Of a DNA stretch of 64,000 nucleotides, positions 1 to 64,000 are shown piece by piece; positions within the stretch are counted from its first letter, which is position 1; each line of letters opens with the position of its first letter. Under the pieces are notes generated by a model. It had not been told where the DNA came from. It saw nothing but the letters and a program-made list of their open reading frames with translations, and made no database searches. The DNA is from Aurantiochytrium sp. KH105 (Eukaryota; Sar; Bigyra; Thraustochytrida; Thraustochytriidae), in NCBI GenBank assembly GCA_003116975.1, contig BGKB01000141.1, positions 62,001 through 126,000 of the forward strand, given 5' to 3'. The translations under genes and the position numbers were made by a program.

Positions 1-3000
1 ATACAGACGTGGATGCGTATGAAGTTCTATCGCATGGCATATAGCCAGATCCGGAATGCGACGATTGCCATTCAGGCGGCCTCTCGAGGTCGCAAGGGCA
101 GAGCCGAGGCGCATGTGTTGCGTGTAGAGCGCGCTCGACTTCGGTTGCAGAGTTGGGCGCGAGGGGTCAAGTATCTGCGCCTACTCCGTAGGGAGCGTCG
201 GGCCGCGATCACACTACAGTGCGCTGTGCGCGGTCGTCAAGCGCGCGACGCAGTTCGCGCCGCGCGTCGAGGCGCAAAGGATCTCGGAAACGTTCTCAAG
301 GAGCGCGACGCTCTCCGAGCGCAAGTGCAAGCCTTGAAACAGCAACTGGCTGTAGGAGGACGTGACAGTGAAACTCCTGCCAGTGACGCAACGACTGGGG
401 ATATACGGGGCGTGGTGGAAGGACAATCTCCCGAACGCCAGGCTCGCGCTGTTGCCGTTCTTGCCGCGGCGTCGGTAACCGTGCGAATGTGGTTCTACAT
501 GAAAGATGTGATGAAGACGGTCGAACGTAAGCGTCTCGACTTGGCTCAGCAAGCAGCAGCTCAGCAGCCTATTGTCGACACAAGCGCGTCCGCCCCTTCT
601 CTGCCATTGCAAAGCGCGCCTTCGGCTCTTGCTGACGGCTCTCCACGCAAGTCGAGCGAGGCTCTAGGTTTGGAGACATCACCACCACCACAACAACAAC
701 ATCTTCTTATCGGTCTCGGTCCTGGCAGTGTGTCTGACGCTGACTGGTATGCTCGTACCTTTGGCGAAGAGTTAGAGGAGCTCGGCCGTGCGAACCAGGG
801 CGTTGTTGCTGCAGACGACGTGGGTGATGGCGCGGGAGGCGCAGGAGCGAAAGATGCCGCGAGCAATGCAAAGGATGCCGCTGACATCGCGGACGGCACG
901 ACTTCAAGCGATGAGTTGCGTCGCATCGAAGAGGAGCTGAAACAGAAACGATTGTCGATCGAAGCGAAACGAGCGAAACTGGAAAGCGAAGCGCCGTCGC
1001 ACGCAACAGCAACCGAGACCGAAACAGGCGGCAGCGAATCTCCTGACGCAAAGCTCGGCGACTTTGAAGAGCGTCTCGCGGAGCTTGTCGAAACCTTGCA
1101 CACGAAGGAGAACGAGGTGATTGAGGTGAAAAACTTTTTGGCCCAGCAGACAAGCTTAAAGAACAAGGCCGAAATCAGGCAAAGTGAGCTGGAGCTCGAG
1201 CTGAACGCCACCAAAGAAGGTCGAGTCAAGCTCGAGGCTGATCTTGCCGCCGCGGCCAAGACACGGGAAGATCTCGAGGCCCGCGTGGCTGAGCTCGAGC
1301 GAGAGCGCGACGCCAATCGGGAGGTAGCGCGATCCGCTGCGGTTATTGACCTGGAAACAGAACTTCGAAGTGCGCACCAAGATGCGGATGGCCTTCGCGA
1401 AGAGCTGGCCCAAGCCAAGCAAGAAACAGAGCGTCTTATCCGGGAGGGAGAACTCAAGGCCATGTCTCTCGATGACTATCGCTCCTCGTCGGCGGCGAAA
1501 ATGAAGCTTTTGGAAACCCAGCTCAGTGAAGTGAAGAGAAGCAAGGCCAAGACGACGAGCATGCTTCAAGCTCGCATTCTCATCGACAGAAGGTCGCGGC
1601 GTACTGCGCAGCACGTCATTAGCGTTTGGGCTGCGGCGGTGCGTGAGTCCAAGTCGCTCCGCATGCGCGCCGCATTTGCGCAGCGCCTTCTCGAGCGACG
1701 CCGGTTGCAGCGCGCGTTCGACAAGCTCGCGGCCGCTGGATCACAGGAACGATTTGAAGAGGCAGTGGTGAGCAAGGCACTCGCGCGACGGGAACATCGA
1801 CTACTTTACAAAAGTTTCCAAGGATGGGCCGACGAGACGCGTCGCGGAGTGCATGCCGAGCGCGTGGACGCCGCGCTGGCAGGTCGGGACGCGCAGCTTT
1901 TATGCATGCGCGTTTTCCGTGCTTGGCACACGTGGGCAACGTTGCGGCTGGAAGAAGAGGTGCAGTTCAATCGCTTGACAGAGGTTTTCCATGGGCATCG
2001 GCTGAGGCGACACTTTGTGGCGTGGCGCGAAGCGCACGTGCACGAGCGGCGCTTGGCCAAGCTTGAAGACCTTTACAAGCGCCACATGAAAGAGCTCAAG
2101 CTTCGGAATATTTTACACGCGTGGAGTCGCGCCACCCGGGCTGCGACAGCGTACCGTCCAGAAATGTCGCGTATGGTGACTGCTCGAGAGGCGGAAGATG
2201 GCTCGCCTATGCGCAAGGAGCGAGGCGATGCCGACCTGCTACGTCTCATGGGTCGTTTAGTCAAGGACGACGAGACGTTTTCGCGACTCACACCGGTCCT
2301 TGCGCGTGCAGCAGACCGTATGCAGTATCGAAGCTCAAGTGGCGAGGACTTGCTCGATGACGATGTGCTCGGCGGATACCTGCCTCGGTCACCGCAGATC
2401 GAGCAACTGCAGTCTGACGATGAGGACGAGGATGATTATGATGACGATGATAATGAGTCGGAGGACGCCATGGCGTCTGACAGCTTTCATAGCAAGTCGC
2501 GTGCGCGGGGGCGACGAGGCTCGTACAAGTCTCGGCGTTCGAGCCAAAGAAAGCTGAATGGGACCTCGGACGTATTTCGCACCACTGAGTACGTGGAAGA
2601 AGCCGGGCGGTCTCGCCGTGATAGCGCGGGCATGATGGATCGCAAGACGCAGTCAATGCGCGGACCCAGGCTCGTGAGAGAGGGCGAGGACAGTAGACCG
2701 TTCGCCCCTGGAAATGACGGAAAGAATGTTCTTGAGGGTGATGATGCATCGAGTCCGTCGCGTCGAAGTGCAGACATCGACGGTGAGAATTCTGTTCATT
2801 TGTTCCGTTCGTCGAGCTCGCCCTTGCTGATTGGGGATGAGCACGCCGGTGAGGGCAAGGGCAAGGAGATGGCCTCGGCGCTGACGCTGGACATGGTGGG
2901 CGTGCGTCGCGTCAAGGAAGATGGCACACTTGAATTTGACGATGGAGCATCACCTGTTGCAAGCATTGACACTGTGATGCAAACTGCGCGACAACTCAAC

Positions 3001-4329
3001 ATGCCGCCGCTCATACTTGCAGCTCTACACGGAAATCTTGACGTTGTAGAGCGCCTCTTGAAGGAAGGCACGGACCCGAACGTAGATTACAGCGGAAAAC
3101 ATCGCACGGCACTGCACGCGGCCATTCAGTCGTTCAAATGGAGCGAAAGTGGAGTCGAGCGCATGGTCGATCTGCTGTTGGAGCACGGTGCCAACGTGCA
3201 CGCAAAGAATAGCCATGGGAACACCCCGTTGATGGAAGCCGTTCTCAAGGGCGACGAAGCACTTTCCCTGACAAAGGCACTGATTCGGCACGGTGCAATT
3301 CGAGGAACAAATGCGAAGGATGGCGATAGCACCGAGGGTGCGAACGAGTTCGGGCAGACTCCTCTGCATGCGGCCGTGCGGCTGGGCGCGACAAAGACAA
3401 TGTACGAGCTTCTCAACAACGGGGCAAATTTGACGCGGGGCGATAGCCAAGGTCAGACGGCGCTTCATCACGCGGCACGCATTTGCAACGTTAGCATGAT
3501 TCATAATTTACTTGGCTACAGCGAGACGCGTGCCGGAGAGCTGCAAATCGAGGCGAACAAGGAGCGGACCGCAAATGGGGTGAATGGAGTAGATCGCCAT
3601 GGCGAAGCCAAGGGCGGCAAGGGACTTCGTAATTTGACCGACAATAATGGAAACACGGCGTTGCATCTGGTGTGCTCGAGCACGTCTTCTTCTGAAATGT
3701 GGAAGGCCATCTTTGTGCTCTTAGAGAACGAATTTGACCCGAACCTAAAGAATCGCGCGGGGCAGACTCCGTTGTGCATTCTTTGCTCGAATAAGAGTTC
3801 GAGCAAGAAGGCGCTGAAAATGTTCAAGCGTCCCAATGTGCGTTTTCACGAGCAAGACCGCTTGGGCAACACTGCGCTGCACATTGCGTGCCACCTGGAC
3901 AGCCGCGAAATTGCGTGTCGCCTTGTCAGGATGGGTGCCCCACTCTTTATTCCGAACGATCATAAAGAGACGCCAATGGACCTCGTTCCCCAAGGCTTTG
4001 CTGTGCAACTCTTGCGTGCAATCAAGTACCCACCCGAGGAAGAGCTGATGCGAAAATTTCATCGCGACATCAAAAAGTGCATGACGTGCCGCAACACCTT
4101 TAGCTTCTTCCGTGACCAGCATCACTGCAGACACTGCGGTCGCGTGTGCTGCACCAAGTGCACGTCTCACAAGTACCCAATTGCCAAGTTCAACGCAGAG
4201 TCAAGTGTAACGGTGTGTGACCATTGCTGGTCGGTCTTGACCATGCCAATGTCGCCCGTCGATGCGGAGATGGACGCAGCCCTAGCCGACGAAGGTGAAG
4301 AGCTTCCGAGCACCGCTCTCGTGGGTTGA
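1..4329 (+). CDS. Myosin-like heavy chain tail with IQ, Sfi1-type, ankyrin and FYVE modules (5' partial)
   Basis: The frame is open from base 1 (first ATG at 13), so the gene continues upstream of the window; 1438 codons follow the ATG. Residues 1-75 hold IQ-like calmodulin-binding motifs (for example AIQAASRGRKGRA), as in a myosin neck. Residues 85-115 and 300-520 are charged coiled coil. Residues 525-710 hold six repeats spaced exactly 33 residues apart, each ending in a W/L position (W539, L572, W605, W638, W671, W704), matching the Sfi1 centrin-binding pattern. An acidic and Ser/Arg-rich linker follows. Ankyrin repeats occupy about 997-1335 and a FYVE zinc finger about 1347-1410, with the core DQHHCRHCGRVCC. 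FYVE fingers bind PI3P on endosomes. Myosins with ankyrin/FYVE tails are known in stramenopiles. The motor domain is not in the window, so 'myosin' rests on the IQ series and architecture. Confidence 0.72.
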   Translation: MQTWMRMKFYRMAYSQIRNATIAIQAASRGRKGRAEAHVLRVERARLRLQSWARGVKYLRLLRRERRAAITLQCAVRGRQARDAVRAARRGAKDLGNVLKERDALRAQVQALKQQLAVGGRDSETPASDATTGDIRGVVEGQSPERQARAVAVLAAASVTVRMWFYMKDVMKTVERKRLDLAQQAAAQQPIVDTSASAPSLPLQSAPSALADGSPRKSSEALGLETSPPPQQQHLLIGLGPGSVSDADWYARTFGEELEELGRANQGVVAADDVGDGAGGAGAKDAASNAKDAADIADGTTSSDELRRIEEELKQKRLSIEAKRAKLESEAPSHATATETETGGSESPDAKLGDFEERLAELVETLHTKENEVIEVKNFLAQQTSLKNKAEIRQSELELELNATKEGRVKLEADLAAAAKTREDLEARVAELERERDANREVARSAAVIDLETELRSAHQDADGLREELAQAKQETERLIREGELKAMSLDDYRSSSAAKMKLLETQLSEVKRSKAKTTSMLQARILIDRRSRRTAQHVISVWAAAVRESKSLRMRAAFAQRLLERRRLQRAFDKLAAAGSQERFEEAVVSKALARREHRLLYKSFQGWADETRRGVHAERVDAALAGRDAQLLCMRVFRAWHTWATLRLEEEVQFNRLTEVFHGHRLRRHFVAWREAHVHERRLAKLEDLYKRHMKELKLRNILHAWSRATRAATAYRPEMSRMVTAREAEDGSPMRKERGDADLLRLMGRLVKDDETFSRLTPVLARAADRMQYRSSSGEDLLDDDVLGGYLPRSPQIEQLQSDDEDEDDYDDDDNESEDAMASDSFHSKSRARGRRGSYKSRRSSQRKLNGTSDVFRTTEYVEEAGRSRRDSAGMMDRKTQSMRGPRLVREGEDSRPFAPGNDGKNVLEGDDASSPSRRSADIDGENSVHLFRSSSSPLLIGDEHAGEGKGKEMASALTLDMVGVRRVKEDGTLEFDDGASPVASIDTVMQTARQLNMPPLILAALHGNLDVVERLLKEGTDPNVDYSGKHRTALHAAIQSFKWSESGVERMVDLLLEHGANVHAKNSHGNTPLMEAVLKGDEALSLTKALIRHGAIRGTNAKDGDSTEGANEFGQTPLHAAVRLGATKTMYELLNNGANLTRGDSQGQTALHHAARICNVSMIHNLLGYSETRAGELQIEANKERTANGVNGVDRHGEAKGGKGLRNLTDNNGNTALHLVCSSTSSSEMWKAIFVLLENEFDPNLKNRAGQTPLCILCSNKSSSKKALKMFKRPNVRFHEQDRLGNTALHIACHLDSREIACRLVRMGAPLFIPNDHKETPMDLVPQGFAVQLLRAIKYPPEEELMRKFHRDIKKCMTCRNTFSFFRDQHHCRHCGRVCCTKCTSHKYPIAKFNAESSVTVCDHCWSVLTMPMSPVDAEMDAALADEGEELPSTALVG

Positions 4330-4445
4330 TTTGATAGAGTACTACATTTTGAGGCTACGCGCAAACCCTGTTTGCGCGTTCGTTTTGTTTTTTGCTTTTC
4401 TTTCCTTGTTCCTTGCGTTGGACGTAACAATCCGATCAAGACATC

Positions 4446-5837
4446 TCAGAGGTGAGCGTCTTGGTTTTCACAGCCCTTGCAGCGGCAGTCTTGCGTGCAA
4501 CGGCGGTTGGCTGCGAAGCACTCGCAATACATTTTTAGACAGCGGGATTGCTTGCATTTGCAAATTCCCGACTTGCGCTCTTGCTTTGGGACGAAGGCGT
4601 GCGCATCAAGTGCAAGTCTTTTGTCCATTTCCTCTTTGCGTTTGTCCGCGTGTTCTGCATCGTTTTGGCATCCAATGCAAGTGCAGATCCCAGGCGTGCA
4701 CATGGCGCCTTTGGCAAAGCAAATGCAATACATCTTCAGACAATGCGTATTTTTGCAGTGACAGACGCCTCTGCGTCGCTTCTGGGTCGTGGCGGATCCC
4801 TTGCCCTCGCGTTTGGACCTTTTCATCCTTGGCTTTGGGCTACGGGATTTGGTCACTGAGGTTGACGGTGGCGGTGGCGGTGGTGGCAGCGCAAAGTCGC
4901 TTTCGTCATCGTCACAGTCGACTGATTCGCTCAAGTCGGCCTCATCAAAATCTTCATCATCGTCGTCGTCGCACTCGTCGTCTTCGTCGTATTTGATGTT
5001 ATCGTCGTTGACGTCACCGACGGCGACCTGTCTGCCGATCGCAGCTCCGCCTGGGGAATCGCGACCATTTGCCAAAGCCTGTGGATTCGCAAGGGGAATG
5101 CCAATGCGAGTTGGCCTTTTGCGAGCTTGCGACCCTTGATCCTTGCCTTTGTTGCTCTCCGAAGGCTGTCCTTCCAAATTCGTCTGCGGCACTCGACGGT
5201 GGTAAAAAGCCTTGCAGGGTTGTTTCTGCTCGCGCAGCGACAAGAGTCGAACGCTGACCCGACGCGGAGGTGTTGAGAACAAGTCATACCGAGCCGCGTC
5301 TTTGTCGTCGTCGCCGTGGTTGTTGTCGCCATCTGTGGCCACAATGTGATCCAGTGGCTCTGACAAGTGTGACACTGTTGAGGACACGCTTGCGATCGGC
5401 GACCCTGGTAATGCTGGGAGGGCAAGCGTTTGCGGGGAGTCCAATGGAAAGAGCGGCAAATCGTGGACAGAGGCTGGCGACGAGTCGGATGCGGGTAGTT
5501 TCTTGTCCAAGACGTCTTCAAGATTACGCAGTGCGTCTGATTTTGGCGAAGAAGGTCGATGGGGCGTCGAGAACGACTTGGTCCCAACCAAGTGGTCAAT
5601 GTAGAGATTTGCAATGTGTTCCTGCATGACCTGGCAGGAAAGGTTGTACTCGTCGACAGAGTCTGCATCCAAAAAGATGTCGAGCTCGAGACGTACAGCT
5701 TCGGCTCGGCTAAGAGCTCCCGGTTCACCACCTTCCGATAGACTTTTCACGAAGCGCTCCTGATTCCGTTTGCGCTGAATAATGAGTTTGGCGTCCACAG
5801 GCACGGAGGGGTCCTGCAAGGACTTCCAGAGCGCCAT
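4446..5837 (-). CDS. CRC (tesmin/TSO1/LIN54-type) DNA-binding protein
   Basis: 463 residues from the ATG at 5837 (MALWKSLQDP). The frame stays open upstream to about 6374, but that stretch reads like leader sequence. The last ~105 residues form a CRC domain: two cysteine-rich CXC motifs, VCHCKNTHCLKMYCICF and ICKCKQSRCLKMYCECF, joined by a linker ending AHAFVPK. Both keep the CLKMYC tyrosine that in LIN54 inserts into the minor groove of the CHR element. The rest is acidic and low complexity (runs of D/E and proline) with a basic stretch before the CRC. Family members are subunits of DREAM/MuvB-like cell-cycle repressors or plant TSO1/TCX regulators. It is divergent from SLD5; the shared promoter carries three TTTGAA/TTCAAA words. 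It ends 116 bp from the convergent myosin-like gene. Confidence 0.85.
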   Translation of the reverse strand: MALWKSLQDPSVPVDAKLIIQRKRNQERFVKSLSEGGEPGALSRAEAVRLELDIFLDADSVDEYNLSCQVMQEHIANLYIDHLVGTKSFSTPHRPSSPKSDALRNLEDVLDKKLPASDSSPASVHDLPLFPLDSPQTLALPALPGSPIASVSSTVSHLSEPLDHIVATDGDNNHGDDDKDAARYDLFSTPPRRVSVRLLSLREQKQPCKAFYHRRVPQTNLEGQPSESNKGKDQGSQARKRPTRIGIPLANPQALANGRDSPGGAAIGRQVAVGDVNDDNIKYDEDDECDDDDDEDFDEADLSESVDCDDDESDFALPPPPPPPSTSVTKSRSPKPRMKRSKREGKGSATTQKRRRGVCHCKNTHCLKMYCICFAKGAMCTPGICTCIGCQNDAEHADKRKEEMDKRLALDAHAFVPKQERKSGICKCKQSRCLKMYCECFAANRRCTQDCRCKGCENQDAHL

Positions 5838-6550
5838 GTTCTTTCTTGATAGCCAGTGGTGCTGGTGGTGGCGGCGACGGCGGTGAAAACTCGTCGTTTG
5901 GACTTTGAGAATCTCAGCCTTGGCTGGACTCGCGGTTAAGTCTTGCGCGTGGAATTTGAAGTTCTGTCTTGTCTTCTCTGGTCCTCTTTGCTTGCTGGCT
6001 TGCTCGCTCGCTCGCTCGCGGAATTCAGACAATCGGTCTGCCCGGTTTGCGATGACTCCCGCCAAGGAAACGTCTTGGATCTTCGCCCCGCACACGAGCG
6101 AGCGCGATCTCTGACAGGCCGACCCAAGTGGACTCGCAGTTGCGTGTTTCAAATTTTGCGTTTGTTCGCAGTTCTCGCAGGATTCAAACGGCGACCTTGA
6201 CGCATTTTGCGCAACCCATTTTGGAGCGCGGTCTCGGCCCCGGAGAAAGGGAGGAGCAAAAAGCAAACCATCTTTCGCAGGCAGGACGAGCGCAGCGCGA
6301 GAGACGCAAGGCACGCGAGCCGCACGCGAGCCGCGCACGATCTGCACGTGGGGTGCGCGGTGCACGAGGGGCACGAGGCAGGAAAGGGCACGGCTACGTC
6401 GAACGGCGAAGCGGTGCGAGGGGTCGGCTTTGCCGCGTTTTTGAGCGTGGTGGTTGGGCGCCCAGCACGTCAGCCATCGCGACAGTTAGGTGATTCGCAA
6501 GGCAAGAAGAGCAGCACAGCACAGCACAGCGCAGCGCTGCGCAGCGCGCG
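5838..6550. promoter_or_regulatory. Divergent promoter between the CRC gene and SLD5
   Basis: This 713-bp region separates two start codons facing away from each other. It is pyrimidine-rich on the + strand near the CRC gene (GCTC repeats at about 6000-6020) and purine-rich near SLD5 (about 6240-6320), so both leaders are purine-rich on their sense strands. CHR-like words lie at 5955-5960 (TTTGAA), 6148-6153 and 6183-6188 (TTCAAA). I see no clear TATA box. Confidence 0.55.
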
Positions 6551-7555
6551 ATGGCGGGCGTCGAGGACGACCTTGTGGGCGGTCAGGGCGGGCGGCGTCC
6601 TGACGACGAGGACGTGGATGAAGGCCAAGTGGAACGCGACTTTCAGGAAGAGTTTGCGGACTTTGACGCCTTCGGTGCGCGCGCCAAGAACGTCGACGTT
6701 GATCTTTTGCGTCGCGCTCTTCTCAATGAAAAGGTACGTATGGCACCGAGTTTCAGCAGTGCATCTCGCTCAAGCAATGGGCGTGAGCGCGCTCTTTATA
6801 CCTTTTGTCAATGTTTATGAGTAAAACTGACCAAGGTTTCCTGTTTGGGACCATGTGATGTTCGTGACAGGGAGCCCCTGAGCTCTTGCATTACGAAGCC
6901 CTCCTCGTGAAGCACCTCAAGGAGGCCGTAGATCGGCAGCAAGAGGTCGTGGACGAGCTGCAGACGAATGTGAGCAACATGATGCGATCAATGATGTATC
7001 AGATGGAATTGGACCGCGTGAACTACCTTATTGTCGAGTACTTGCGCACGAGATTGCGCAAAATCGAAAGGCATGCATTTTTCATCATCAAGCACGAGGA
7101 GATGCGCGATCGTTTGAGCGAGGCCGAGCTTCGCTTTGCGCAGCGTTTCGCTGACTTGCAGGCGTCGCATCTGCGCAAGCTGGCCCTTTCCAAGATGCCT
7201 GAGGTTCATCAGAAGCTTGATGACCAGAACAACCAGGTCAACATGAGTACGTTTAATTGTTTCTCTTGAGTTGTTTGTGCCAAAACAACAAGCGGGCGGA
7301 AAGGAGGGGAAATGGAACTATCCATGTATGACTGACGAACGGACTGACTGATTGACTGACACCATAACCAACCAACGCTACGCAGTTCCTGAGCCGGATC
7401 TGGACAGCTTTGTGATTTGCCAAGTGCTCGACGACATTGGGGACATCGAGTTGGAGGAAAACAACATTGTCTCGATGAATGCGGGCGAACTTGTTGCAAT
7501 TCGCTACTGGCCCATTCGAGACTTTGTGCGCCAAGGCTCTGTGGCTTTGGTATGA
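6551..7555 (+). CDS. SLD5: GINS complex subunit SLD5 (three exons)
   Basis: SLD5 is one of four GINS subunits of the CMG replicative helicase. Exons 6551-6733, 6871-7246 and 7386-7555 give 242 residues, close to the family length (about 220-290). Both introns start GTACGT and end CAG, and carry CTGAC-like branch sites. The splice joins read NEK/GAPELL and NNQVNM/IPEPD. Diagnostic blocks are DRVNYLIVEYLRTRLRKIE (helical A domain) and, at the C terminus, a small B domain starting IPEPDLDSFVICQVLDDIG and ending RYWPIRDFVRQGSVALV. The N terminus is acidic, as is usual. The start ATG follows an AGCGCGCG leader and is the first in frame. It is divergent from the CRC gene. The main uncertainty is the exact splice positions, which I chose by frame and motif continuity. 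Confidence 0.88.
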
Positions 7556-8180
7556 GTCGTCGTCGTGGGGAATTCCAAAGAAAAGAAACGGAAAAAATGC
7601 GGAAAAAAGGATTGGGAATGAGGGAGCTCGTTGCAATTCCCTTCCCTTCCGAGATGTCGTCCACCAGAACTCTGTATCTTTGGTTGGGGAAGACAGGTCT
7701 GTCTTGCCCTCTTTTCTTAACAAGGGCCCTCACATAGGTATACCTACTGGTCTTTGCTTTTTTTTTTGAATGCTGCGTCTTCCACTTCCTACCTACGCAC
7801 ACACTCTCTCTCCGAGCGCCGGGGTAATGTCAAGAAGACTTTTCCTTCCCTTCCTCTTATCCCACGGCAAACTGAGAAAGAGGAAACTCTCGCGCAGTGT
7901 CTCCGACCGATGCCATGCGCCAGTCAATCGACCAGCCAGTTCTCCACGGCTGCATCCAGCCAGTACATCCAACCAGTCAGCTGGGGGTCCTCATGTCGGA
8001 GGCCATGCCAGCCTCTTCAAGCAGCGACGAGATAACATTTCCAAGCAAGCAAGCAAGCAAGCAAGCAAATACGCAGGCAAACAAGCAGGCAAACAAGCGA
8101 GTGAGCGAGTGACGGTTGGTGCATGATGCGCGCCCGCCCGCTTTCTGTGCACTCACTGGAGGCGCGTCGGCCATGATTGT
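7556..8180. other. Intergenic region downstream of SLD5
   Basis: No protein gene is supported. It holds SLD5 3' sequence and an (AAGC)n run at about 8043-8066 followed by AAACAAGCAGGC-type degenerate copies. Confidence 0.5.
8043..8100. repeat. (AAGC)n tetranucleotide repeat with degenerate tail
   Basis: Six perfect AAGC units, then a decayed tail of AAACAAGCAGGC-like units. Confidence 0.8.
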
Positions 8181-8320
8181 GTCGCGGTCTCCCGAGGTCC
8201 TGCTGGGCGGGACGAATATCCTCGACCTGCGCGCGTCCCTTCTCGAGGATATCCGTGTCCCCGCGACGATCACTGGTGGTGCGTATCGTAGGATATCCGC
8301 GCCTCGCGCGGAACCACTCA
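8181..8320. other. Region of nested inverted repeats, possible structured RNA or cruciform
   Basis: Complementary arms nest here: GTCGCGG 8181-8187 with CCGCGAC 8261-8267; GGGAC 8209-8213 with GTCCC 8257-8261; and a perfect 10-bp pair ATATCCTCGA 8216-8225 with TCGAGGATAT 8243-8252. A second short hairpin (CCGCG, loop, CGCGG) lies at about 8298-8312. The sequence matches no tRNA, snRNA or SRP motif that I know. The reading frames across it look non-coding. Confidence 0.35.
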
Positions 8321-8322
8321 TT

Positions 8323-8374
8323 TGTGCCTAGGTGCTAGACATGCACTAGTAAAAAAAACTAGCACCTGTGCCTA
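8323..8374. mobile_element. 36-bp MITE-like insertion with 8-bp TIRs and 8-bp target site duplication
   Basis: The element spans 8331-8366. Its ends are perfect terminal inverted repeats, GGTGCTAG (8331-8338) and CTAGCACC (8359-8366). It is flanked directly by identical 8-bp repeats, TGTGCCTA, at 8323-8330 and 8367-8374. An 8-bp duplication is the hAT-superfamily signature. The 20-nt interior includes an ACTAGT palindrome and an A8 run. It encodes nothing, so it would need transposase supplied in trans. A chance hairpin is the alternative, but exact abutment of both repeat pairs argues against it. Confidence 0.55.
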
Positions 8375-9905
8375 TCGCACCCGACCCGGGCGGCTCGTGG
8401 CGGACCCGGCGGCACCCCCGCTATTGCTGTCGCCTTCGCGCCACTTGCCCGCGCGGATAAGGCCCTTGGCGGCGCGGTATACTCGTGTTGCGGGCGGCGG
8501 TCGCTCCCGGCGGGCAGGTAAGAAGCGCGCGCGCCGCAGACACGGCGAGAGAGAGGCCAAAAAAGAAAAACCCAAAGAAAAAATAAAAGAAAGACTAGAA
8601 TCAATACGAGCGAAGCAGGGCGCGCGGCGAAGCCAAAAGGAGCGAGAGAGAGAGAGAGACTCCAAATCGATTCTCGCGCTCTCGCCAACGGGGCGCTCGC
8701 TCGCTGTCGGCGTGCTTGCGTGTCTCGCGAGTCTCGCGAGCTTGGCCGGCGCGCGCGGTTGCGGGCGGCCGCGCGCTCGCGTGCGCTCGCGCTCGGCCGG
8801 ACGGGCCCGGCCCCGCGGCGGCGCAGGCGCAGGCGCGCAGGAGCGGCGGCGGCGTTTTGAATCCTGGCTGGCGCCGCTCCGTTGATCCCATCGCGATTGC
8901 AAGCAGGGCGGCGAAACCCATCGCGCATCTCGCTCTCCCGGCGGCGGCGGCGGCGACCCTCCTCCGCTCGCGCGCGGGCGGGCGCGGCGGCGCAGGCCGG
9001 GCGCGCGCGGGCGTGCGCCTCGGCCCCGGCGCGCGCAGACAGGCGGGCAGAGCAAGGAAGGAAGGCCGGCGAAGCGGCCTCGCCGCCGGGACGCAGAGGA
9101 AGGAACGAGCGCGCCCGCAAGTGGAACAAAGGGCGCGCGCAAGTGGAGAAAGCAGCGGCCGTAAGTGGGACTTGGGGCGGGGCGGGCTGGTTCCATAGTG
9201 CGGCGGCAGGCCTCTCTCTCTCTCCTAGGAGGCGGGCGAGGCTAGCCAGACGAGGAGGCGCGGCAGAAGCGGGTGGTGGCGGCGCGGCGCGGCGGCGGCC
9301 TCGCGCGCGGCGGCACGGGTGAGTGGCGGCGCGGGCGCGCGCGCGCGGCNNNNNNNNNNNNNNNNNNNNNNNNNNNNNGGGGGGGGCCCCCGGAGAGCCC
9401 GCCCCGCCGCGACGGGCGCGCGGCGGGCGTGGAGATGGGCGGGCGGGCATGCAGGGGATGGATGGAATGGAGGTCGAGACCCGGCCAGCCAGCCAGCCAG
9501 CGAGACGAACCCGCGGGCCTCATCCTCGACGCGGCCACGGCGGGGGCCGGCGAAAGGCTCGAAACCGCGCGGGAAGATGGAAATGGAAAAATTGTATGAT
9601 CTTGAAAACTCATGTCGAAGAAATACCTCTCGCTCTCGTAACGAACGCAGCCAGGCAACGGCGAGACCCCGTCGAAGAACAAGGTGTCAAAGAAGAAGAG
9701 CAGCGGCGAGGCCCCGCTAGATAACAAGGTGTCAAAAACAAAACACGAAGTGCGGCGGCAAGACCCCGAAACGCTTCAACCAGAGACTAGCACTTGTACG
9801 CAGAGCCGCGCAAGGCGCGACCCACAGCAGGCCGCACTTGGCACCTCTTTCGAGGCGAACAAGCCGGGAGGTCCCGGCGCAAGTCCGCGCTGGAGCGCAG
9901 TTCAC
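8375..9905 (+). other. GC-rich leader/promoter of the CCT-domain gene, including an assembly gap
   Basis: Extremely CpG-rich sequence, purine-rich on + from about 8480. CGCAAGTG words occur at 9116 and 9138, with a CGTAAGTG variant at 9160. Donor-like GTAAGT (about 9161) and GTGAGT (about 9319) and an acceptor-like CGAACGCAG ending at 9650 suggest one or more 5' introns. From 9651 the downstream reading frame is open and lysine-rich, so coding sequence may begin upstream in an exon I cannot place because of the gap. Confidence 0.4.
9350..9378. other. Assembly gap (29 N)
   Basis: A run of undetermined bases lies in GC-rich sequence, with alternating GC before it and a G-run after it. Confidence 0.99.
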
Positions 9906-12900
9906 ATGTCCAGCTTGCTAGAGGTGGGCGACTTCAACGGCGCCTACAGCACAGGTCTTCGAGGTTCGCTCACCAATCTCGAAAATCTCTCGTCTGATGA
10001 AGAAGAAGAGGATAACATGGGTCCAGCCACGTCACCCCGTCTCTCCGCCGTGGACACGATTGAAATGATCCTCGCGCAGGGTGGCGTTCTCAACTTTGTT
10101 GAGGAGGGCGACGAGTCCATGCTTGATGTTCCCCTCGAGGCGAATGGGTCGGGAAATCTCAATCTCGACCAAGCAACCTCTTCTGCGGCGAGCGGGACCT
10201 CGTCGACGTCAAACGGGACTTCCGGCACGAACGCATCGTCAACCTCGACCGCTTTGAGTAGCGAGATCGCTTCGCGGGCGCGAGAAGCCGCACGGCAACG
10301 GGCATCTTCGTTGTGCTCTCTATCGAGCATCTCGTCGGCGTTCTCTGCCTTCCCTGTGCCCTTGCAACCGCTGGACCGGCGAAGATCCCGAGCTTCGGAC
10401 TTGCTACCCAAGACGAGTCCGATCAAGGCTAGACTGAGTGATTTTCGTGACGATCTGGCGGATGACAAGTCTCCCGAGATGTCGTTGCAGACCTCCCTCG
10501 CATTGCCACCACAGTCAGCGGACAGTGGTGACAATATTCTCACGACCAAGGCGCGAAGCGGATCAAGCAGCAGTTCCTGCTCGTTGTTGAGTCTCGACTC
10601 GATGAATGGCAGCCTGCTGAGTCTCGGAACGCCCACGCTTACCGGCTCACGTTTCTCAATGATCCCCAAGCCGCCGTCCGTCCTCTTGGATTTTCCGGAT
10701 GAAACAGTGGCCGATGTCGCAGCTTCCGTGCCTCGGGATCGCTCAAGTAGTATCTTCTCCTTTGCCTCAATTCGTTCGCGAGGCAGGTCTTTTGACTGGG
10801 TACAAGAGACGGACTTTGAGTGCTCGCCTCCATCGCCCTCGACGCGGACGCGCCCACGCGGTTACAGCCTCGAGTTCTCGATGCTACCCACATCCTTGAT
10901 TGAATTAACACAGCCGAATCAGCGCGTCGAGGACGACTGGGATATTCTCGAAGAGGAGGAGATCGAAAACCTTACGGATGGGAAACCTGCATCTTCCTCA
11001 TCTTCGTCGTCGTCGTCGTCCTCCTCCTCGCTGGCAAATGCTGCTGCGAACGGAAACCCGAAACGTGTCAAGCTACGCTTTTCCCAGCATAGTGGTGCGC
11101 TCGCGGAGCGTGAGACTGCCATTTATAAATCGCGCATGTCGTCGGCTGCCTTTTCTCGAGGCAAAAGACCACGATCCATCCCGACCATGACACAGCGAGT
11201 ACCTCCTCTGTACAAGACAGTGCCGGCCCGTGCCACGATGCCGACGCGGAACAAGCAGATGCTCGTGTATCTTCGCGTGGCCACGGATGCCTACCCTGAT
11301 GAGTCAGAGTCCTCGTCTGACTCGGAATCGGATTCGGAGGCGCTGATGACGACTTCAATTCCGCGTGTGACCTCGAAGCCAAAGGGCAAGGCGATAAAGG
11401 GTAGCAAGCTTAAGACCTCGAAGAGCAAGTCTGGCAAGTCCAAGACGAATGCCGTGGGTTCATTGGCTTCTACCTCGTCCAAGGCCTCGATGGCATCCGC
11501 TTCTTCATCATCTTCTGCTGCATCTTCCTTCAAAGCAAAGAGCAAGGTTAGCGATCCGTACGCGGCAGCTGCGGCTGCTGCCTCGAATGGAAGAAACGGC
11601 GCGGCGGCTACCTCAGCATCTCCTGCTCATGCTCTTAAATCTGCGGCAGCGCCCCCTGGTGCTGCAAATCCCTTGCGCAAGGCGTCGAGCGAATCCGTGG
11701 GGCACCCTATTCCCATTGTCAAGAAACAGCACCCCCAGCCGAAACAGCCTTCCCCACAACAACCTGCAATGGCCAAGCCTGCTGTAGCGGCACCTCCGTC
11801 GCATCGGCCAATGTGCTCTCCGCCAAGCTTTTCGCTCGCTGCGCGCATGGCGAACCGCAATGCTACGATCGGCTCGTTGACCATGGAACAGCGCCGTCGT
11901 CGAATCGAAAAGTTTCTTGAAAAGCGCAAGCGCCGCGTGTGGCTCAAGCGTGTCAAGTATGGATGTCGCAAGGCCTTGGCCGACTCCCGTCCACGTGTCA
12001 AGGGTCGCTTCGTCCCGCGCCATGTGCAGAATCAAGTGTTGGCGGATCAGAGTCCCAGGACTGCTGCGGCAAGTCCAATGCAGCAACAGATGCAATCACA
12101 GTCTGCTGTGGGAAGTGCTGCTGCGTCAATGATGAAAGGTGCTGGAAGCAAGGGTCTCAAGACAATGCCTGGTTCGATGCATGCAAAGCACGGCGGCGTC
12201 GGCCCGGCCTCGAGCATGGGTGCAGGTCGTCCGATGATGGGAGGCGTCAAGTCTGCTGGAGTTATGCGTCCTGGCGTCGGTGTTCAAGGCTCGGTACAAG
12301 GACATCGTGTTGGTGCCATGCACCACGGTGCTGGAGGCGTTGCGCCTCCAGCAGTGCGTTACCGTCACCCGGTTGCACCGCAGCAGAACTCGTCGCGAAT
12401 GTCTGTTCCTGCGCAGGCGCAGGCGCAAGCGCAGGCGGGCGGGCGCGTGCGTCAGTCGGTTCCTCAAGGCGTGTCGCACTTGCAGCAACAGCAGCAACAG
12501 CAGCAGCAATCGCAGCAGCGTTACAAATTGCAGCATCAGCAGTCTCAGAGTCAACAACACCAGCATCAGCGCTATGCCTCTGGAGCAAAATTAAGCTCTG
12601 CGCCCTACCAAACGGGTGGTGTTGCCCCCAAGGCTGTCCCTGCCGCCACGTCTTCGAAAATGTCACAGTTGCAGCATTCCTCTCTTCAACCACAACAGCA
12701 GCAACAACGCAGCACAGGACCGGGTGCAATGAACGGTGCTCGTCCTGGTTCCGCACCCATGGCTTCGCGCGTGGGCAGCGCGCCTGCAAGCACTACTAAA
12801 GCGTCTCCCTCCTTTGCAGTCGCGCGCAAGAGCGTGGGACCTGCCTCTGTGCAAAATGGCGCAAAAATGGCGGGAGCACCAAATGCTGCGTTTAACCGGA

Positions 12901-14153
12901 ATACAAACGGTGTTGCAAGGGCGACGCAGCCGGCCGCTCTTGGCGCACAAAATGGTGTCAAACCCGGAATGGCTTCTTCGACGCCGGCGGCAGCTGTGGC
13001 GACGAACAAGAGTGCAAGTGCCAAGCAAGAAGCAACTGCGCCGTCCGGCAATGGGACGACGGTGAACCCTCGTACGGGCAAGTTGAATGCTCCTTTACGT
13101 GCAGCCACGGGAATCATGTCGCGCGCTCCTCAAGCTTCGCAGAACCGCCCAGCGCCGTCGAGCAATGCGCGGTCGTCGACGCCCTCTGGCACGACTCCCT
13201 CTTCTCGGGGAGCCGTTCCGGGCTCAAATGGCAATGCCCGAAGCGCCGCAGGTCCCGTCAATGGCGCCGCAGGTGCTGGTGGCAACGGTGGTAATCGTAG
13301 CAATGGTGGCGGAGCTGGCGGCAACGGAGGTCCCACTCGCCCCACCTCTGGGCTCAGACCGGGATGCGTTGTGAACAACAATGGCGCCAGGACGTTCACA
13401 TCGCAAGACCGGGATGGAACCAGGTACATTACGACAGTAACACCGAGCGGAACGCGTACAACGACGATGATTTGCCCGAACGGTGAGCGACGCATTACAA
13501 CGACTGCGTCAAGTGGTGCGCGTACGATTACCAGCATTGATAAATATGGAAATCGTAAGACCGTCAAGATGATGCCAGCTCCCCGCGTGAGCAAGACTGG
13601 AGGCGCTCCGGGGTCTGCTACTAAGGTGACGACGACGCGCGTTCCTGCTGGAACTGCCACGACGCCTTCCAAGACTAGTTCGTCCGCATCGGTTACGGGC
13701 GGAGCGGGCTATGTTACACCCGTAAAGTCGGAGGTTCGTCGCGTGGTTGCTGCTTCAGCACCTCGGCCTGTAAAGCCCGGAGTCTCGGTCGGCGCACCAG
13801 GATCGGCACCTCCACGCCAGCGTTTGAATGCTCCTCTTGCTATGGCGCGCACTGTTACGAATGGACGGCCTGTGGCATCATCTAATGCACCTCCTCAGCA
13901 TACTTCTTCCTCAGCCGCAACTGCTGTTGTTGCTTCTTCTTCATCAACTTCTTCTTCTTCTTCGTCGTCATCATCAGTGGTTCCTCCTGCCCAAGTCCGT
14001 TCGAATGCACCGGCAACTTCCTCTGTACCTGCACCGGCTCCTCCAAATGGATCGCGAGTCCCTTCACAGTCTGTGGCTCGAAATGGTACTTTGGGCAATG
14101 GAAAGGCTACAGGTCCTTTGAGCACCTCGACATCTACTCCGAAGAAGAATTAA
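9906..14153 (+). CDS. Low-complexity CCT-domain protein, putative transcriptional regulator
   Basis: 1415 residues from the first in-frame ATG (MSSLLEVGDF); the frame is open back to about 9651, so a spliced upstream start is possible. At about residues 659-704 is a CCT motif (CONSTANS/CO-like/TOC1): EKRKRRVWLKRVKYGCRKAL followed by ADSRPRVKGRFVPR. It keeps the basic and Y/SRK/RPRxKGRF positions. In plants CCT domains mediate nuclear import, NF-Y assembly and DNA binding. The rest is Ser-rich (poly-S near 10990-11030 and 13930-13975), Q-rich (12484-12560) and A/P/G-rich. Residues 1161-1220 hold five 11-residue units of pattern xRxxTxxxxxG. There is no B-box or receiver domain. It is convergent with the TBC gene. 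Confidence 0.72.
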   Translation: MSSLLEVGDFNGAYSTGLRGSLTNLENLSSDEEEEDNMGPATSPRLSAVDTIEMILAQGGVLNFVEEGDESMLDVPLEANGSGNLNLDQATSSAASGTSSTSNGTSGTNASSTSTALSSEIASRAREAARQRASSLCSLSSISSAFSAFPVPLQPLDRRRSRASDLLPKTSPIKARLSDFRDDLADDKSPEMSLQTSLALPPQSADSGDNILTTKARSGSSSSSCSLLSLDSMNGSLLSLGTPTLTGSRFSMIPKPPSVLLDFPDETVADVAASVPRDRSSSIFSFASIRSRGRSFDWVQETDFECSPPSPSTRTRPRGYSLEFSMLPTSLIELTQPNQRVEDDWDILEEEEIENLTDGKPASSSSSSSSSSSSSLANAAANGNPKRVKLRFSQHSGALAERETAIYKSRMSSAAFSRGKRPRSIPTMTQRVPPLYKTVPARATMPTRNKQMLVYLRVATDAYPDESESSSDSESDSEALMTTSIPRVTSKPKGKAIKGSKLKTSKSKSGKSKTNAVGSLASTSSKASMASASSSSSAASSFKAKSKVSDPYAAAAAAASNGRNGAAATSASPAHALKSAAAPPGAANPLRKASSESVGHPIPIVKKQHPQPKQPSPQQPAMAKPAVAAPPSHRPMCSPPSFSLAARMANRNATIGSLTMEQRRRRIEKFLEKRKRRVWLKRVKYGCRKALADSRPRVKGRFVPRHVQNQVLADQSPRTAAASPMQQQMQSQSAVGSAAASMMKGAGSKGLKTMPGSMHAKHGGVGPASSMGAGRPMMGGVKSAGVMRPGVGVQGSVQGHRVGAMHHGAGGVAPPAVRYRHPVAPQQNSSRMSVPAQAQAQAQAGGRVRQSVPQGVSHLQQQQQQQQQSQQRYKLQHQQSQSQQHQHQRYASGAKLSSAPYQTGGVAPKAVPAATSSKMSQLQHSSLQPQQQQQRSTGPGAMNGARPGSAPMASRVGSAPASTTKASPSFAVARKSVGPASVQNGAKMAGAPNAAFNRNTNGVARATQPAALGAQNGVKPGMASSTPAAAVATNKSASAKQEATAPSGNGTTVNPRTGKLNAPLRAATGIMSRAPQASQNRPAPSSNARSSTPSGTTPSSRGAVPGSNGNARSAAGPVNGAAGAGGNGGNRSNGGGAGGNGGPTRPTSGLRPGCVVNNNGARTFTSQDRDGTRYITTVTPSGTRTTTMICPNGERRITTTASSGARTITSIDKYGNRKTVKMMPAPRVSKTGGAPGSATKVTTTRVPAGTATTPSKTSSSASVTGGAGYVTPVKSEVRRVVAASAPRPVKPGVSVGAPGSAPPRQRLNAPLAMARTVTNGRPVASSNAPPQHTSSSAATAVVASSSSTSSSSSSSSSVVPPAQVRSNAPATSSVPAPAPPNGSRVPSQSVARNGTLGNGKATGPLSTSTSTPKKN

Positions 14154-14552
14154 TCGAGTTTCTATTCATTCTGCATCATAATATTGATTCTCTCCCTTTT
14201 GTCTGTTTGCGGTCTGCATGCAATTGACTGACTGGCTTACGGCGAAAAGATGAACAAACCAAACTTGGGTTTACCGCCGAGAGACGAGACGACCAAAGTC
14301 AGCCAGCCTCGAGTGTCGAGTTCTTGGGCTCTTGTCTTCTTTTATCAAAGAGCCCAATGATTTTTTCTCCGCCCCAAGGTTGGTCGAGAGCGTTCCTGCT
14401 CGTGTCTTCTTACAGCACGGGACGCGAAAAGAATCGTGAGGCAGTAAAAAAGGTTGTTGCGAGAACACAAGGGGAAAGTATAAATAAAATTGATTGGCTT
14501 GGTTACACGAAAGGAGAAAGTCGTCTGTTGACTCGCTTGTTGGCAAAGAGAG
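14154..14552. other. Convergent 3' intergenic region (CCT gene / TBC gene)
   Basis: 399 bp between two stop codons, relatively AT-rich. An AATAAA word at 14483-14488 could be a polyadenylation signal for the + gene. Nothing else stands out. Confidence 0.5.
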
Positions 14553-17420
14553 CTAGCGCTTGGCATACATGGAGTGCAAGGAGCTCAAAAGCTTGTCCTC
14601 GCGGTCCTTGTATTTCGCTAAGAGGGCGTCCACTTGTCCGAGCTGCGACGGATTCCAAACTGTGTAGAACTCGACGAGCTCGGCACGAAAGTCTCTGAAC
14701 AAGTGAGGCCGCGAGGGCGTGTCAGACGGGGGGTCACTATCAGCATCGGCTGCCGCATCGCGGTCGGCAATAGCTGCAGGGGTGTTTGTTTGGTTTGAAC
14801 TGGGCGTAGAAGGTCCTGGAAAAGGATTGGCCGACGACGATGGGCGAGCGGCTGGCCTTGATTGCGTGCGAGCGGCAACAAAGGCCTCGACGTCGCAAAT
14901 CATGCGCAAGATTCCATCTTCGGAAGCCACGGCTTCCGCAGATGCGGTGGGCTGGTCGAGAACGGAGCGCGATGAGCGCGGTGCCCAAAACCCGTGTAGA
15001 GAGGCCTCTTTGGCATTGAAAAGAGGTCTTACTGCATCGTAGCGTGCCTCGCGCGGTGCCTGTGCAGGGTCTCTGAGCGTGAAGCGACGCTGAAGACACT
15101 GCTCGCATGCGCAGGTGGTCTCCGGGGGCGCGACGTTATCGAAAGGGTGATGGTCGCATTTGACCTGGTAGCTTCGCCAGCTGCTATCATCACAGGGACA
15201 GGAGCGTAGAACGTGGTGACAATTGCCACACACGGGTACTGCATGTTTGAACTCTGGGAGGAGCTGTCTGCGTGTAAAAGTGCATGCAGAGCAGCACATA
15301 AAGTTGCATCTGCGACATTGTAGCTTGCGTACTCCAAGCAACATACTTTTGCAGTTGACGCAGTGCCAGGTGTTGGACCCAAGGGGAACGTCGAGAACCA
15401 CTTGACGTGGAGCTGGAAGCGTGGCGCATTGAGCACAGAGATCACCGTCCCAGGGGTTGCGCTTGTCGCTGGCACGAGGCACGGCCTCCTCCCAATCGGG
15501 CGTGATGCTGTCGATGATGGATGCCATGAAAGACACTTTGCCTTGCGGCGCAAGGCGGTGAAGCAGGCGACCGCAAGCAAGACAAACATCCCCTTGGAGC
15601 ACGCGTTCGAGAGCAGAAGGTGTCTGAGCGTTTGCATTGGCGGACTGTTTGGCGGAAGAAGAAGAAGAAGAAGACGACGACGACGACGAAGCAGATGATG
15701 GAGGGGCGGAAGCCATGGCCTCGCGCAAGGCCTCGACAATGTCCTGCGCGGTGACTCCCTCGTCAAAGTCATCCCATGAGGAAGGGAAGAGGCTGCGCAG
15801 TACAGGTGCCCGGGATCGAAGGCCGCGGTCCGCGCCTGCGCTGAGAAGTACACGAGCAGCCGTGGGATGGCCCATGAGTGCGCAAATGTGGAGTGGCGTG
15901 AGGCCTTCGAGGGCTGCGAGCGTGCTGCGGCAAGATGGGTCGCAGACCACGAGCAACCTGGTGATGACGGCCGCATGACCAAGCATTGTGGCGCGTAAGA
16001 GCATGCGTTCGAGAAGCTTAATGGGGAAGTGGTACTTTGCAATCTCCGTCTCTACAGCGGGTGCATCGCCAAGCTGTACGGCGCGAACGAGCTGAGTTGC
16101 ATCAAAATCGGCCGTTGTGAGCTCATTGGAGGCATCATGCATGGCACGATCAATATTTGCCAGGGTGGAGCGGCCCGGCGGTATGAGTTCTGAGGGCACG
16201 ATGCGCTGAACGACAATACAAATGGAGGCAAGGAGATCTCGTGCTGATATGGTACGCACGAGGACTTTGAATTGTTCTGCCATGTCTTCAAAAGACGTAA
16301 TGGCCATGAGGCGATCCCGAAGATGAAGCAGAATGGCTAGTCCAGCCACAAAGAGAGTCTCGTCGAGACGAGCGACAATAAAAAGATCCCAAATGAGGTA
16401 GACAGCGTCGACTCGCATGCTGTAGCTAAACATGGTGGTGAACCAGTCCATGGCAAAGAGGACAACGGGGTAGCCGCCTTGAAGCCCGTGCTCGAGGTGG
16501 CGGTGAAGGCGCGGCAGAAAGCGGCGCACCAGTAAGTCGAATTGATCGAGAAACTGCTGCAAAAATGAAGTCTGGCAGTCATAGATGCCTGCGAGGTTGT
16601 AGTCTTGCAGAAGAGATTGAAGCACCCAAAATGCCTTTTGTTCGGCGAGACGCCACGCAGCGGCCACACTGTGGTCGTCTGTTGTTGCTGCAGACGCTGT
16701 CGTATTATTGTTGTTGGAGAAAGTGGCCTTGTGACTCGAAGAGGAGCGGTCTCTGTTCGTGTGGGCGAGAGCCTCGTTTTGGCTGTCTGAATCATCTTTA
16801 TCTTCATGCTCGTGTTGTGCTTGCGAAGACCCGTCGTCACTGTCCGTAGTGCCTGATGATGGAGTGTCATCGGTGCGTTCGTGCATGAGAATGAGGAGTA
16901 GAGCAGCCATGTAGTTGAGTCCTTGATGATAGGATGATTCTTTGGAGCCCGAAGCTAAAGCGCATGCGCAGAGAACATTGTAGAGTGCCCGTTCATGATG
17001 TTGCCAATGTTGTTCGTCAGCAGCGGCAGCAGCATCTGCATTGGGGTTTGGCGTAAGGGACGTGGCCTCGTCTGATCGGCTCGATGCGGCAGCGGCGGCG
17101 CGATCAGCCCGAACGTGGGCATTTCGCAGAAAGAGAGGATATGTGCGTTTGATGTCTTTGCGAATTTGCAGTTCTACCTGAGTGAAATCAGTGGGATCGC
17201 GGGCTCCGAGGCGCTGCGTCACCTCGGCCAGGTATCCTTCGTAGACGTCGGGAAAGGCTTTAATTTTCTTTTCTGCACCGCAAGCTACCATCCATAATTG
17301 GCTACGAATATAAGTTGGGACGCCTTTGCCGTCGAGAATTTCGTCAAGGACGCGCTCGCGGCATGACGCGGGAGCTTTGTGCCAGCACCGCACGAGGTCA
17401 CGCCAGTGCGTTTCGTACAT
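14553..17420 (-). CDS. TBC-domain RabGAP with ankyrin repeats and FYVE-like zinc finger
   Basis: 955 residues; the ATG at 17420 is the first in frame. Residues 33-400 form a TBC (Tre-2/Bub2/Cdc16) domain. The arginine finger is in IRKDIKRTYP (I86xxD89xxR92) and the glutamine finger in YHQG (Q166), so the dual-finger GAP mechanism looks intact. An acidic/Ser-rich insert of about 70 residues (181-250) interrupts the domain. Ankyrin repeats follow at about 470-535, a poly-Ser run at about 576-589, a CxxC pair at 613-616, and a FYVE/RING-like finger at 685-740 (WHCVNCK, LQCRRCNFMCCSAC, VCGNC). A further Cys/His cluster lies at 742-775. The finger lacks the classic RRHHCR core, so PI3P binding is uncertain. 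Predicted role: GTPase-activating protein for a Rab on a membrane compartment. It is divergent from the cation-channel gene. Confidence 0.85.
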   Translation of the reverse strand: MYETHWRDLVRCWHKAPASCRERVLDEILDGKGVPTYIRSQLWMVACGAEKKIKAFPDVYEGYLAEVTQRLGARDPTDFTQVELQIRKDIKRTYPLFLRNAHVRADRAAAAASSRSDEATSLTPNPNADAAAAADEQHWQHHERALYNVLCACALASGSKESSYHQGLNYMAALLLILMHERTDDTPSSGTTDSDDGSSQAQHEHEDKDDSDSQNEALAHTNRDRSSSSHKATFSNNNNTTASAATTDDHSVAAAWRLAEQKAFWVLQSLLQDYNLAGIYDCQTSFLQQFLDQFDLLVRRFLPRLHRHLEHGLQGGYPVVLFAMDWFTTMFSYSMRVDAVYLIWDLFIVARLDETLFVAGLAILLHLRDRLMAITSFEDMAEQFKVLVRTISARDLLASICIVVQRIVPSELIPPGRSTLANIDRAMHDASNELTTADFDATQLVRAVQLGDAPAVETEIAKYHFPIKLLERMLLRATMLGHAAVITRLLVVCDPSCRSTLAALEGLTPLHICALMGHPTAARVLLSAGADRGLRSRAPVLRSLFPSSWDDFDEGVTAQDIVEALREAMASAPPSSASSSSSSSSSSSSAKQSANANAQTPSALERVLQGDVCLACGRLLHRLAPQGKVSFMASIIDSITPDWEEAVPRASDKRNPWDGDLCAQCATLPAPRQVVLDVPLGSNTWHCVNCKSMLLGVRKLQCRRCNFMCCSACTFTRRQLLPEFKHAVPVCGNCHHVLRSCPCDDSSWRSYQVKCDHHPFDNVAPPETTCACEQCLQRRFTLRDPAQAPREARYDAVRPLFNAKEASLHGFWAPRSSRSVLDQPTASAEAVASEDGILRMICDVEAFVAARTQSRPAARPSSSANPFPGPSTPSSNQTNTPAAIADRDAAADADSDPPSDTPSRPHLFRDFRAELVEFYTVWNPSQLGQVDALLAKYKDREDKLLSSLHSMYAKR

Positions 17421-18583
17421 GGCTGCGAGAGCGCTTCGCGAGCTCTCTTACGTCGCGCTCGTAAGCGCTTGGACGAATGAGCTTTCCTTTCGAGGCTAGA
17501 CTTGGTTCTCTCTGGGCTTCCTTCGATAGCCTCGACAGCGTCTGCGCGCTTGCTTTCTTCAACGTGCCGTCCCGTGGCTCTTGCAGATTCGAGCGGCTGG
17601 AGCGGGATGAAAACAACCTTTTTTCCGGAAATGGCCGAAAGGCGCCCTTGCCTCGCGCGCGTCTCTGCCTGCCGCCGTGCAGCGAGGTGCGCGGGCTCAG
17701 CCTGCCCAAGCTCGCTCGCACGCAGGCTCACGGGCGCGCGGTGGTCCTCCCCCTCCCTGTGTCGCCCGTTTCTCGCGCGAAAACGTGGGCCGAGCTTCTC
17801 GCGCGGCAGGTGCCTTCCTGCTTACCTGCCGCGCGGCTGCCTGGCAGCGGGCGCAGCCGAGCGCGGCCGAGCGCGGCCTCCTGGCGGCCGCGGCAGGCGC
17901 TCAAGAATCCGCTTTGGCTTTGCTGTGTCTGGTTGATTCGCGCTTTCGCCCCGGCTGGCTGATGGTCACGGACAGTCATTTTCCGGCCGCCGAGCGACTG
18001 CTCACCGCTCGCTGGGAGGCGACCAGGGGAGAGGGGGACTAGGACCGCGTGTCCCGGGCTAGAACCGGTGACCGTTCAACGGCTACGTTGCATTGCGTTG
18101 CCTTGCCTTGCATTGCACTGCATTGCCTTGCTCGAAGGCGTGCAGAGCCGACAGGGGCTCGGGCTAGCTGGTTGGCAGCGGCGGTAGCGGTGTCGATGAA
18201 AGCGGGAGCCCTGACTGTGCTGCGTGAGCTGCCTGTGCTTGTTAGGCCGTGAGGTGCCGCTCGCCGTGTGCCAGGTCGTTGTGCGATTGGCGCTTGGGAC
18301 ACGTCGCAGTGGAGCAGCGACAACGCGGCCTCGCAAGAGAAGAAGCCTGAGGAAAGGCGCAAAGACCGAAAAGGACGTTCTCTCTGGCAGCGACAAAGAC
18401 CTCTTCTCGAGGAACGATAAAATCATTGACCTTTTCCTGGTCAGGGTTTAAACGAGACGCCTCGAACGAGCGCGTGTCGCCCAAACACCGCCCGCGTGAA
18501 AAAAAGAGCACTTGAGGGCGGAACTCAAAGAAAGGGCAGTGCAAGACAGACGTGGACAACGCCGCTTGCGCGTGCAAACAAGG
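17421..18583. promoter_or_regulatory. Divergent promoter between the TBC gene and the cation channel gene
   Basis: 1163 bp without a supportable gene. It contains a degenerate TTGCATTGC/TTGCCTTGC pentamer-like tract at about 18086-18132. From about 18310 the + strand is purine-rich, as expected for the channel leader. The frame is open from about 18512, but the first ATG is at 18584. Confidence 0.45.
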
Positions 18584-20086
18584 ATGCCGCTACGTGGAAG
18601 CGCAACAATCGCGCCGCTGCCCAATCCAATCAAAGAAGATGAAGAAATGCAGGGCGGCGGACCCGTGCTCATGGGTTCACGCTTGCCAAGCGCCTCGCGA
18701 CTGTCCTCCAATACCGTGCTGTCTCTGGGCTCGGCCTCAGAACGTGTTAATGGTTGGCGTCGCATGTTGTGTTGCGGCAAACGGCGACGGCGGCGACGGC
18801 GCGAGAACTCAAAGCGACATTGGAGCCCCTTTCGTATCTTTGTACATCGAGTGGTGAAGAGTTCTCGTTTTTCGAACTTTATTCTCGGCGCGATTTTTCT
18901 CAATAGCGTGCTCATCACGCTCCAGAATGTGGAATCGACTATGTTGGCGGCCATGTACTGGTTTGATGTGTTTGACAAGATCTTGATGGGCATTTACATT
19001 TTTGAATTGGCGCTCAAGCTGTATGCGCAGCGAGAGCGATTTCTAGACTCTGGGTGGAACACCTTTGACGCTTTTATTGTCTCGATCAGCGTTGTGGAGA
19101 CGGCCATGTACACTGTGCTGAACGACTCATCGAGTCTCTCGCCGTCGATTTTCCGTCTGTTTCGTGTGTTCAAGGCGCTGCGAGCGATGCGCGCGCTTCG
19201 GGCCATCAGCTTTTTGCAAAATTTGCAGCTCATTATTTCGACGTTGTTTCGCTCGATTCCAGCCATGGGTTCGATTATTCTCTTGCTGATGTTGCTGCTG
19301 TACATTTTCGCCATTATCTTTGTGACGCTATATCAGGATTTGTTTCCGGACCGTTTCGACAATTTGTGGACGGCAATGTTTTCCCTGTTCCAGCTCATTA
19401 CGTTGGACGACTGGTCGTGGTACTATATGACGGTGCTTGAGAAAGATCCGGACGGAGCGCCGCAGCTGATGATTCTCATGTCTCTCTTTATTGTGCTTGA
19501 GACCTTTATTGTGCTCAATTTGATGATTGCAGTGATCGTGAACTCGCTGGAGCGTGCGAACGAGCGGAAGCGGCACCGAAAGTTGCGGCAGCAGGAGCAG
19601 CGCGCCAAGTCGTCGGGGAATGTCGAGGATGTCTCGGACTTGACGAGCCAGGACTCGGGTCGCAAGCGGAAGCGGAAGCGAAAGCGTAAACCGTCCAAGC
19701 GGGACCGGCAGCGTCGGAGAACGAGCGACCCTAAGGGTGCATCATCCTTTAAAGAAGGGACGAGCCCAAGAAATGCTTCGCATCGCGGATCACGGAAATC
19801 ATCGTTGGCCTTTGCGATGGGGGAGAACAAGACTGCCGTGAATGAGGAGGAGTCTCAGGGTAGCGGTTCAGAGGATTCGGGAGACGAGGCGGACATGAAC
19901 CGTCTCAAAACGCCTGCACCAGCTTTTCTTAAGAATGGGGCAATTCCCTATTGGCAGCGTGAACTGCAACCCGAGGTTCTTGCCTTGCTTGCTTCTTTGG
20001 ACCACAACCACCATGTGCTCTTTGAGCAGCAGCGTCTTTTGGACGATTTGGTGGATGTTACTGCACCCAAGCAGGCTACCAACTGA
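18584..20086 (+). CDS. Single-domain voltage-gated cation channel, CatSper-like
   Basis: 500 residues from the first in-frame ATG. One six-helix ion-transport repeat: S1 about 96-114, S2 125-147, S3 158-177, S4 188-208, S5 226-250, pore 258-282, S6 about 292-320. S4 carries charges every third position (R191, R194, K197, R200, R203, R206), so voltage sensing is likely. The pore reads FSLFQLITLDDWSWYY with the filter T273-L-D-D-W277. TxDxW is the CatSper-type filter, and the TLDDWS version recalls CatSper1. A basic/Ser-rich linker (about 330-400) and an acidic stretch precede a C-terminal helix that may be coiled coil. Four subunits would be needed for a pore. Prokaryotic NaChBac-like or EukCat-type channels are the alternatives. 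If CatSper, a flagellar role in zoospores is plausible (inference). Confidence 0.82.
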   Translation: MPLRGSATIAPLPNPIKEDEEMQGGGPVLMGSRLPSASRLSSNTVLSLGSASERVNGWRRMLCCGKRRRRRRRENSKRHWSPFRIFVHRVVKSSRFSNFILGAIFLNSVLITLQNVESTMLAAMYWFDVFDKILMGIYIFELALKLYAQRERFLDSGWNTFDAFIVSISVVETAMYTVLNDSSSLSPSIFRLFRVFKALRAMRALRAISFLQNLQLIISTLFRSIPAMGSIILLLMLLLYIFAIIFVTLYQDLFPDRFDNLWTAMFSLFQLITLDDWSWYYMTVLEKDPDGAPQLMILMSLFIVLETFIVLNLMIAVIVNSLERANERKRHRKLRQQEQRAKSSGNVEDVSDLTSQDSGRKRKRKRKRKPSKRDRQRRRTSDPKGASSFKEGTSPRNASHRGSRKSSLAFAMGENKTAVNEEESQGSGSEDSGDEADMNRLKTPAPAFLKNGAIPYWQRELQPEVLALLASLDHNHHVLFEQQRLLDDLVDVTAPKQATN

Positions 20087-20700
20087 TTGATTGATTGATT
20101 TTAAAATTAACTGACTGATGCTCGGGCTGCTTTTAAGTCTGAAAATGGAAGCGGCTTTAGGCGCGTGTACTTTGGGTCCTTTATCTGGATCAGATCCTAG
20201 GTCAGTTCTCTTTCCTTCTAGCGCGGTAATACGAGTCTGGAAGCAGGCGAAAACGCGAGCAAAGATGTAGCAGCCGTTGTGGAGAATCTATCTTCAGCAG
20301 GTCGCGATGTCCTTTTTTCTTATTTGAAGAATGCACTTTTTTTGGACGAGCATATCAGATTCGCTGGCCTTGCGTTTGCTTCAAGTTGGCACTTATCAAC
20401 AAAAAAAAGTCCTTGAATAAACAAGCTGTGTTCCATTTGTGTTTAATTTTGCAGCTACGAATGACTTTGGCAATGCCAGTTCAAGCTTGCATACGAATCA
20501 ATGGTCAACGTGAGAGTGCTACAGGGAATAGGAAAACGGTTGCAAGTGTTTTACGTGAACCTGTTTGCTCAAGTATACAACAAAATGGGCTGCATAGGCC
20601 TTCATTCTCCCCTGATGGACGATTCAAACCCAGTCATCTACTTAACGCAGCTGCGTCAAAAGGAAGCACGCCACTTGCAACGTGGAACTCTTTGCACAAG
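20087..20700. other. 3' intergenic region after the cation channel gene
   Basis: AT-richer than its surroundings, starting with a GATT repeat after the stop. Short open frames here have no recognisable content, and I see no gene. Confidence 0.5.
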
Positions 20701-20919
20701 TAGCCGGTAGGTGTCCACAAGACACACACACCATGGCGTTCCGCAATGCACACATCAGGGCACATGGACGCATGTTCTTTGTCCTGTTGCGCCGAACGAT
20801 CAAGCGCGAGGAGCCTCGACGCACGAAACGATTTCCATCACAGACACGACGGACACGGGACGCCCACCCAGGCTCACAGCTCACAAGTTTTCGTTTTCCC
20901 TTCAGACCAATCTTCAAGA

Positions 20920-20920
<1 letters not shown>

Positions 20921-20956
<36 letters not shown>
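20921..20956. repeat. (CTG)12 trinucleotide repeat
   Basis: Twelve perfect CTG units; no supportable reading frame covers it. Confidence 0.95.
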
Positions 20957-20959
<3 letters not shown>

Positions 20960-22876
20960 GCGGTGGCCGATCCGCCAGCTGCAAATCGCTTCTGCTTCAG
21001 CCAGCAGCATCTGCAGCGCGCGCGTCCGGCCCGCTCGCTTTCGCCCAGTTCTGCGTGTGCATATGGTGTGCAACTCCTTTTCTCGCGCAAGGACGCCAAG
21101 AGACTTCACCATGCACGCGTCCGGGAGGCGGTCGCACGGCCACCCTACGCACGCGGCGCTGCGCCGCGATTTCCGGCCCCCGCGGAGCGTCGGTCCTGGT
21201 CCATTCCACCGCCGAGGTGGTCCCCTGGAGCCCGCACCTGCAGCCGCGATCGACCTCCATTGGCCGCGGTTCGCGGCCGGCCTTGGATTCCGCCGCGCCG
21301 CGCCGCGCCGAGCCGTCCGTGTCCGCGCGCCCGCGCTCGATTCGCGGGCTGCGCCTGCGGCGGCCGATCTCAGGGATGGAGGCGGAGAAGATGAAGACCG
21401 GCTGCGAGAGCTTGTTCTCGGAGAGCGAGCGGAGCTCATGCCGTCATCTCTCCGCCCGTGGGAGGGACCCAGCTATGGCTGCCACATACGGCGAGCGAGT
21501 GAGCCTGCGAGAGCGCGACCGTGAGCCGTGGAGACCCGGAGGCTCGCTCTGGGTCGGCCTGCAGCAGCCAGCAGCGGCAGCTGCCGGCCGCTGCCGCGAC
21601 CTCCGACACTCGCGAGTCCGGGACGATGACGCCGCTGCCGCCGCCGCGTTCATCCATTCCATTCCATCCCTTTCCATTCCTTTCCTTTCCTGCGACCCGC
21701 GCCCGCTGTCGCCTCTGCGCCCGCGCTCGCGGACGGGCCAGCGCCGCGTCCGCCGCGGAGAGGAGGTGAGAGCGCGGCGCAGAGAGGGCTCTGCCGACGC
21801 GCGGGCGGTCGCCGCGGCAGGCATCTTCGTTCTTGGCCTGGGCCATCCTTTGCAAAACGTCGCTCCATGGGCGGCGGCCTCGAGCCCGTCCCTCCGCGCG
21901 CCGCAGCTGCCGCGGGACGCACGCGACGGCGAGCGAGGGCCGAACGCGCGGCGAGGCGCCGCAGCGCGATCTTGGGAGCTCGCGTTCAGCCCTCCGAGCG
22001 AGGGCAAGAAGACCGCGACGGCACGAAGACCGCGACGGCGAGACCTCTCTGCAGCTCCAGCAGCTGCTCTATAGCATCCAAGGCTCGCTCGATCTGTCGT
22101 TCTCCTGCTGCTGCACGCCGCGCCGCCGCGTGCATGATCGGTCACGGAGCGAGGGCCGCGGCGTGCGACGGGCCTCGAAGCGCGTATCCCGCACCAAGAT
22201 CATGATTTTGCAGGCTCGACCTTCGACATCGAAATCCATTACAGGCAGGCCTGGCCTGGGCTTCCTCCCGCATCCGTGCGACCCGCGGGCTCCCAGTGTC
22301 CGTGCCAGCCAGCAGCAGCCACGCACCGCTGCAGCGGCGTGTGCTCCTGCCGCAGTTCGGCCAGCCAGGCAGCTGCAGGCATTCGCATTCGCGCGTTGGT
22401 TGCAGCTGGCAGTAGCTGCGGCCACTTGCTTGGCGTTGCCACGAAAGTTGGCGACGGGCCGTGTCTGTTTGGGCACGCCGGAGGCGAGGAGCAGCAGCTC
22501 AAGATTCGGCAAAAGCCAAGGCGGCCCGCCCCCGCGCCGCCCACACACAGAGGGTCGCGTGGGGGCCGTGTGGGCAGTCGCGCGCCCCACCGCCCCCCTC
22601 TCGCGGTGGGTTTCCGAGTCGGGTGGCGGGCGGCTTTCTTGCTTGTTTGCCTGGGTTAGTTCCACCCGCGATGCGACGACGGACGTCTCGCCTCCGCCTG
22701 AACTTTCTCTCTCTCTCTCTCTCCCCCTCCCTCCCTCCGTCCCAGCCACTCAAAAACTTTCCCCCTCTTCCCCTCTTCCTCGGCGCGGAACGCGAGTGGC
22801 GCGGAGCGGGCGTGACACGCACTCGCCGCGCGGTGCAGCGGAGACGCCCGCTGCCCGTCTTGCGGCGGCCTTGCGG

Positions 22877-23010
22877 TCGCTTGCGATTTTGATTTCTTTT
22901 TCAGGCATGCTCTTTGCATTGGACTTTTACATTAACAAAAAATGGCTATGGCTGAACACGGACGGCCCGCATCGCGCCGACTACAATTTGATCAATAAAC
23001 ATTTTGCAGC
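22877..23010 (+). other. AT-rich island with acceptor-like splice site and AATAAA word
   Basis: A pyrimidine tract ending TTTCTTTTTCAG at 22904 is a good 3' splice-site match. About 85 nt later is ATCAATAAACATT, a possible polyadenylation signal. Together they could mark the last exon of an unannotated + strand transcript. No convincing protein is encoded. Confidence 0.25.
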
Positions 23011-23358
23011 TGCAGCTGCAGGCAGCTGCAGCCGCAGCAATTGCTTTGCGGAGTTCTTCTGTGTGGTGGAAGATGAAGAAAGATTCTGCTCTTCGTTTCG
23101 TTTCGTTTCGTTTCGGCGCGGCTGCGGCGGCTGCGGCTGCGGCTACAGTCTCCACGGCTCGCCACTGGCACGCCTGGCCGGTCGCGTCGCTGGTCTGCTC
23201 CGCGGCATCGACTTCGAGATTCGATGCGTTGAGTCCATCGATCCACCCATCGATCAATCATCCACTGGCCACGCTCGGTCAGTCGGTCGGCCGGTCGGTC
23301 GCCCTGGTTTGCTTGTTTTCTCATGACGCGCCAAAGAGCTTGATCGGCGTTGGCCCTC

Positions 23359-23401
23359 TCGCTCGCTCGCTCGCTCGATCGATCGCTCGCTCGCTCGCTC
23401 G
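23359..23401. repeat. (CGCT)n/(CGAT)n tetranucleotide repeat
   Basis: CTCG units are interrupted by a short ATCG block; the tract is within the gene-poor region. Confidence 0.85.
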
Positions 23402-24691
23402 GCCGCGCACTTCTACGAGCCTCTCTGGGAGTGATGCGGTCGTCGCAAGTACGAAACGGATTGAAACGCCGCGTCGCTCTGGCAACCGCCGAGCTGAGTG
23501 GCGGCCACGGCCAGCCTGCTGCTAGCTACTGCTGGCTGCTGCAGCTGCTGCTGCTGCTGCTGCAGCGTGACGGAGGCCGACGCACCGCGGCCGCCTGCAC
23601 GCCGCCGGTCTAAAGGTCACTCGGCTCTCTGCGAAGAAGGGAGGAAGAAGGAAGGGACGCGCCACTCATGACTCATTTACTACCTAGCCTCCCGTGCCGC
23701 CGAAGCGAGGCCCTCCCTGCTTTTCTCGCTTCTGCCCTTCCGCCACCTGGCGGTCGGCCTGTGCGCCTCTTCGCGGCTCCGTCCGGCTGCTGGATGGCTG
23801 GAGTGGGGTCGGGGGCGGAGGCAAGGAGGGCACCAGAGGGGCGAGCGGCGACAGCGCGAGGCACAATGCAGCCGCAGCCGCGCTTGTCTTGTGTGTCGGT
23901 CGCCTCGCGTCGCCCTCGCCTAGCTAGCTCGAGGCCATTCTCCACTGCAGGGGAACCTGACCCCCTCCCTCCTTTACACTGCGGGGTCACTTCTCCGGTC
24001 ATTGGTGGAGATAAAACAAACCTCCCACACATTTTTACGCGACGCGATGCGATGCGACGTGAAGCCTCCCTCCCTCCATTCCTCTCCCCCCTGGGTGGCT
24101 GGCCACTCCCATCGGCCGCGGCTTCTCGCGATCACCGCGGCAGGAAGCCGATCGGGCCCCGGCCGGCGGCCGACAGCGGCAGCGGCCTGCGACAGATTCT
24201 CTCCGGCCCGATTCCTCAATCAAGCGATCACTGGCGGCCACCGAGCCATCGACTAGCAGCTGCTGCTGCGGGTCGCCATCGCGCCTTGGCATGGTAAGTG
24301 CTGCGAAACAAAACGGAACGTAGCCTGCGGCCACTGCGCTCCGTGTGTGTGCTGCGGCGATTACTGTGGGTCGGGTTCAATTCTGGGCGCGATCAGGAAG
24401 AAGTGACGCAGCACTTTCGGCTAGCGCGTTCACAACCTGACGTTCCTGTCAGTCCTTGCGCCCTTCCGCGCGTACCGCCGCCGCCGTTGCTGCGCGTTCC
24501 GCAGCCGTCCTCCTTTCGTCCCTTCCTCATTTCATCGCTCGAGCCGACCCTTGCTTGCCTCCGTCCCCGCGCGTGCGTCCTGGCGCGTGATTCCAATCCC
24601 CCTCTCCTGGCAGACAACCACGTGGCCCGGCTGCCCGCGCTCCGTCTCGCTCCGTACCGCTGGATCTCGTGCAGCAAGGCAAGTGAAGCTT

Positions 24692-24710
24692 GCTAGCTAG
24701 CTAGCTAGCT
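24692..24710. repeat. (GCTA)n tetranucleotide repeat
   Basis: Near-perfect GCTA units; a longer tract of the same unit is at 31477-31502. Confidence 0.85.
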
Positions 24711-27607
24711 ACGTACCTAGCCGTAGCGACCACCCAGAGGCGACTTGCGACCACAAGCGTGCGTGCGGACCAAAGAGGGGTTGAACGCGGCCTTTTTTTT
24801 ATTATCACCAATGTAAAGCGAGCCAAGCTGCCGTGCTGGTCTCCGTTGCGCTGCCGTCACGCCCTGGCTGGCTGGCAGAGCCTGGCCGACCGACCGACCG
24901 GCCGACCTACTCCCCACGGGACGATCTCCTCTCCTCTCCGCGTCGCTTTCTGCGGTGCGCTGCTCGTTGCGCCTCGCCCCGTTTCAATTCCCTGCCTCTT
25001 CTCCTCCCCCGTCCAAGCACGCCACGGCCTCCGCTCTGCAGGCAGCTGCAGCTGCACCGTGCGCGATCGGTCCTCCCGCCTCGCCTCACCTCGCCTCGCC
25101 TCGCCTCGCCGCCTCCTCGCCGTCGCGCCATACCGCCGCTCCCTGGCCGCCAGGATCGCGACCGTCTCCAGCCTCTCGCTTCGTTTCTTCCCTTCGCCGC
25201 CTCCTTTCTCCTCGCGCGCCTGGACCGGCTCGACCCGCCCCGGTCGATCCACCGCCGGTCGATCCACCGCCATCGCCGGTCGGCCAGCCAGTCCCCGCAA
25301 GGCGAGGCCGCTTTCGCGTCGCTTCCCGCGCACCTCCTGCGCGGCCGCGTCCTCGCTCTCGCGGGCGGCGCGGCGGTACGGGAAGCGCGGAGAGGAGAGG
25401 CGAGCAGAGGCGAGGAGCCGGGCGAGTGCTCAGCGAAGGCCGCGCCGTAGCAGCCCCGCGGGAGCGCGCGTGCCCGGGCGGGGGGGAGAAAGAAGGACGT
25501 CGGGCGGATCGACGCGGCTGCTTCTATTCGCGTCGCTCCCTCCCTCCCTCCTTTCTTCCCGCCGCCTCCGCACCGCTGCGCTTACGGTGGCGGCTCGCTA
25601 GCGCCGGCGGGAGGAGAGGACAGGGATCAAAGGAGCTCGCGCCACCTCAGCCACCTCAGGCCGGCGTGGGAGAGTTGGCTGCTGGCTGCTGCTGGCGGCA
25701 GCGGCGCGTGCGGGACGCTGACGCCTGCGGTACGCGACGCGATCCCCTGCTTCCCTGCTTCCTTCCATGCTTCGTCTTGGTAGCCGAGCGACGCCGCGCG
25801 GGTTGTTGACTCGGAAGCGGCCGCGCCATCCCTCCCTCCTTCCCTCCTTCCCCTCCCTCCCCGGATCGGCGCTGCTCAAGGATACGGAGTGCGCCATGCT
25901 TTCATGCTTTCATCCTTCCTTGCTCGTTTCGCTCCCCTCCCTCCCTAGCTTCCTTGGGCCGCGGCGTTCCTGATCGAAGGGACGAGGGATGAGGCAAAGA
26001 AAGGAGCAGCCATGGCAGCAGGATTCCAGCGATGGCGGCCATCCAGCGATCGACGCGGGTCGATGCGGGCGACAAAGTGATCGCCGTCCATCCACGTGGC
26101 CAATGAACGAACGACCGACCGACCAGCGAGGCGACCGACAGCGGCAGCGGCCGTGTCTTTCGCCACGGAGAGGGATGGAGGGAGGATACCGCCTGCTCTC
26201 CCGCGCCTTCCTTGCTTCCTTCCTTGCTTCCTTCCTTGCTTGCTTCCTCTTTTCCGCGTCATTCCTGCCTTCCTGTCCCTTTCGAGTTGCAGTTGCTCCT
26301 TCCTACTCTTTCCTTCCTTCCCCACGCGCGTGCCCTCGAGAGCACCGGCGACAGCGACCTGCTGGCCGGCGACTGCGACAGGCAGCTAGTTAGTTGCCAG
26401 GCTGCTACTTGCGATACTACCTGCTGCTGCTGCATGGGCTGCCCAGGCTGCCCAGGCGCGGCGCGCGCGACGCGGAGGCAGCTCCAGAAAGAACCTGCCT
26501 GCCAGCGCTGCGTGGAAAGGCGCGGACGGTACCAAGACGGTGGCAGCAAGCGCTGCAGTCACTGTCTGCCCCGCCAGCGAGCGGCCGCACCGGCGCAGGG
26601 CGCGGGCTTCTCTTCAGCGTCGCGCGAGGGACTGGCGGCAACTCCCGGCCGCTGAGGAGAATGGAAAGGAAAGGCCGCAGAGGCCTTTCGCCTCGCCTCG
26701 CCTCGCCTCGCCTCGCCTCGCCTCGCCGCGCCGGGAGAAAGAAAGAAAGAAAGAAAGAAAGGCGTTGGCAGGGTGTCGTTGCGCTGGCCGCACCGCGCCG
26801 CGTCCCCCCTGGACGGAGATAGGGGGGCTCTTGGCTGCGGGCAGAGAGGCCGCAAAATCAGTGGCCGTGTCGGCGGCGGGGAGGGACGGAGGGGACGCGT
26901 GTGGGGCGCGCGTGAGGGGAAGTGGGGGAAAAGGGAGAGAGGCGCCCGGCGGATTGACCGAGGCGCGGAACGTCGACACTCTGACCCGAGTCGGCGGACG
27001 CGGTTTGCGCCTGCCTGGCCTGCAGCTGCAGAGCTTACTTGGCGCCAGCGCGTCATCGGTTCGTTTCTTTGCTGGCGTCTCCCAGGCCCCGCAGCTCGAG
27101 GCCTCGGACGCGTCGATGGTAGCGCGAACGGCCCACACCACCGTACTGTGGGCAGGCACCGGAGGCCTTGTCCCCGACACACGTCTCGGCGCCGCGCTCT
27201 TTCTTCGGCCCTCCTCCCCGCGGCCGTCCGCAAGGCCTCGCGGTGCCTGCTACGACTTCTCGCGCCGTGCGTTGCTCGTCCTCCTCCTCGCGGCCACAAA
27301 ACTCAATTATACAGCCAGGTTGGCTGCTGCTGCAGGCAACCGCGGCCTTTGTTTTCCAGACAGCAAGAGCACTGTCGCGAAGCTGCGCAGCTGCAGAAGC
27401 TGCGGTAGAAGATGCTGCGTCTTGCTTCTTCTCGCGTCCCGCCCTCGCCCGTCGGCTCGAGTGCGGCTGCTGTCCGTGGCGGCCGTCTTCCGCGCGGAGA
27501 GCTCGACGTGCGGCCGCCGTCGCGACGGACGAAGCGAGGGAGAGCTGTCTGGCTGGGCCGGTGGCGGCGACCTGACGAGAAAGCCGGGCGGCTGGCGGGT
27601 GGTCGGG

Positions 27608-27777
27608 TGAGTGGCTGGGCGGCTGCCTGCCCCTGTTTCCTGCTTTCTTGCTTGCCTTATTATATTTATTTTTTTTCTCTCTTGCGTTCTTTGTTGCTTC
27701 TTGTTTCCTTTCTTGTTTCCTTCCTTTCTCTGCTTGCTGGCCGGTGTGGCGCTGGTCACTTAATCACTCGTTCACAG
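27608..27777 (+). other. Intron-like segment in the gene-poor block
   Basis: A GGGTGAGT donor-like site near 27608 and a TTCACAG acceptor-like site ending about 27777 bracket a T-rich, pyrimidine-rich 170-nt stretch with a CTTAATC-type branch candidate. Flanking sequence has no recognisable protein, so any transcript may be non-coding. Confidence 0.25.
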
Positions 27778-28037
27778 GCGGACGCATTGCCAACTTGACC
27801 GTTGCGGATCCCGATCCCACACTGCACCCGCAGCGCTTGGCTCGACGGTGCAGACTGGGAACGATCGTTTGATGCATTGGCTGGTTGGATTGTTGATTGC
27901 CTGACTGGTGTTTTGATCGATTCAAGTATGGAAGTTTGAGTGATCGATCGATTGGACGGCTAGTAAAGGATAGAACCGGCAGGCTGGCTTGCAGGCGGGC
28001 GGGTGGAGCGAGCACCCGCGCAGCTCGTCCGTTCGCT

Positions 28038-28079
28038 CCTTCCTTCCTTCCTTCCTTCCTTCCTTCCTTCCTTCCTTCT
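28038..28079. repeat. (CCTT)n tetranucleotide repeat
   Basis: About ten CCTT units in the gene-poor block. Confidence 0.9.
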
Positions 28080-28460
28080 TTCGGGGTGCGACCTGCCTAG
28101 CCAGTTGGCCGGAGCCGCGTGGAGCCTCCAGAGCGTGTATCGCGGATCATGTGCAAGCGTCGCTGTCGGTCGCTGTCGGTCGGTCGGCCGGGCAGGCGGG
28201 CGGGCAAGAATGCAGGCAAGCAGCTGCAGGCAAGCAGGCACAGGAAATCAATATGCCTAGTGAGCTCGGTTGGCTGCGGCCACGGCTGGGGGGACGCTCC
28301 GTTGCTTTGGTCTTTCGCTCCCCGCAGCGCCCAGCACGGCACTGTGGCCCTGCCGCGCAGCTGCTGCAGACACGCTCTCCCCACAGCGGCGCAGCGCCCA
28401 TCTCGGTCAGGCACTCAGGCTGCCTGCTCAGACGGCCAGCATGGTGTCGTTCGCGCCTTC

Positions 28461-28634
28461 TTTGTTTGTTTGTTTGTTTGTTTGTTTGTTTGTTTGTTTG
28501 TTTGTTTGTTTGTTTGTTTGTTTGTTTGTTTGTTTGTTTGTTTGTTTGTTTGTTTGTTTGTTTGTTTGTTTGTTTGTTTGTTTGTTTGTTTGTTTGTTTG
28601 TTTGTTTGTTTGTTTGTTTGTTTGTTTGTTTGTT
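28461..28634. repeat. Perfect (TTTG)43 microsatellite
   Basis: 43 uninterrupted TTTG units (172 bp) plus a partial one, the longest simple repeat in the window. It is open in all frames, but the encoded peptides are repeat artefacts. Lack of any interruption suggests recent expansion or an assembly-collapsed length. Confidence 0.98.
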
Positions 28635-28819
28635 CGTCTGTCGCCCGCCAGCCGCCCGCTACCGCTTTCTCGGCCCCGGTTCGGCGGCCGCGCGGCCTCG
28701 GAGCGGCGCCGTGAAATGGCCTGGCCGGGCGCGCCCTCGCGTTCCCTGCCTCGCGCTGCGCGAGACTGGCGCCGCGAAACCGTTCCAAATGCGTGCTTGC
28801 CTGCCCGCTTACCGCCACT

Positions 28820-28848
28820 CTTTCTTTCTTTCTTTCTTTCTTTCTTTC
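28820..28848. repeat. (TTTC)n tetranucleotide repeat
   Basis: Seven TTTC units, part of a T/C-rich stretch up to about 28950. Confidence 0.9.
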
Positions 28849-29097
28849 AAATTCTTCTCTTGTTTTTTATTATAATTTCTTTCATCTTTCTTTCTTTCTT
28901 TGCTTTCCTTTCCTTTCCTTTCTTTCCTCGCGTTTCTCTCTTTCACTTCGGTCTCGCGTCCACTCGTCTCGCGTGGTCGTCCCGAGTCCGCGCGCCGGGC
29001 TTCCTCCTCTCTCCGCCGCCGGCCTGCTCCCGCCGCCGCCGCGCGGACTCCACGGCGCGCGCCCTTTTGCCGCCGATGGCGCACGCCAGATCTGGCA

Positions 29098-29127
29098 GTG
29101 GCTGGCTGGCTGGCTGGCTGGCTGGCT
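29098..29127. repeat. (GGCT)n tetranucleotide repeat
   Basis: About seven GGCT units. Confidence 0.9.
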
Positions 29128-29208
29128 AGGAGGGAGCAGAACGGAGAAAGGAGGCACTCGTGCACGCTCTGATCACTCGCGACAAGGCGCTGCGTTTCAA
29201 GTGGTGCT

Positions 29209-29243
29209 GATCGATCGATCGATCGATCGATCGATCGATCGAT
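29209..29243. repeat. (GATC)n tetranucleotide repeat
   Basis: About nine self-complementary GATC units, able to form a hairpin on either strand. Confidence 0.92.
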
Positions 29244-29409
29244 TGAGAGGTCCGAGCAGAGGCGGGAAAAGAAAGGCTTGCATCAGCATCCTCACTAGCC
29301 AGAGGAATCTGGCGCGCTCGCTCACGGCTCGGCCGGCTGGCTGCCTGGCTGCCTGGCCAAAATCAAGCAAGCGAGGACCGAGGAAGAGGAGAGCCTCGCC
29401 GCGGGTGGA

Positions 29410-29690
29410 ATTTGAGGCCTTTCTTTTTTGTTTCGTTTTCCCTTTTGGCTTTTCGTTTGTTATTTTTTTAGTTGGTTGGTTGCAAGTTTTGCTTTCGAGT
29501 TCAGGCGAGGTTGGCGATTTCTTTTTCTGGCTGAGCATTCTTTGTTTTACTTTACTTTACTTTACATTCTTTTCTTTTCTTTTCTTTTTTCTTTTGTTGC
29601 TTCGCATGCGTGGCGTTTCCTTGTCCTTGCTCCACAGCGCACTCTTTCCTTGCATTTTATAAGCCTACTTGCATTTTTTTTTGTTGCTGC
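29410..29690. other. T-rich asymmetric tract
   Basis: A markedly T-rich stretch on the + strand with TTTTAC and TTTTC short repeats (29547-29600), flanked by GC-rich DNA. No gene is seen. Confidence 0.4.
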
Positions 29691-29900
29691 TGCTCTGCAC
29701 TGCACTGCGCTTGTCGATTTACATTTGCCATGGTTGATCGGCTGGCGCGGCTGCGGTTCGGATTCCCATGGATCAAGTAACCAGCCAGCCAGCCAGCCAG
29801 CAAGTCAGCAAGCCAACCAAACAATCGAATCGGATCGATCGATGGATTGAGTGATCGTCGCCAAGCCCTCGTCTCATCTCCTTTCGTCGCCTTTCGTTTT

Positions 29901-30450
29901 TCTCAGGGTCACTCGGTGGGTGCCCGCCCATCCGTCTTATTACGATTGTCATTTTCTTTCAATCCACCAACCGCATGCACCGTCGTATAGTAAATGCACG
30001 CAGGCGCGTAATGCCAAGGCCGAGCGAGCCCGAGCCGCCACCAACCAACCCACCCACCCTCCAACCAACCAGGAAACAGAAAAGAAACCAAGCTGCAAGC
30101 ACGAAAGCGCTGCGCTCTCGCGCCGCGGTCTCGCGCACCTGCTGCGAGCCTTTCCTGGTTCTCTCCCTCCTCCCTCCCTCTCTCCGTCCAACTCTTCCCC
30201 CCTCTCTCCCTCCCTCCCTCCCTCCCTGGCCGGCCCGCCGATCGCCCGCCTGCTCCGGTCGGCCGGCCGGCCGCCTCATTCTGCACTTGCGGCGGCGGGA
30301 ATCCGACTGGCGGGCGCCCATTCCGCACTTGCGGCGGCGGCGCCTCCTTCCCCCTCCCTCCCTCCTCCGGCTCGGCTCGCTCCTGGAAGGCGTGACGCGC
30401 CAGAGAGGCCCGGTAACCTCTTTCGCATTTCCCGCCGGCTGCGGAAAGGC
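29901..30450. promoter_or_regulatory. Candidate bidirectional promoter (strand-composition switch with CACTTGCG elements)
   Basis: The + strand is pyrimidine-rich to the left (CCTCCCTCC tracts) and strongly purine-rich from about 30455. Two copies of CATTCYGCACTTGCGGCGGCGG lie at 30278 and 30319. The same layout and element occur in the IMPDH/WKF promoter. No ORF starts here, so function is inferred. Confidence 0.3.
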
Positions 30451-30457
30451 GGGGAAT

Positions 30458-30458
<1 letters not shown>

Positions 30459-30495
<37 letters not shown>
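30459..30495. repeat. (GACA)n tetranucleotide repeat
   Basis: About nine GACA units, followed by GAAA/GGAAA-rich DNA to about 30552. Confidence 0.92.
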
Positions 30496-30646
30496 GGGAG
30501 GAGGAAAAGAAAGAAAGAAGGAAAGAAAGGAAAGAAAGAAAGAAAGAAAGAAGGCGAGGAGGCGAGAAAGCGAGGCGAGGCAAGGCAAAGCAAATCGAGA
30601 GCAGCAGCGCGCCCGCGGCACGGAGCGCGGCCAGGCAGCCAGGCAG

Positions 30647-30676
30647 CGAGCGAGCGAGCGAGCGAGCGAGCGAGCG
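30647..30676. repeat. (GCGA)n tetranucleotide repeat
   Basis: About seven GCGA units on the purine-rich strand. Confidence 0.9.
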
Positions 30677-31476
30677 GAGGCCACGCGCAGCGCGGCGCGG
30701 CGCGGCGCGGCGAGGCCCGAAGCGCGGCGCAGAGCGCGGCGTGCGGAGTCGCGCGGCGGCGGCGCAGGCATTTTGCGGCATCGACGCGAACAGCGAGCAA
30801 GAAAGGCGGGAGAAAGAAAGAAACCTCGGCGAGCTAACGCGACGCGCGGGAGCCAAGAAGCGCGGCGCGAGGCGCGGCGCAGAGTGACGAGCGTGCGCGC
30901 GAGCGGAGGCGCGGCGCGTGCAGGCGGGCTGGCTGGCCAGCGAGCGAGCGGGCGAGCGAGCACACGCGCGTGCAGCGCGAGAGAGAGCCGCGGCGGCGTC
31001 ACGCAGAGCGGTTGTCGCGAGCAAGCGCCAATAGCGCACAAAGAGTCTCGCCTCGCAGCTCCGCTTCCGCTTGCTGACGCAGCGCCGACGCGGCAGCCTC
31101 GCAAGCACGCACGCAAGCACGCAAGCGAGCAGGCCAAGCCCGCGCATCGAGCGCGATCGATCGCCTCGCTTTCCAGTGCCCTGCGCGCGTTCATTCATTC
31201 GTTCGTTCATTCGTTCATTTCGAGCCAACCCGAGCAGGCAGCACCTGCAAAACCAATTCGATCGATTCAACCCGAGCCCAGCACACTAGAGCAAGGTAGC
31301 CAAGCCAAGCCAAGCCAAGCCAAGCCAAAGCAAAGCAGGAAGGCGGAACGGAGCACGGGCGCAGCGTCTCGACCGGTCCGGGTTTCCTCGGCTCTTGTGC
31401 GCGGCGCGTCTTCCTCTTCGGCGTGGCCAGCTAGCTACGAGCTAACGAGCTAACTAACTACCTGGCCGGCCAGCGC

Positions 31477-31502
31477 GCTAGCTAGCTAGCTAGCTAGCTA
31501 GC
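31477..31502. repeat. (GCTA)n tetranucleotide repeat
   Basis: About six GCTA units; the palindromic AGCT/CTAG core can form a hairpin. Confidence 0.9.
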
Positions 31503-31607
31503 GAGTAGCACACACGCAGACACCGCGGCGGGTCTCGAGGTCTCCGGCGCCGCTGCTGTTGGAAAGAAGGCGCGAGGGCGGGCAAGCCGCATCCGAGACA
31601 CCTTCGT

Positions 31608-31634
31608 CCATCCATCCATCCATCCATCCATCCA
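31608..31634. repeat. (ATCC)n tetranucleotide repeat
   Basis: About six to seven ATCC units. Confidence 0.9.
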
Positions 31635-31888
31635 GCCTGCCAGCCTTTCCTCCCTTCCGCCGGAGCAGAGAGGCAAAGCAGAGCGGAGCAGGCGGCCAGG
31701 GCGGCGCCCGAGGCAAAGCAGCTGCGACCCACGCTCCCTCTCTGTCGCAGTCTACTGTGGCGCGCGAGGCGCGGGAAAGAAAGAAAGAAAGAAAGAAAGA
31801 AATAAGAAGGGCAAGCAAGGCGCAGCAGGGCGGAGCAGCAGCGGTATCTTTGCCGCCGCTTGTTTCCCTTCGGTCGAGCGGCGCCCCG

Positions 31889-31937
31889 TCCGTCTGTCTG
31901 TCAGTCAGTCAGTCTGTCTGTCTGTCTGTCTGTCTGT
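31889..31937. repeat. (GTCT)n/(CAGT)n tetranucleotide repeat
   Basis: GTCT units flank a short CAGT block. Confidence 0.85.
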
Positions 31938-32972
31938 GTCTGTCTCGGCCGCGTTCGCGCCGGGCGGCCAAGTGCAGCGAAGTAAGCAGCTGCTCGCGCG
32001 AGCCGAACCGACGCGAGCCGCGCCGCGCAGCGCAGGCAAACCGCGATCCCGATCGTGCGGGGCGAGGCGAGGGAGGCGGGAGCCGCACAGCCGCAGCCGG
32101 GCGGGCGGTCGGTTGACTCGGTCGTTCGTTCAATCCTCGCGCGCACTCCCCAGCGCATCCCATCCCCCCTAGACAGGCTGCCTGCCTGACCGCGGCAAGT
32201 CCACTTTGGTCGACACGGCGCAGGCCAGCCAGGCCAATCCATCCGTCCATCCGATCCATCCACTCCAGCCCCGCGGGCGACGCACGCAGGCAGCCTCGAG
32301 CAGAGCGGAGCTCGGGGCAGAGAGGGCAGGCGAGGCCTCGACGCGACGCGGCTCGGCGCAGCTGAGGCAGGCAGGAAAGCAGGCAAGCAGCGGCACCTGG
32401 AAGCAGGCGAGCAGGCTTGCACAGCCAGCCAGCCAGCCAGCCTCGCTCGCTCCGCTTGCTCGCGTCGCGTTCTTTCTTTCTCTCGGTCGATCGCTCGGTC
32501 GCTCGCCCGCTCGATCAGGCGGTCGCTCGCGCGCGCACATCAGCCCGTCGGGTCGCGTGTGCTCGCGCAGGCCGCGCCCGCGTCCACCGCCCGCCTCCCG
32601 CGCGAGAGAGAGCGAAGAGCGAGCGCGCGAGCGAGTGAGGGGCCCGCACGCCCGCCTGTCTTTCACCGCGCAGGCAGGCTCAGGACACTCGGCTGCCGCG
32701 GCGGGGAGGAAGGAGGAAGGAAGGAGCGCAGAGGGAGGGAGAGAGAGACTGGGGGGCCGGCGCTCAGGGACTCGGCGCACGGACGCGGAGAGAGAGAGAG
32801 AGAGAGAGAGCAGATCGGCGGAGCGGCGATCGCTCGAGCCCAGCAGACGCCGAAAGCACGCAAGGACGCGAGCAAGCCAGCAAGCCGCGGCAGGCAGGCC
32901 GGCAGGACGGCGAGGGAGCGCAGCGCGCAGGCGCGCAGGCGAGGGAGGAGAGAGTCGCGCGCGCAGCGGAAG

Positions 32973-34049
32973 ATGTGCAAGGCCGCGCGCGAGATGAGAC
33001 ACGAAGTTCTTTGCGTCACGCTCGGCAAGAAGCAGCAGCAGCAGCAAGAGGCCAAGATGCACGTGCGCAGCCAGCAGCAGCAGATCATCCTGCAAAAGCT
33101 GGGGCCCGCGCAGATTCACAGACTCGCAGCGCTCGCGCAGGAAATGAGTGCCAACAACAATAATAACCAATACAAGAACAACAACAACACAACGCGCCTC
33201 GCGCGGCGGACGCGAAGGCTAGAAGAGCCGTCGCGACCACCATCACCATCACAGGCACTCCCGCCAGCAACAGAAACAAAATCCAGCAGCGACGACGAAG
33301 ACGAGCAAAATGAAAACAACAAAAACGTACAGCACATGCAGCAACAGCAGCAGCAACGCCCCGTCGCAAGTACATCAAAACCCACCCGGAAACACGCACA
33401 GCGCAATGCCAGCGCAACAAAACAGGCACAGAAAAGCCCGCGACGCACCGTCTTTGTCGAGGACGTCACCGTCATCGAGTATGACCTCAGCGACGAGGAG
33501 CGCATGGACAAACGCCAAGCGTTCCGCGCCATCGGCAGACGCAGGCACATGAAGCGCCTGCGCCCCGACTTCAAGGACATGCCCAACGACGAGTTCGGCG
33601 AAATGATGTTCGCGAGCAACTCGTGGCGCTGCGATAAACCTGCACACTCCGAAACGCCGCCCACGCCCATCAACGTACAGTACGCGTCCGGAGTGTCTTC
33701 AGCAGCCCGCATTTCCCCACCCTCGAACTCGAACTCGCCAAACTCGCCGCTCTTTCTCAATGGCGCACAATCCCACAATGCCACCTCCTCGCAGCGAGCG
33801 CGCACACCGCTGCAGGGCCATGCGCGCCGCAACCAGCACTACCCTCAAATCAGGAGGGCCACAAATGTCACACGCGTCAACAGCCACTCGCTTGCCAAGC
33901 GCAAGCGCGCCGCCTCCGACGTCTCGTACTGGGACATGTTTCTCGCCACCATTCTCTTCATCAAGCTTCTTGCGACGGTCGTCTTGTCCACGGCCGGCCG
34001 GAGCAACACGGAAGAACACCCTTCTCGCAAATCTGTCACCTACTCATGA
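32973..34049 (+). CDS. Hypothetical polyQ/N-rich protein with C-terminal membrane segment
   Basis: 358 residues from the ATG MCKAAREMRH; the frame is open upstream, but that stretch is repeat-like. Residues 20-73 and 120-130 are Q/N-rich. The only conserved-looking block is 155-205: basic KSPRRTVF, then VEDVTVIEYDLSDEE, then a basic segment RRRHMKRLRPDF. Its spacing resembles the PP1-docking region of PPP1R15-type proteins (RVxF followed by VxV), but Thr sits where Val is usual, so docking is a guess. Residues 318-340 (YWDMFLATILFIKLLATVVL) form one hydrophobic helix 18 residues from the end, fitting a tail-anchored or single-pass protein. N-, S- and P-rich linkers make up the rest. It is convergent with the phosphatase gene. 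No family is recognised. Confidence 0.6.
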   Translation: MCKAAREMRHEVLCVTLGKKQQQQQEAKMHVRSQQQQIILQKLGPAQIHRLAALAQEMSANNNNNQYKNNNNTTRLARRTRRLEEPSRPPSPSQALPPATETKSSSDDEDEQNENNKNVQHMQQQQQQRPVASTSKPTRKHAQRNASATKQAQKSPRRTVFVEDVTVIEYDLSDEERMDKRQAFRAIGRRRHMKRLRPDFKDMPNDEFGEMMFASNSWRCDKPAHSETPPTPINVQYASGVSSAARISPPSNSNSPNSPLFLNGAQSHNATSSQRARTPLQGHARRNQHYPQIRRATNVTRVNSHSLAKRKRAASDVSYWDMFLATILFIKLLATVVLSTAGRSNTEEHPSRKSVTYS

Positions 34050-34157
34050 GCATGTATAAGCGCAACAATTTTGATGTTTTACAAAAAAAACAACCCCACC
34101 TTTCCTTCTTGGCCGAATCGCGCGCGCGCGCGTGCATGTATCGAGCTTCCCCATTCT

Positions 34158-34184
34158 CCCCCCCCCCCCCCCCCCCAAAAAAAA
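34158..34184. repeat. C19-A8 homopolymer tract
   Basis: Nineteen C followed by eight A, then TAAAAT, between two convergent 3' ends. The AATAAA at the A-run end may serve the + strand gene, and TTTTATTTTA near 34218 may serve the - strand gene. Confidence 0.9.
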
Positions 34185-34258
34185 TAAAATCTTTCGCAGG
34201 GTCAAAGTCATCTTTTTGTTTTATTTTATACTGACTGGAACACAACTCCATTCGCTTC

Positions 34259-35473
34259 TCAAGAAGTAAGCCAAGGCTGCAGCTCCACCACCGATAAGCC
34301 GCCACCGTAAGCGCGACTCATACCTGTATCGGCGAGCACCAGTCTCCCTTCGCAACGAATCGTCGGCCGACCCGTTTGCTGCACCGTATGTCCAACGAGC
34401 ATACGATGCGCTTTCAAAGAAGAAAGCATCTGGTACAACTCGGCACACACTTCCCTCTCATTCGGCTCAGCGTATCGCCGCGTCCAGAGCAAACCCTGTC
34501 CAAGAAGCAGCTTATTTGTCACACTATGCCGCTGCACCTGACGCTCGCTCGAGCCCATCAACAGCTGACGCACATCCTTGTTGATATCACTCACAGAGTG
34601 CGTGGAGGCCAACCACGCAGGCACCCCCGCGTGCGCAAAAATCGTCGTAAAAGCAGTGCCTTTGAAGCTCTCCTCCTCATTCTCTTCCTCCGGAGAACCA
34701 CCAGCAGCAGCAGCAGCACCACCACCACCAGGGCTATTTTTGTAAGAGTAATCGTCTTCAGCAGGATCGGCCTCCACGTCAAGCTGCGTCACACGGGCCG
34801 CCACGGGGAGCGCACGCAAAAAGTCTCCGAGCGAAGATCCGGCACCTAGCTTGCGTCGTCGCGCCGCAATCCCGCCAAATTGCGCTGTCTCCTGCGCGTC
34901 CGCGTACCTCAAATCTCCGGCGAGGTTCATGAGCTCATGATTCCCCAAAAGCTGCACCACGCAGCCCCCGGCTTCGACCGCCTCGGACCGCAATCGAGAA
35001 AGCCATTCAAAAATGCGCACCGTGTCCGGCCCGCGGTCAATGATGTCCCCCGTCTGCACCAGCACCGCGTCGCCGCCCGCCCAGTGCCGCTCCTCGGCCC
35101 GTGGGCCCGGCGTCACGAGGCCCGCCAGCTCCAAGGCCTGTTCGAGCCGCTCGAGGTCCCCATGGACATCTGCGACCGCCACCACGCGCGAGGACGTTAC
35201 CACGCGGTCTGCCTCGCACACCACGACGCCTCTGCCTCCCGTAGCGACCTCCTCGCGCTGCACGCAAGCGCGCGACCCCGCGGCGGCACCGGCTTCGTGG
35301 CATTCCTCCAGACTGGCCGACGCAAGATATGCTTGCAGACCCAGCGCCACGACGCTCAGCACAACCACAAAGGACAACATCGCCGCCATCGACGCGCCTA
35401 CCGCGACGTTGCCCTCTCCACGCCGCCCCGCGCGCTCGCGAGGCTTCCGATACCTTTCCATCGGGCTTTGCAT
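34259..35473 (-). CDS. Shewanella-like protein phosphatase with N-terminal membrane anchor
   Basis: 404 residues from the ATG at 35473. A basic N terminus is followed by a hydrophobic helix at about 31-51 (AMLSFVVVLSVVALGLQAYL), a signal anchor or cleavable signal. The metallophosphoesterase core then shows DVHGD (102-106), GDIIDRG (142-148), GNHE (177-180), a later FAHAG and VGHT, which give the bimetal-binding set of PPP-like enzymes. The order and the sequence around ADVHGDLERLEQAL fit the SLP/Shelph branch found in bacteria, plants, fungi and protists. An acidic, Gly-rich insert (about residues 240-270, ending SPEEENEEES) interrupts the core. Family members are Ser/Thr or Tyr phosphatases; the substrate is unknown. 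The C terminus ends ELQPWLTS without a retention signal. Confidence 0.82.
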   Translation of the reverse strand: MQSPMERYRKPRERAGRRGEGNVAVGASMAAMLSFVVVLSVVALGLQAYLASASLEECHEAGAAAGSRACVQREEVATGGRGVVVCEADRVVTSSRVVAVADVHGDLERLEQALELAGLVTPGPRAEERHWAGGDAVLVQTGDIIDRGPDTVRIFEWLSRLRSEAVEAGGCVVQLLGNHELMNLAGDLRYADAQETAQFGGIAARRRKLGAGSSLGDFLRALPVAARVTQLDVEADPAEDDYSYKNSPGGGGAAAAAGGSPEEENEEESFKGTAFTTIFAHAGVPAWLASTHSVSDINKDVRQLLMGSSERQVQRHSVTNKLLLGQGLLWTRRYAEPNEREVCAELYQMLSSLKAHRMLVGHTVQQTGRPTIRCEGRLVLADTGMSRAYGGGLSVVELQPWLTS

Positions 35474-37712
35474 TCGTTCGTTCTCCCTTGTCTCGCCTTG
35501 TCCGGTGAGTTTTGGGCCAACTTTGATAACATAAACTTGTCCTTCAATTCGAGCTTCAAGTTGAACAAGTGCAACCTAAACCAAAGCCCCGAAACTTGGA
35601 TGTAAAGAGAGCCACGCATCACGCGCCGCGCGAAGCTTCGCATTTCATGGGTTCAAAAGTCCCTCACACCGCATTTGCAATATATGAAACGCCCTCAAAA
35701 AATCGAAAAGGAACACCATTGACGAGAACCCACTGTTATTTGGATCATGCGCAAGCCTTAATTAGGCCTGTGTCCGCGTAAAGCTTTGTTCAATTTCAAA
35801 GTTGCAATGCTGGAGCATTCTCTGAGAGTCTCTATCGATCACGTCAAGCCAGCAAAGCAGGCCACATAAAGTCAAAGTTCCGGCTCGAGCCGAGCAAAGA
35901 ATCGTCAACATAATTTACTCGCACATGAAATTGGAGTGTACTGACTGTGAACGTGGAAATATGTAGCAGCCTTTGATTGCTTTCGATCGCAATGATCGGC
36001 GCTGGGGGTAAATAAAAAGTAGAAAGAGCAAAATAAGTGAGCAACTTGAGTCGTTTCGTTGCAATGGGCGCGCAAAAATGAAATAACACGTTGACCATTT
36101 TGTCATCGAGTCGTCGCCGTAAAAACGGGAAGCACGTCGACTGTCATAAGTCGTGCGCGCGCGCGAGGTCGAGGTTGCTGAGCCCTCTCAGATCGCTCGG
36201 GTCGTGGGTCGTTGCAGCGATCTGATTCGTCCGACCGCACAAGCTTGTGCTCAGGTCTGCTTGAAGGAGGCATCTTATAAAAAAGAAAAGAAATGAAGGA
36301 ACTTGAAGAAAAAGGACGACTGCTCTCTCACCTCAAATTCTTTGCGTGGTCTAGCCTTGCTTTGCTTTGCTCTGCTCTGCTTCCCTCTCCTCTGCTTTGC
36401 TTTCGCTTCTAGCTTTCTGCGTGTTCTGCTTGGGGAAATCGGTTGGGGGTTTGCTTTCGCAGATTGCTTGCCCCCGCTCCACAGCAAAAGCAGCTTGCTT
36501 CCCAGGCAAAGCTATCTGCAGTCGCGGTGCCTCCCACCCCGGAGAATTCAACAGTATTCGGACACTTTTTCGCCCCTACGCTGGCAGGAATGCAGGCGGT
36601 GTACTCAAACGATGGCATAGTATCATACTATACTGGTACACGTAAATCAAAAAATGGATTCCAGGCATGACCACATCCGTCCATGCTTCTTCCAACACCT
36701 AACCTCGTTGTGGCATGTCCAATCTTCCGAGCTGGCGCGATCGAGCACAATTGGCTCAACCAGACGTGACATGCATTCAAAGTGGATACCGTTGGATAAC
36801 AAGGAGCCTGGTCAAGGCTTCCTAGAGATGCTCACATCTTTTTGCGCTAGAGCAATCCGTTACCCGGTGAAATAGACAAATCGAACGCCATGCTCCGCGC
36901 CGCGGGCGCCCTGAAATGCCGCTCCTTGGCGCGGTCTCACTGAACACTCCACTTCGCCCGTCTGCTTTTCCTCCCGTCTTTCCTTCCAGCGATCTGGCGT
37001 GAACAACATCGGACCCGACGACCCCAGTGCATGCATGATTGGCGCATGGTTGGTGCTCAGGGCACCATCAGGAAACAGACCGAACACGACGCCAAGTCCA
37101 ACGGAATGTGTGGCTACCGTCACCTCATCTCTCTGTTTGCTCTGAGGCGCTGTCGTTTCTGTTCGTTTCACTGGTAGCAACATCTACACCTGTCTCTGTT
37201 CATGCATAAATGGTCCTCAGGGCACCATCAGGAAACAGACCGAACATGACGCCAAGTCCAACGGAATGTGTGGCTACCGTCACCTCATCTCTCTGTTTGC
37301 TCTGAGGCTCTGTCGTTTATGTTCGTTTCACTGGTAGCAACATCTACACCTGTCTCTGCTTAGCTATACCACACTGGAGGTCGGTTTGCTGGTGGGGCGA
37401 CATACGCGACGGCTCCATGAGTGGCGCGCACACAACAGAGCGCATGCCTGCGATCGCAAGACGTGCGTTCCGTTTCTGTACAACAGCATCATGAAACTTC
37501 TGGCTCCCACGTAACGCAGACGAACTGCTGCCCAGGGACGTTTTGGAGTGAACAAGCAAAGCGTGGACGACGCGCTACAATGAAAGCAGCAGCTTTTCTC
37601 ATGCGCCCCACCCACACAACAAGAGAAGCACTTCTGGTTGTCTGTCTCATCATGATGGAATGCTTTATCGATAAAAGAATGTTTATTTGTTGTAGCTAGA
37701 GAGAGTCGCCAT
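35474..37712. other. Intergenic region between the phosphatase and POLA1
   Basis: 2.2 kb, closer to balanced composition than most intergenic DNA here. It holds a CTTTGC-type repeat (36355-36410) and a 148-bp direct duplication. Short open frames, including one on - at 36860-37183 overlapping the duplication, have no recognisable content. I see no supportable gene. Confidence 0.45.
37051..37358. repeat. Tandem duplication of ~148 bp, 160-bp period
   Basis: Copies at 37051-37198 and 37211-37358 differ at about four positions. A non-homologous 12-bp spacer separates them. The sequence is not simple repeat and matches nothing I know. Confidence 0.93.
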
Positions 37713-40700
37713 TTACATTCGGAAGGCTCGCTGGAAAAGATCCGGCTGGACCCAGTTGTACGCGCTGCGATTCAGATACTTGGCAGCAAGACTTGCCTGC
37801 ACATGAGCAAGCGCTTCGGCATCCTGCGCATTGAGCTGTTTTGGCGGATCTACCTTGCTATGACCCGAGCTATAATGCTTCTTGAGCTGCTCGAGCGCAT
37901 GGGGGGCGTTCACCAGCGACTCGAGGTAGCGCAGTTGCGTGTACAGGGTTGATGGACGGTATTCGGGCACCAGCTGCAATCGACGGCCGTGCAAGGTGAA
38001 AGAACGCCCCACGACAGACTGCTGGCGCGTGCGCAGGTCCGCCGAAGGGTCGTCGGCCAAGAGCCATCCTTCATAGTACTTTTTCACCGCACGTCGTGCC
38101 GCCAAGTGAAGCTGGTTCGTCAGGTATGTCAAGTCCACAGGCTCGTCGCAGCGCGGGCACTGAAGACCTGACTTCGCTGCGTTACTCTGCTGCTGCTTCT
38201 CGGGCACGATCTTGGCAAGCTCCTGTGGAAGAGCAACAACGCCCAGAAAAGGGTGTTCCAGATCGCAACTTTCGCACGTCAGCGTGACACGGTCACACGC
38301 CTTAAACCTGTCAATGTCTGGCATATCCACAATGTTTAGCAAGTCCTCGTCGCCATGCGCGTCACCGTGTTGCGCACCGCCCTGAACCGAAGAGGGATCC
38401 AGACCGAGATGCTCGGCAATCTGGCCTGGCGAAAGTCCTTCAATCGGCTCGCACAGACGCCGCGTCGGTGGCACGACCTGCTGCTTCAAATACCAATCCA
38501 CATCAAGTTCCAGAAGCTTCCACGGATCGTTTGTGACCTCCTCCGGATGAAACGCACGTTGCGCATAAGAGGCATTCGACGGAGGCGGTGTACGCGGCAT
38601 CGGTTCCTCATTCTCCGGATCGTCCGCCTTTCCGCCACTCGTTTGGCCGTCTTCTGTCTTAAGGGCCTGCTTCTCCTTGAGTTCGCGCGCTTTGCTTTCA
38701 TAGTCCTGGCGGGTCATTGTGCAAATGACGTACGGGATGTGATCGCCCACACTCACGGGTTTGTTCCTCGCGATCATGGCGAGCGCCACCTGCAGGTGCG
38801 GTTGGCTCTTAACATCAGGATAATCGCGAGGATTCTTGTTCAATCCCTTGGTGATGACAAACTTTTCAAGAGCCACAGAACGCGCCTTGATTTGCTCGTG
38901 CACGTCATCGAGACATTTGAGAATGCCTTCAACCACCTCATCGTAAGGTTTGCCCGAGAGAACATGGTCCAATACGCCATGACCAATGTCCTTGGACAGC
39001 TGGCACCAGTCACGACGCACGAGATCGAGACCCTTGGTCTCCTTTTCTTCCACAATCTGCTTTTCCCCATTCGGTCCCTTGACCTCCTTGATGGCCAGCG
39101 CTGCGTACTTTTTCTTCTTCAACAACAGCATTGTCTTGAATACGCCGTCCTGCTCGATCTCGAGCAGGTTGTACAGCTTGTTAATCTCTGCCTTGACGCG
39201 CTGCCCGATTCGGTTCACCTCTGCGAGATTCGTCGTACCCGTGTTGATCATGATCGAATCCGTGTCACCATACACGACATCGAGGCCCAGCTTGTCCTGC
39301 GCAATATTCACGGTATTTTGCAGAATCGAGCGGCCCTGCGACGTCACCAGCGCTGCGACGGGCCGCGCAAAGAATCGAAAGCCCTTAAAGCCGAGACATC
39401 CATACATTGAGTTGGCAGTCAACTTGAGTGCCTTTTGCCGAACGTCAAGCTGCTTGCGCTTGCTCGGATCGCGCTCCGACTTGAGCGCCTGCTTCACCAG
39501 ACGACGCCGGTCAACCAGCGTCTTGATGAGCGATGGCAGAATTGCAAGGTCCGGAAACTTGGCGCGGTCGGGCAGGCCCGGAATTGCGTCCGGGTCCTCG
39601 GCGTCCACGTCCACGTCCGCAGCCCCACCTTCTTCCATATCCATGTCGTCGTCGCCGGCGCCAGTCTCCACTGCAGCAGCCGCGACCTCCAAATCTTCGA
39701 GGCCACCACTGCGCACCCGCTCCACGGTGGTGTAGCAAATGTTATACTCTTGAATGATCGAAGGGTACAGCGAGTTGAAGTCCAGCAGCAAAATGAACTT
39801 GTCGTACAAGCCCGTCTTGGGGTCCAAGACGAGACCACCATCGTACTTGGGCTTGCGCATCGCTGAACGCGAGACCGCGCCGCCCTTTTTGTTGTTTCCA
39901 TTCGAGGATCCCTTCTTGGCTCCGCTCTTGCCGTCTCCACTGTCAGCGTACACCTTGTCGGGCAATACATAGCCCTGTCGCGAAAATTCGTGCAAGAGCA
40001 GGTGTTCGATGCGCTCGGCGCGACCGCCCGACAACGTCCGCGACCACAGATTGCCACCAAGGTTGCTCAGCTGTAGCGTCAGCGGGACAGCCTCGAGCTT
40101 GAACATGAGAGAGAGCGCTAGCCAAGCATCCTTCTCGTTGCGTTGTACAAGCTTCAGCAGCCAATCCTTGTCCTGGTAGTACTGTGGGACTTGCAGTGGT
40201 GTCACCTCGTGCCGCTCTACATTGAGCTGCGTGCGGCACAGCTCTTGCAGCGTGTAGCTACGCTGCCCGAGCAAGAGTTCGCGAGCGGTTGTGTACGTAT
40301 CGAGCATCAAGCGTCCAGGCGTCAAGTTGGCGCTCGAATAAAAACCGCCCCCTGCACGACGCCCCGGCATGCGCGACATCTTGAGCCGGCCCATCTTGGA
40401 CCACATGAGTCCTACATTCAGCTTGGACATGCGCGACAGCAGGACATCCATTTCAAAGTTGCGAATGTTGTGGCCAATGATCATGTCCGGGTCGTGTCGG
40501 TGCATTTGAACCATAAGAAAGCTCAGCAGAGCTCGCTCGCTCGCCTGCACAGAAATCTGCTTGCGAGACTTGGCCGCGTCCTTGAACCCAGCAGGGAAAC
40601 CCGCGCCGCCATTCTCGCCTCGCACAATCGTGAACGCGCTGGCAAGACGCGGGTCCCCGTGCGCGGCTGTCTCGCTCACCACGTCGACGTTATCGCGAAG

Positions 40701-42716
40701 CAGACCGCTCACCACCATAATCTGGTGCTCGTGCGACTTGGGATCCACCCGTGTCTTGAGCGAGAGTGATAGCACACGAAGAGGCGGCGGTGGAGGCAAT
40801 TTGATGGCTTCTCGGGCAACCTTAGTGTCGGCAGAGTCTCCGTCCTCGTCCTGGGTCCTTGCTTTTGCAGCTTCCTCGGCCTCGCGAACGAGAACGTCCT
40901 TTAGAGGGTGGATCGCCTTGGCTTCCTCGACGAAAAAGTTGTACTTGCACCACGAGGCCACGCGGTCCCTCGGACACTCGACATCGTAAATTCGGATCCA
41001 GCACGGACCCATCAGATCGCGTGCCAGCAAAAGCTGCTCGACGGCCGTCTGGTGCGTGCCGAAAATGTGCGAAAATGTTTTGCCCTCGATGTCAAAGGGC
41101 AAACGGTCCTTCTCCGCGCACATTGGGTACCGCACCTCGAGGTACTCGGTGGCCTCGCGCGGGACGCCGGGAAGCTCAAAGGCGTACTTGAGCTCCGTCT
41201 TGCGTACCTTGAACGAGCGCCCGGCATCCCGGTCTACAGGCAGAACCTTGGCCACGACCTTTTCCATCTCGGCAAAGACGTCCGGAAATTCAACCTCCTT
41301 GCTTGTGCCATCCTCGTCAGTGCATGTCTCGCGCGGGAGCACGTACAGCACGCGATCGAGATTTTTGACCTCGACGTAGCAGCTAACAAACTGCTTGGTC
41401 CGCTCGCACCACATCTTGCCAAACACGTGAAGACGGCCCTTCATCGTGTAGTAATTCTCGTAAATGTCAAGCCAAAACACATCAATGTATTTGCGTCCAT
41501 CCTGTTCTGGCAAGTTGTCCATGATGGTCTGGGCATCCATTGCCGCTGCGGGCCCAGTTGTTGTGCTGGCGGTATTCTCGTTCTCTCCGAGTGCGACTGC
41601 CTTGCTAGACGACCACCCGCCAGAGCCATCGTCGTCCTTGCCCATCATGGCCGGGGGCGTGCTCATGAACGTCACGCCACGATCCGCGGCGGGAGGCGGC
41701 GTCGACGGCGTAACGCGCTTGGGTGCACTGCGGACTGGTTTCTTGCGAGCTGCCGCAAGGAGTGCTGCTTTGCCTTTGGGCTTGTCTTCTTTCTTGACGG
41801 CAACGGTATCCACCTCTTCCGACACTTCCATGTGTGTCGCGCCAGAGGTCTCCTCCTTCTTCACCTTGCTTTTGTGCGCACCAGCCGAGCCAACGAGGGT
41901 CTCTTCTTCTTCTTCCTCCTCCTCTTCAGAAACATTTTGCTTCGCCTTGCCTTCGTGCGACGGGTCCTGCACCGCAGCGATAGCTTCGTGGGCATGTTCA
42001 GCGCCATCATCGTCGTCGTCCCGATCCAAGTACATGTTATCATCCGGTCCACTGTCCTCGTCGGCGCTGCGTGCGTCCCGCTGGCGAAGTCGTTCCTGCT
42101 CCTCCTCAAGCTGGTGCCGGCGCTTCTTCTTGCTGCTGCGCTTGAGTTTCTTGTCACGCCCCTTCTTCCGCTTCTTGGCAGATGAAGTCGACTGCATGAG
42201 ATCGTTCACGATGGAGCTCATGAGCGAATCTCCCCCGCGAACAGCGCGCTCTGCGGCCTCTTCGCTCGCAGACGGCGCCGATGCCGTGGCTTTCGGACCC
42301 ACGACATTGGCACGCTTACCCATCTTTGTAAACATGCTCGTCAGCTTATGCGTCGTACCTTGGACCTCCTGCGCGTCGAGCTCATCTTTTCGACGGGCCC
42401 TTGCGCTCTTGTGCGTCTTGGCGCCGCTCGCGCTCTCCTTCGCGTCGCCCAAGTCGACGTCGTCCTCGTCGTCGTCTCCATAGTCCTTGTACCCGGTTCC
42501 GTCATCGTCAACAACAAAGTCGCCGAGATCCTCGTTCGCTTTGCGAAGCGCGGCCCTTGCAGCGCCTTCGTCCTCGCTATCGCCCTCGTCCTCGTCGCTG
42601 CTCGCGTCCAGGTCCGCGTTTCTCAGGCCCAGTTCGCGCTGTCGCCGTTGCCGATCGAGGGCCTCGCGTCTCGCGCGAGCGCCCTTCGACTCGTGCGAGC
42701 GGCTGGGCCGCTGCAT
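37713..42716 (-). CDS. POLA1: DNA polymerase alpha catalytic subunit
   Basis: Catalytic subunit of the Pol alpha-primase complex that extends RNA primers at origins and Okazaki fragments. 1667 residues from the first in-frame ATG, longer than the usual ~1460 because of an acidic/lysine-rich N terminus with coding homopolymer E/D runs. DLGDFVVDDDGTGYKDYG near the start is the Pol alpha N-terminal signature. Polymerase motifs: DFNSLYPSIIQEYNICY (SLYPSI 982-987), KLTANSMYGCLGF, YGDTDSIMI (1149-1154) and KKKKYAAL. The vestigial exonuclease domain lies between. At the C terminus CysA is intact (TCESC, QCPRC), but CysB has no cysteines. It is divergent from the peroxidase gene. Confidence 0.96.
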   Translation of the reverse strand: MQRPSRSHESKGARARREALDRQRRQRELGLRNADLDASSDEDEGDSEDEGAARAALRKANEDLGDFVVDDDGTGYKDYGDDDEDDVDLGDAKESASGAKTHKSARARRKDELDAQEVQGTTHKLTSMFTKMGKRANVVGPKATASAPSASEEAAERAVRGGDSLMSSIVNDLMQSTSSAKKRKKGRDKKLKRSSKKKRRHQLEEEQERLRQRDARSADEDSGPDDNMYLDRDDDDDGAEHAHEAIAAVQDPSHEGKAKQNVSEEEEEEEEETLVGSAGAHKSKVKKEETSGATHMEVSEEVDTVAVKKEDKPKGKAALLAAARKKPVRSAPKRVTPSTPPPAADRGVTFMSTPPAMMGKDDDGSGGWSSSKAVALGENENTASTTTGPAAAMDAQTIMDNLPEQDGRKYIDVFWLDIYENYYTMKGRLHVFGKMWCERTKQFVSCYVEVKNLDRVLYVLPRETCTDEDGTSKEVEFPDVFAEMEKVVAKVLPVDRDAGRSFKVRKTELKYAFELPGVPREATEYLEVRYPMCAEKDRLPFDIEGKTFSHIFGTHQTAVEQLLLARDLMGPCWIRIYDVECPRDRVASWCKYNFFVEEAKAIHPLKDVLVREAEEAAKARTQDEDGDSADTKVAREAIKLPPPPPLRVLSLSLKTRVDPKSHEHQIMVVSGLLRDNVDVVSETAAHGDPRLASAFTIVRGENGGAGFPAGFKDAAKSRKQISVQASERALLSFLMVQMHRHDPDMIIGHNIRNFEMDVLLSRMSKLNVGLMWSKMGRLKMSRMPGRRAGGGFYSSANLTPGRLMLDTYTTARELLLGQRSYTLQELCRTQLNVERHEVTPLQVPQYYQDKDWLLKLVQRNEKDAWLALSLMFKLEAVPLTLQLSNLGGNLWSRTLSGGRAERIEHLLLHEFSRQGYVLPDKVYADSGDGKSGAKKGSSNGNNKKGGAVSRSAMRKPKYDGGLVLDPKTGLYDKFILLLDFNSLYPSIIQEYNICYTTVERVRSGGLEDLEVAAAAVETGAGDDDMDMEEGGAADVDVDAEDPDAIPGLPDRAKFPDLAILPSLIKTLVDRRRLVKQALKSERDPSKRKQLDVRQKALKLTANSMYGCLGFKGFRFFARPVAALVTSQGRSILQNTVNIAQDKLGLDVVYGDTDSIMINTGTTNLAEVNRIGQRVKAEINKLYNLLEIEQDGVFKTMLLLKKKKYAALAIKEVKGPNGEKQIVEEKETKGLDLVRRDWCQLSKDIGHGVLDHVLSGKPYDEVVEGILKCLDDVHEQIKARSVALEKFVITKGLNKNPRDYPDVKSQPHLQVALAMIARNKPVSVGDHIPYVICTMTRQDYESKARELKEKQALKTEDGQTSGGKADDPENEEPMPRTPPPSNASYAQRAFHPEEVTNDPWKLLELDVDWYLKQQVVPPTRRLCEPIEGLSPGQIAEHLGLDPSSVQGGAQHGDAHGDEDLLNIVDMPDIDRFKACDRVTLTCESCDLEHPFLGVVALPQELAKIVPEKQQQSNAAKSGLQCPRCDEPVDLTYLTNQLHLAARRAVKKYYEGWLLADDPSADLRTRQQSVVGRSFTLHGRRLQLVPEYRPSTLYTQLRYLESLVNAPHALEQLKKHYSSGHSKVDPPKQLNAQDAEALAHVQASLAAKYLNRSAYNWVQPDLFQRAFRM

Positions 42717-43219
42717 CGCTCGTTGCTGCTGCTCGCTGCTCGCTGCTGCCGCTCTGTCTTGCCCGCCGCCAAGCGCGCTCGCGTGCTGCGCCAACTCGCG
42801 CAGGCTCCGCCGCCAAGCGCAAGCGTGCTTGCTTGTTCTTGATCTGCTCGTCTCTCGCTCGTCTTTTGCAACCTAACCACCGTCTCTCGCCTAACCACCG
42901 CACTGCACATCAAGCAGCAGCTTAACCGTCACCGGCGCCTTGTTGAGACATGGCCTCTGCGGAGAGATTGGGTCTACGTGCGCACGTCGGAGGGGGAGGG
43001 AGGCGTAGAACAAATGCACACAGACACGATGCGTGCTCGCCCGAGCGCTGCTGCTGCTGCGCGCCGGCCGGTCGCTTGTTTGTGGGCCCATGTTTGCCCA
43101 TGTTTGGCTGCTGCTTCTTATTTATTATCACACACCATGGTCTTTCAGTCCCCGTGAGGACCTCTGGCTGGTGTGTTTGTCATGTATGCCGCGGAAATGT
43201 GCGAGACTTCGAGCTCCTC

Positions 43220-43264
<45 letters not shown>

Positions 43265-43492
43265 ATTGGGTCTGATCAACAGCAGCAGCAGCAGGCAGCA
43301 CGGTAGCAGCAATCTTGACGCGCTGGGTATGCACGAATGCCTTTATACGACTATTCGTTTTCCTTGTTCGTTTGGGTGTCGGAAGTCGCGTTCTGAAATC
43401 CGACAGTCCATCCACGCAAGCAAGCACCTGCATGCTGTATGATGTATGATGCATCGGAGCCAGGATGGTCAAACGAAGAAAAGGGCAAGGCG
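42717..43492. promoter_or_regulatory. Divergent promoter between POLA1 and the peroxidase gene
   Basis: 776 bp; C/T-rich on + near POLA1 (GCTGCTCGCTGC), so the POLA1 leader is purine-rich on its sense strand. A (CAGC)n run lies at 43221-43264. No TTTGAA word was found. Confidence 0.45.
43221..43264. repeat. (CAGC)n tetranucleotide repeat
   Basis: About eleven CAGC units in the POLA1/peroxidase promoter. Confidence 0.95.
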
Positions 43493-44530
43493 ATGCAGAC
43501 GCCGAAGCGACTTGCGAACACCTTGCGCAGAATGGCGAGCAGCGCGGGGAGCGCGAGCGCCTCCGCAACCGGGAGCGAGGCAGGAATGGACCTGCGCGAG
43601 GTGCGGAGGGCCATCGCGCGACTCATGTACGCGCCTGGCCACGACGACGGCTCGTACGCGCCGCTCTTCATCCGCTTCGCCTGGCACTGCTCCGGGACGT
43701 ACTGCAAGGAGTCCGGCAACGGGGGTAGCTGGGGGTCAACCTTTCGCTTCGAGAACGAGGCGGCCGACCCGGAGAATGCTGGCCTGAGTAAGGCCAAGGA
43801 GCTCTTGGAGTCCGTCAAGGCGCGTTTTCCCGCAATCTCCTACGCGGACCTGTACATCCTCGCTGGCGCCGTTGCGATCGAGTCCACCGGCGGACCACAC
43901 ATCCCCGTCAAGACCGGTCGTCCAGACTTTGACGACGCCGAGGCCACGGCCATCTTTGGCGAGGGCAAGTGCCCCTTTGGCTTTGGAACCGTCAACCCGA
44001 ACACGTCGCGACTCCCTGCGGCGGACCTTGGTCCCGACCCAGATGCGCCTCCTGATGCGCCTGCTCACATTCGCGAGGCGCCGACAATCAACGCAGTCCG
44101 CGCAACCTTTCAGCGCTTGGGTCTCACAGACAAAGAAACCGTGTGTTTAATTCTTTTGGGCCACCAGTTCGGCCGTTGCCATCCTGAAAACAGCGGCTAT
44201 GAGCACGCATGGTATGCTTTTGATCCTACAGAGTGGAACGCCTACGAGACGGGACTTGGGTATATTTCGCTCTACGAGCAAGGGATTCGCAACTATCGCG
44301 AGGTGCACAAGGCCTCGGGGAAGCGCCAGTACGAGATGTTCTTTGCCGGCCGTCGCTGGATGCTTCTCATCGCCGACATGGTCCTTTACTGGGATCAAGA
44401 CTACTATCGTCATGTCGTTTACTACAACCGCAACCGCCGCATCTTCCGCCAAGATGCCGCTCTTGCGTGGACAAAGTTGACTGAGCTTGGCTGCAAGAAC
44501 CTTACGCCGGAACTTACCGCCCATAGTTGA
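43493..44530 (+). CDS. Class I haem peroxidase, cytochrome c peroxidase type
   Basis: 345 residues from the ATG at 43493 (MQTPKRLANTLRRMASSAGS), whose Arg/Ser-rich start fits a mitochondrial presequence; an in-frame ATG pair at 43439 would add 18 residues. The distal haem pocket RFAWHCSGTY gives R61, W64, H65. The proximal His is H224 in LLGHQFGRCH, and W240 lies 16 residues later in NSGYEHAW, the same spacing as His175-Trp191 of yeast CCP. D295 in LLIADMVL fits Asp235. This favours an electron-accepting CCP or CCP/APX hybrid reducing H2O2. A ~30-residue insert at about 145-195, rich in D/P, lies between pockets. GAH is replaced by LGH. Hydroperoxide detoxification in mitochondria is likely. 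The gene ends 82 bp from the convergent DENN gene. Confidence 0.88.
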   Translation: MQTPKRLANTLRRMASSAGSASASATGSEAGMDLREVRRAIARLMYAPGHDDGSYAPLFIRFAWHCSGTYCKESGNGGSWGSTFRFENEAADPENAGLSKAKELLESVKARFPAISYADLYILAGAVAIESTGGPHIPVKTGRPDFDDAEATAIFGEGKCPFGFGTVNPNTSRLPAADLGPDPDAPPDAPAHIREAPTINAVRATFQRLGLTDKETVCLILLGHQFGRCHPENSGYEHAWYAFDPTEWNAYETGLGYISLYEQGIRNYREVHKASGKRQYEMFFAGRRWMLLIADMVLYWDQDYYRHVVYYNRNRRIFRQDAALAWTKLTELGCKNLTPELTAHS

Positions 44531-44612
44531 AAAAAGTAAAGCAAAAGCAAAAGAAGTGAAAATGTTGTCTTTGTATCTATGTATGTATGTAAATGTCCTT
44601 TTGTTGACCCGA

Positions 44613-47600
44613 TCAAGCTACAATCGTCGACACTGTGCGTGGAGGTTGCTCCCAGGTAGATTCGCCAGACTTGAGATTGTGCCAGAACCGCTCACCGCCC
44701 TCGGTGAACGCCTCAACCCAATCACTCTTGCGAAACACTTTAAGAGCAATGTCTTCCTGCATAAGCACGGTCACACGCTGCCAGCGACCCTTGAGTAGAA
44801 CCCACTTGCTTGCCCCGCTCGGATCTTCGTCATCGACTTCATCTTCATCATCGCTTCCGTACTCTTCAGAATTCAGACTCCTTCGATTCGCGCTCCACGA
44901 TCGGTACGCTTGGTCCTGCGAGCTCGGACTTCGACGCAAGGGAACCATCGGCGCTGTTCTGGCCTGCTGAAGACGCGATTTGCGTTTTTGCTGTCTTTCT
45001 TGTGGATTCTCCGACGTCTCATGACCGGTATCCTCATCCACGTTGCTGTCCACGTCGTCGTCGCCGCCGTTCCCCTCCTCTTCTTCGTCTTCGAGTTGCG
45101 ATGGCCATTTCGTCTCCTTCGTGTCCACATTCCAAAGATAAACTCTGCCGTCAGGCGTGAGTGCGGTCCTCCACTTGTTCCCGGACCGATTTGCTGCGGA
45201 GGCTGCTGGCAACGGCGGCGGAGGCTGAGTGTCATCAATTTCCTCAAAGTATAGGGCTGTCCTGTCAACACGCGACGTCGAGTCTTCGGAAGAAAAGCTG
45301 CGCCCACTCATGCTGCCAAAGTCGTCATTTGGTCCGTCGGCAGGATCTCCTGCGCTTCTGCAGCTCTTGGGCGAGCTCGGTGATGTGCCTTGCGGAACTG
45401 CTCGCAGACTACCTCGTTGTAAGACACAGGCCTGTGCGAGGTTCTTCAGATCCTTTGCGGCTGCTTTCGAAGGAGGTGATCGCTTTGACGCGCTCGACGG
45501 ACCGGCCCGCTGCCTTGATCTAAAAAACGACAACGAGGAGGACGTCCCGGCTGACACGGGGGAAGCGCTGCCACCACTGGTACCGCCTCGAATGCCAAGC
45601 CGTCCGCTCGCCTTGGGTGACTGTTTGGTGGGCTGTAATGCAAGAGGCATGCCAGGAGGTCGCGGTGGCCCTTCCCCTGGCAGTCCCTTCCAGCCTTTTG
45701 GTCTCTTAGGAAGTTGGGGAGGGAGTTCAGCCGTTGGGGCAGGGAGATTTTCTTGCTTTGCAACAGGTTTTAGAAGTGGCAGTTCTGCTTGTCTCTCTTC
45801 GTCCTCATCGTCCTGGATTTCGCGCTTCTGGAGGACATTTTGGTTTTCCAAGGCTACAGAAGGCTTGGGCTCTAGCTTGGCAGCATGCAAAGGGTCTGCC
45901 AGAACAGTCACCACGTGCACGCGCGAGAGATGCTTTCTGCTCGACGTGTACGATTCTGGATTAAGTTGTATCCAGCGGTACCGGAGCCAGAGCGGGGATC
46001 CAGCAAAGGTTTTCGCCAGTTTCTCTGAAGCTGAACGAGGGCCCTTGCGCTTCAAGAACGAGGTTTTCGTCTTTTGTCGCCACATGCTCACAGATCGTAG
46101 CCTCGACCTTGAACCTTCCACATCCGCGATGCCGTCTAAGAGACCCATGGTTGCAAGAGATGAAGCGTCAGAGGCCGAGTGACCATGAATAGGGGAAAGA
46201 CTTGCGCTGCTGGCAGTAGAGGCGCCTTCTTCCTTGAGTTTGCGCGTCTGACGCTCAAGCTCGACCTCACGCACAGAATCCAAAAAGTCCTGAGTAAAGG
46301 TAGAAAACTCAAAGCGAACCCAGTCTTCTTCTCGTTTTCCATTTTCAATGCCGTCTAAAATACGCGTGATGAAGGCAAGGTCGCCTCCTTGCACCTTGAG
46401 GAGGTTGCGATCCATGGGCGAAGTGCTGCTCATGACGAGCTTGCCGTCCTTGGGGTCAATGACGAGATCATACCAGTCCTCCTTTGTTGCAAAGAGACCG
46501 TTCGTCGTCCCGCACACGTAGCTCGAGTGTTTTGTCAAGGGGTCCACGTTCGCCAGCGTTGCATAAGGGACAAGGTTGGGGATGATGAGCGCGCCAAGAG
46601 GACCAAGCAAAAGTGGCGTCGCGAGGACAAGGCCCCCGACTGTGCCCGCTTGGCTTTCTGGGCCGCACACAAGCACGCGGCGCAGACCAACAAGGGCGGA
46701 CCAGAGTGCCATGGTCTGCACACGGAATTTGAGCACAACCTCCTTGAGCGAAACGCCACCAAATTCGTTGCTTTGAAGTCTCGAGAGTGGCTGCATCACA
46801 AACATGCGCCCCCACAGATGCATGGTGTAAGTGCACGAGCTGGAGAGCAGTCCAAGATGGTCTTGAACACCACGTCCCTGCGTGTCGCTCTTGAGTTTGG
46901 CAAAGCAAACGCTATTCCGATTCACAAGATCATCCACGGGGGCAGCCGCCTGAGAGCCTGTTTCCGAATGGGCGTCCTCACGAGCGTCGTCATCGCCATC
47001 AGACGAGCCACCCATATCATTATCGCTACCCGAGCCAGCAGCTTCCGAGCCATTGGAATCTTGCACGCTCACGGACGAGTGCGTCATAAAGTTTGTCGGC
47101 TCGGCATCTCGCGCAGCGCCAAAGGTACTCTTTGGATCATAACTAGATGGCCGGCCCCGCAGCGCGAGGCGCGCGCTTGCTGGTCGCGCTTTCTGCTTTG
47201 CAATCATTGGTGCAGGAGGACGACTGTCACTCTCATCTTGCGTCCCCTCGATGTCGTCGTCACTACTCTGCAGAACCAAGTCAAGGCTATCATATGACTT
47301 GTGGCGGCTCACGGCAAGACGTCGTGTTCTGCGGTACGATTTCTCTAGGGCACCATAGAGCTGATGGACGATGGCTTTCGACTGGTGGTGGTCTAAATAT
47401 TCCTCGACGGCAACGGAAAGAAAAGGCTTGAAGCGGTCAAAGTACGGCGAAGTTGAAATCACGAGAATTGCAAGTTGCTTTGCGCCGCGCTTCTCCGCCG
47501 CGCTTTCCCTGTTTCGAAAGTACGCGAATCCGTAGAGAGGCACGTTGCGCTCAGCTGTGAGCAGAATATAGATACAGTCGCTGCTGCGTTTGTGACCTCC

Positions 47601-47875
47601 GTCTGGAAGACAGAGCTCCGCGATATCCTCTCTCTGGTGACTCTTGATGACCGGCGAAGGGTTTTCTGGATACACATAGCTGAGCGTGTTTCCCTTGAGC
47701 TCGTCAAATTCGGCGACTTTGCTCCATTGTGCAGGTCAAGCCGCCCGTTAGTCTTTCAGAATGTTCATCGTGCACGCACGCATTTGCGCATGTACACGCC
47801 TGCACGCAGAGAGCTGAGTCTGGCTTTCTTTTGCGACAACTTACTGGCCACGGAATGGATGAGGCGCTTCGGCAT
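44613..47875 (-). CDS. DENN-domain protein with two C-terminal WW domains (two exons)
   Basis: Exon 1 47875-47845 (31 nt, MPKRLIHSVA plus one base) and exon 2 47716-44613 give 1044 residues. The exon 2 frame has no ATG before its upstream stop, yet AEFDELKGNTLSYVYPENP is clearly domain sequence, so a 5' exon is needed. The intron (47717-47844) starts GTAAGT, has a CTAAC branch site and ends AAAG. uDENN spans about 10-110 (LYGFAYFRNRES, LVISTSPYF). The cDENN/dDENN core lies at about 290-460 (VLVCGPESQAG, PYATLANVDPLTKHSSYVCG). It most resembles the DENND6/AVL9/AFI1 group of Rab exchange factors. Long charged linkers follow, then WW domains near 853-881 and 1006-1035 (W...YLWN...W; W...FWHN...W), which bind proline-rich partners. 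Confidence 0.8.
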
Positions 47876-49519
47876 GTTTGCACAGGACCCCGTTCGCCGC
47901 GCTGCCGGCGCAGTCAGCGAATTGGCACGGTCGCCTCGTTGAACGTCTGGCGGCACCAGTCCAGCCCAGTCGAAACAAGTCCACCTGGGCAGTGCAGGCT
48001 CTATCGCCTGGTGCTCGACGAAATCGTCACGGAGGCGCTCTTTGGCGTCCCGGAAGTCGGCACGTCGGAGCACGCTGGGCGCGCCTCGTGCTCCCACGCC
48101 CGGCGCTCTGGGTTTGCACACCGTGCTTCGTGGCGAAAGTGCCTTGAGAGGTTTTTCTTTCCCCTTTGCTTGGCACCTTTCAAATTTATTTCTTTGGTAC
48201 ACCGCCGGTCGTTCTTCGATCGTCCATTCACTCTTTCGTTCGTTCGCTCGTTCGTTCGTTCGCTCGCTCCTTCGTTTGTGTTATGTGCCTATGATAGGTA
48301 GAAGCAACTACTGAGCTAGCTAGCTATGGCTCGCAATCACATTGGTCAGTCTTCTGGCCCTCGCTAGCCACCCGCGTCAATTGATGGCCGCTTACTCGTT
48401 CTTGATTGCCCGCAAACCAACGCGTGAGCCTGAGGCCATCACACGCACGCCTCGGCCTGCCTCGCCTCGGCTCGCCTTCCTCGCCATGGTTTCATAGGTC
48501 TGGCTGGCCCTACCTTGCCCAAGTTGGCCCAGGACTCTTCCTCTCCTGCCCACTCTCTCCGTCGGCTGTGGGGACGAGGTGGTCCGCCCGCGGTTGTCCC
48601 AAAATTGGTTCTCTGTCGCGCGACAGCCAATTCGTTGCCGTGCCAGCTGGCAACTGCCCGGCAGGCTGAGAAGTTGGGGAGCGCGCTGGCTCGCACGCAT
48701 GAGAGGGAACGCAGGAACGGAAGAAGAAAGGGAAGGAGACGGAAGAGCTGCGGAGAATTTCTCGAGAAAGCACCTGTAGCAGAATGAATGGTGGGAAAAT
48801 CATCACACGCCTGCACATACTTGCGTCAGCCAAAGTGAGGCAAGTAATTATCGCATCTCGCCACCCTTTGATGACTTTGCGCCCATCAATGGACACTGGT
48901 CGCGAGACGGCCAGATGATTGGGGAGGAAAGTGCCTCATGAGAATGTCACTTTCCTCGAGGTCAAAGAATTGGTACTTGTGATCAAAAAGAAGCCCCATA
49001 CCGCATTGCGCGAAGCGCGTCGTTGTCGTTGTCGTCGATGCTAGATCTCGCACAACATTTTTTATGAAGTATGAACACACTTATAGGCCTAGATGTGAGG
49101 CAAGTAGGCAGCTCAATTCAATTCTCCCGAAGAGCGCAATCGATGCCAGTCTTGGTGGTGAGCATTACTTCTGTGCTAGTCGAATCGCATTGCGCGGGGG
49201 CGCTCTGGTCTCGTCTGAAACACTCTCAGCAATCTGGATTGATGAATAAATGAATGAATGAATGGAAGAGAAATGCAAGCGTGCAGGAAATGGCATGAAC
49301 AGATTGTGATGCATTCTAATTGAGTCATTTTCAATGATATTGGGGACGAAAGTGCAGCAAAGCAAGCGAAGCTTATGGATTTGCTGCCAGGGAGACGCAA
49401 AGCAAACCGCGCGCTTCTTACTTCACTTCACTTCATTTTAGATCACTATTTTTTTGGTGGGAAAACACCCGCTCGAGCGCAGGGGTCTATACCATTTGTG
49501 TTTTTAATCGCGTAGGGTT
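47876..49519. other. Intergenic region between the DENN promoter and the IMPDH 3' end
   Basis: 1.6 kb. TTCG/CTCG repeats at about 48233-48272 are C/T-rich on +, fitting a purine-rich DENN leader. A GCTA run lies near 48316-48328. The right half is AT-richer with GAAT repeats (49240-49262). No supportable gene. Confidence 0.45.
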
Positions 49520-51061
49520 TCAGAAGAGGCGCTTCTCGTATGAGTAGAGGCCGTGCACGGAGCCCTCGCGCTGGGCAGCGTGGGTGCGGAGCTCATAGCG
49601 CACAGAGCCGCCGTAGAGACCCTCGTGAAGCTCCGGGATGTTCTTGACGCCAAGGTCCTGGAAGCCATGGCGGACGCCCTGCGCGACGTAGGGAAGGAAG
49701 CGGGAGACAGAGCCCTTGTCGACGACGGCGCCAGAGACACCCTGGGCAACCTTGACGATGTTCTTTTTGTCGGCAAAGTAGCGCTTGCTGGAGCCCTTCT
49801 CCATGGCCTCGACGGAGCCCATGCCACGGTACTTTTTCAGGCGGATGCCGTCCTGGAAGTAGTAGGCGCCGGGGCTCTCCTCGCATCCGGCAAGCATGGA
49901 GCCCATCATGACAGTCGAAGCACCAAGAGCGAGAGCCTTGGTGATCTGGCCCGAGGAAGAAATGCCACCATCGGCAATGATGGGGACGCCATGGACGGCG
50001 GCCGTGCGGGCCGTGTGGTAGACGGCAGTGGCCTGAGCGCGGCCGACAGCGCAGACCTCCTGCGTAGTGCAAATGGAGCCAACGCCCATGCCGATGCGCA
50101 GGCCATCGACGCCGGCCTTGATGAGGTGGAGGCACTGCGAGGAAGTGACAACGTTGCCGCCAATGACCTGGATGTCATCGCCATACTCCTTCTTGATCTC
50201 GTTGACGAACTCGAGCTGGTAGATGGAGTCACCCTGCGAGGAATCGATCACGACGCAGTCGACACCCTGCTGCACAAGGGCGCGGAGGCGCTCGCGATCG
50301 TGAGGGCGGGTGCTGAGAGCGGCGCCGACGAGCAGCTGCTTGTTGACGGGGTCCTTGCTGGCGAGGGGAAAGTCGCGGTTCTTCTTGAGATCGTTGCGGC
50401 TGCAGAGGCTGATGAGCTCGTAGTTGTCGTTGACGATGGGGAGCTTGCCCTTCTTGGACTCGCGGAGAATGAGGTTCGCCTCGGAAAGCGTGCAGCGCTC
50501 CTGGCCGACGACGAGGTCGGTGGTCATGACCTCGGAGAGCTTGCGCGAGCGGTCCTCGAGGAAGTCCACGTCGCGGTTCGACACGAAGCCAACCAGCCGC
50601 GAGCCCATCTTGCCGTCGATGGTGATGGGGATGCCGGAAAAGCCGTTCTCGCTCTTGATGCGGTCGACGTCCGCGATGGTGTGGTTCGGGGAGAGAACGA
50701 TGGGGTCCGTGATGAAGCCGTTCTTGTAGCGCTTGACGGTGCGCACGAGCGCGGCCTGCTCCTCGATGGTGTTGTTGTAGTGGATGATGCCGATGCCGCC
50801 CTGGAGGGCCATGTTGATGGCCATCTCGCTCTCGGTCACGGTGTCCATGGGCGAGGAGACGAAGGGGAGGCGGAGGTTGATCTTCTTGGTCAGCTTCGAG
50901 TCGAGGGTCACTTCGTTGACGCCAAAGCCCACATGGCCGGGCATGAGGATCACGTCATCGTACGTGTACGCGGTGCCCCGGCCCATCTTGTTGAAGAGCT
51001 CCTCCGCCGAGTATCCATCGCCTCCGAGGTGGTCGAGCGAGGTGTTCAGTTGCGCCTGCAT
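49520..51061 (-). CDS. IMPDH: Inosine-5'-monophosphate dehydrogenase
   Basis: Converts IMP to XMP with NAD+, the rate-limiting step of guanine nucleotide synthesis, as a cytosolic tetramer/octamer. 513 residues from the ATG at 51061, essentially the animal IMPDH length (514). The TIM barrel starts [12 protein letters not shown]; two CBS domains occupy about 110-232 ([18 protein letters not shown]). The catalytic loop [15 protein letters not shown] places Cys331 at the family's usual position. The flap [19 protein letters not shown] and the end SYEKRLF are canonical. One exon. Codon use is strongly GC-biased, consistent with high expression (inference). The upstream open frame to 51553 is leader sequence. 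It is divergent from the WKF gene. Confidence 0.97.
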
Positions 51062-51934
51062 CTTTCCTCGCTGCTCCGCTCGCTCGCGCCGCGTGGGAGA
51101 GAGAGAGCCCTGCCTGCCTGCCTGCCCGAGCCTGCGCTGCGCACCTGCTGTTCGCCTGCCTGACTGACTGTCTGTCTGTCTCTCAACGACCGGCCGACCG
51201 ACCAACCGCGCTCTGCTGGCTCGCTCGGGTCGCGCTCGCGGCCCCTCTGCTCTCCGCTCCGCTGCTCCTCGCGCGGCCGGCTGGCTGGCGGGCGGGCTGG
51301 CTCGTCGCTCGCTCGCTCGCGCGGTCGCTCGTCGCTCGCTCCGGGTTTGCGGACTGGGCTGGGCTGGCGGCCGCGCGAACCGCCTCGCGGCTGCGGAAAA
51401 AGTAGTTGGCCTCGAGGATCGTTCTTCGCCGCCACCCAAACGCGGGGCGCGCCGCCGCAAGTGCAGCTGCCGGCGCGGCCCACTTGCGCGCGCGCATTGT
51501 GCACTTGCGGCGCGCGCGCGCAAGTGCGGAATGCGCCGCCTGCCCGTTGCCAACGACTCCCGCCCTCCCCCCTCCCGCCCGCGGCCGCGCGAGCCCAGCC
51601 GGCCCAGCCGCGCGCCCGCGGCCTCGGCAGCCGGCCAGGCGGCCGCGCGGGGCCTGCGCGGCGGCGGGCGCGAGCGGCCCCGCCCAGCCAGGCGGAGGCC
51701 AGCAGCGGGCGAGCGAGCGCAGGCGAGAGGCAGGCAGGCGGGAGGCGGCGGTCAGGCTGGACCGGCGCGGAGGGCAGCCGGCCGCCGAGTGGGTGGCCAC
51801 AGGGACGAGGACGCGGAGGAGGGGACGCGGAGGCGCTCTCGCCAGGCAGGCGGCGCGAGCACGCCGCGGCAGACCCGGTTGGCTGGCTGGCGGGCGGGCG
51901 GGCGGGCGGGGCGAGCAGCGGCGAGCCGAGCGCG
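51062..51934. promoter_or_regulatory. Divergent IMPDH/WKF promoter with four CACTTGCG elements
   Basis: 873 bp, very GC-rich, C/T-rich on the left and G/A-rich on the right. CACTTGCG or its complement occurs at 51456-51463, 51481-51488, 51502-51509 and 51519-51526. The last two form a perfect 9-bp dyad (GCACTTGCG / CGCAAGTGC) around a 9-nt alternating GC spacer. The right copy reads on into GGAATG, the complement of CATTCC seen at 30319. Confidence 0.6.
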
Positions 51935-52549
51935 ATGGCGGAGGCGCAGGCGTCGAAGAAGCGCAAGCGCGCCAAGCCGGAGAACCCGGGCGAAAAGGCC
52001 AAGCCGGACCGCGAGGAGAAGAGGAAGCGGCGCGAGGCCAAGATCAAGGACGACGAGGCGAGGAGGCTGGCCAACCAGGCCGCGAGGGCCGCTGCAGAGA
52101 AGCGCAAGGCCGATGCGGAAAAGAAGCGACTCCTGAAGCGCGCCAAGGCCGCCGAGGCGTACTTGTTGCAGTGGAAGAACCACCGTGACGCCTGGAAATT
52201 CTCCAAGGTGCAGCAAATCTGGATTCTGCAGCACTTGCTCGACCGCAAAGCCGTGGGGAAGTCCCTCTTTCAGACAGCCGTGCTCGACTACCTCAAGTCG
52301 ATTCAAGGCCAAGCTCTGCAGCGCGCGCGTGCAGACGCGGCCAAGATCGTTTCGGACATTGAAGCCGACGGCCAGACACTTGCCGACCGCATTGGTCGTC
52401 TTGAAAAGAAGTTCGGCGAGGCTGCCGCCGCGGATGAGGAACAGCGCGCCAAACTCGAGTACAAGGTGAAGTCTCTCCGCGCCAAGTATAAGCGCGCCAA
52501 ACAGATTGTTGCCGCAATCGACTCGGTGGCACCGCCTGCTGAATCTTGA
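51935..52549 (+). CDS. WKF-domain (C7orf50-like) protein
   Basis: 204 residues from an ATG in good context (GCGATGG). The N terminus is highly basic (KKRKRAKP, EEKRKRREAK) and could be a nuclear/nucleolar signal, followed by an Ala/Lys/Glu helix. The WKF block is AYLLQWKNHRDAWKFSKVQQ (from about residue 74) running into IWILQHLLD. The C-terminal third is predicted helical, with a terminal coiled coil of K/A repeats. Human C7orf50 and fungal relatives are nucleolar and linked to ribosome biogenesis; exact function is not known. The family assignment rests on the WKF motif, length and charge. Confidence 0.78.
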   Translation: MAEAQASKKRKRAKPENPGEKAKPDREEKRKRREAKIKDDEARRLANQAARAAAEKRKADAEKKRLLKRAKAAEAYLLQWKNHRDAWKFSKVQQIWILQHLLDRKAVGKSLFQTAVLDYLKSIQGQALQRARADAAKIVSDIEADGQTLADRIGRLEKKFGEAAAADEEQRAKLEYKVKSLRAKYKRAKQIVAAIDSVAPPAES

Positions 52550-53191
52550 TCTTTCTTTGACGTCAACAAGGCGAAGTGCTTAGTGCACTGCAGGGCACTG
52601 TAAGGGCACTGCGTTTACTGGCGATTCCATTTCATGTTCTGTTCTGTTTTCTTTTATCGGTCTCAAGGCAAGCGAGCACCCCAAACAAGAAAAGAGTTCC
52701 TTCTTCTTCTTCTTCTTCTTCTTCTTCTTCTTCTTCTTCTTCTTCTTCTGCCAAGAGAATGTGTCTGCGACGTATTAGCACACAGGCGCGCACGGAGTAG
52801 TAGGTAGCAAAACGAGCCTCAACATGCAATAAAGGGGGCCACCTTTGTCTGCAACAACAATTTTTTTTGTACTTATGATCATAAGTCATTTCCGAATGAA
52901 TGATGCAGTGTTGTACGCACGCATAAAAGACCTCGCTTCTTGAAGAAAGGTGTGCAGGTCGCGGGGAACAAGCGGGGGTTAGAAAACGAAGAGAGCTCCA
53001 AAGCAGTAAGGCGCGGCCAATAGATCGATGCCGCACAAAGACGGAGTAGATGGAAAGCGTGTTTTCTTTTTTCCTTTCTCTCTCTCTCTCCTTTTCGTGG
53101 CAAATGTTTTCTCTTGTTTTCCAGCACCCCAAACCTAGCTCACCTTGATCACGACGACGCAGAGACGGGAAGCGCCGCCACATGGTCACGT
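52550..53191. other. Convergent 3' region of the WKF gene and mitochondrial carrier
   Basis: 642 bp with a (TTC)16 tract at 52701-52749, an AATAAA word near 52828 and a TC run near 53080. No gene. Confidence 0.5.
52701..52749. repeat. (TTC)16 trinucleotide repeat
   Basis: About 16 perfect TTC units (GAA on the other strand), a polypurine/polypyrimidine tract in a 3' region. Confidence 0.95.
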
Positions 53192-54082
53192 TTAGGCCCA
53201 CTTCTTGTACATGGCGTCCTTGACCTGGAAGACGGCGCAGAAGATGGCAGCGTTGACAGGCACAGCACGCGTGAGCGAGGGAATGTAGCCCTTGAAGAAG
53301 GCCTGGACACCGCCCTCGGCGTAGGTCTTGGAAGCACAATCGAGGACGCTCTTGTAGAGACGCTTCTCCTTGACAATGTGGTCGCTCTGCATGCGCGTCT
53401 TGATGGTCTCGAGAGGGTAGAGAAGACCCCAGAACATGCCACCGGCGCAGGCGCCACCGACAAGGCCGCCGAGGAAGACCTGCTGCGGCGATGCGGGCTC
53501 GCCGGGCGTGTTCACCAGACGGAAGCCAAACTCGGAGCCGAAAAAGTAGAGACCAAAGCAAGGCACGTTGCGCAAAAGGGTCGCGCCGACGCCCTGGTAG
53601 AGGCCACCAACGCCGTGTGCCTTGGAGAGCTTGCGGGCGGCATCAAAGACGCCTTCGTACTCGCCCTCGCCGACCTGGGCCTGGAGCTTGATCTTGAGGA
53701 GATCCACGGGGGTCTCAACAATGGTGATGGGGATGGCGGCGATGGCGCCAGCGAGCCAGTACTTGTACAAGTCCGCGCCCACCTCGTTTGCGCCGGTGAG
53801 GGCCTTGGCCTGACCGTACGAGAAGAAGACTCCGGCGTTGTGGGCCATGGCGCCCAGCAGGGGTGATGCGGCGCCCTTGTAGAGGCCGCTGACGCCCTCC
53901 TTGGAAAAGGTCTTCTTGGCGCAGTCTGCCATGCCGGCAAAGGGCATCTTGCCATCGGGGCCCGGTTTCTGCGTCTGCAAGCGGACCTTGATGGTGTCCA
54001 GAGGGTGTCCGGCCACCACCTGGGCGATGCCTCCGGCCGTGCCGGAGGCGATATCAATCATCGTGTTCCTGCCGCCGCCCAT
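53192..54082 (-). CDS. Mitochondrial carrier (SLC25), carnitine/acylcarnitine or basic amino acid type
   Basis: 296 residues from the ATG at 54082 (MGGGRNTMID). Three tandem ~100-residue repeats each begin with the carrier signature: HPLDTIKVRLQ (27 onward), TPVDLLKIKLQ and YPLETIKTRMQ. Each is followed by matrix-helix glycines and G-loops (GLYKG, GLYQG, AFFKG). Six transmembrane helices are expected in the inner mitochondrial membrane. The overall pattern resembles the CAC/ORC/YMC group; substrate choice cannot be settled from motifs alone. A CACTTGCG element lies 28 bp upstream of the ATG, in the leader (54110-54117). It is divergent from the 56282 gene. Confidence 0.9.
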   Translation of the reverse strand: MGGGRNTMIDIASGTAGGIAQVVAGHPLDTIKVRLQTQKPGPDGKMPFAGMADCAKKTFSKEGVSGLYKGAASPLLGAMAHNAGVFFSYGQAKALTGANEVGADLYKYWLAGAIAAIPITIVETPVDLLKIKLQAQVGEGEYEGVFDAARKLSKAHGVGGLYQGVGATLLRNVPCFGLYFFGSEFGFRLVNTPGEPASPQQVFLGGLVGGACAGGMFWGLLYPLETIKTRMQSDHIVKEKRLYKSVLDCASKTYAEGGVQAFFKGYIPSLTRAVPVNAAIFCAVFQVKDAMYKKWA

Positions 54083-56281
54083 GGTTGCCTTTGGCTCGCT
54101 CGCTTCGCTCACTTGCGTGCTCGCCTGCTTGCTTGCTCGCTGCACGGGGCGCTTTCTCGCGCTCAAGCTCTCGCTCGGTCCGCGCGCGCGCGCCTGGACG
54201 GATGAATGGCGGTCTGCCTGCTGCTGCTGCTGGCGATCGGCGTTTGTTTTCCCTCCCGCTCTGCTCGGACTGCGATGTATGTAGCGTCACCGCCTCGCCT
54301 GCCTGCCAGGCCGGCAGCCAGGCCCTGCCAGCTATAATACACTAGCCCGCGCCGGCAGCTGTTAGTTGGTTAGCTAGTTGGTTGTAGTGAGTTAGCACAC
54401 GCCGCCAGGCACGAGCCCCGCATTGGGTGCAGCGCACTGAGCGGCAGAGTGCTGTGCGGCAGTGCAGTGCGGTGCAGGCAGGGCAATCAATGTGCAATGC
54501 CATGCGGCGCTGTGCAAGACACTGACAATTGCAGCCAAAAGTGGAGTGAAATGCAATGCAATGCAATGCAATGCAATGCAGAACAGTGCACTGCAGTGCA
54601 ATGCAATGCAATGCGCTATGCCTTTGCTACTAAAAGGCCTACTAGGCCTGCCAGTCCTGCACACAGTTGGGCAGCCAACTATGGCAAGTTGGGATGACTG
54701 GCATTGGCAATGGCGAGGGCAATGGCGAGGGCAATCAATGGGTGGTTGTTGGTTGCACCGCCAATCGCGCAGTTCCAGCAGCCAGGCAGCTTGAGGAGCC
54801 AAGGAAGGAAGCGGGTGACGGTGCGATGGACGACCTGTGAAGGGTGAGCGCCGACGCGGTGCGGAGGCGCGTGCTCGCGCGCTTGCCTATTTCTGTTCGG
54901 AGGTGTCACGACACTGACCGTGATCGCTGCAAGTTGTTGGTCAAGGAGCGGAGGACACGGAACGGCAGCAGTGAGGCCCTGGCTTGCTCGTGCACGGCTC
55001 GCTCGGCACGGGACTTTGTTTTACTCGGGCTGCTGCATCGATTTGTCTTGCTTTGCGTCGGTTTGCACTTACTTTTTATGCATCTCTGGCTCTCGACACC
55101 GGTGACGGCGAGGCAACAGAGCCTGTCTGGTCCGGCATGGTGGCAAGCAGGACCGGTTTTCGCAGTAGGCCTAGTCGTTTGCTGCTGCAGGTCGAGGTGG
55201 CATGAGTTGTCACCTTCGGTCGGCTTCGGACTACAATTTTTGTACTACTAGGCCTATACGCAGGCTACAATAAATGCTCTTTTGTAAAAATCATTCGCTC
55301 ATCACTCACGTCAGCTGGCTGAGCTCCTGCTTTTCACCAGCCACACCAAGAGCCAGCCTCTTTTGCCGCACGATGGCCAGTTCTGCTCTTGCTCGCCCGC
55401 TCGCTCGCGCGCCCACGCCGCTCATCTCGCGCCACAGCCGCCGCGCGCCGAGTCCCCCGTGCCGCCTGCACCCGCCCCGCCGGTGCACACCCTTCTGGCA
55501 AAATGGGTTGCGCAGCTAGGCGTGTGCGTGTGCAGCCCCTCCTAGTGGTAACACTACTGGGCCCTAGCCAGCTGGTCCCGATGCGCGCGCGCGTGGCGAG
55601 CGAGGGCGAGAGTCCAATTCGGCGGGCGCAGCCGACGGCGAGGCCGCGGCGCGCGTACATTCATTCATTCATTCGTTCGTTCGATCGCTCGCTCGATCGA
55701 TCGTTCATTCACGCGCTCGTCCTGGGCTGGCCCGGGGCGGCAACGCGGCCGCGGGCGCGGACGTGGCGCTGGAGCGCGCGCATTGGTGGGACGGAGTCTT
55801 TCGCCGCGAGCGCGGCGCCGGGCGAGACTTTCTTTGGCAAACTTGAAGCTGGCAGCCGCGCGAGGCCAAGCCGCGCGAGGCGAACGCAGGCAGACCCCTG
55901 TCCGAGACGAACCAACACGAGAACGACCGCTCCAGGGAGCGAGCGGACGAGCAAGTTCACGGAGTTAGGTGGTTTTCTACTCAATATAGGTGGGCGGGTG
56001 GGTTAACCAGCAGGCGGACCGTGGTCGGTGGCCAAGTCAAAAGCTGTTGGCGGGCCTGCCGGCCGGCCGACCGGCTTGGCCACCCCGAATCAGCCGCAGG
56101 GGCTGGTTGGTTCTGTTTCCTTCCTTTCGTCATAGATACTGCTCTTCTGGCAGGCAAATCAACCAAACAGCTGGTCTCCACTTCGCTCCAAAGCGTCTCA
56201 GACATTCATCGTACGACACGACAGATTATCGAGTAGAGTAGAGACATTGCCACAAACGACTGATCAGCGTCGACGCGCGCC
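54083..56281. promoter_or_regulatory. Long divergent intergenic region (carrier / 56282 gene)
   Basis: 2.2 kb with no supportable gene. The left end is C/T-rich on + (carrier leader). An (ATGCA)n tract lies at 54551-54580 and 54599-54612, with related GCAGTGC words around it. AGGCCT-containing words recur (54636, 54645, 55167, 55252). ATTC/GATC repeats lie at about 55659-55702. Confidence 0.45.
54551..54612. repeat. (ATGCA)n pentanucleotide repeat
   Basis: Six perfect ATGCA units, an interruption, then more. A related TTGCATTGC tract lies upstream of the channel gene (18086-18132). Confidence 0.9.
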
Positions 56282-58936
56282 ATGGCCACTTGCTGGGAGG
56301 AATGGCTCGACAAGGACTGGTCGCGCCTCGGCTCGTGCCAAGGCTTATGGGAGCTCTTTGTGTCAAATCCGACGCGACTCTCGCCCGCCAGCGCTGACCC
56401 GGGCGAGTGCCCGTGCGATCATCTCGTCCATTATGTCTTCGGTAAGCGCCGCACGGGACCCAAAGCTCCCGAAGACGCCATGTATTTTATCGCACTCGTA
56501 CTCTTTGACGCGCATGCTGGCCCAGACTTCGTCTCGGGTCTGAGTTCCAACGAGGCGAATATTCTGCTCGACATGCTCGTAGATCTCCTCAGTGATCTCT
56601 CGCCCGTCGTCAGGCACTGGGCTTTCAAGACGCTTTGGCGCGCCTGGAATGTCTACAAAGACTGCGTTGCAGGCTCCGCCGACATACTCTCCGAGCCCCG
56701 TTGGAAGGCCGCCGCGGCCCGATCGTGGCTCGAAGACGACAGCAAACGCAAATCCATGCGACTCGTGGCACGAAGTTTAAGCAGCGCCACCAGCGCCGCA
56801 AATGTAAGCTCGCCATCAACCACCGAGACCAAAGACACGGATCCTGGAGAAGATGCAACAGCCGCTGGAGCCATCAATCATCGGGATCTCGAAGCTCGTT
56901 CGCTGGAGATGGCATTTTGCAGCTTTGCTCTCGCATCGCTCATTGCTCTGACGAGTAAGACGCTCGACGCCAGCGGCGTGGGCCCTTCCGCCTGGGTGGC
57001 GCCTTCGGACGTGCAGGCGATTTGGGAAATTATCTTGGACCAAATTCAAGCTCCAACTCCGGAATACTTCGTCTCGGCGGATGATCACAACACAATTGCA
57101 AAAGCTGCGGCGGAGCCCTTCGGTGCCCACATTACCTCGCCTTATTTATTGCCTCCCCTTCTTGCGGGCATTGCGCTCCTGCATGAAGCCTCTGCGGAGC
57201 GCGCCATGTATTACAAAAACCTCAATCTCCTCATGCTTCAGACGCCGCGCAATCTCGATGCTCTGATAGCCACGCGGCAGTGGCACTCTTTTATCATTTT
57301 CGTTCTCACCACTACAAGTCGCGTCCCGGACCCTCCGCAACTCTCATCTGGCGCCACGAAACACCGTGATGACGTCGACACAGCCGCAACTCCAACGGAA
57401 GCAGAAAAAGAGGTCGTCACGTTCGCTCTCAATCTCGTCTCGTGCGCGTTCGCGCAAACGTTATCGCGAAAACACCAAAGCTTGGGCAAACAGCTGTACG
57501 CTTTCGCAAATCAAATGATGCAACTCGTCAAGTGGGATCAGGATGCTCGCAAGATTGTGCGCCAAGTCACGCTCAGTGTTGTGCGCCAGGTGCAAAACTC
57601 TGGATTCTGGCGCACCGAAAACGAGGCCGCTTGGGAGGCTTGTTTCGAACTTGCTCGCTTTGTCACTGCCTTTACCTTTTTTGCACCTCCTGAGCAAGAC
57701 GCACGACGACGCGCAAGTACAGATGCCGACGATGCCGCTTCCATCATGTATGCAGATCGCAGAGAGGCGCGCTGGTTTGGCTATCGGGCCCGTGCTGCGG
57801 CGTGGACGCTGGCCGCCCTCGACGGCAGCTCTGCCGCCCTGTGGGAGGGCTTGACGCCACCTGTACAGGAAACGTGGGCAGACATTGATGCTCTTCATAT
57901 TGATTCGGACTCGAATTCTGAAGATGACACGGGCTCCTTCTCCACCGATAGTGACCGCGATATTGGCCTTGTACGCATTTCTGCAGTGCCCTCTCTCGTT
58001 CGAGCGTCTCCGCGTGGGCCCAAGGCAATTTCTTCGTTCCATATGCCGCGGGCTTCAACACCGCACAGTCTTTCATCTTCAGTAAAAGCCTCGCACCGCT
58101 CCATGAAACGGACATTCTCCGTGACTTCGCCACATGTGGCTCGTCTTGAGCGACAAGGATCTGCGCATAGCGTCTTGCAACGGCGTAACAGTGGATTCTC
58201 GCGCAAGAACTCTTCGTTTGGAACCTCATATGCCCTTGATGTCGATGGCTGCCTCGACATTCTCGCTTCTGGGCTCCAAATCAAGTACGCGCCTTCCAAG
58301 GCATCCAAGGGTCCCGCACTTTCGATGGATCTATCGCTCGAGGACCCCCTCAAGCAAGGCGCCTTTGGCTTTCGGCCCGAGTCGCTTGGTCTAGAAGTCG
58401 ACGCCGACGGGCGGCCACTCGACCTCGAAGTTATTCAGGCCATGGCCGCTCTCTTTAAAGCCATGGGTCTGCATGGAGACGCGTCCGACGAGGAGACCTT
58501 GCGTGACATGCTCTTTTCGAAAAAGGAGCGCGCAAATTTCGTCCGCGCCTCCGAATTTTGCCGAGGCTTTCGTTTGCTGGAAAGCGCACTCGTGCCGACG
58601 GGCAAGGGCAGAGCGGCTACGAAACGCTCGGACGAGACCTTGCGCAAGAGCTCGGCATTTATTGCATCATTTTGCTCGCGCGATGCCCATCATCTCACCA
58701 AAAAAGCGCTGGCCAAGGACATTGCTGCTGGTCTCCGTAGAGAGCTTGGCATCAAGCAAGCTCCAAGTTCCTCGATGGTGGCGGTAGAGTTTGACACGAC
58801 ACCCTCGTCTCTTGACGATATGGAACCGGTCGTGCTTGTCCGCGATGCAAAATCTGCTGCTGCTCCGCCACGAAAGCCATCCATGGTGGGTCGTTTTATG
58901 CGTAGAAATTCTTTTTTCGCACCGAGCAGCGCTTAG
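56282..58936 (+). CDS. Uncharacterised helical (ARM/HEAT-like) protein
   Basis: 884 residues; the ATG sits in GCGCCATGG, a strong context. Not recognised as a family. The N-terminal half (1-510) is rich in amphipathic helices with leucine-rich stretches (for example LLDMLVDLLSDLSPVVRHWA and LNLLMLQTPRNLDALIATRQ), suggesting an armadillo/HEAT scaffold distantly like those in BEACH-protein N termini; no BEACH domain is present. Residues about 185-205 and 560-660 are Ser/Thr/Asp-rich linkers, with RSMKRTFSVTS, RRNSGFSRKNS and RRNSFF near the C terminus as possible AGC-kinase sites. The final 200 residues return to helical sequence. No signal peptide or membrane helix. Convergent with the PH-domain gene, 146 bp apart. 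Confidence 0.75.
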   Translation: MATCWEEWLDKDWSRLGSCQGLWELFVSNPTRLSPASADPGECPCDHLVHYVFGKRRTGPKAPEDAMYFIALVLFDAHAGPDFVSGLSSNEANILLDMLVDLLSDLSPVVRHWAFKTLWRAWNVYKDCVAGSADILSEPRWKAAAARSWLEDDSKRKSMRLVARSLSSATSAANVSSPSTTETKDTDPGEDATAAGAINHRDLEARSLEMAFCSFALASLIALTSKTLDASGVGPSAWVAPSDVQAIWEIILDQIQAPTPEYFVSADDHNTIAKAAAEPFGAHITSPYLLPPLLAGIALLHEASAERAMYYKNLNLLMLQTPRNLDALIATRQWHSFIIFVLTTTSRVPDPPQLSSGATKHRDDVDTAATPTEAEKEVVTFALNLVSCAFAQTLSRKHQSLGKQLYAFANQMMQLVKWDQDARKIVRQVTLSVVRQVQNSGFWRTENEAAWEACFELARFVTAFTFFAPPEQDARRRASTDADDAASIMYADRREARWFGYRARAAAWTLAALDGSSAALWEGLTPPVQETWADIDALHIDSDSNSEDDTGSFSTDSDRDIGLVRISAVPSLVRASPRGPKAISSFHMPRASTPHSLSSSVKASHRSMKRTFSVTSPHVARLERQGSAHSVLQRRNSGFSRKNSSFGTSYALDVDGCLDILASGLQIKYAPSKASKGPALSMDLSLEDPLKQGAFGFRPESLGLEVDADGRPLDLEVIQAMAALFKAMGLHGDASDEETLRDMLFSKKERANFVRASEFCRGFRLLESALVPTGKGRAATKRSDETLRKSSAFIASFCSRDAHHLTKKALAKDIAAGLRRELGIKQAPSSSMVAVEFDTTPSSLDDMEPVVLVRDAKSAAAPPRKPSMVGRFMRRNSFFAPSSA

Positions 58937-59082
58937 TAGGTGTAGTACTAGACAATTGTAATCTTTGCTCTTCTCCTGGTTTATTGTGTTTCTGGATTTT
59001 TTTTTCCCCGGAGGTGGGGCTATCTGCATTAGGCCTCGTTCTTTCTCTCCTTGCTTCTCGGGTGAAAGGGAATGTGTCACAA

Positions 59083-60006
59083 TCAGTGTTTTGGTCTAGG
59101 AGCGTCTCGAAGTACTGCAGAGACGCGAGCGTATCCCGCTGACCCGGAGCGGGCATGTTTGGCATGACAGGCTTCAATTTCGATGCGATCCTGCTGTTGC
59201 AGCCATCTAGCCAAGGGCGCGTGCATTTGGGCATGCGACAAAGCCGTGCGAGGCGCGAGCGAAGTCGCCCGGGCGACAAAGTGGGTATCTCCTGGAGGAA
59301 GACCCAGCTTCATGAGGAGGTATTCGGCCAAATCATCGCCGCAGCAAGAGGAAAGATCTGCGTGAACGACAAAGGCGGTTTCAGGAGCTGCGAATTGCAG
59401 GTTCTCCATGAGATAGATACGAAGCGCGGCACGCTTGACCGCTGCTACTTCGTGTTCTGGGAAATAACCTAAACTGCTCGAGAGCATCGAGCCACACGTC
59501 CATCTCGCCTTTTGCAAAAAGTTGATCCAACCACGAACGCTCCCACCAGCGTCGGCGGCGAGCTCAAAAGCATCCTCATTCGGACGGGAGGAATATGCAG
59601 GTGGAGGAAATTTGGGAGCTGCTCGAGGCCCGCGACGAAAACGTATCAGCCGGAATGCCAAAGGCTTGTCATTGCGTTTGCGGAGGCGCATCTTTTCCAC
59701 GCTTTCCTCGATCGAAGGTGTCACAAGTTCAACACGTACACATTCCTCGAGTCGAATGCGAAGTATGGTCGGTAGCTGTCGCGCTCGCTCATGCAACGGT
59801 CCGAGAGCAATTTGCGCCTCGAGCGCTTCTGCCTTGACGCACCAGAACTCGTCTTTGTCGACGACGCAGAATACCCTTTGCGTCTTGACTTTAAGCGCCC
59901 CGTTGCGTTGAAAAGCCTCGCTGCGAAGCAGCAGGTGGCCCGTGCGCCCGGGTTCGCCGCCGCTGTTGCCGCCACCGCCGTGCTCATTCTCTCCGCCCTC
60001 GTCCAT
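59083..60006 (-). CDS. PH-domain protein
   Basis: 307 residues from the ATG at 60006. Residues 20-165 look like a pleckstrin-homology fold. The first strand is GHLLLRSEAFQRNGALKVKT, then QRVFCVVDKDEFWCVKAEA, a basic strand AFRLIRFRRG, an acidic FELAADAGGSVRGWINFLQKA ending in the conserved Trp of the C-terminal helix. A Gly-rich acidic N terminus precedes it. The C-terminal ~120 residues (from about 175) are helical and unassigned. PH domains bind phosphoinositides or proteins; basic residues between strands allow lipid binding, but this is not proven. Divergent from the aminotransferase gene. Confidence 0.68.
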   Translation of the reverse strand: MDEGGENEHGGGGNSGGEPGRTGHLLLRSEAFQRNGALKVKTQRVFCVVDKDEFWCVKAEALEAQIALGPLHERARQLPTILRIRLEECVRVELVTPSIEESVEKMRLRKRNDKPLAFRLIRFRRGPRAAPKFPPPAYSSRPNEDAFELAADAGGSVRGWINFLQKARWTCGSMLSSSLGYFPEHEVAAVKRAALRIYLMENLQFAAPETAFVVHADLSSCCGDDLAEYLLMKLGLPPGDTHFVARATSLAPRTALSHAQMHAPLARWLQQQDRIEIEACHAKHARSGSAGYARVSAVLRDAPRPKH

Positions 60007-60729
60007 CTCCCCTTCCTAGGTCTTTTTGCCGCTGCCGCCGCGCTTCTTTCGCCACTTGAGAGAAGAGTTCCCGCGTTCCCAAACACTTCATTCCTATCGC
60101 ACACCTTCATCTTCCACAATGACAATCATTCATTCTGGGTTTCCGACGATCTCGTTGGCCCTTCTGACCGAGCTGCGACAGCGACGTCTCCGTCGCGGTC
60201 CTCGCCAAGAACAGATGCAGACGTAGCTGCTACCGCTGCCGAGGCCCGGTCCCCGCTCGCTGCCCTGCCCTGGAGTCGCGACCGTCGCGTCGCGCGCCGT
60301 CTGGCCGCGAGTCTCTGCCTTCCCGGGCGGCAGTTTTCAGTCGCACTATGTAAGGAGTAAGCCACGGTAGCCGCGAGGGTCGCACGGGACCAGGGCGAGG
60401 CGCGCAGTTATCAAGTGCGCGGGCCGCCGGGTCCGGTGCGGCTTGAAGCCGTATCCTGGCTTGGAGCACTGCTTGCAAGACGCCCTTGCAATGCAGGCAT
60501 ACTCCGAACGCTACGCTACGCTCCGTTGCGCTGCACTGCACCGCCTTGAACGAAGCAGCGCCCGTCGTCACCCGCCGCCGGTCGAGCGATCGTTCGTCCG
60601 CTTTGCTTCCTGCCGCGGCCGCCGTGTCTCGCGCGCGCACGAACTCGACGTCGAAGTTGCTCTCGCAGCAGCGGCGGAAAGAGGCGAGCAAGCTTGTAAG
60701 CCCAGCAGAGGACGGAGGAAAGAAGAACC
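60007..60729. promoter_or_regulatory. Divergent promoter (PH gene / aminotransferase)
   Basis: 723 bp. Purine-rich on + just before 60730 (GGAAAGAGGCGAG, GGACGGAGGAAAGAAG). No other motif is clear. Confidence 0.45.
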
Positions 60730-61908
60730 ATGGGCCCCAAGTCGAGCAAGAACGAGGTGGTGGACACCAAGAATGCGTGCCCGTTCATCCAGAAGAACAC
60801 GGGCGAGCTCCTCGAGTACTCGGTGGTGTACACGGACCGCGCCATCAACTTGATGAGCGCGCCCTTTCAGGAGTGCATGCGCGACATCTCGTCCATCCTC
60901 AAGAGCGTGTACCACGCGCAGCACACGGCCATCATTCCGGGCTCCGGCACGTACGCGATGGAAGCCGTTGCCCGCCAGTTCGCCACGGATAAGAACGTGA
61001 TGGTGCTGCGCGAGGGATTCTTTAGCTTTCGCTGGAGCGATATCTTTGCCACCTGCAAGATCCCCAAGTCCGAGACCGTGCTCAAGGCGCGCGTCAAGAA
61101 CGACTCGATGCAGCCCCCGATGGAGCCCGTGCCGGTGGATGAGGTCATCGAGACCATCAAGCGGGAAAAGCCCGAGGTGGTCTTTGCCCCGCATGTCGAG
61201 ACCTCGACCGGCATCATCCTGCCGGACGACTACCTCAAGAAGGTGACCGCCGCGGCGCACGAGGTGGGGGCCATCTTTGTGCTCGACGCTGTGGCCGCCG
61301 GCACGCTGTGGGCCAACATGGAGGATCTGGGCGTGGACGTCCTGGTCACGGCGCCGCAAAAGGGCTGGTCTGGCCCGGCCTGCTGCGGCATTGTCATGCT
61401 TAACGATAAGGCTCGGCAGATCTCGGACAAGACCTCGAGCACGAGCTTTAGCGTGAATCTTGGCAAGTGGCTCACGGTCATGGACAAGTACGAGGACGGC
61501 GGCTTCATGTACTACACGACGCTTCCCACGGACGCGCTCATGGCAATGCGTTCTGTCATGGTGGAGTTGCGCGATACGCTCGGCTTCGAAAAGGCCGCCG
61601 AGAATGCGCGCAAGATCGGCTCGCTCGTGCGCGAGTCCATGAAGAAGCACGGTCTGCCCTCGGTGGCGGCTGAGGGCTTTGAGGCGCCTACCGTTGTCGT
61701 GAGCTACGCTGAGTCCGATGCTATGGTGCCCAAGTTCAAGGAGGTTGGTCTTCAGATCGCCGGTGGTGTGCCATTCAAGTGCGACGAGCCGGAGGGTCTC
61801 AAGACGTTCCGCATTGGTCTCTTTGGCATTGACAAGCTTCGCAACCCGGAGCGCACGGCCGAGATCTTTGAGGAGAAGCTTGCCAAGGTCATGGCCAGTC
61901 TCAAGTAA
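60730..61908 (+). CDS. Class V PLP aminotransferase, alanine-glyoxylate/serine-pyruvate type
   Basis: 392 residues; the ATG in AACCATGG follows a purine-rich leader. Fold-type I PLP enzyme: phosphate-binding GSGTYAMEAVARQF, FVLDAVAAGTLW with the cofactor-ring Asp, and the Schiff-base lysine K211 in TAPQKGWSGPACCG. The whole matches AGT/SPT-like class V transaminases, which interconvert alanine/glyoxylate with glycine/pyruvate or use serine; 2-aminoethylphosphonate transaminases are a related alternative. No clear mitochondrial presequence; the C terminus MASLK is not a canonical PTS1, so location is likely cytosolic or undefined. One exon. Confidence 0.88.
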   Translation: MGPKSSKNEVVDTKNACPFIQKNTGELLEYSVVYTDRAINLMSAPFQECMRDISSILKSVYHAQHTAIIPGSGTYAMEAVARQFATDKNVMVLREGFFSFRWSDIFATCKIPKSETVLKARVKNDSMQPPMEPVPVDEVIETIKREKPEVVFAPHVETSTGIILPDDYLKKVTAAAHEVGAIFVLDAVAAGTLWANMEDLGVDVLVTAPQKGWSGPACCGIVMLNDKARQISDKTSSTSFSVNLGKWLTVMDKYEDGGFMYYTTLPTDALMAMRSVMVELRDTLGFEKAAENARKIGSLVRESMKKHGLPSVAAEGFEAPTVVVSYAESDAMVPKFKEVGLQIAGGVPFKCDEPEGLKTFRIGLFGIDKLRNPERTAEIFEEKLAKVMASLK

Positions 61909-62473
61909 GCAGCGCGCTACGTTGCATTTGGCAACGCATTTGGTAATGCAATGCTAAGAAAAAGGAGAAGGTGATGGATCTCTTTCCCCCCTCTTTTTTT
62001 TAATGTGCTAACAAGCGCATGCTTTCCGTACGCGGACCACTGTCTTTTGTATAGAACAATAGGTCTCAGAAAGCTTTGCGGTGGAAAGCACCTCGCCCTC
62101 GGCATACAGCGTTGCTCGAGACTTTATGCTTTTTGGTTTATGCGCACGTTGTCAAACAGGGACGAACGCTCAGTGCGCTAGTCTTGCTCAGCTCAGCCAA
62201 TTCTTTTGCAATAGAAGGCGGTCAAGTCAGTCACATGTCAGTCAATTTTACTACTTGTTATTTGTTCTTCTTTTTGGAAAGAGAGGGAGGCAGAGAAGGG
62301 CGGGGAGCAAACAAAAATTTGCGAACTTTAATCATTCTTTTGCTTGCAAAAATCATGGCCCTCCGCATTATCGTGGAGAGTTACTTTGGAAAACACAAAT
62401 CTTCTAGCCATACCAATTCGATTCAGATGCATTTCCTCTTTATATACACTTTTAGACGGTCAACACTTGTCAC
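61909..62473. other. Convergent 3' region (aminotransferase / 62474 gene)
   Basis: 565 bp, AT-richer, with T-runs and a short direct GCATTTGGCAACG/GCATTTGG pair just after the stop. No gene. Confidence 0.5.
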
Positions 62474-63388
62474 TCACGTCGAAGGCAGCTCAGTGGACAG
62501 CTCACGTGCAAAGGCTGCGGCCGTCGCACCGGATGCAGGGTCATCAAAGTGACGAATATGGACCGACAATTTGCTTTCGTGCTGCTGGTCTGGCGTCATC
62601 TTGAGCTGGACATGAATGTGGCTTGATTGATATGTGCCAGCGTTGGTGACGAGACCATCCATGGGTCCGACGCCAAGAGCCTCACGCACACGCGCCGCAG
62701 GGACCTCTTTGAGTACAATCTCTTTATCAATATCATCGTTTACGCCTTCATTCGCATCGGGTGCATGGATGAACTTGGTAATGTGGCGTGTCTTGACAAT
62801 CATCGTTTTGGACGAAGACAAGAGCTTTCCGGTGCCAGGGCTCGGAAATGTCACAGCGACCTCGAGCGAAGCACCGACGCGGAGAGGAAGCGGAACGGAA
62901 ATTACGCCATCCCAGGCTTCTCCGGGATGAATCGCCGTAATGGCTTCCTCGGCTACCTCTGTTACATCAGCTTTAATAAGCACCTTGATCTCAGCAAGGG
63001 GAATACGTGTACGATTCTGGACCTGGACCTTGACCTGCATCGCGTCCGCATGTGGGTCATCTTCAGCCTCGGCATCTTCCGTTGAGATAAGATCAAGATG
63101 AATCGTGATTCCGCGCGTAACATATTCTTCCATCATACCATTCATGCTTTCCATCATCGACACGCTTTGTTGCAGCGAGTGGCCCATTCGCGCAAATGCC
63201 GTGCCCACGGACGCTTCGAGCGACTTGACGCTCGCTTGCAGGACATCAACGAGGCCCGTCGTGTTTTCGCCAGCAGCGGCATTCGCATCATCCGCATCGT
63301 TCTTCTCGGTCTTCCCAGCCTCAGAGCCTTCCTCCTTGGACAAGGTCTCCGGCTGGCTCATCTTCTCCGTCATTTCTTCCGACGCCAT
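62474..63388 (-). CDS. Uncharacterised two-part protein (N-terminal helix, C-terminal beta-rich domain)
   Basis: 304 residues from the ATG at 63388. Not recognised. The first 45 residues are acidic and disordered. Residues 46-95 form a helix with Met/Ser heptads (LVDVLQASVKSLEASVGTAF). From 95 onward alternating hydrophobic strands (ITIHLDLIST, MQVKVQVQNRTRIPLAEIKV, GVISVPLPLRVGASLEVAVTF) suggest an immunoglobulin-like beta-sandwich of ~200 residues. No catalytic motif, signal peptide or membrane segment. The architecture could fit an adaptor-appendage or scaffold, but this is inference. Its leader is C/T-rich on +. Confidence 0.7.
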   Translation of the reverse strand: MASEEMTEKMSQPETLSKEEGSEAGKTEKNDADDANAAAGENTTGLVDVLQASVKSLEASVGTAFARMGHSLQQSVSMMESMNGMMEEYVTRGITIHLDLISTEDAEAEDDPHADAMQVKVQVQNRTRIPLAEIKVLIKADVTEVAEEAITAIHPGEAWDGVISVPLPLRVGASLEVAVTFPSPGTGKLLSSSKTMIVKTRHITKFIHAPDANEGVNDDIDKEIVLKEVPAARVREALGVGPMDGLVTNAGTYQSSHIHVQLKMTPDQQHESKLSVHIRHFDDPASGATAAAFARELSTELPST

Positions 63389-63891
63389 CTCTCTCCCTCC
63401 TTCCCTCTCTCCTTCTCCCGCGGCCCCGCCCGACCTCGACCTGGACCTCGCCGCGCTCCGCGTCTGTCCTCGCCACGGTTAGCCGCCCTTGCGAAGCAAG
63501 AAGTCCTCCCTCTCCCCTCCCGGCGCACACCCCTCCCCGCGCACCCCTCCCCGCGCACCCCCTCCCCGCACCGCCGCGGCACCGCCACGGAACCCGCGTC
63601 CAGGGTTAGGGTAGCGTTCCCCCCGGTGCTTCAGCAGCCTCGAGGCGTGCGGGCCCAGCAGGGGGGGCGGTGTCCCTATCGCGCACAGCCGGGGCGGGCC
63701 GGCGGCAAGCAGGCGCGGCGAGGAGGGGGGCCCGGCCGGCGCGGAGGGGCGCGAAGCGGGGCGCGAAAGGAGAGGAGGCGCGGCAGGGGAACGCGGGGAG
63801 CGCGCGGCGGCGGGCGGGGAGAGAGAGACAGACCCCTTGGAGAGAGAGCGAGCGAGCGAGGCAGCGCCACGCACGCACGCACGCGAGCACG
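63389..63891. promoter_or_regulatory. Probable divergent promoter at the window end
   Basis: About 500 bp, very GC-rich, with GAGCGAGCGAG and GCAC repeats on + before 63892. A single GGGTTAGGGT lies at 63603-63612. Confidence 0.35.
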
Positions 63892-64000
63892 ATGCAGGTA
63901 CGTGCGCGCGGGGCAGCGGCGGCGGCGGCAGCGGCGGCAGCGGCGGCGGGCCGCGCGAGGTCCGCGCGCGGCCAAATACGGCGCGCGCCGAGCCGCGGCC
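63892..64000 (+). CDS. Possible first exon of a + strand gene (3' partial)
   Basis: An ATG at 63892 follows a purine-rich GCGA/GCAC leader placed as a divergent partner of the 62474 gene. It reads either on through Ala/Arg-rich residues to the window end, or, more interestingly, as ATGCAG followed directly by GTACGT, the same donor used twice in SLD5. Too little sequence to assign a product. Confidence 0.25.
   Translation, partial: MQVRARGAAAAAAAAAAAAGRARSARGQIRRAPSRG

Follow-up and report, generated by a model that had tools for sequence, protein, structure and literature searches.

A Myosin of Aurantiochytrium with a Putative Centrin-Binding, Sfi1-Type Repeat Array between Its Motor and an Ankyrin-FYVE Tail

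Introduction

The locus described here raises the question of whether a myosin can carry, within its own tail, the kind of repeats through which Sfi1 proteins bind centrin. In the excerpted text of two studies the Sfi1 repeat is given the consensus Ax7LLx3F/Lx2WK/R (PMC5112337, PMC9406199) and a period of 33 residues (PMC5112337), with the Trp anchor as the signature of centrin (PMC9406199). The stretch of DNA that was analysed, hereafter the window, comprises 64,000 nucleotides of contig BGKB01000141.1 (positions 62,001 to 126,000, forward strand) of Aurantiochytrium sp. KH105, and a first-pass annotation made from its letters had proposed an array of such repeats near its left end, in a probable myosin. 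Here, we report that the array probably constitutes an Sfi1-type, putative centrin-binding rod between the motor and the cargo domain of an unconventional myosin, as judged from sequence.

Results

The gene, its motor and its two copies

The window opens inside the gene, and the features to which the text refers are the following, in nucleotides of the window.

1..4329, + strand: C-terminal part of the myosin, an open reading frame with its start codon upstream of the window
1..246, + strand: IQ-type light-chain sites of the neck from pattern scans, with IQ-like motifs starting at nt 1, 70, 145 and 214 and one more upstream of the window
868..1557 (limits approximate), + strand: coiled-coil-like helical region before the array, by Pfam FPP, acidic composition and few aromatics
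1579..1653, + strand: repeat 1, anchor W539 (nt 1627), I at -3, A at -7
1678..1752, + strand: repeat 2, anchor L572 (nt 1726) with L in place of W, F at -3, L at -7
1777..1851, + strand: repeat 3, anchor W605 (nt 1825), A-x7-LL-x3-F-x2-W, complete triad
1876..1950, + strand: repeat 4, anchor W638 (nt 1924), F at -3, C at -7, L at -8
1975..2049, + strand: repeat 5, anchor W671 (nt 2023), complete triad, R at +1
2074..2148, + strand: repeat 6, anchor W704 (nt 2122), complete triad, L at -3
2173..2982 (limits approximate), + strand: low-complexity linker with acidic and Ser/Arg-rich stretches, from the translation by eye
3001..4033 (limits approximate), + strand: ankyrin repeats, seven Pfam Ank stretches, E 3.2e-35
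4063..4239, + strand: FYVE zinc finger with an atypical basic patch, DQHHCR, Pfam FYVE E 2.5e-14, 53.6 bits

The gene had been called a probable myosin, to be confirmed by extension upstream, and a complete myosin motor is confirmed there: Pfam Myosin_head scores 711 bits in the window's own copy (C141:59364-61535) and 708 bits in the second haplotype copy (L004, residues 129-872), and the P-loop GESGAGKT, switch I NDNSSRFGK and switch II DIFGFE that mark a myosin were all found. The frame at nt 1-4329 (1442 codons) continues for 1041 codons upstream of the window, where the first in-frame ATG lies about 3 kb away at L003:2983, and from this start the protein extends over 2448 residues in a single frame without an internal stop. 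The ATG at nt 13, from which the first-pass annotation had counted, is not the true start and corresponds to residue 1011 of 2448; the anchors are nevertheless numbered from this Met throughout. Within the 76 Mb, 367-contig assembly that was searched, one further copy of the gene was found (C44, 97% identity over a 750-residue query), and this second copy has a full open reading frame of 2450 aa at L004:349-7701 on the - strand. On both contigs the myosin has a CBS-domain gene at a distance of about 46 kb, and the two copies therefore look like haplotypes.

The order of domains is motor, IQ neck, coiled coil, six 33-residue repeats, acidic linker, ankyrin repeats and FYVE, and the array does lie between coiled coil and ankyrin-FYVE tail as first described. 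About five IQ-like sites were counted in the neck by pattern scan; Pfam IQ reports three stretches in the second copy, below the cut-off (E 0.016). Pfam FPP, a long coiled-coil family, covers nt 868-1344 and is likewise below the cut-off (E 1.6e-4).

The genome holds 83 Myosin_head places, which by eye amount to some 36 genes, each in two haplotype copies. The part examined of the closest paralogue of the motor (L009, 46% identity) comprises IQ and coiled-coil sequence, and inspection by eye of the ORFs reported for the next 4 kb downstream revealed neither ankyrin nor FYVE. Class XXIX myosin is a stramenopile marker; a CBS-domain search for it placed no CBS domain in any myosin frame, the frames being compared by eye.

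As for the neighbourhood, a gene transcribed divergently from the second myosin copy (L004:8206-9933, + strand) encodes a PH and ankyrin protein, so that a common promoter region may serve two proteins that each combine ankyrin repeats with a membrane-type domain. Within the window, a gene with two CXC (tesmin/TSO1-like) stretches (4446-6374, - strand) stands tail-to-tail with the myosin at about 115 bases, and further along are a CCT-motif protein (9684-14153, + strand), a RabGAP-TBC with ankyrin (14553-17420, - strand), a family B DNA polymerase with a Pol-alpha zinc finger (37713-42794, - strand) and an Avl9/DENN-like protein with a WW domain (44613-47675, - strand).

Six anchors in one register

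The six anchors, five Trp and one Leu, were claimed to be spaced exactly 33 residues apart, and their codons, each 99 nt from the next, bear this out; a tandem period of about 33 residues, as expected of Sfi1 repeats, thus runs through all six. Five of the six Trp in residues 506-724 share one class modulo 33, and five Trp in one register were reached by none of 20,000 residue shuffles of this 219-residue segment. Scored against the Sfi1 consensus the register reaches 19, a value attained by 0 of 20,000 shuffles (maximum 15, mean 9.1), and in a scan of periods 18-44 the highest score fell at 33 (19) and the next at 19 (17). The repeats were compared as ungapped cores; MAFFT on whole 33-mers broke the register with gaps. 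The autocorrelation of hydrophobicity in the array had no peak at lag 33, the top lags being 37, 53 and 17.

A helical segment next to a coiled coil could also be read as an ordinary coiled coil or single helix, serving as a spacer or dimerisation rod, in which the spacing of Trp arose by chance. The array does adjoin the coiled coil directly, is matched by no curated profile, and is predicted to be mostly helix in an AlphaFold2 single-sequence model of low confidence (pLDDT 48.5). Against this stand the register, which exceeds all 20,000 shuffles, and a basic, aromatic-rich composition that is unlike that of the preceding coiled coil (net charge +22 in the array, -11 in the coiled coil). The low hydrophobic power of the array at 3.5 residues (0.67), with peaks at 3.31 and 3.65, near 33/10 and 33/9, points the same way but discriminates poorly, because the preceding coiled coil is also weak at 3.5 residues (0.38; peak 2.7 at 3.44). 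Considering also that selection on the two segments differs, as described below, we find a chance spacing in an ordinary helix unlikely.

Fit to the Sfi1 consensus

Position 17 of the consensus holds Trp in five of the six repeats (Leu in repeat 2) and position 14 (-3) one of F/L/W/V/I in all six (4 F, 1 L, 1 I), whereas position 10 (-7), which calls for Leu or a large hydrophobic residue, holds L in four, A in repeat 1 and C in repeat 4. The motif LL/LR..F..W that had been claimed before each anchor is overstated: F at -3 and L at -7 occur in four repeats each, and the full W-F/L-L triad in only three (605, 671 and 704). Ala occupies position 1 in two of the six, and K/R follows the anchor in one, as compared with 16 of 39 Trp in an Sfi1-like protein of the same genome.

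Curated profiles were silent. Pfam Sfi1 (PF08457) did not match the array at E<=10, nor did any other Pfam family, IQ included, match the array segment at that threshold. Across the genome Pfam Sfi1 yielded nothing above cut-off, its best match having 13.5 bits and E 0.83; L005 and L006, candidates on such a weak match only (13.5 bits, E 0.83), were rejected. Sequence searches of the PDB found no Sfi1 chain. The silence of Pfam Sfi1 on the array says little and was not treated as defining, because the model also misses the giant Sfi1-like protein of this genome. A profile search had been proposed as a check, a score as ordinary coiled coil counting against the array; the array went unscored, which is not the refuting outcome that had been meant.

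This giant protein (L039/L040) is found at C38:457957-461190 and C160:63809-67042 and has an open frame of 3513 aa (3521 in the other haplotype). A piece of 1078 residues, on which Pfam Sfi1 found no match, holds 40 Trp in Arg-rich sequence. The -3/-7 triad accompanies 14 of 39 Trp where 2.3 are expected (0/2000 shuffles reach this), and six pairs of Trp lie 33 apart where 1.4 are expected (5/2000), the excess being weaker for pairs 31-35 apart (88/2000). On this pattern the protein is taken as Sfi1-like. In a genome search with the array it was the only other protein below 1e-3. Each haplotype gave a match of about 77 residues, one with E 4.9e-5 and 27% identity, the other with E 4.7e-4 and 25%; the weakest match of that search was L041 (E 0.21). 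Searching in the opposite direction, with the Sfi1-like protein as query, recovered nothing but its own two copies, the myosin being absent.

A matrix that drew on every one of the 39 usable Trp sites in the giant protein, without selection among them, was slid along the myosin as six windows 33 residues apart. The best place in the whole myosin was anchor 539, with a score of 49.9, far from the 300 segment shuffles (maximum -10.7, mean -46.8, s.d. 8.9). Among the motor-matching frames of 28 other myosin loci (30 loci less the two of this gene) the best score was 3.2, for L033 and L034, and the next -56.8; these loci extend only about 500 residues beyond the motor, and arrays may lie farther along their tails. 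An earlier matrix from 21 chosen Trp sites had settled on the same register (score 41.0), with 33 the best of periods 20-45. With the Trp column removed the array still ranked first in the myosin (21.2), the shuffles staying at or below -1.3 and L033/L034 reaching 15.8; with the -3 and -7 columns removed as well, the separation was lost (array -2.3, shuffle maximum 4.0, L034 14.3). The evidence hence consists of the triad and its register, set on an Arg-rich helical background that is common to IQ necks. A 26-column HMMER profile found weak repeats only (-14.5 bits for the whole protein, some shuffles scoring higher) and was too weak to decide. A scan of viral contigs for relatives gave three pattern matches, none confirmed as a homologue, and the array is known from one species.

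L033 and L034 are, it appears, the two haplotype copies of a myosin with several IQ motifs, whose tail, judged by eye, has an RCC1-type repeat look-alike. That this myosin takes second place under that matrix lends some weight to a rival reading, in which the array prolongs the neck and is bound not by centrin but by some other EF-hand protein, either calmodulin or a myosin light chain. Amphipathic, Arg-rich helices are common to IQ and Sfi1 sites, and places with EF-hands are many in this genome (148 matches). The array has no IQ motif by Pfam or by pattern, and its spacing of 33 departs from the 23-25 of IQ necks. Its anchors are, moreover, Trp, the signature of centrin in the excerpted text of PMC9406199, and we regard an extension of the neck as rather improbable.

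Centrin itself is at hand, since L042 (C79) is a canonical centrin gene, with 276 bits to caltractin, 264 to centrin-2 and about 155 or less to calmodulins. One and the same genome thus encodes the myosin, a large Sfi1-like protein and a centrin. Of the remaining candidates L043 is EF-hand-like by eye, and no centrin-like frame was found in L044 and L045 under a longest-frame rule.

Selection on the array

Differences between the haplotypes, a single pair and not a comparison of species, allowed dN/dS to be estimated along the gene. With 14 synonymous against 3 non-synonymous changes (dN/dS 0.065), the array is under strong purifying selection, as is the motor region (50:12, dN/dS 0.070). In the coiled coil and linker before the array the ratio was 14:19 (dN/dS 0.428), which differs from that of the array (Fisher p 0.008), and the array therefore appears to be retained for its sequence, unlike the neighbouring coiled coil. 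Values elsewhere were 0.315 in the neck, 0.115 in the linker after the array, 0.026 in the ankyrin repeats and 0.050 from FYVE to the end.

These values also bear on whether the array is a degenerate Sfi1 array that has lost centrin binding, as the presence of a complete triad in only half of the repeats might suggest. A dN/dS near that of the motor argues against decay, as do the six anchors, all of them identical between the haplotypes, and we consider such a loss very unlikely.

The ankyrin-FYVE tail

The ankyrin repeats and the FYVE finger were recovered by Pfam in the second copy as well (Ank_2 E 5.1e-33, FYVE E 4.9e-14). Of 38 FYVE places in the genome two fall in a myosin frame, and these are the two copies of this gene (contig and frame were compared by eye, and genes split by introns are possible). 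The finger reads FHRD...DQHHCRHCGRVCC. Classical PI3P-binding FYVE domains have WxxD, R(R/K)HHCR and RVC, with two basic residues before HHCR. In the KH105 finger RVC is present, FHRD replaces WxxD and DQHHCR replaces RRHHCR, which leaves the PI3P-binding signature incomplete. With D-Q for the basic pair and F for W, PI3P binding is not to be assumed, and the link to endosomes that had been drawn from this domain is weaker than claimed, although the domain itself passes Pfam.

Discussion

Consensus, register, the same-genome matrix and selection together support the assignment of the six repeats to the Sfi1 type. The centrin-binding pattern announced by the first-pass annotation is upheld to this extent, with the reservations that Pfam Sfi1 is silent and the triad partial. 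Centrin binding, its stoichiometry, the rod, its response to calcium, dimerisation, cargo, PI3P binding and the location in the cell are inferred, and the following model is conditional in each of these steps. The motor and IQ neck would act on actin, and the coiled coil may dimerise. The six repeats would make up a single long helix, which at 0.15 nm for each of its 198 residues would measure about 30 nm if unbroken; up to six centrins could wrap around it, one per repeat. A rod thus covered would be stiff and calcium-responsive, stiffening or docking with calcium, and would bridge the lever of IQ sites and coiled coil and the cargo module, in which ankyrin repeats and FYVE would hold cargo. 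Centrins on the rod could also touch centrins on the giant Sfi1-like protein, whereby the motor would be tethered to centrin fibres.

The remaining architecture has a published counterpart. Class XXXIV myosins of Phytophthora and Hyaloperonospora are described, in the excerpted text, as having one IQ, a short coiled coil, five ankyrin repeats and a C-terminal FYVE (Odronitz and Kollmar 2007, PMC2375034), the only paper found in a literature search on the class name. The KH105 myosin has the same order of named domains and the tail of that class (coiled coil, ankyrin repeats, C-terminal FYVE), a likeness of domain order and not of motor phylogeny, and differs in having about five IQ-like sites instead of one and the Sfi1-like array in addition. 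Neither Sfi1 nor centrin is mentioned in the main text of PMC2375034 or PMC5583752, and the word Sfi1 is likewise absent from PMC3942036. Trypanosoma brucei myosin I resembles the KH105 tail in that its text names a FYVE domain 30 times (PMC2924389), but it is of class I, and ankyrin or Sfi1 repeats are not named in the text available from that source.

Yeast Sfi1, TgSFI1 and the Tetrahymena Sfr family have, like the KH105 array, Trp-anchored repeats of about 33 residues with a reversed 1-4-8 triad on a helix (excerpts of PMC9406199, PMC5112337). The KH105 array is distinct in comprising only six repeats and in being set in a motor protein with ankyrin and FYVE. The closest functional precedent is found in Toxoplasma, where MyoJ and centrin 2 are needed together in basal constriction, on the grounds of co-localisation and a shared phenotype (PMC5477499); an Sfi1 array is not mentioned in the excerpted text of that paper. 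No myosin with Sfi1 or centrin-binding repeats was described in the titles and abstract openings that the literature search listed, PMC12661445 included. The earlier statement that no myosin with this array is described agrees with that search, except that the architecture around the array is known from class XXXIV. Our results are consistent with a combination of motor and Sfi1-like array that is not found described in the literature searched, on a tail whose architecture, without the repeats, has already been published.

Since even an Sfi1-like protein of large size can escape Pfam Sfi1, arrays of this kind may have gone unnoticed in other myosin tails already published, those of class XXXIV among them. 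A bolder proposal, which we put forward as speculative and rather doubtful, is that the ankyrin-FYVE myosins of protists as a whole class (XXXIV and relatives) carry an unrecognised Sfi1 array and are built into centrin fibres, where calcium acting on centrin would alter how stiff an actin motor is or how it docks. It is customary to view actomyosin and centrin-Sfi1 as two separate contractile systems, and a motor with built-in centrin sites would link both in one chain. Such a motor would allow a straightforward test of motor regulation or positioning by centrin and, if the reading holds, would be a direct molecular bridge between ATP-driven actomyosin and the calcium-driven contractile system of centrin and Sfi1.
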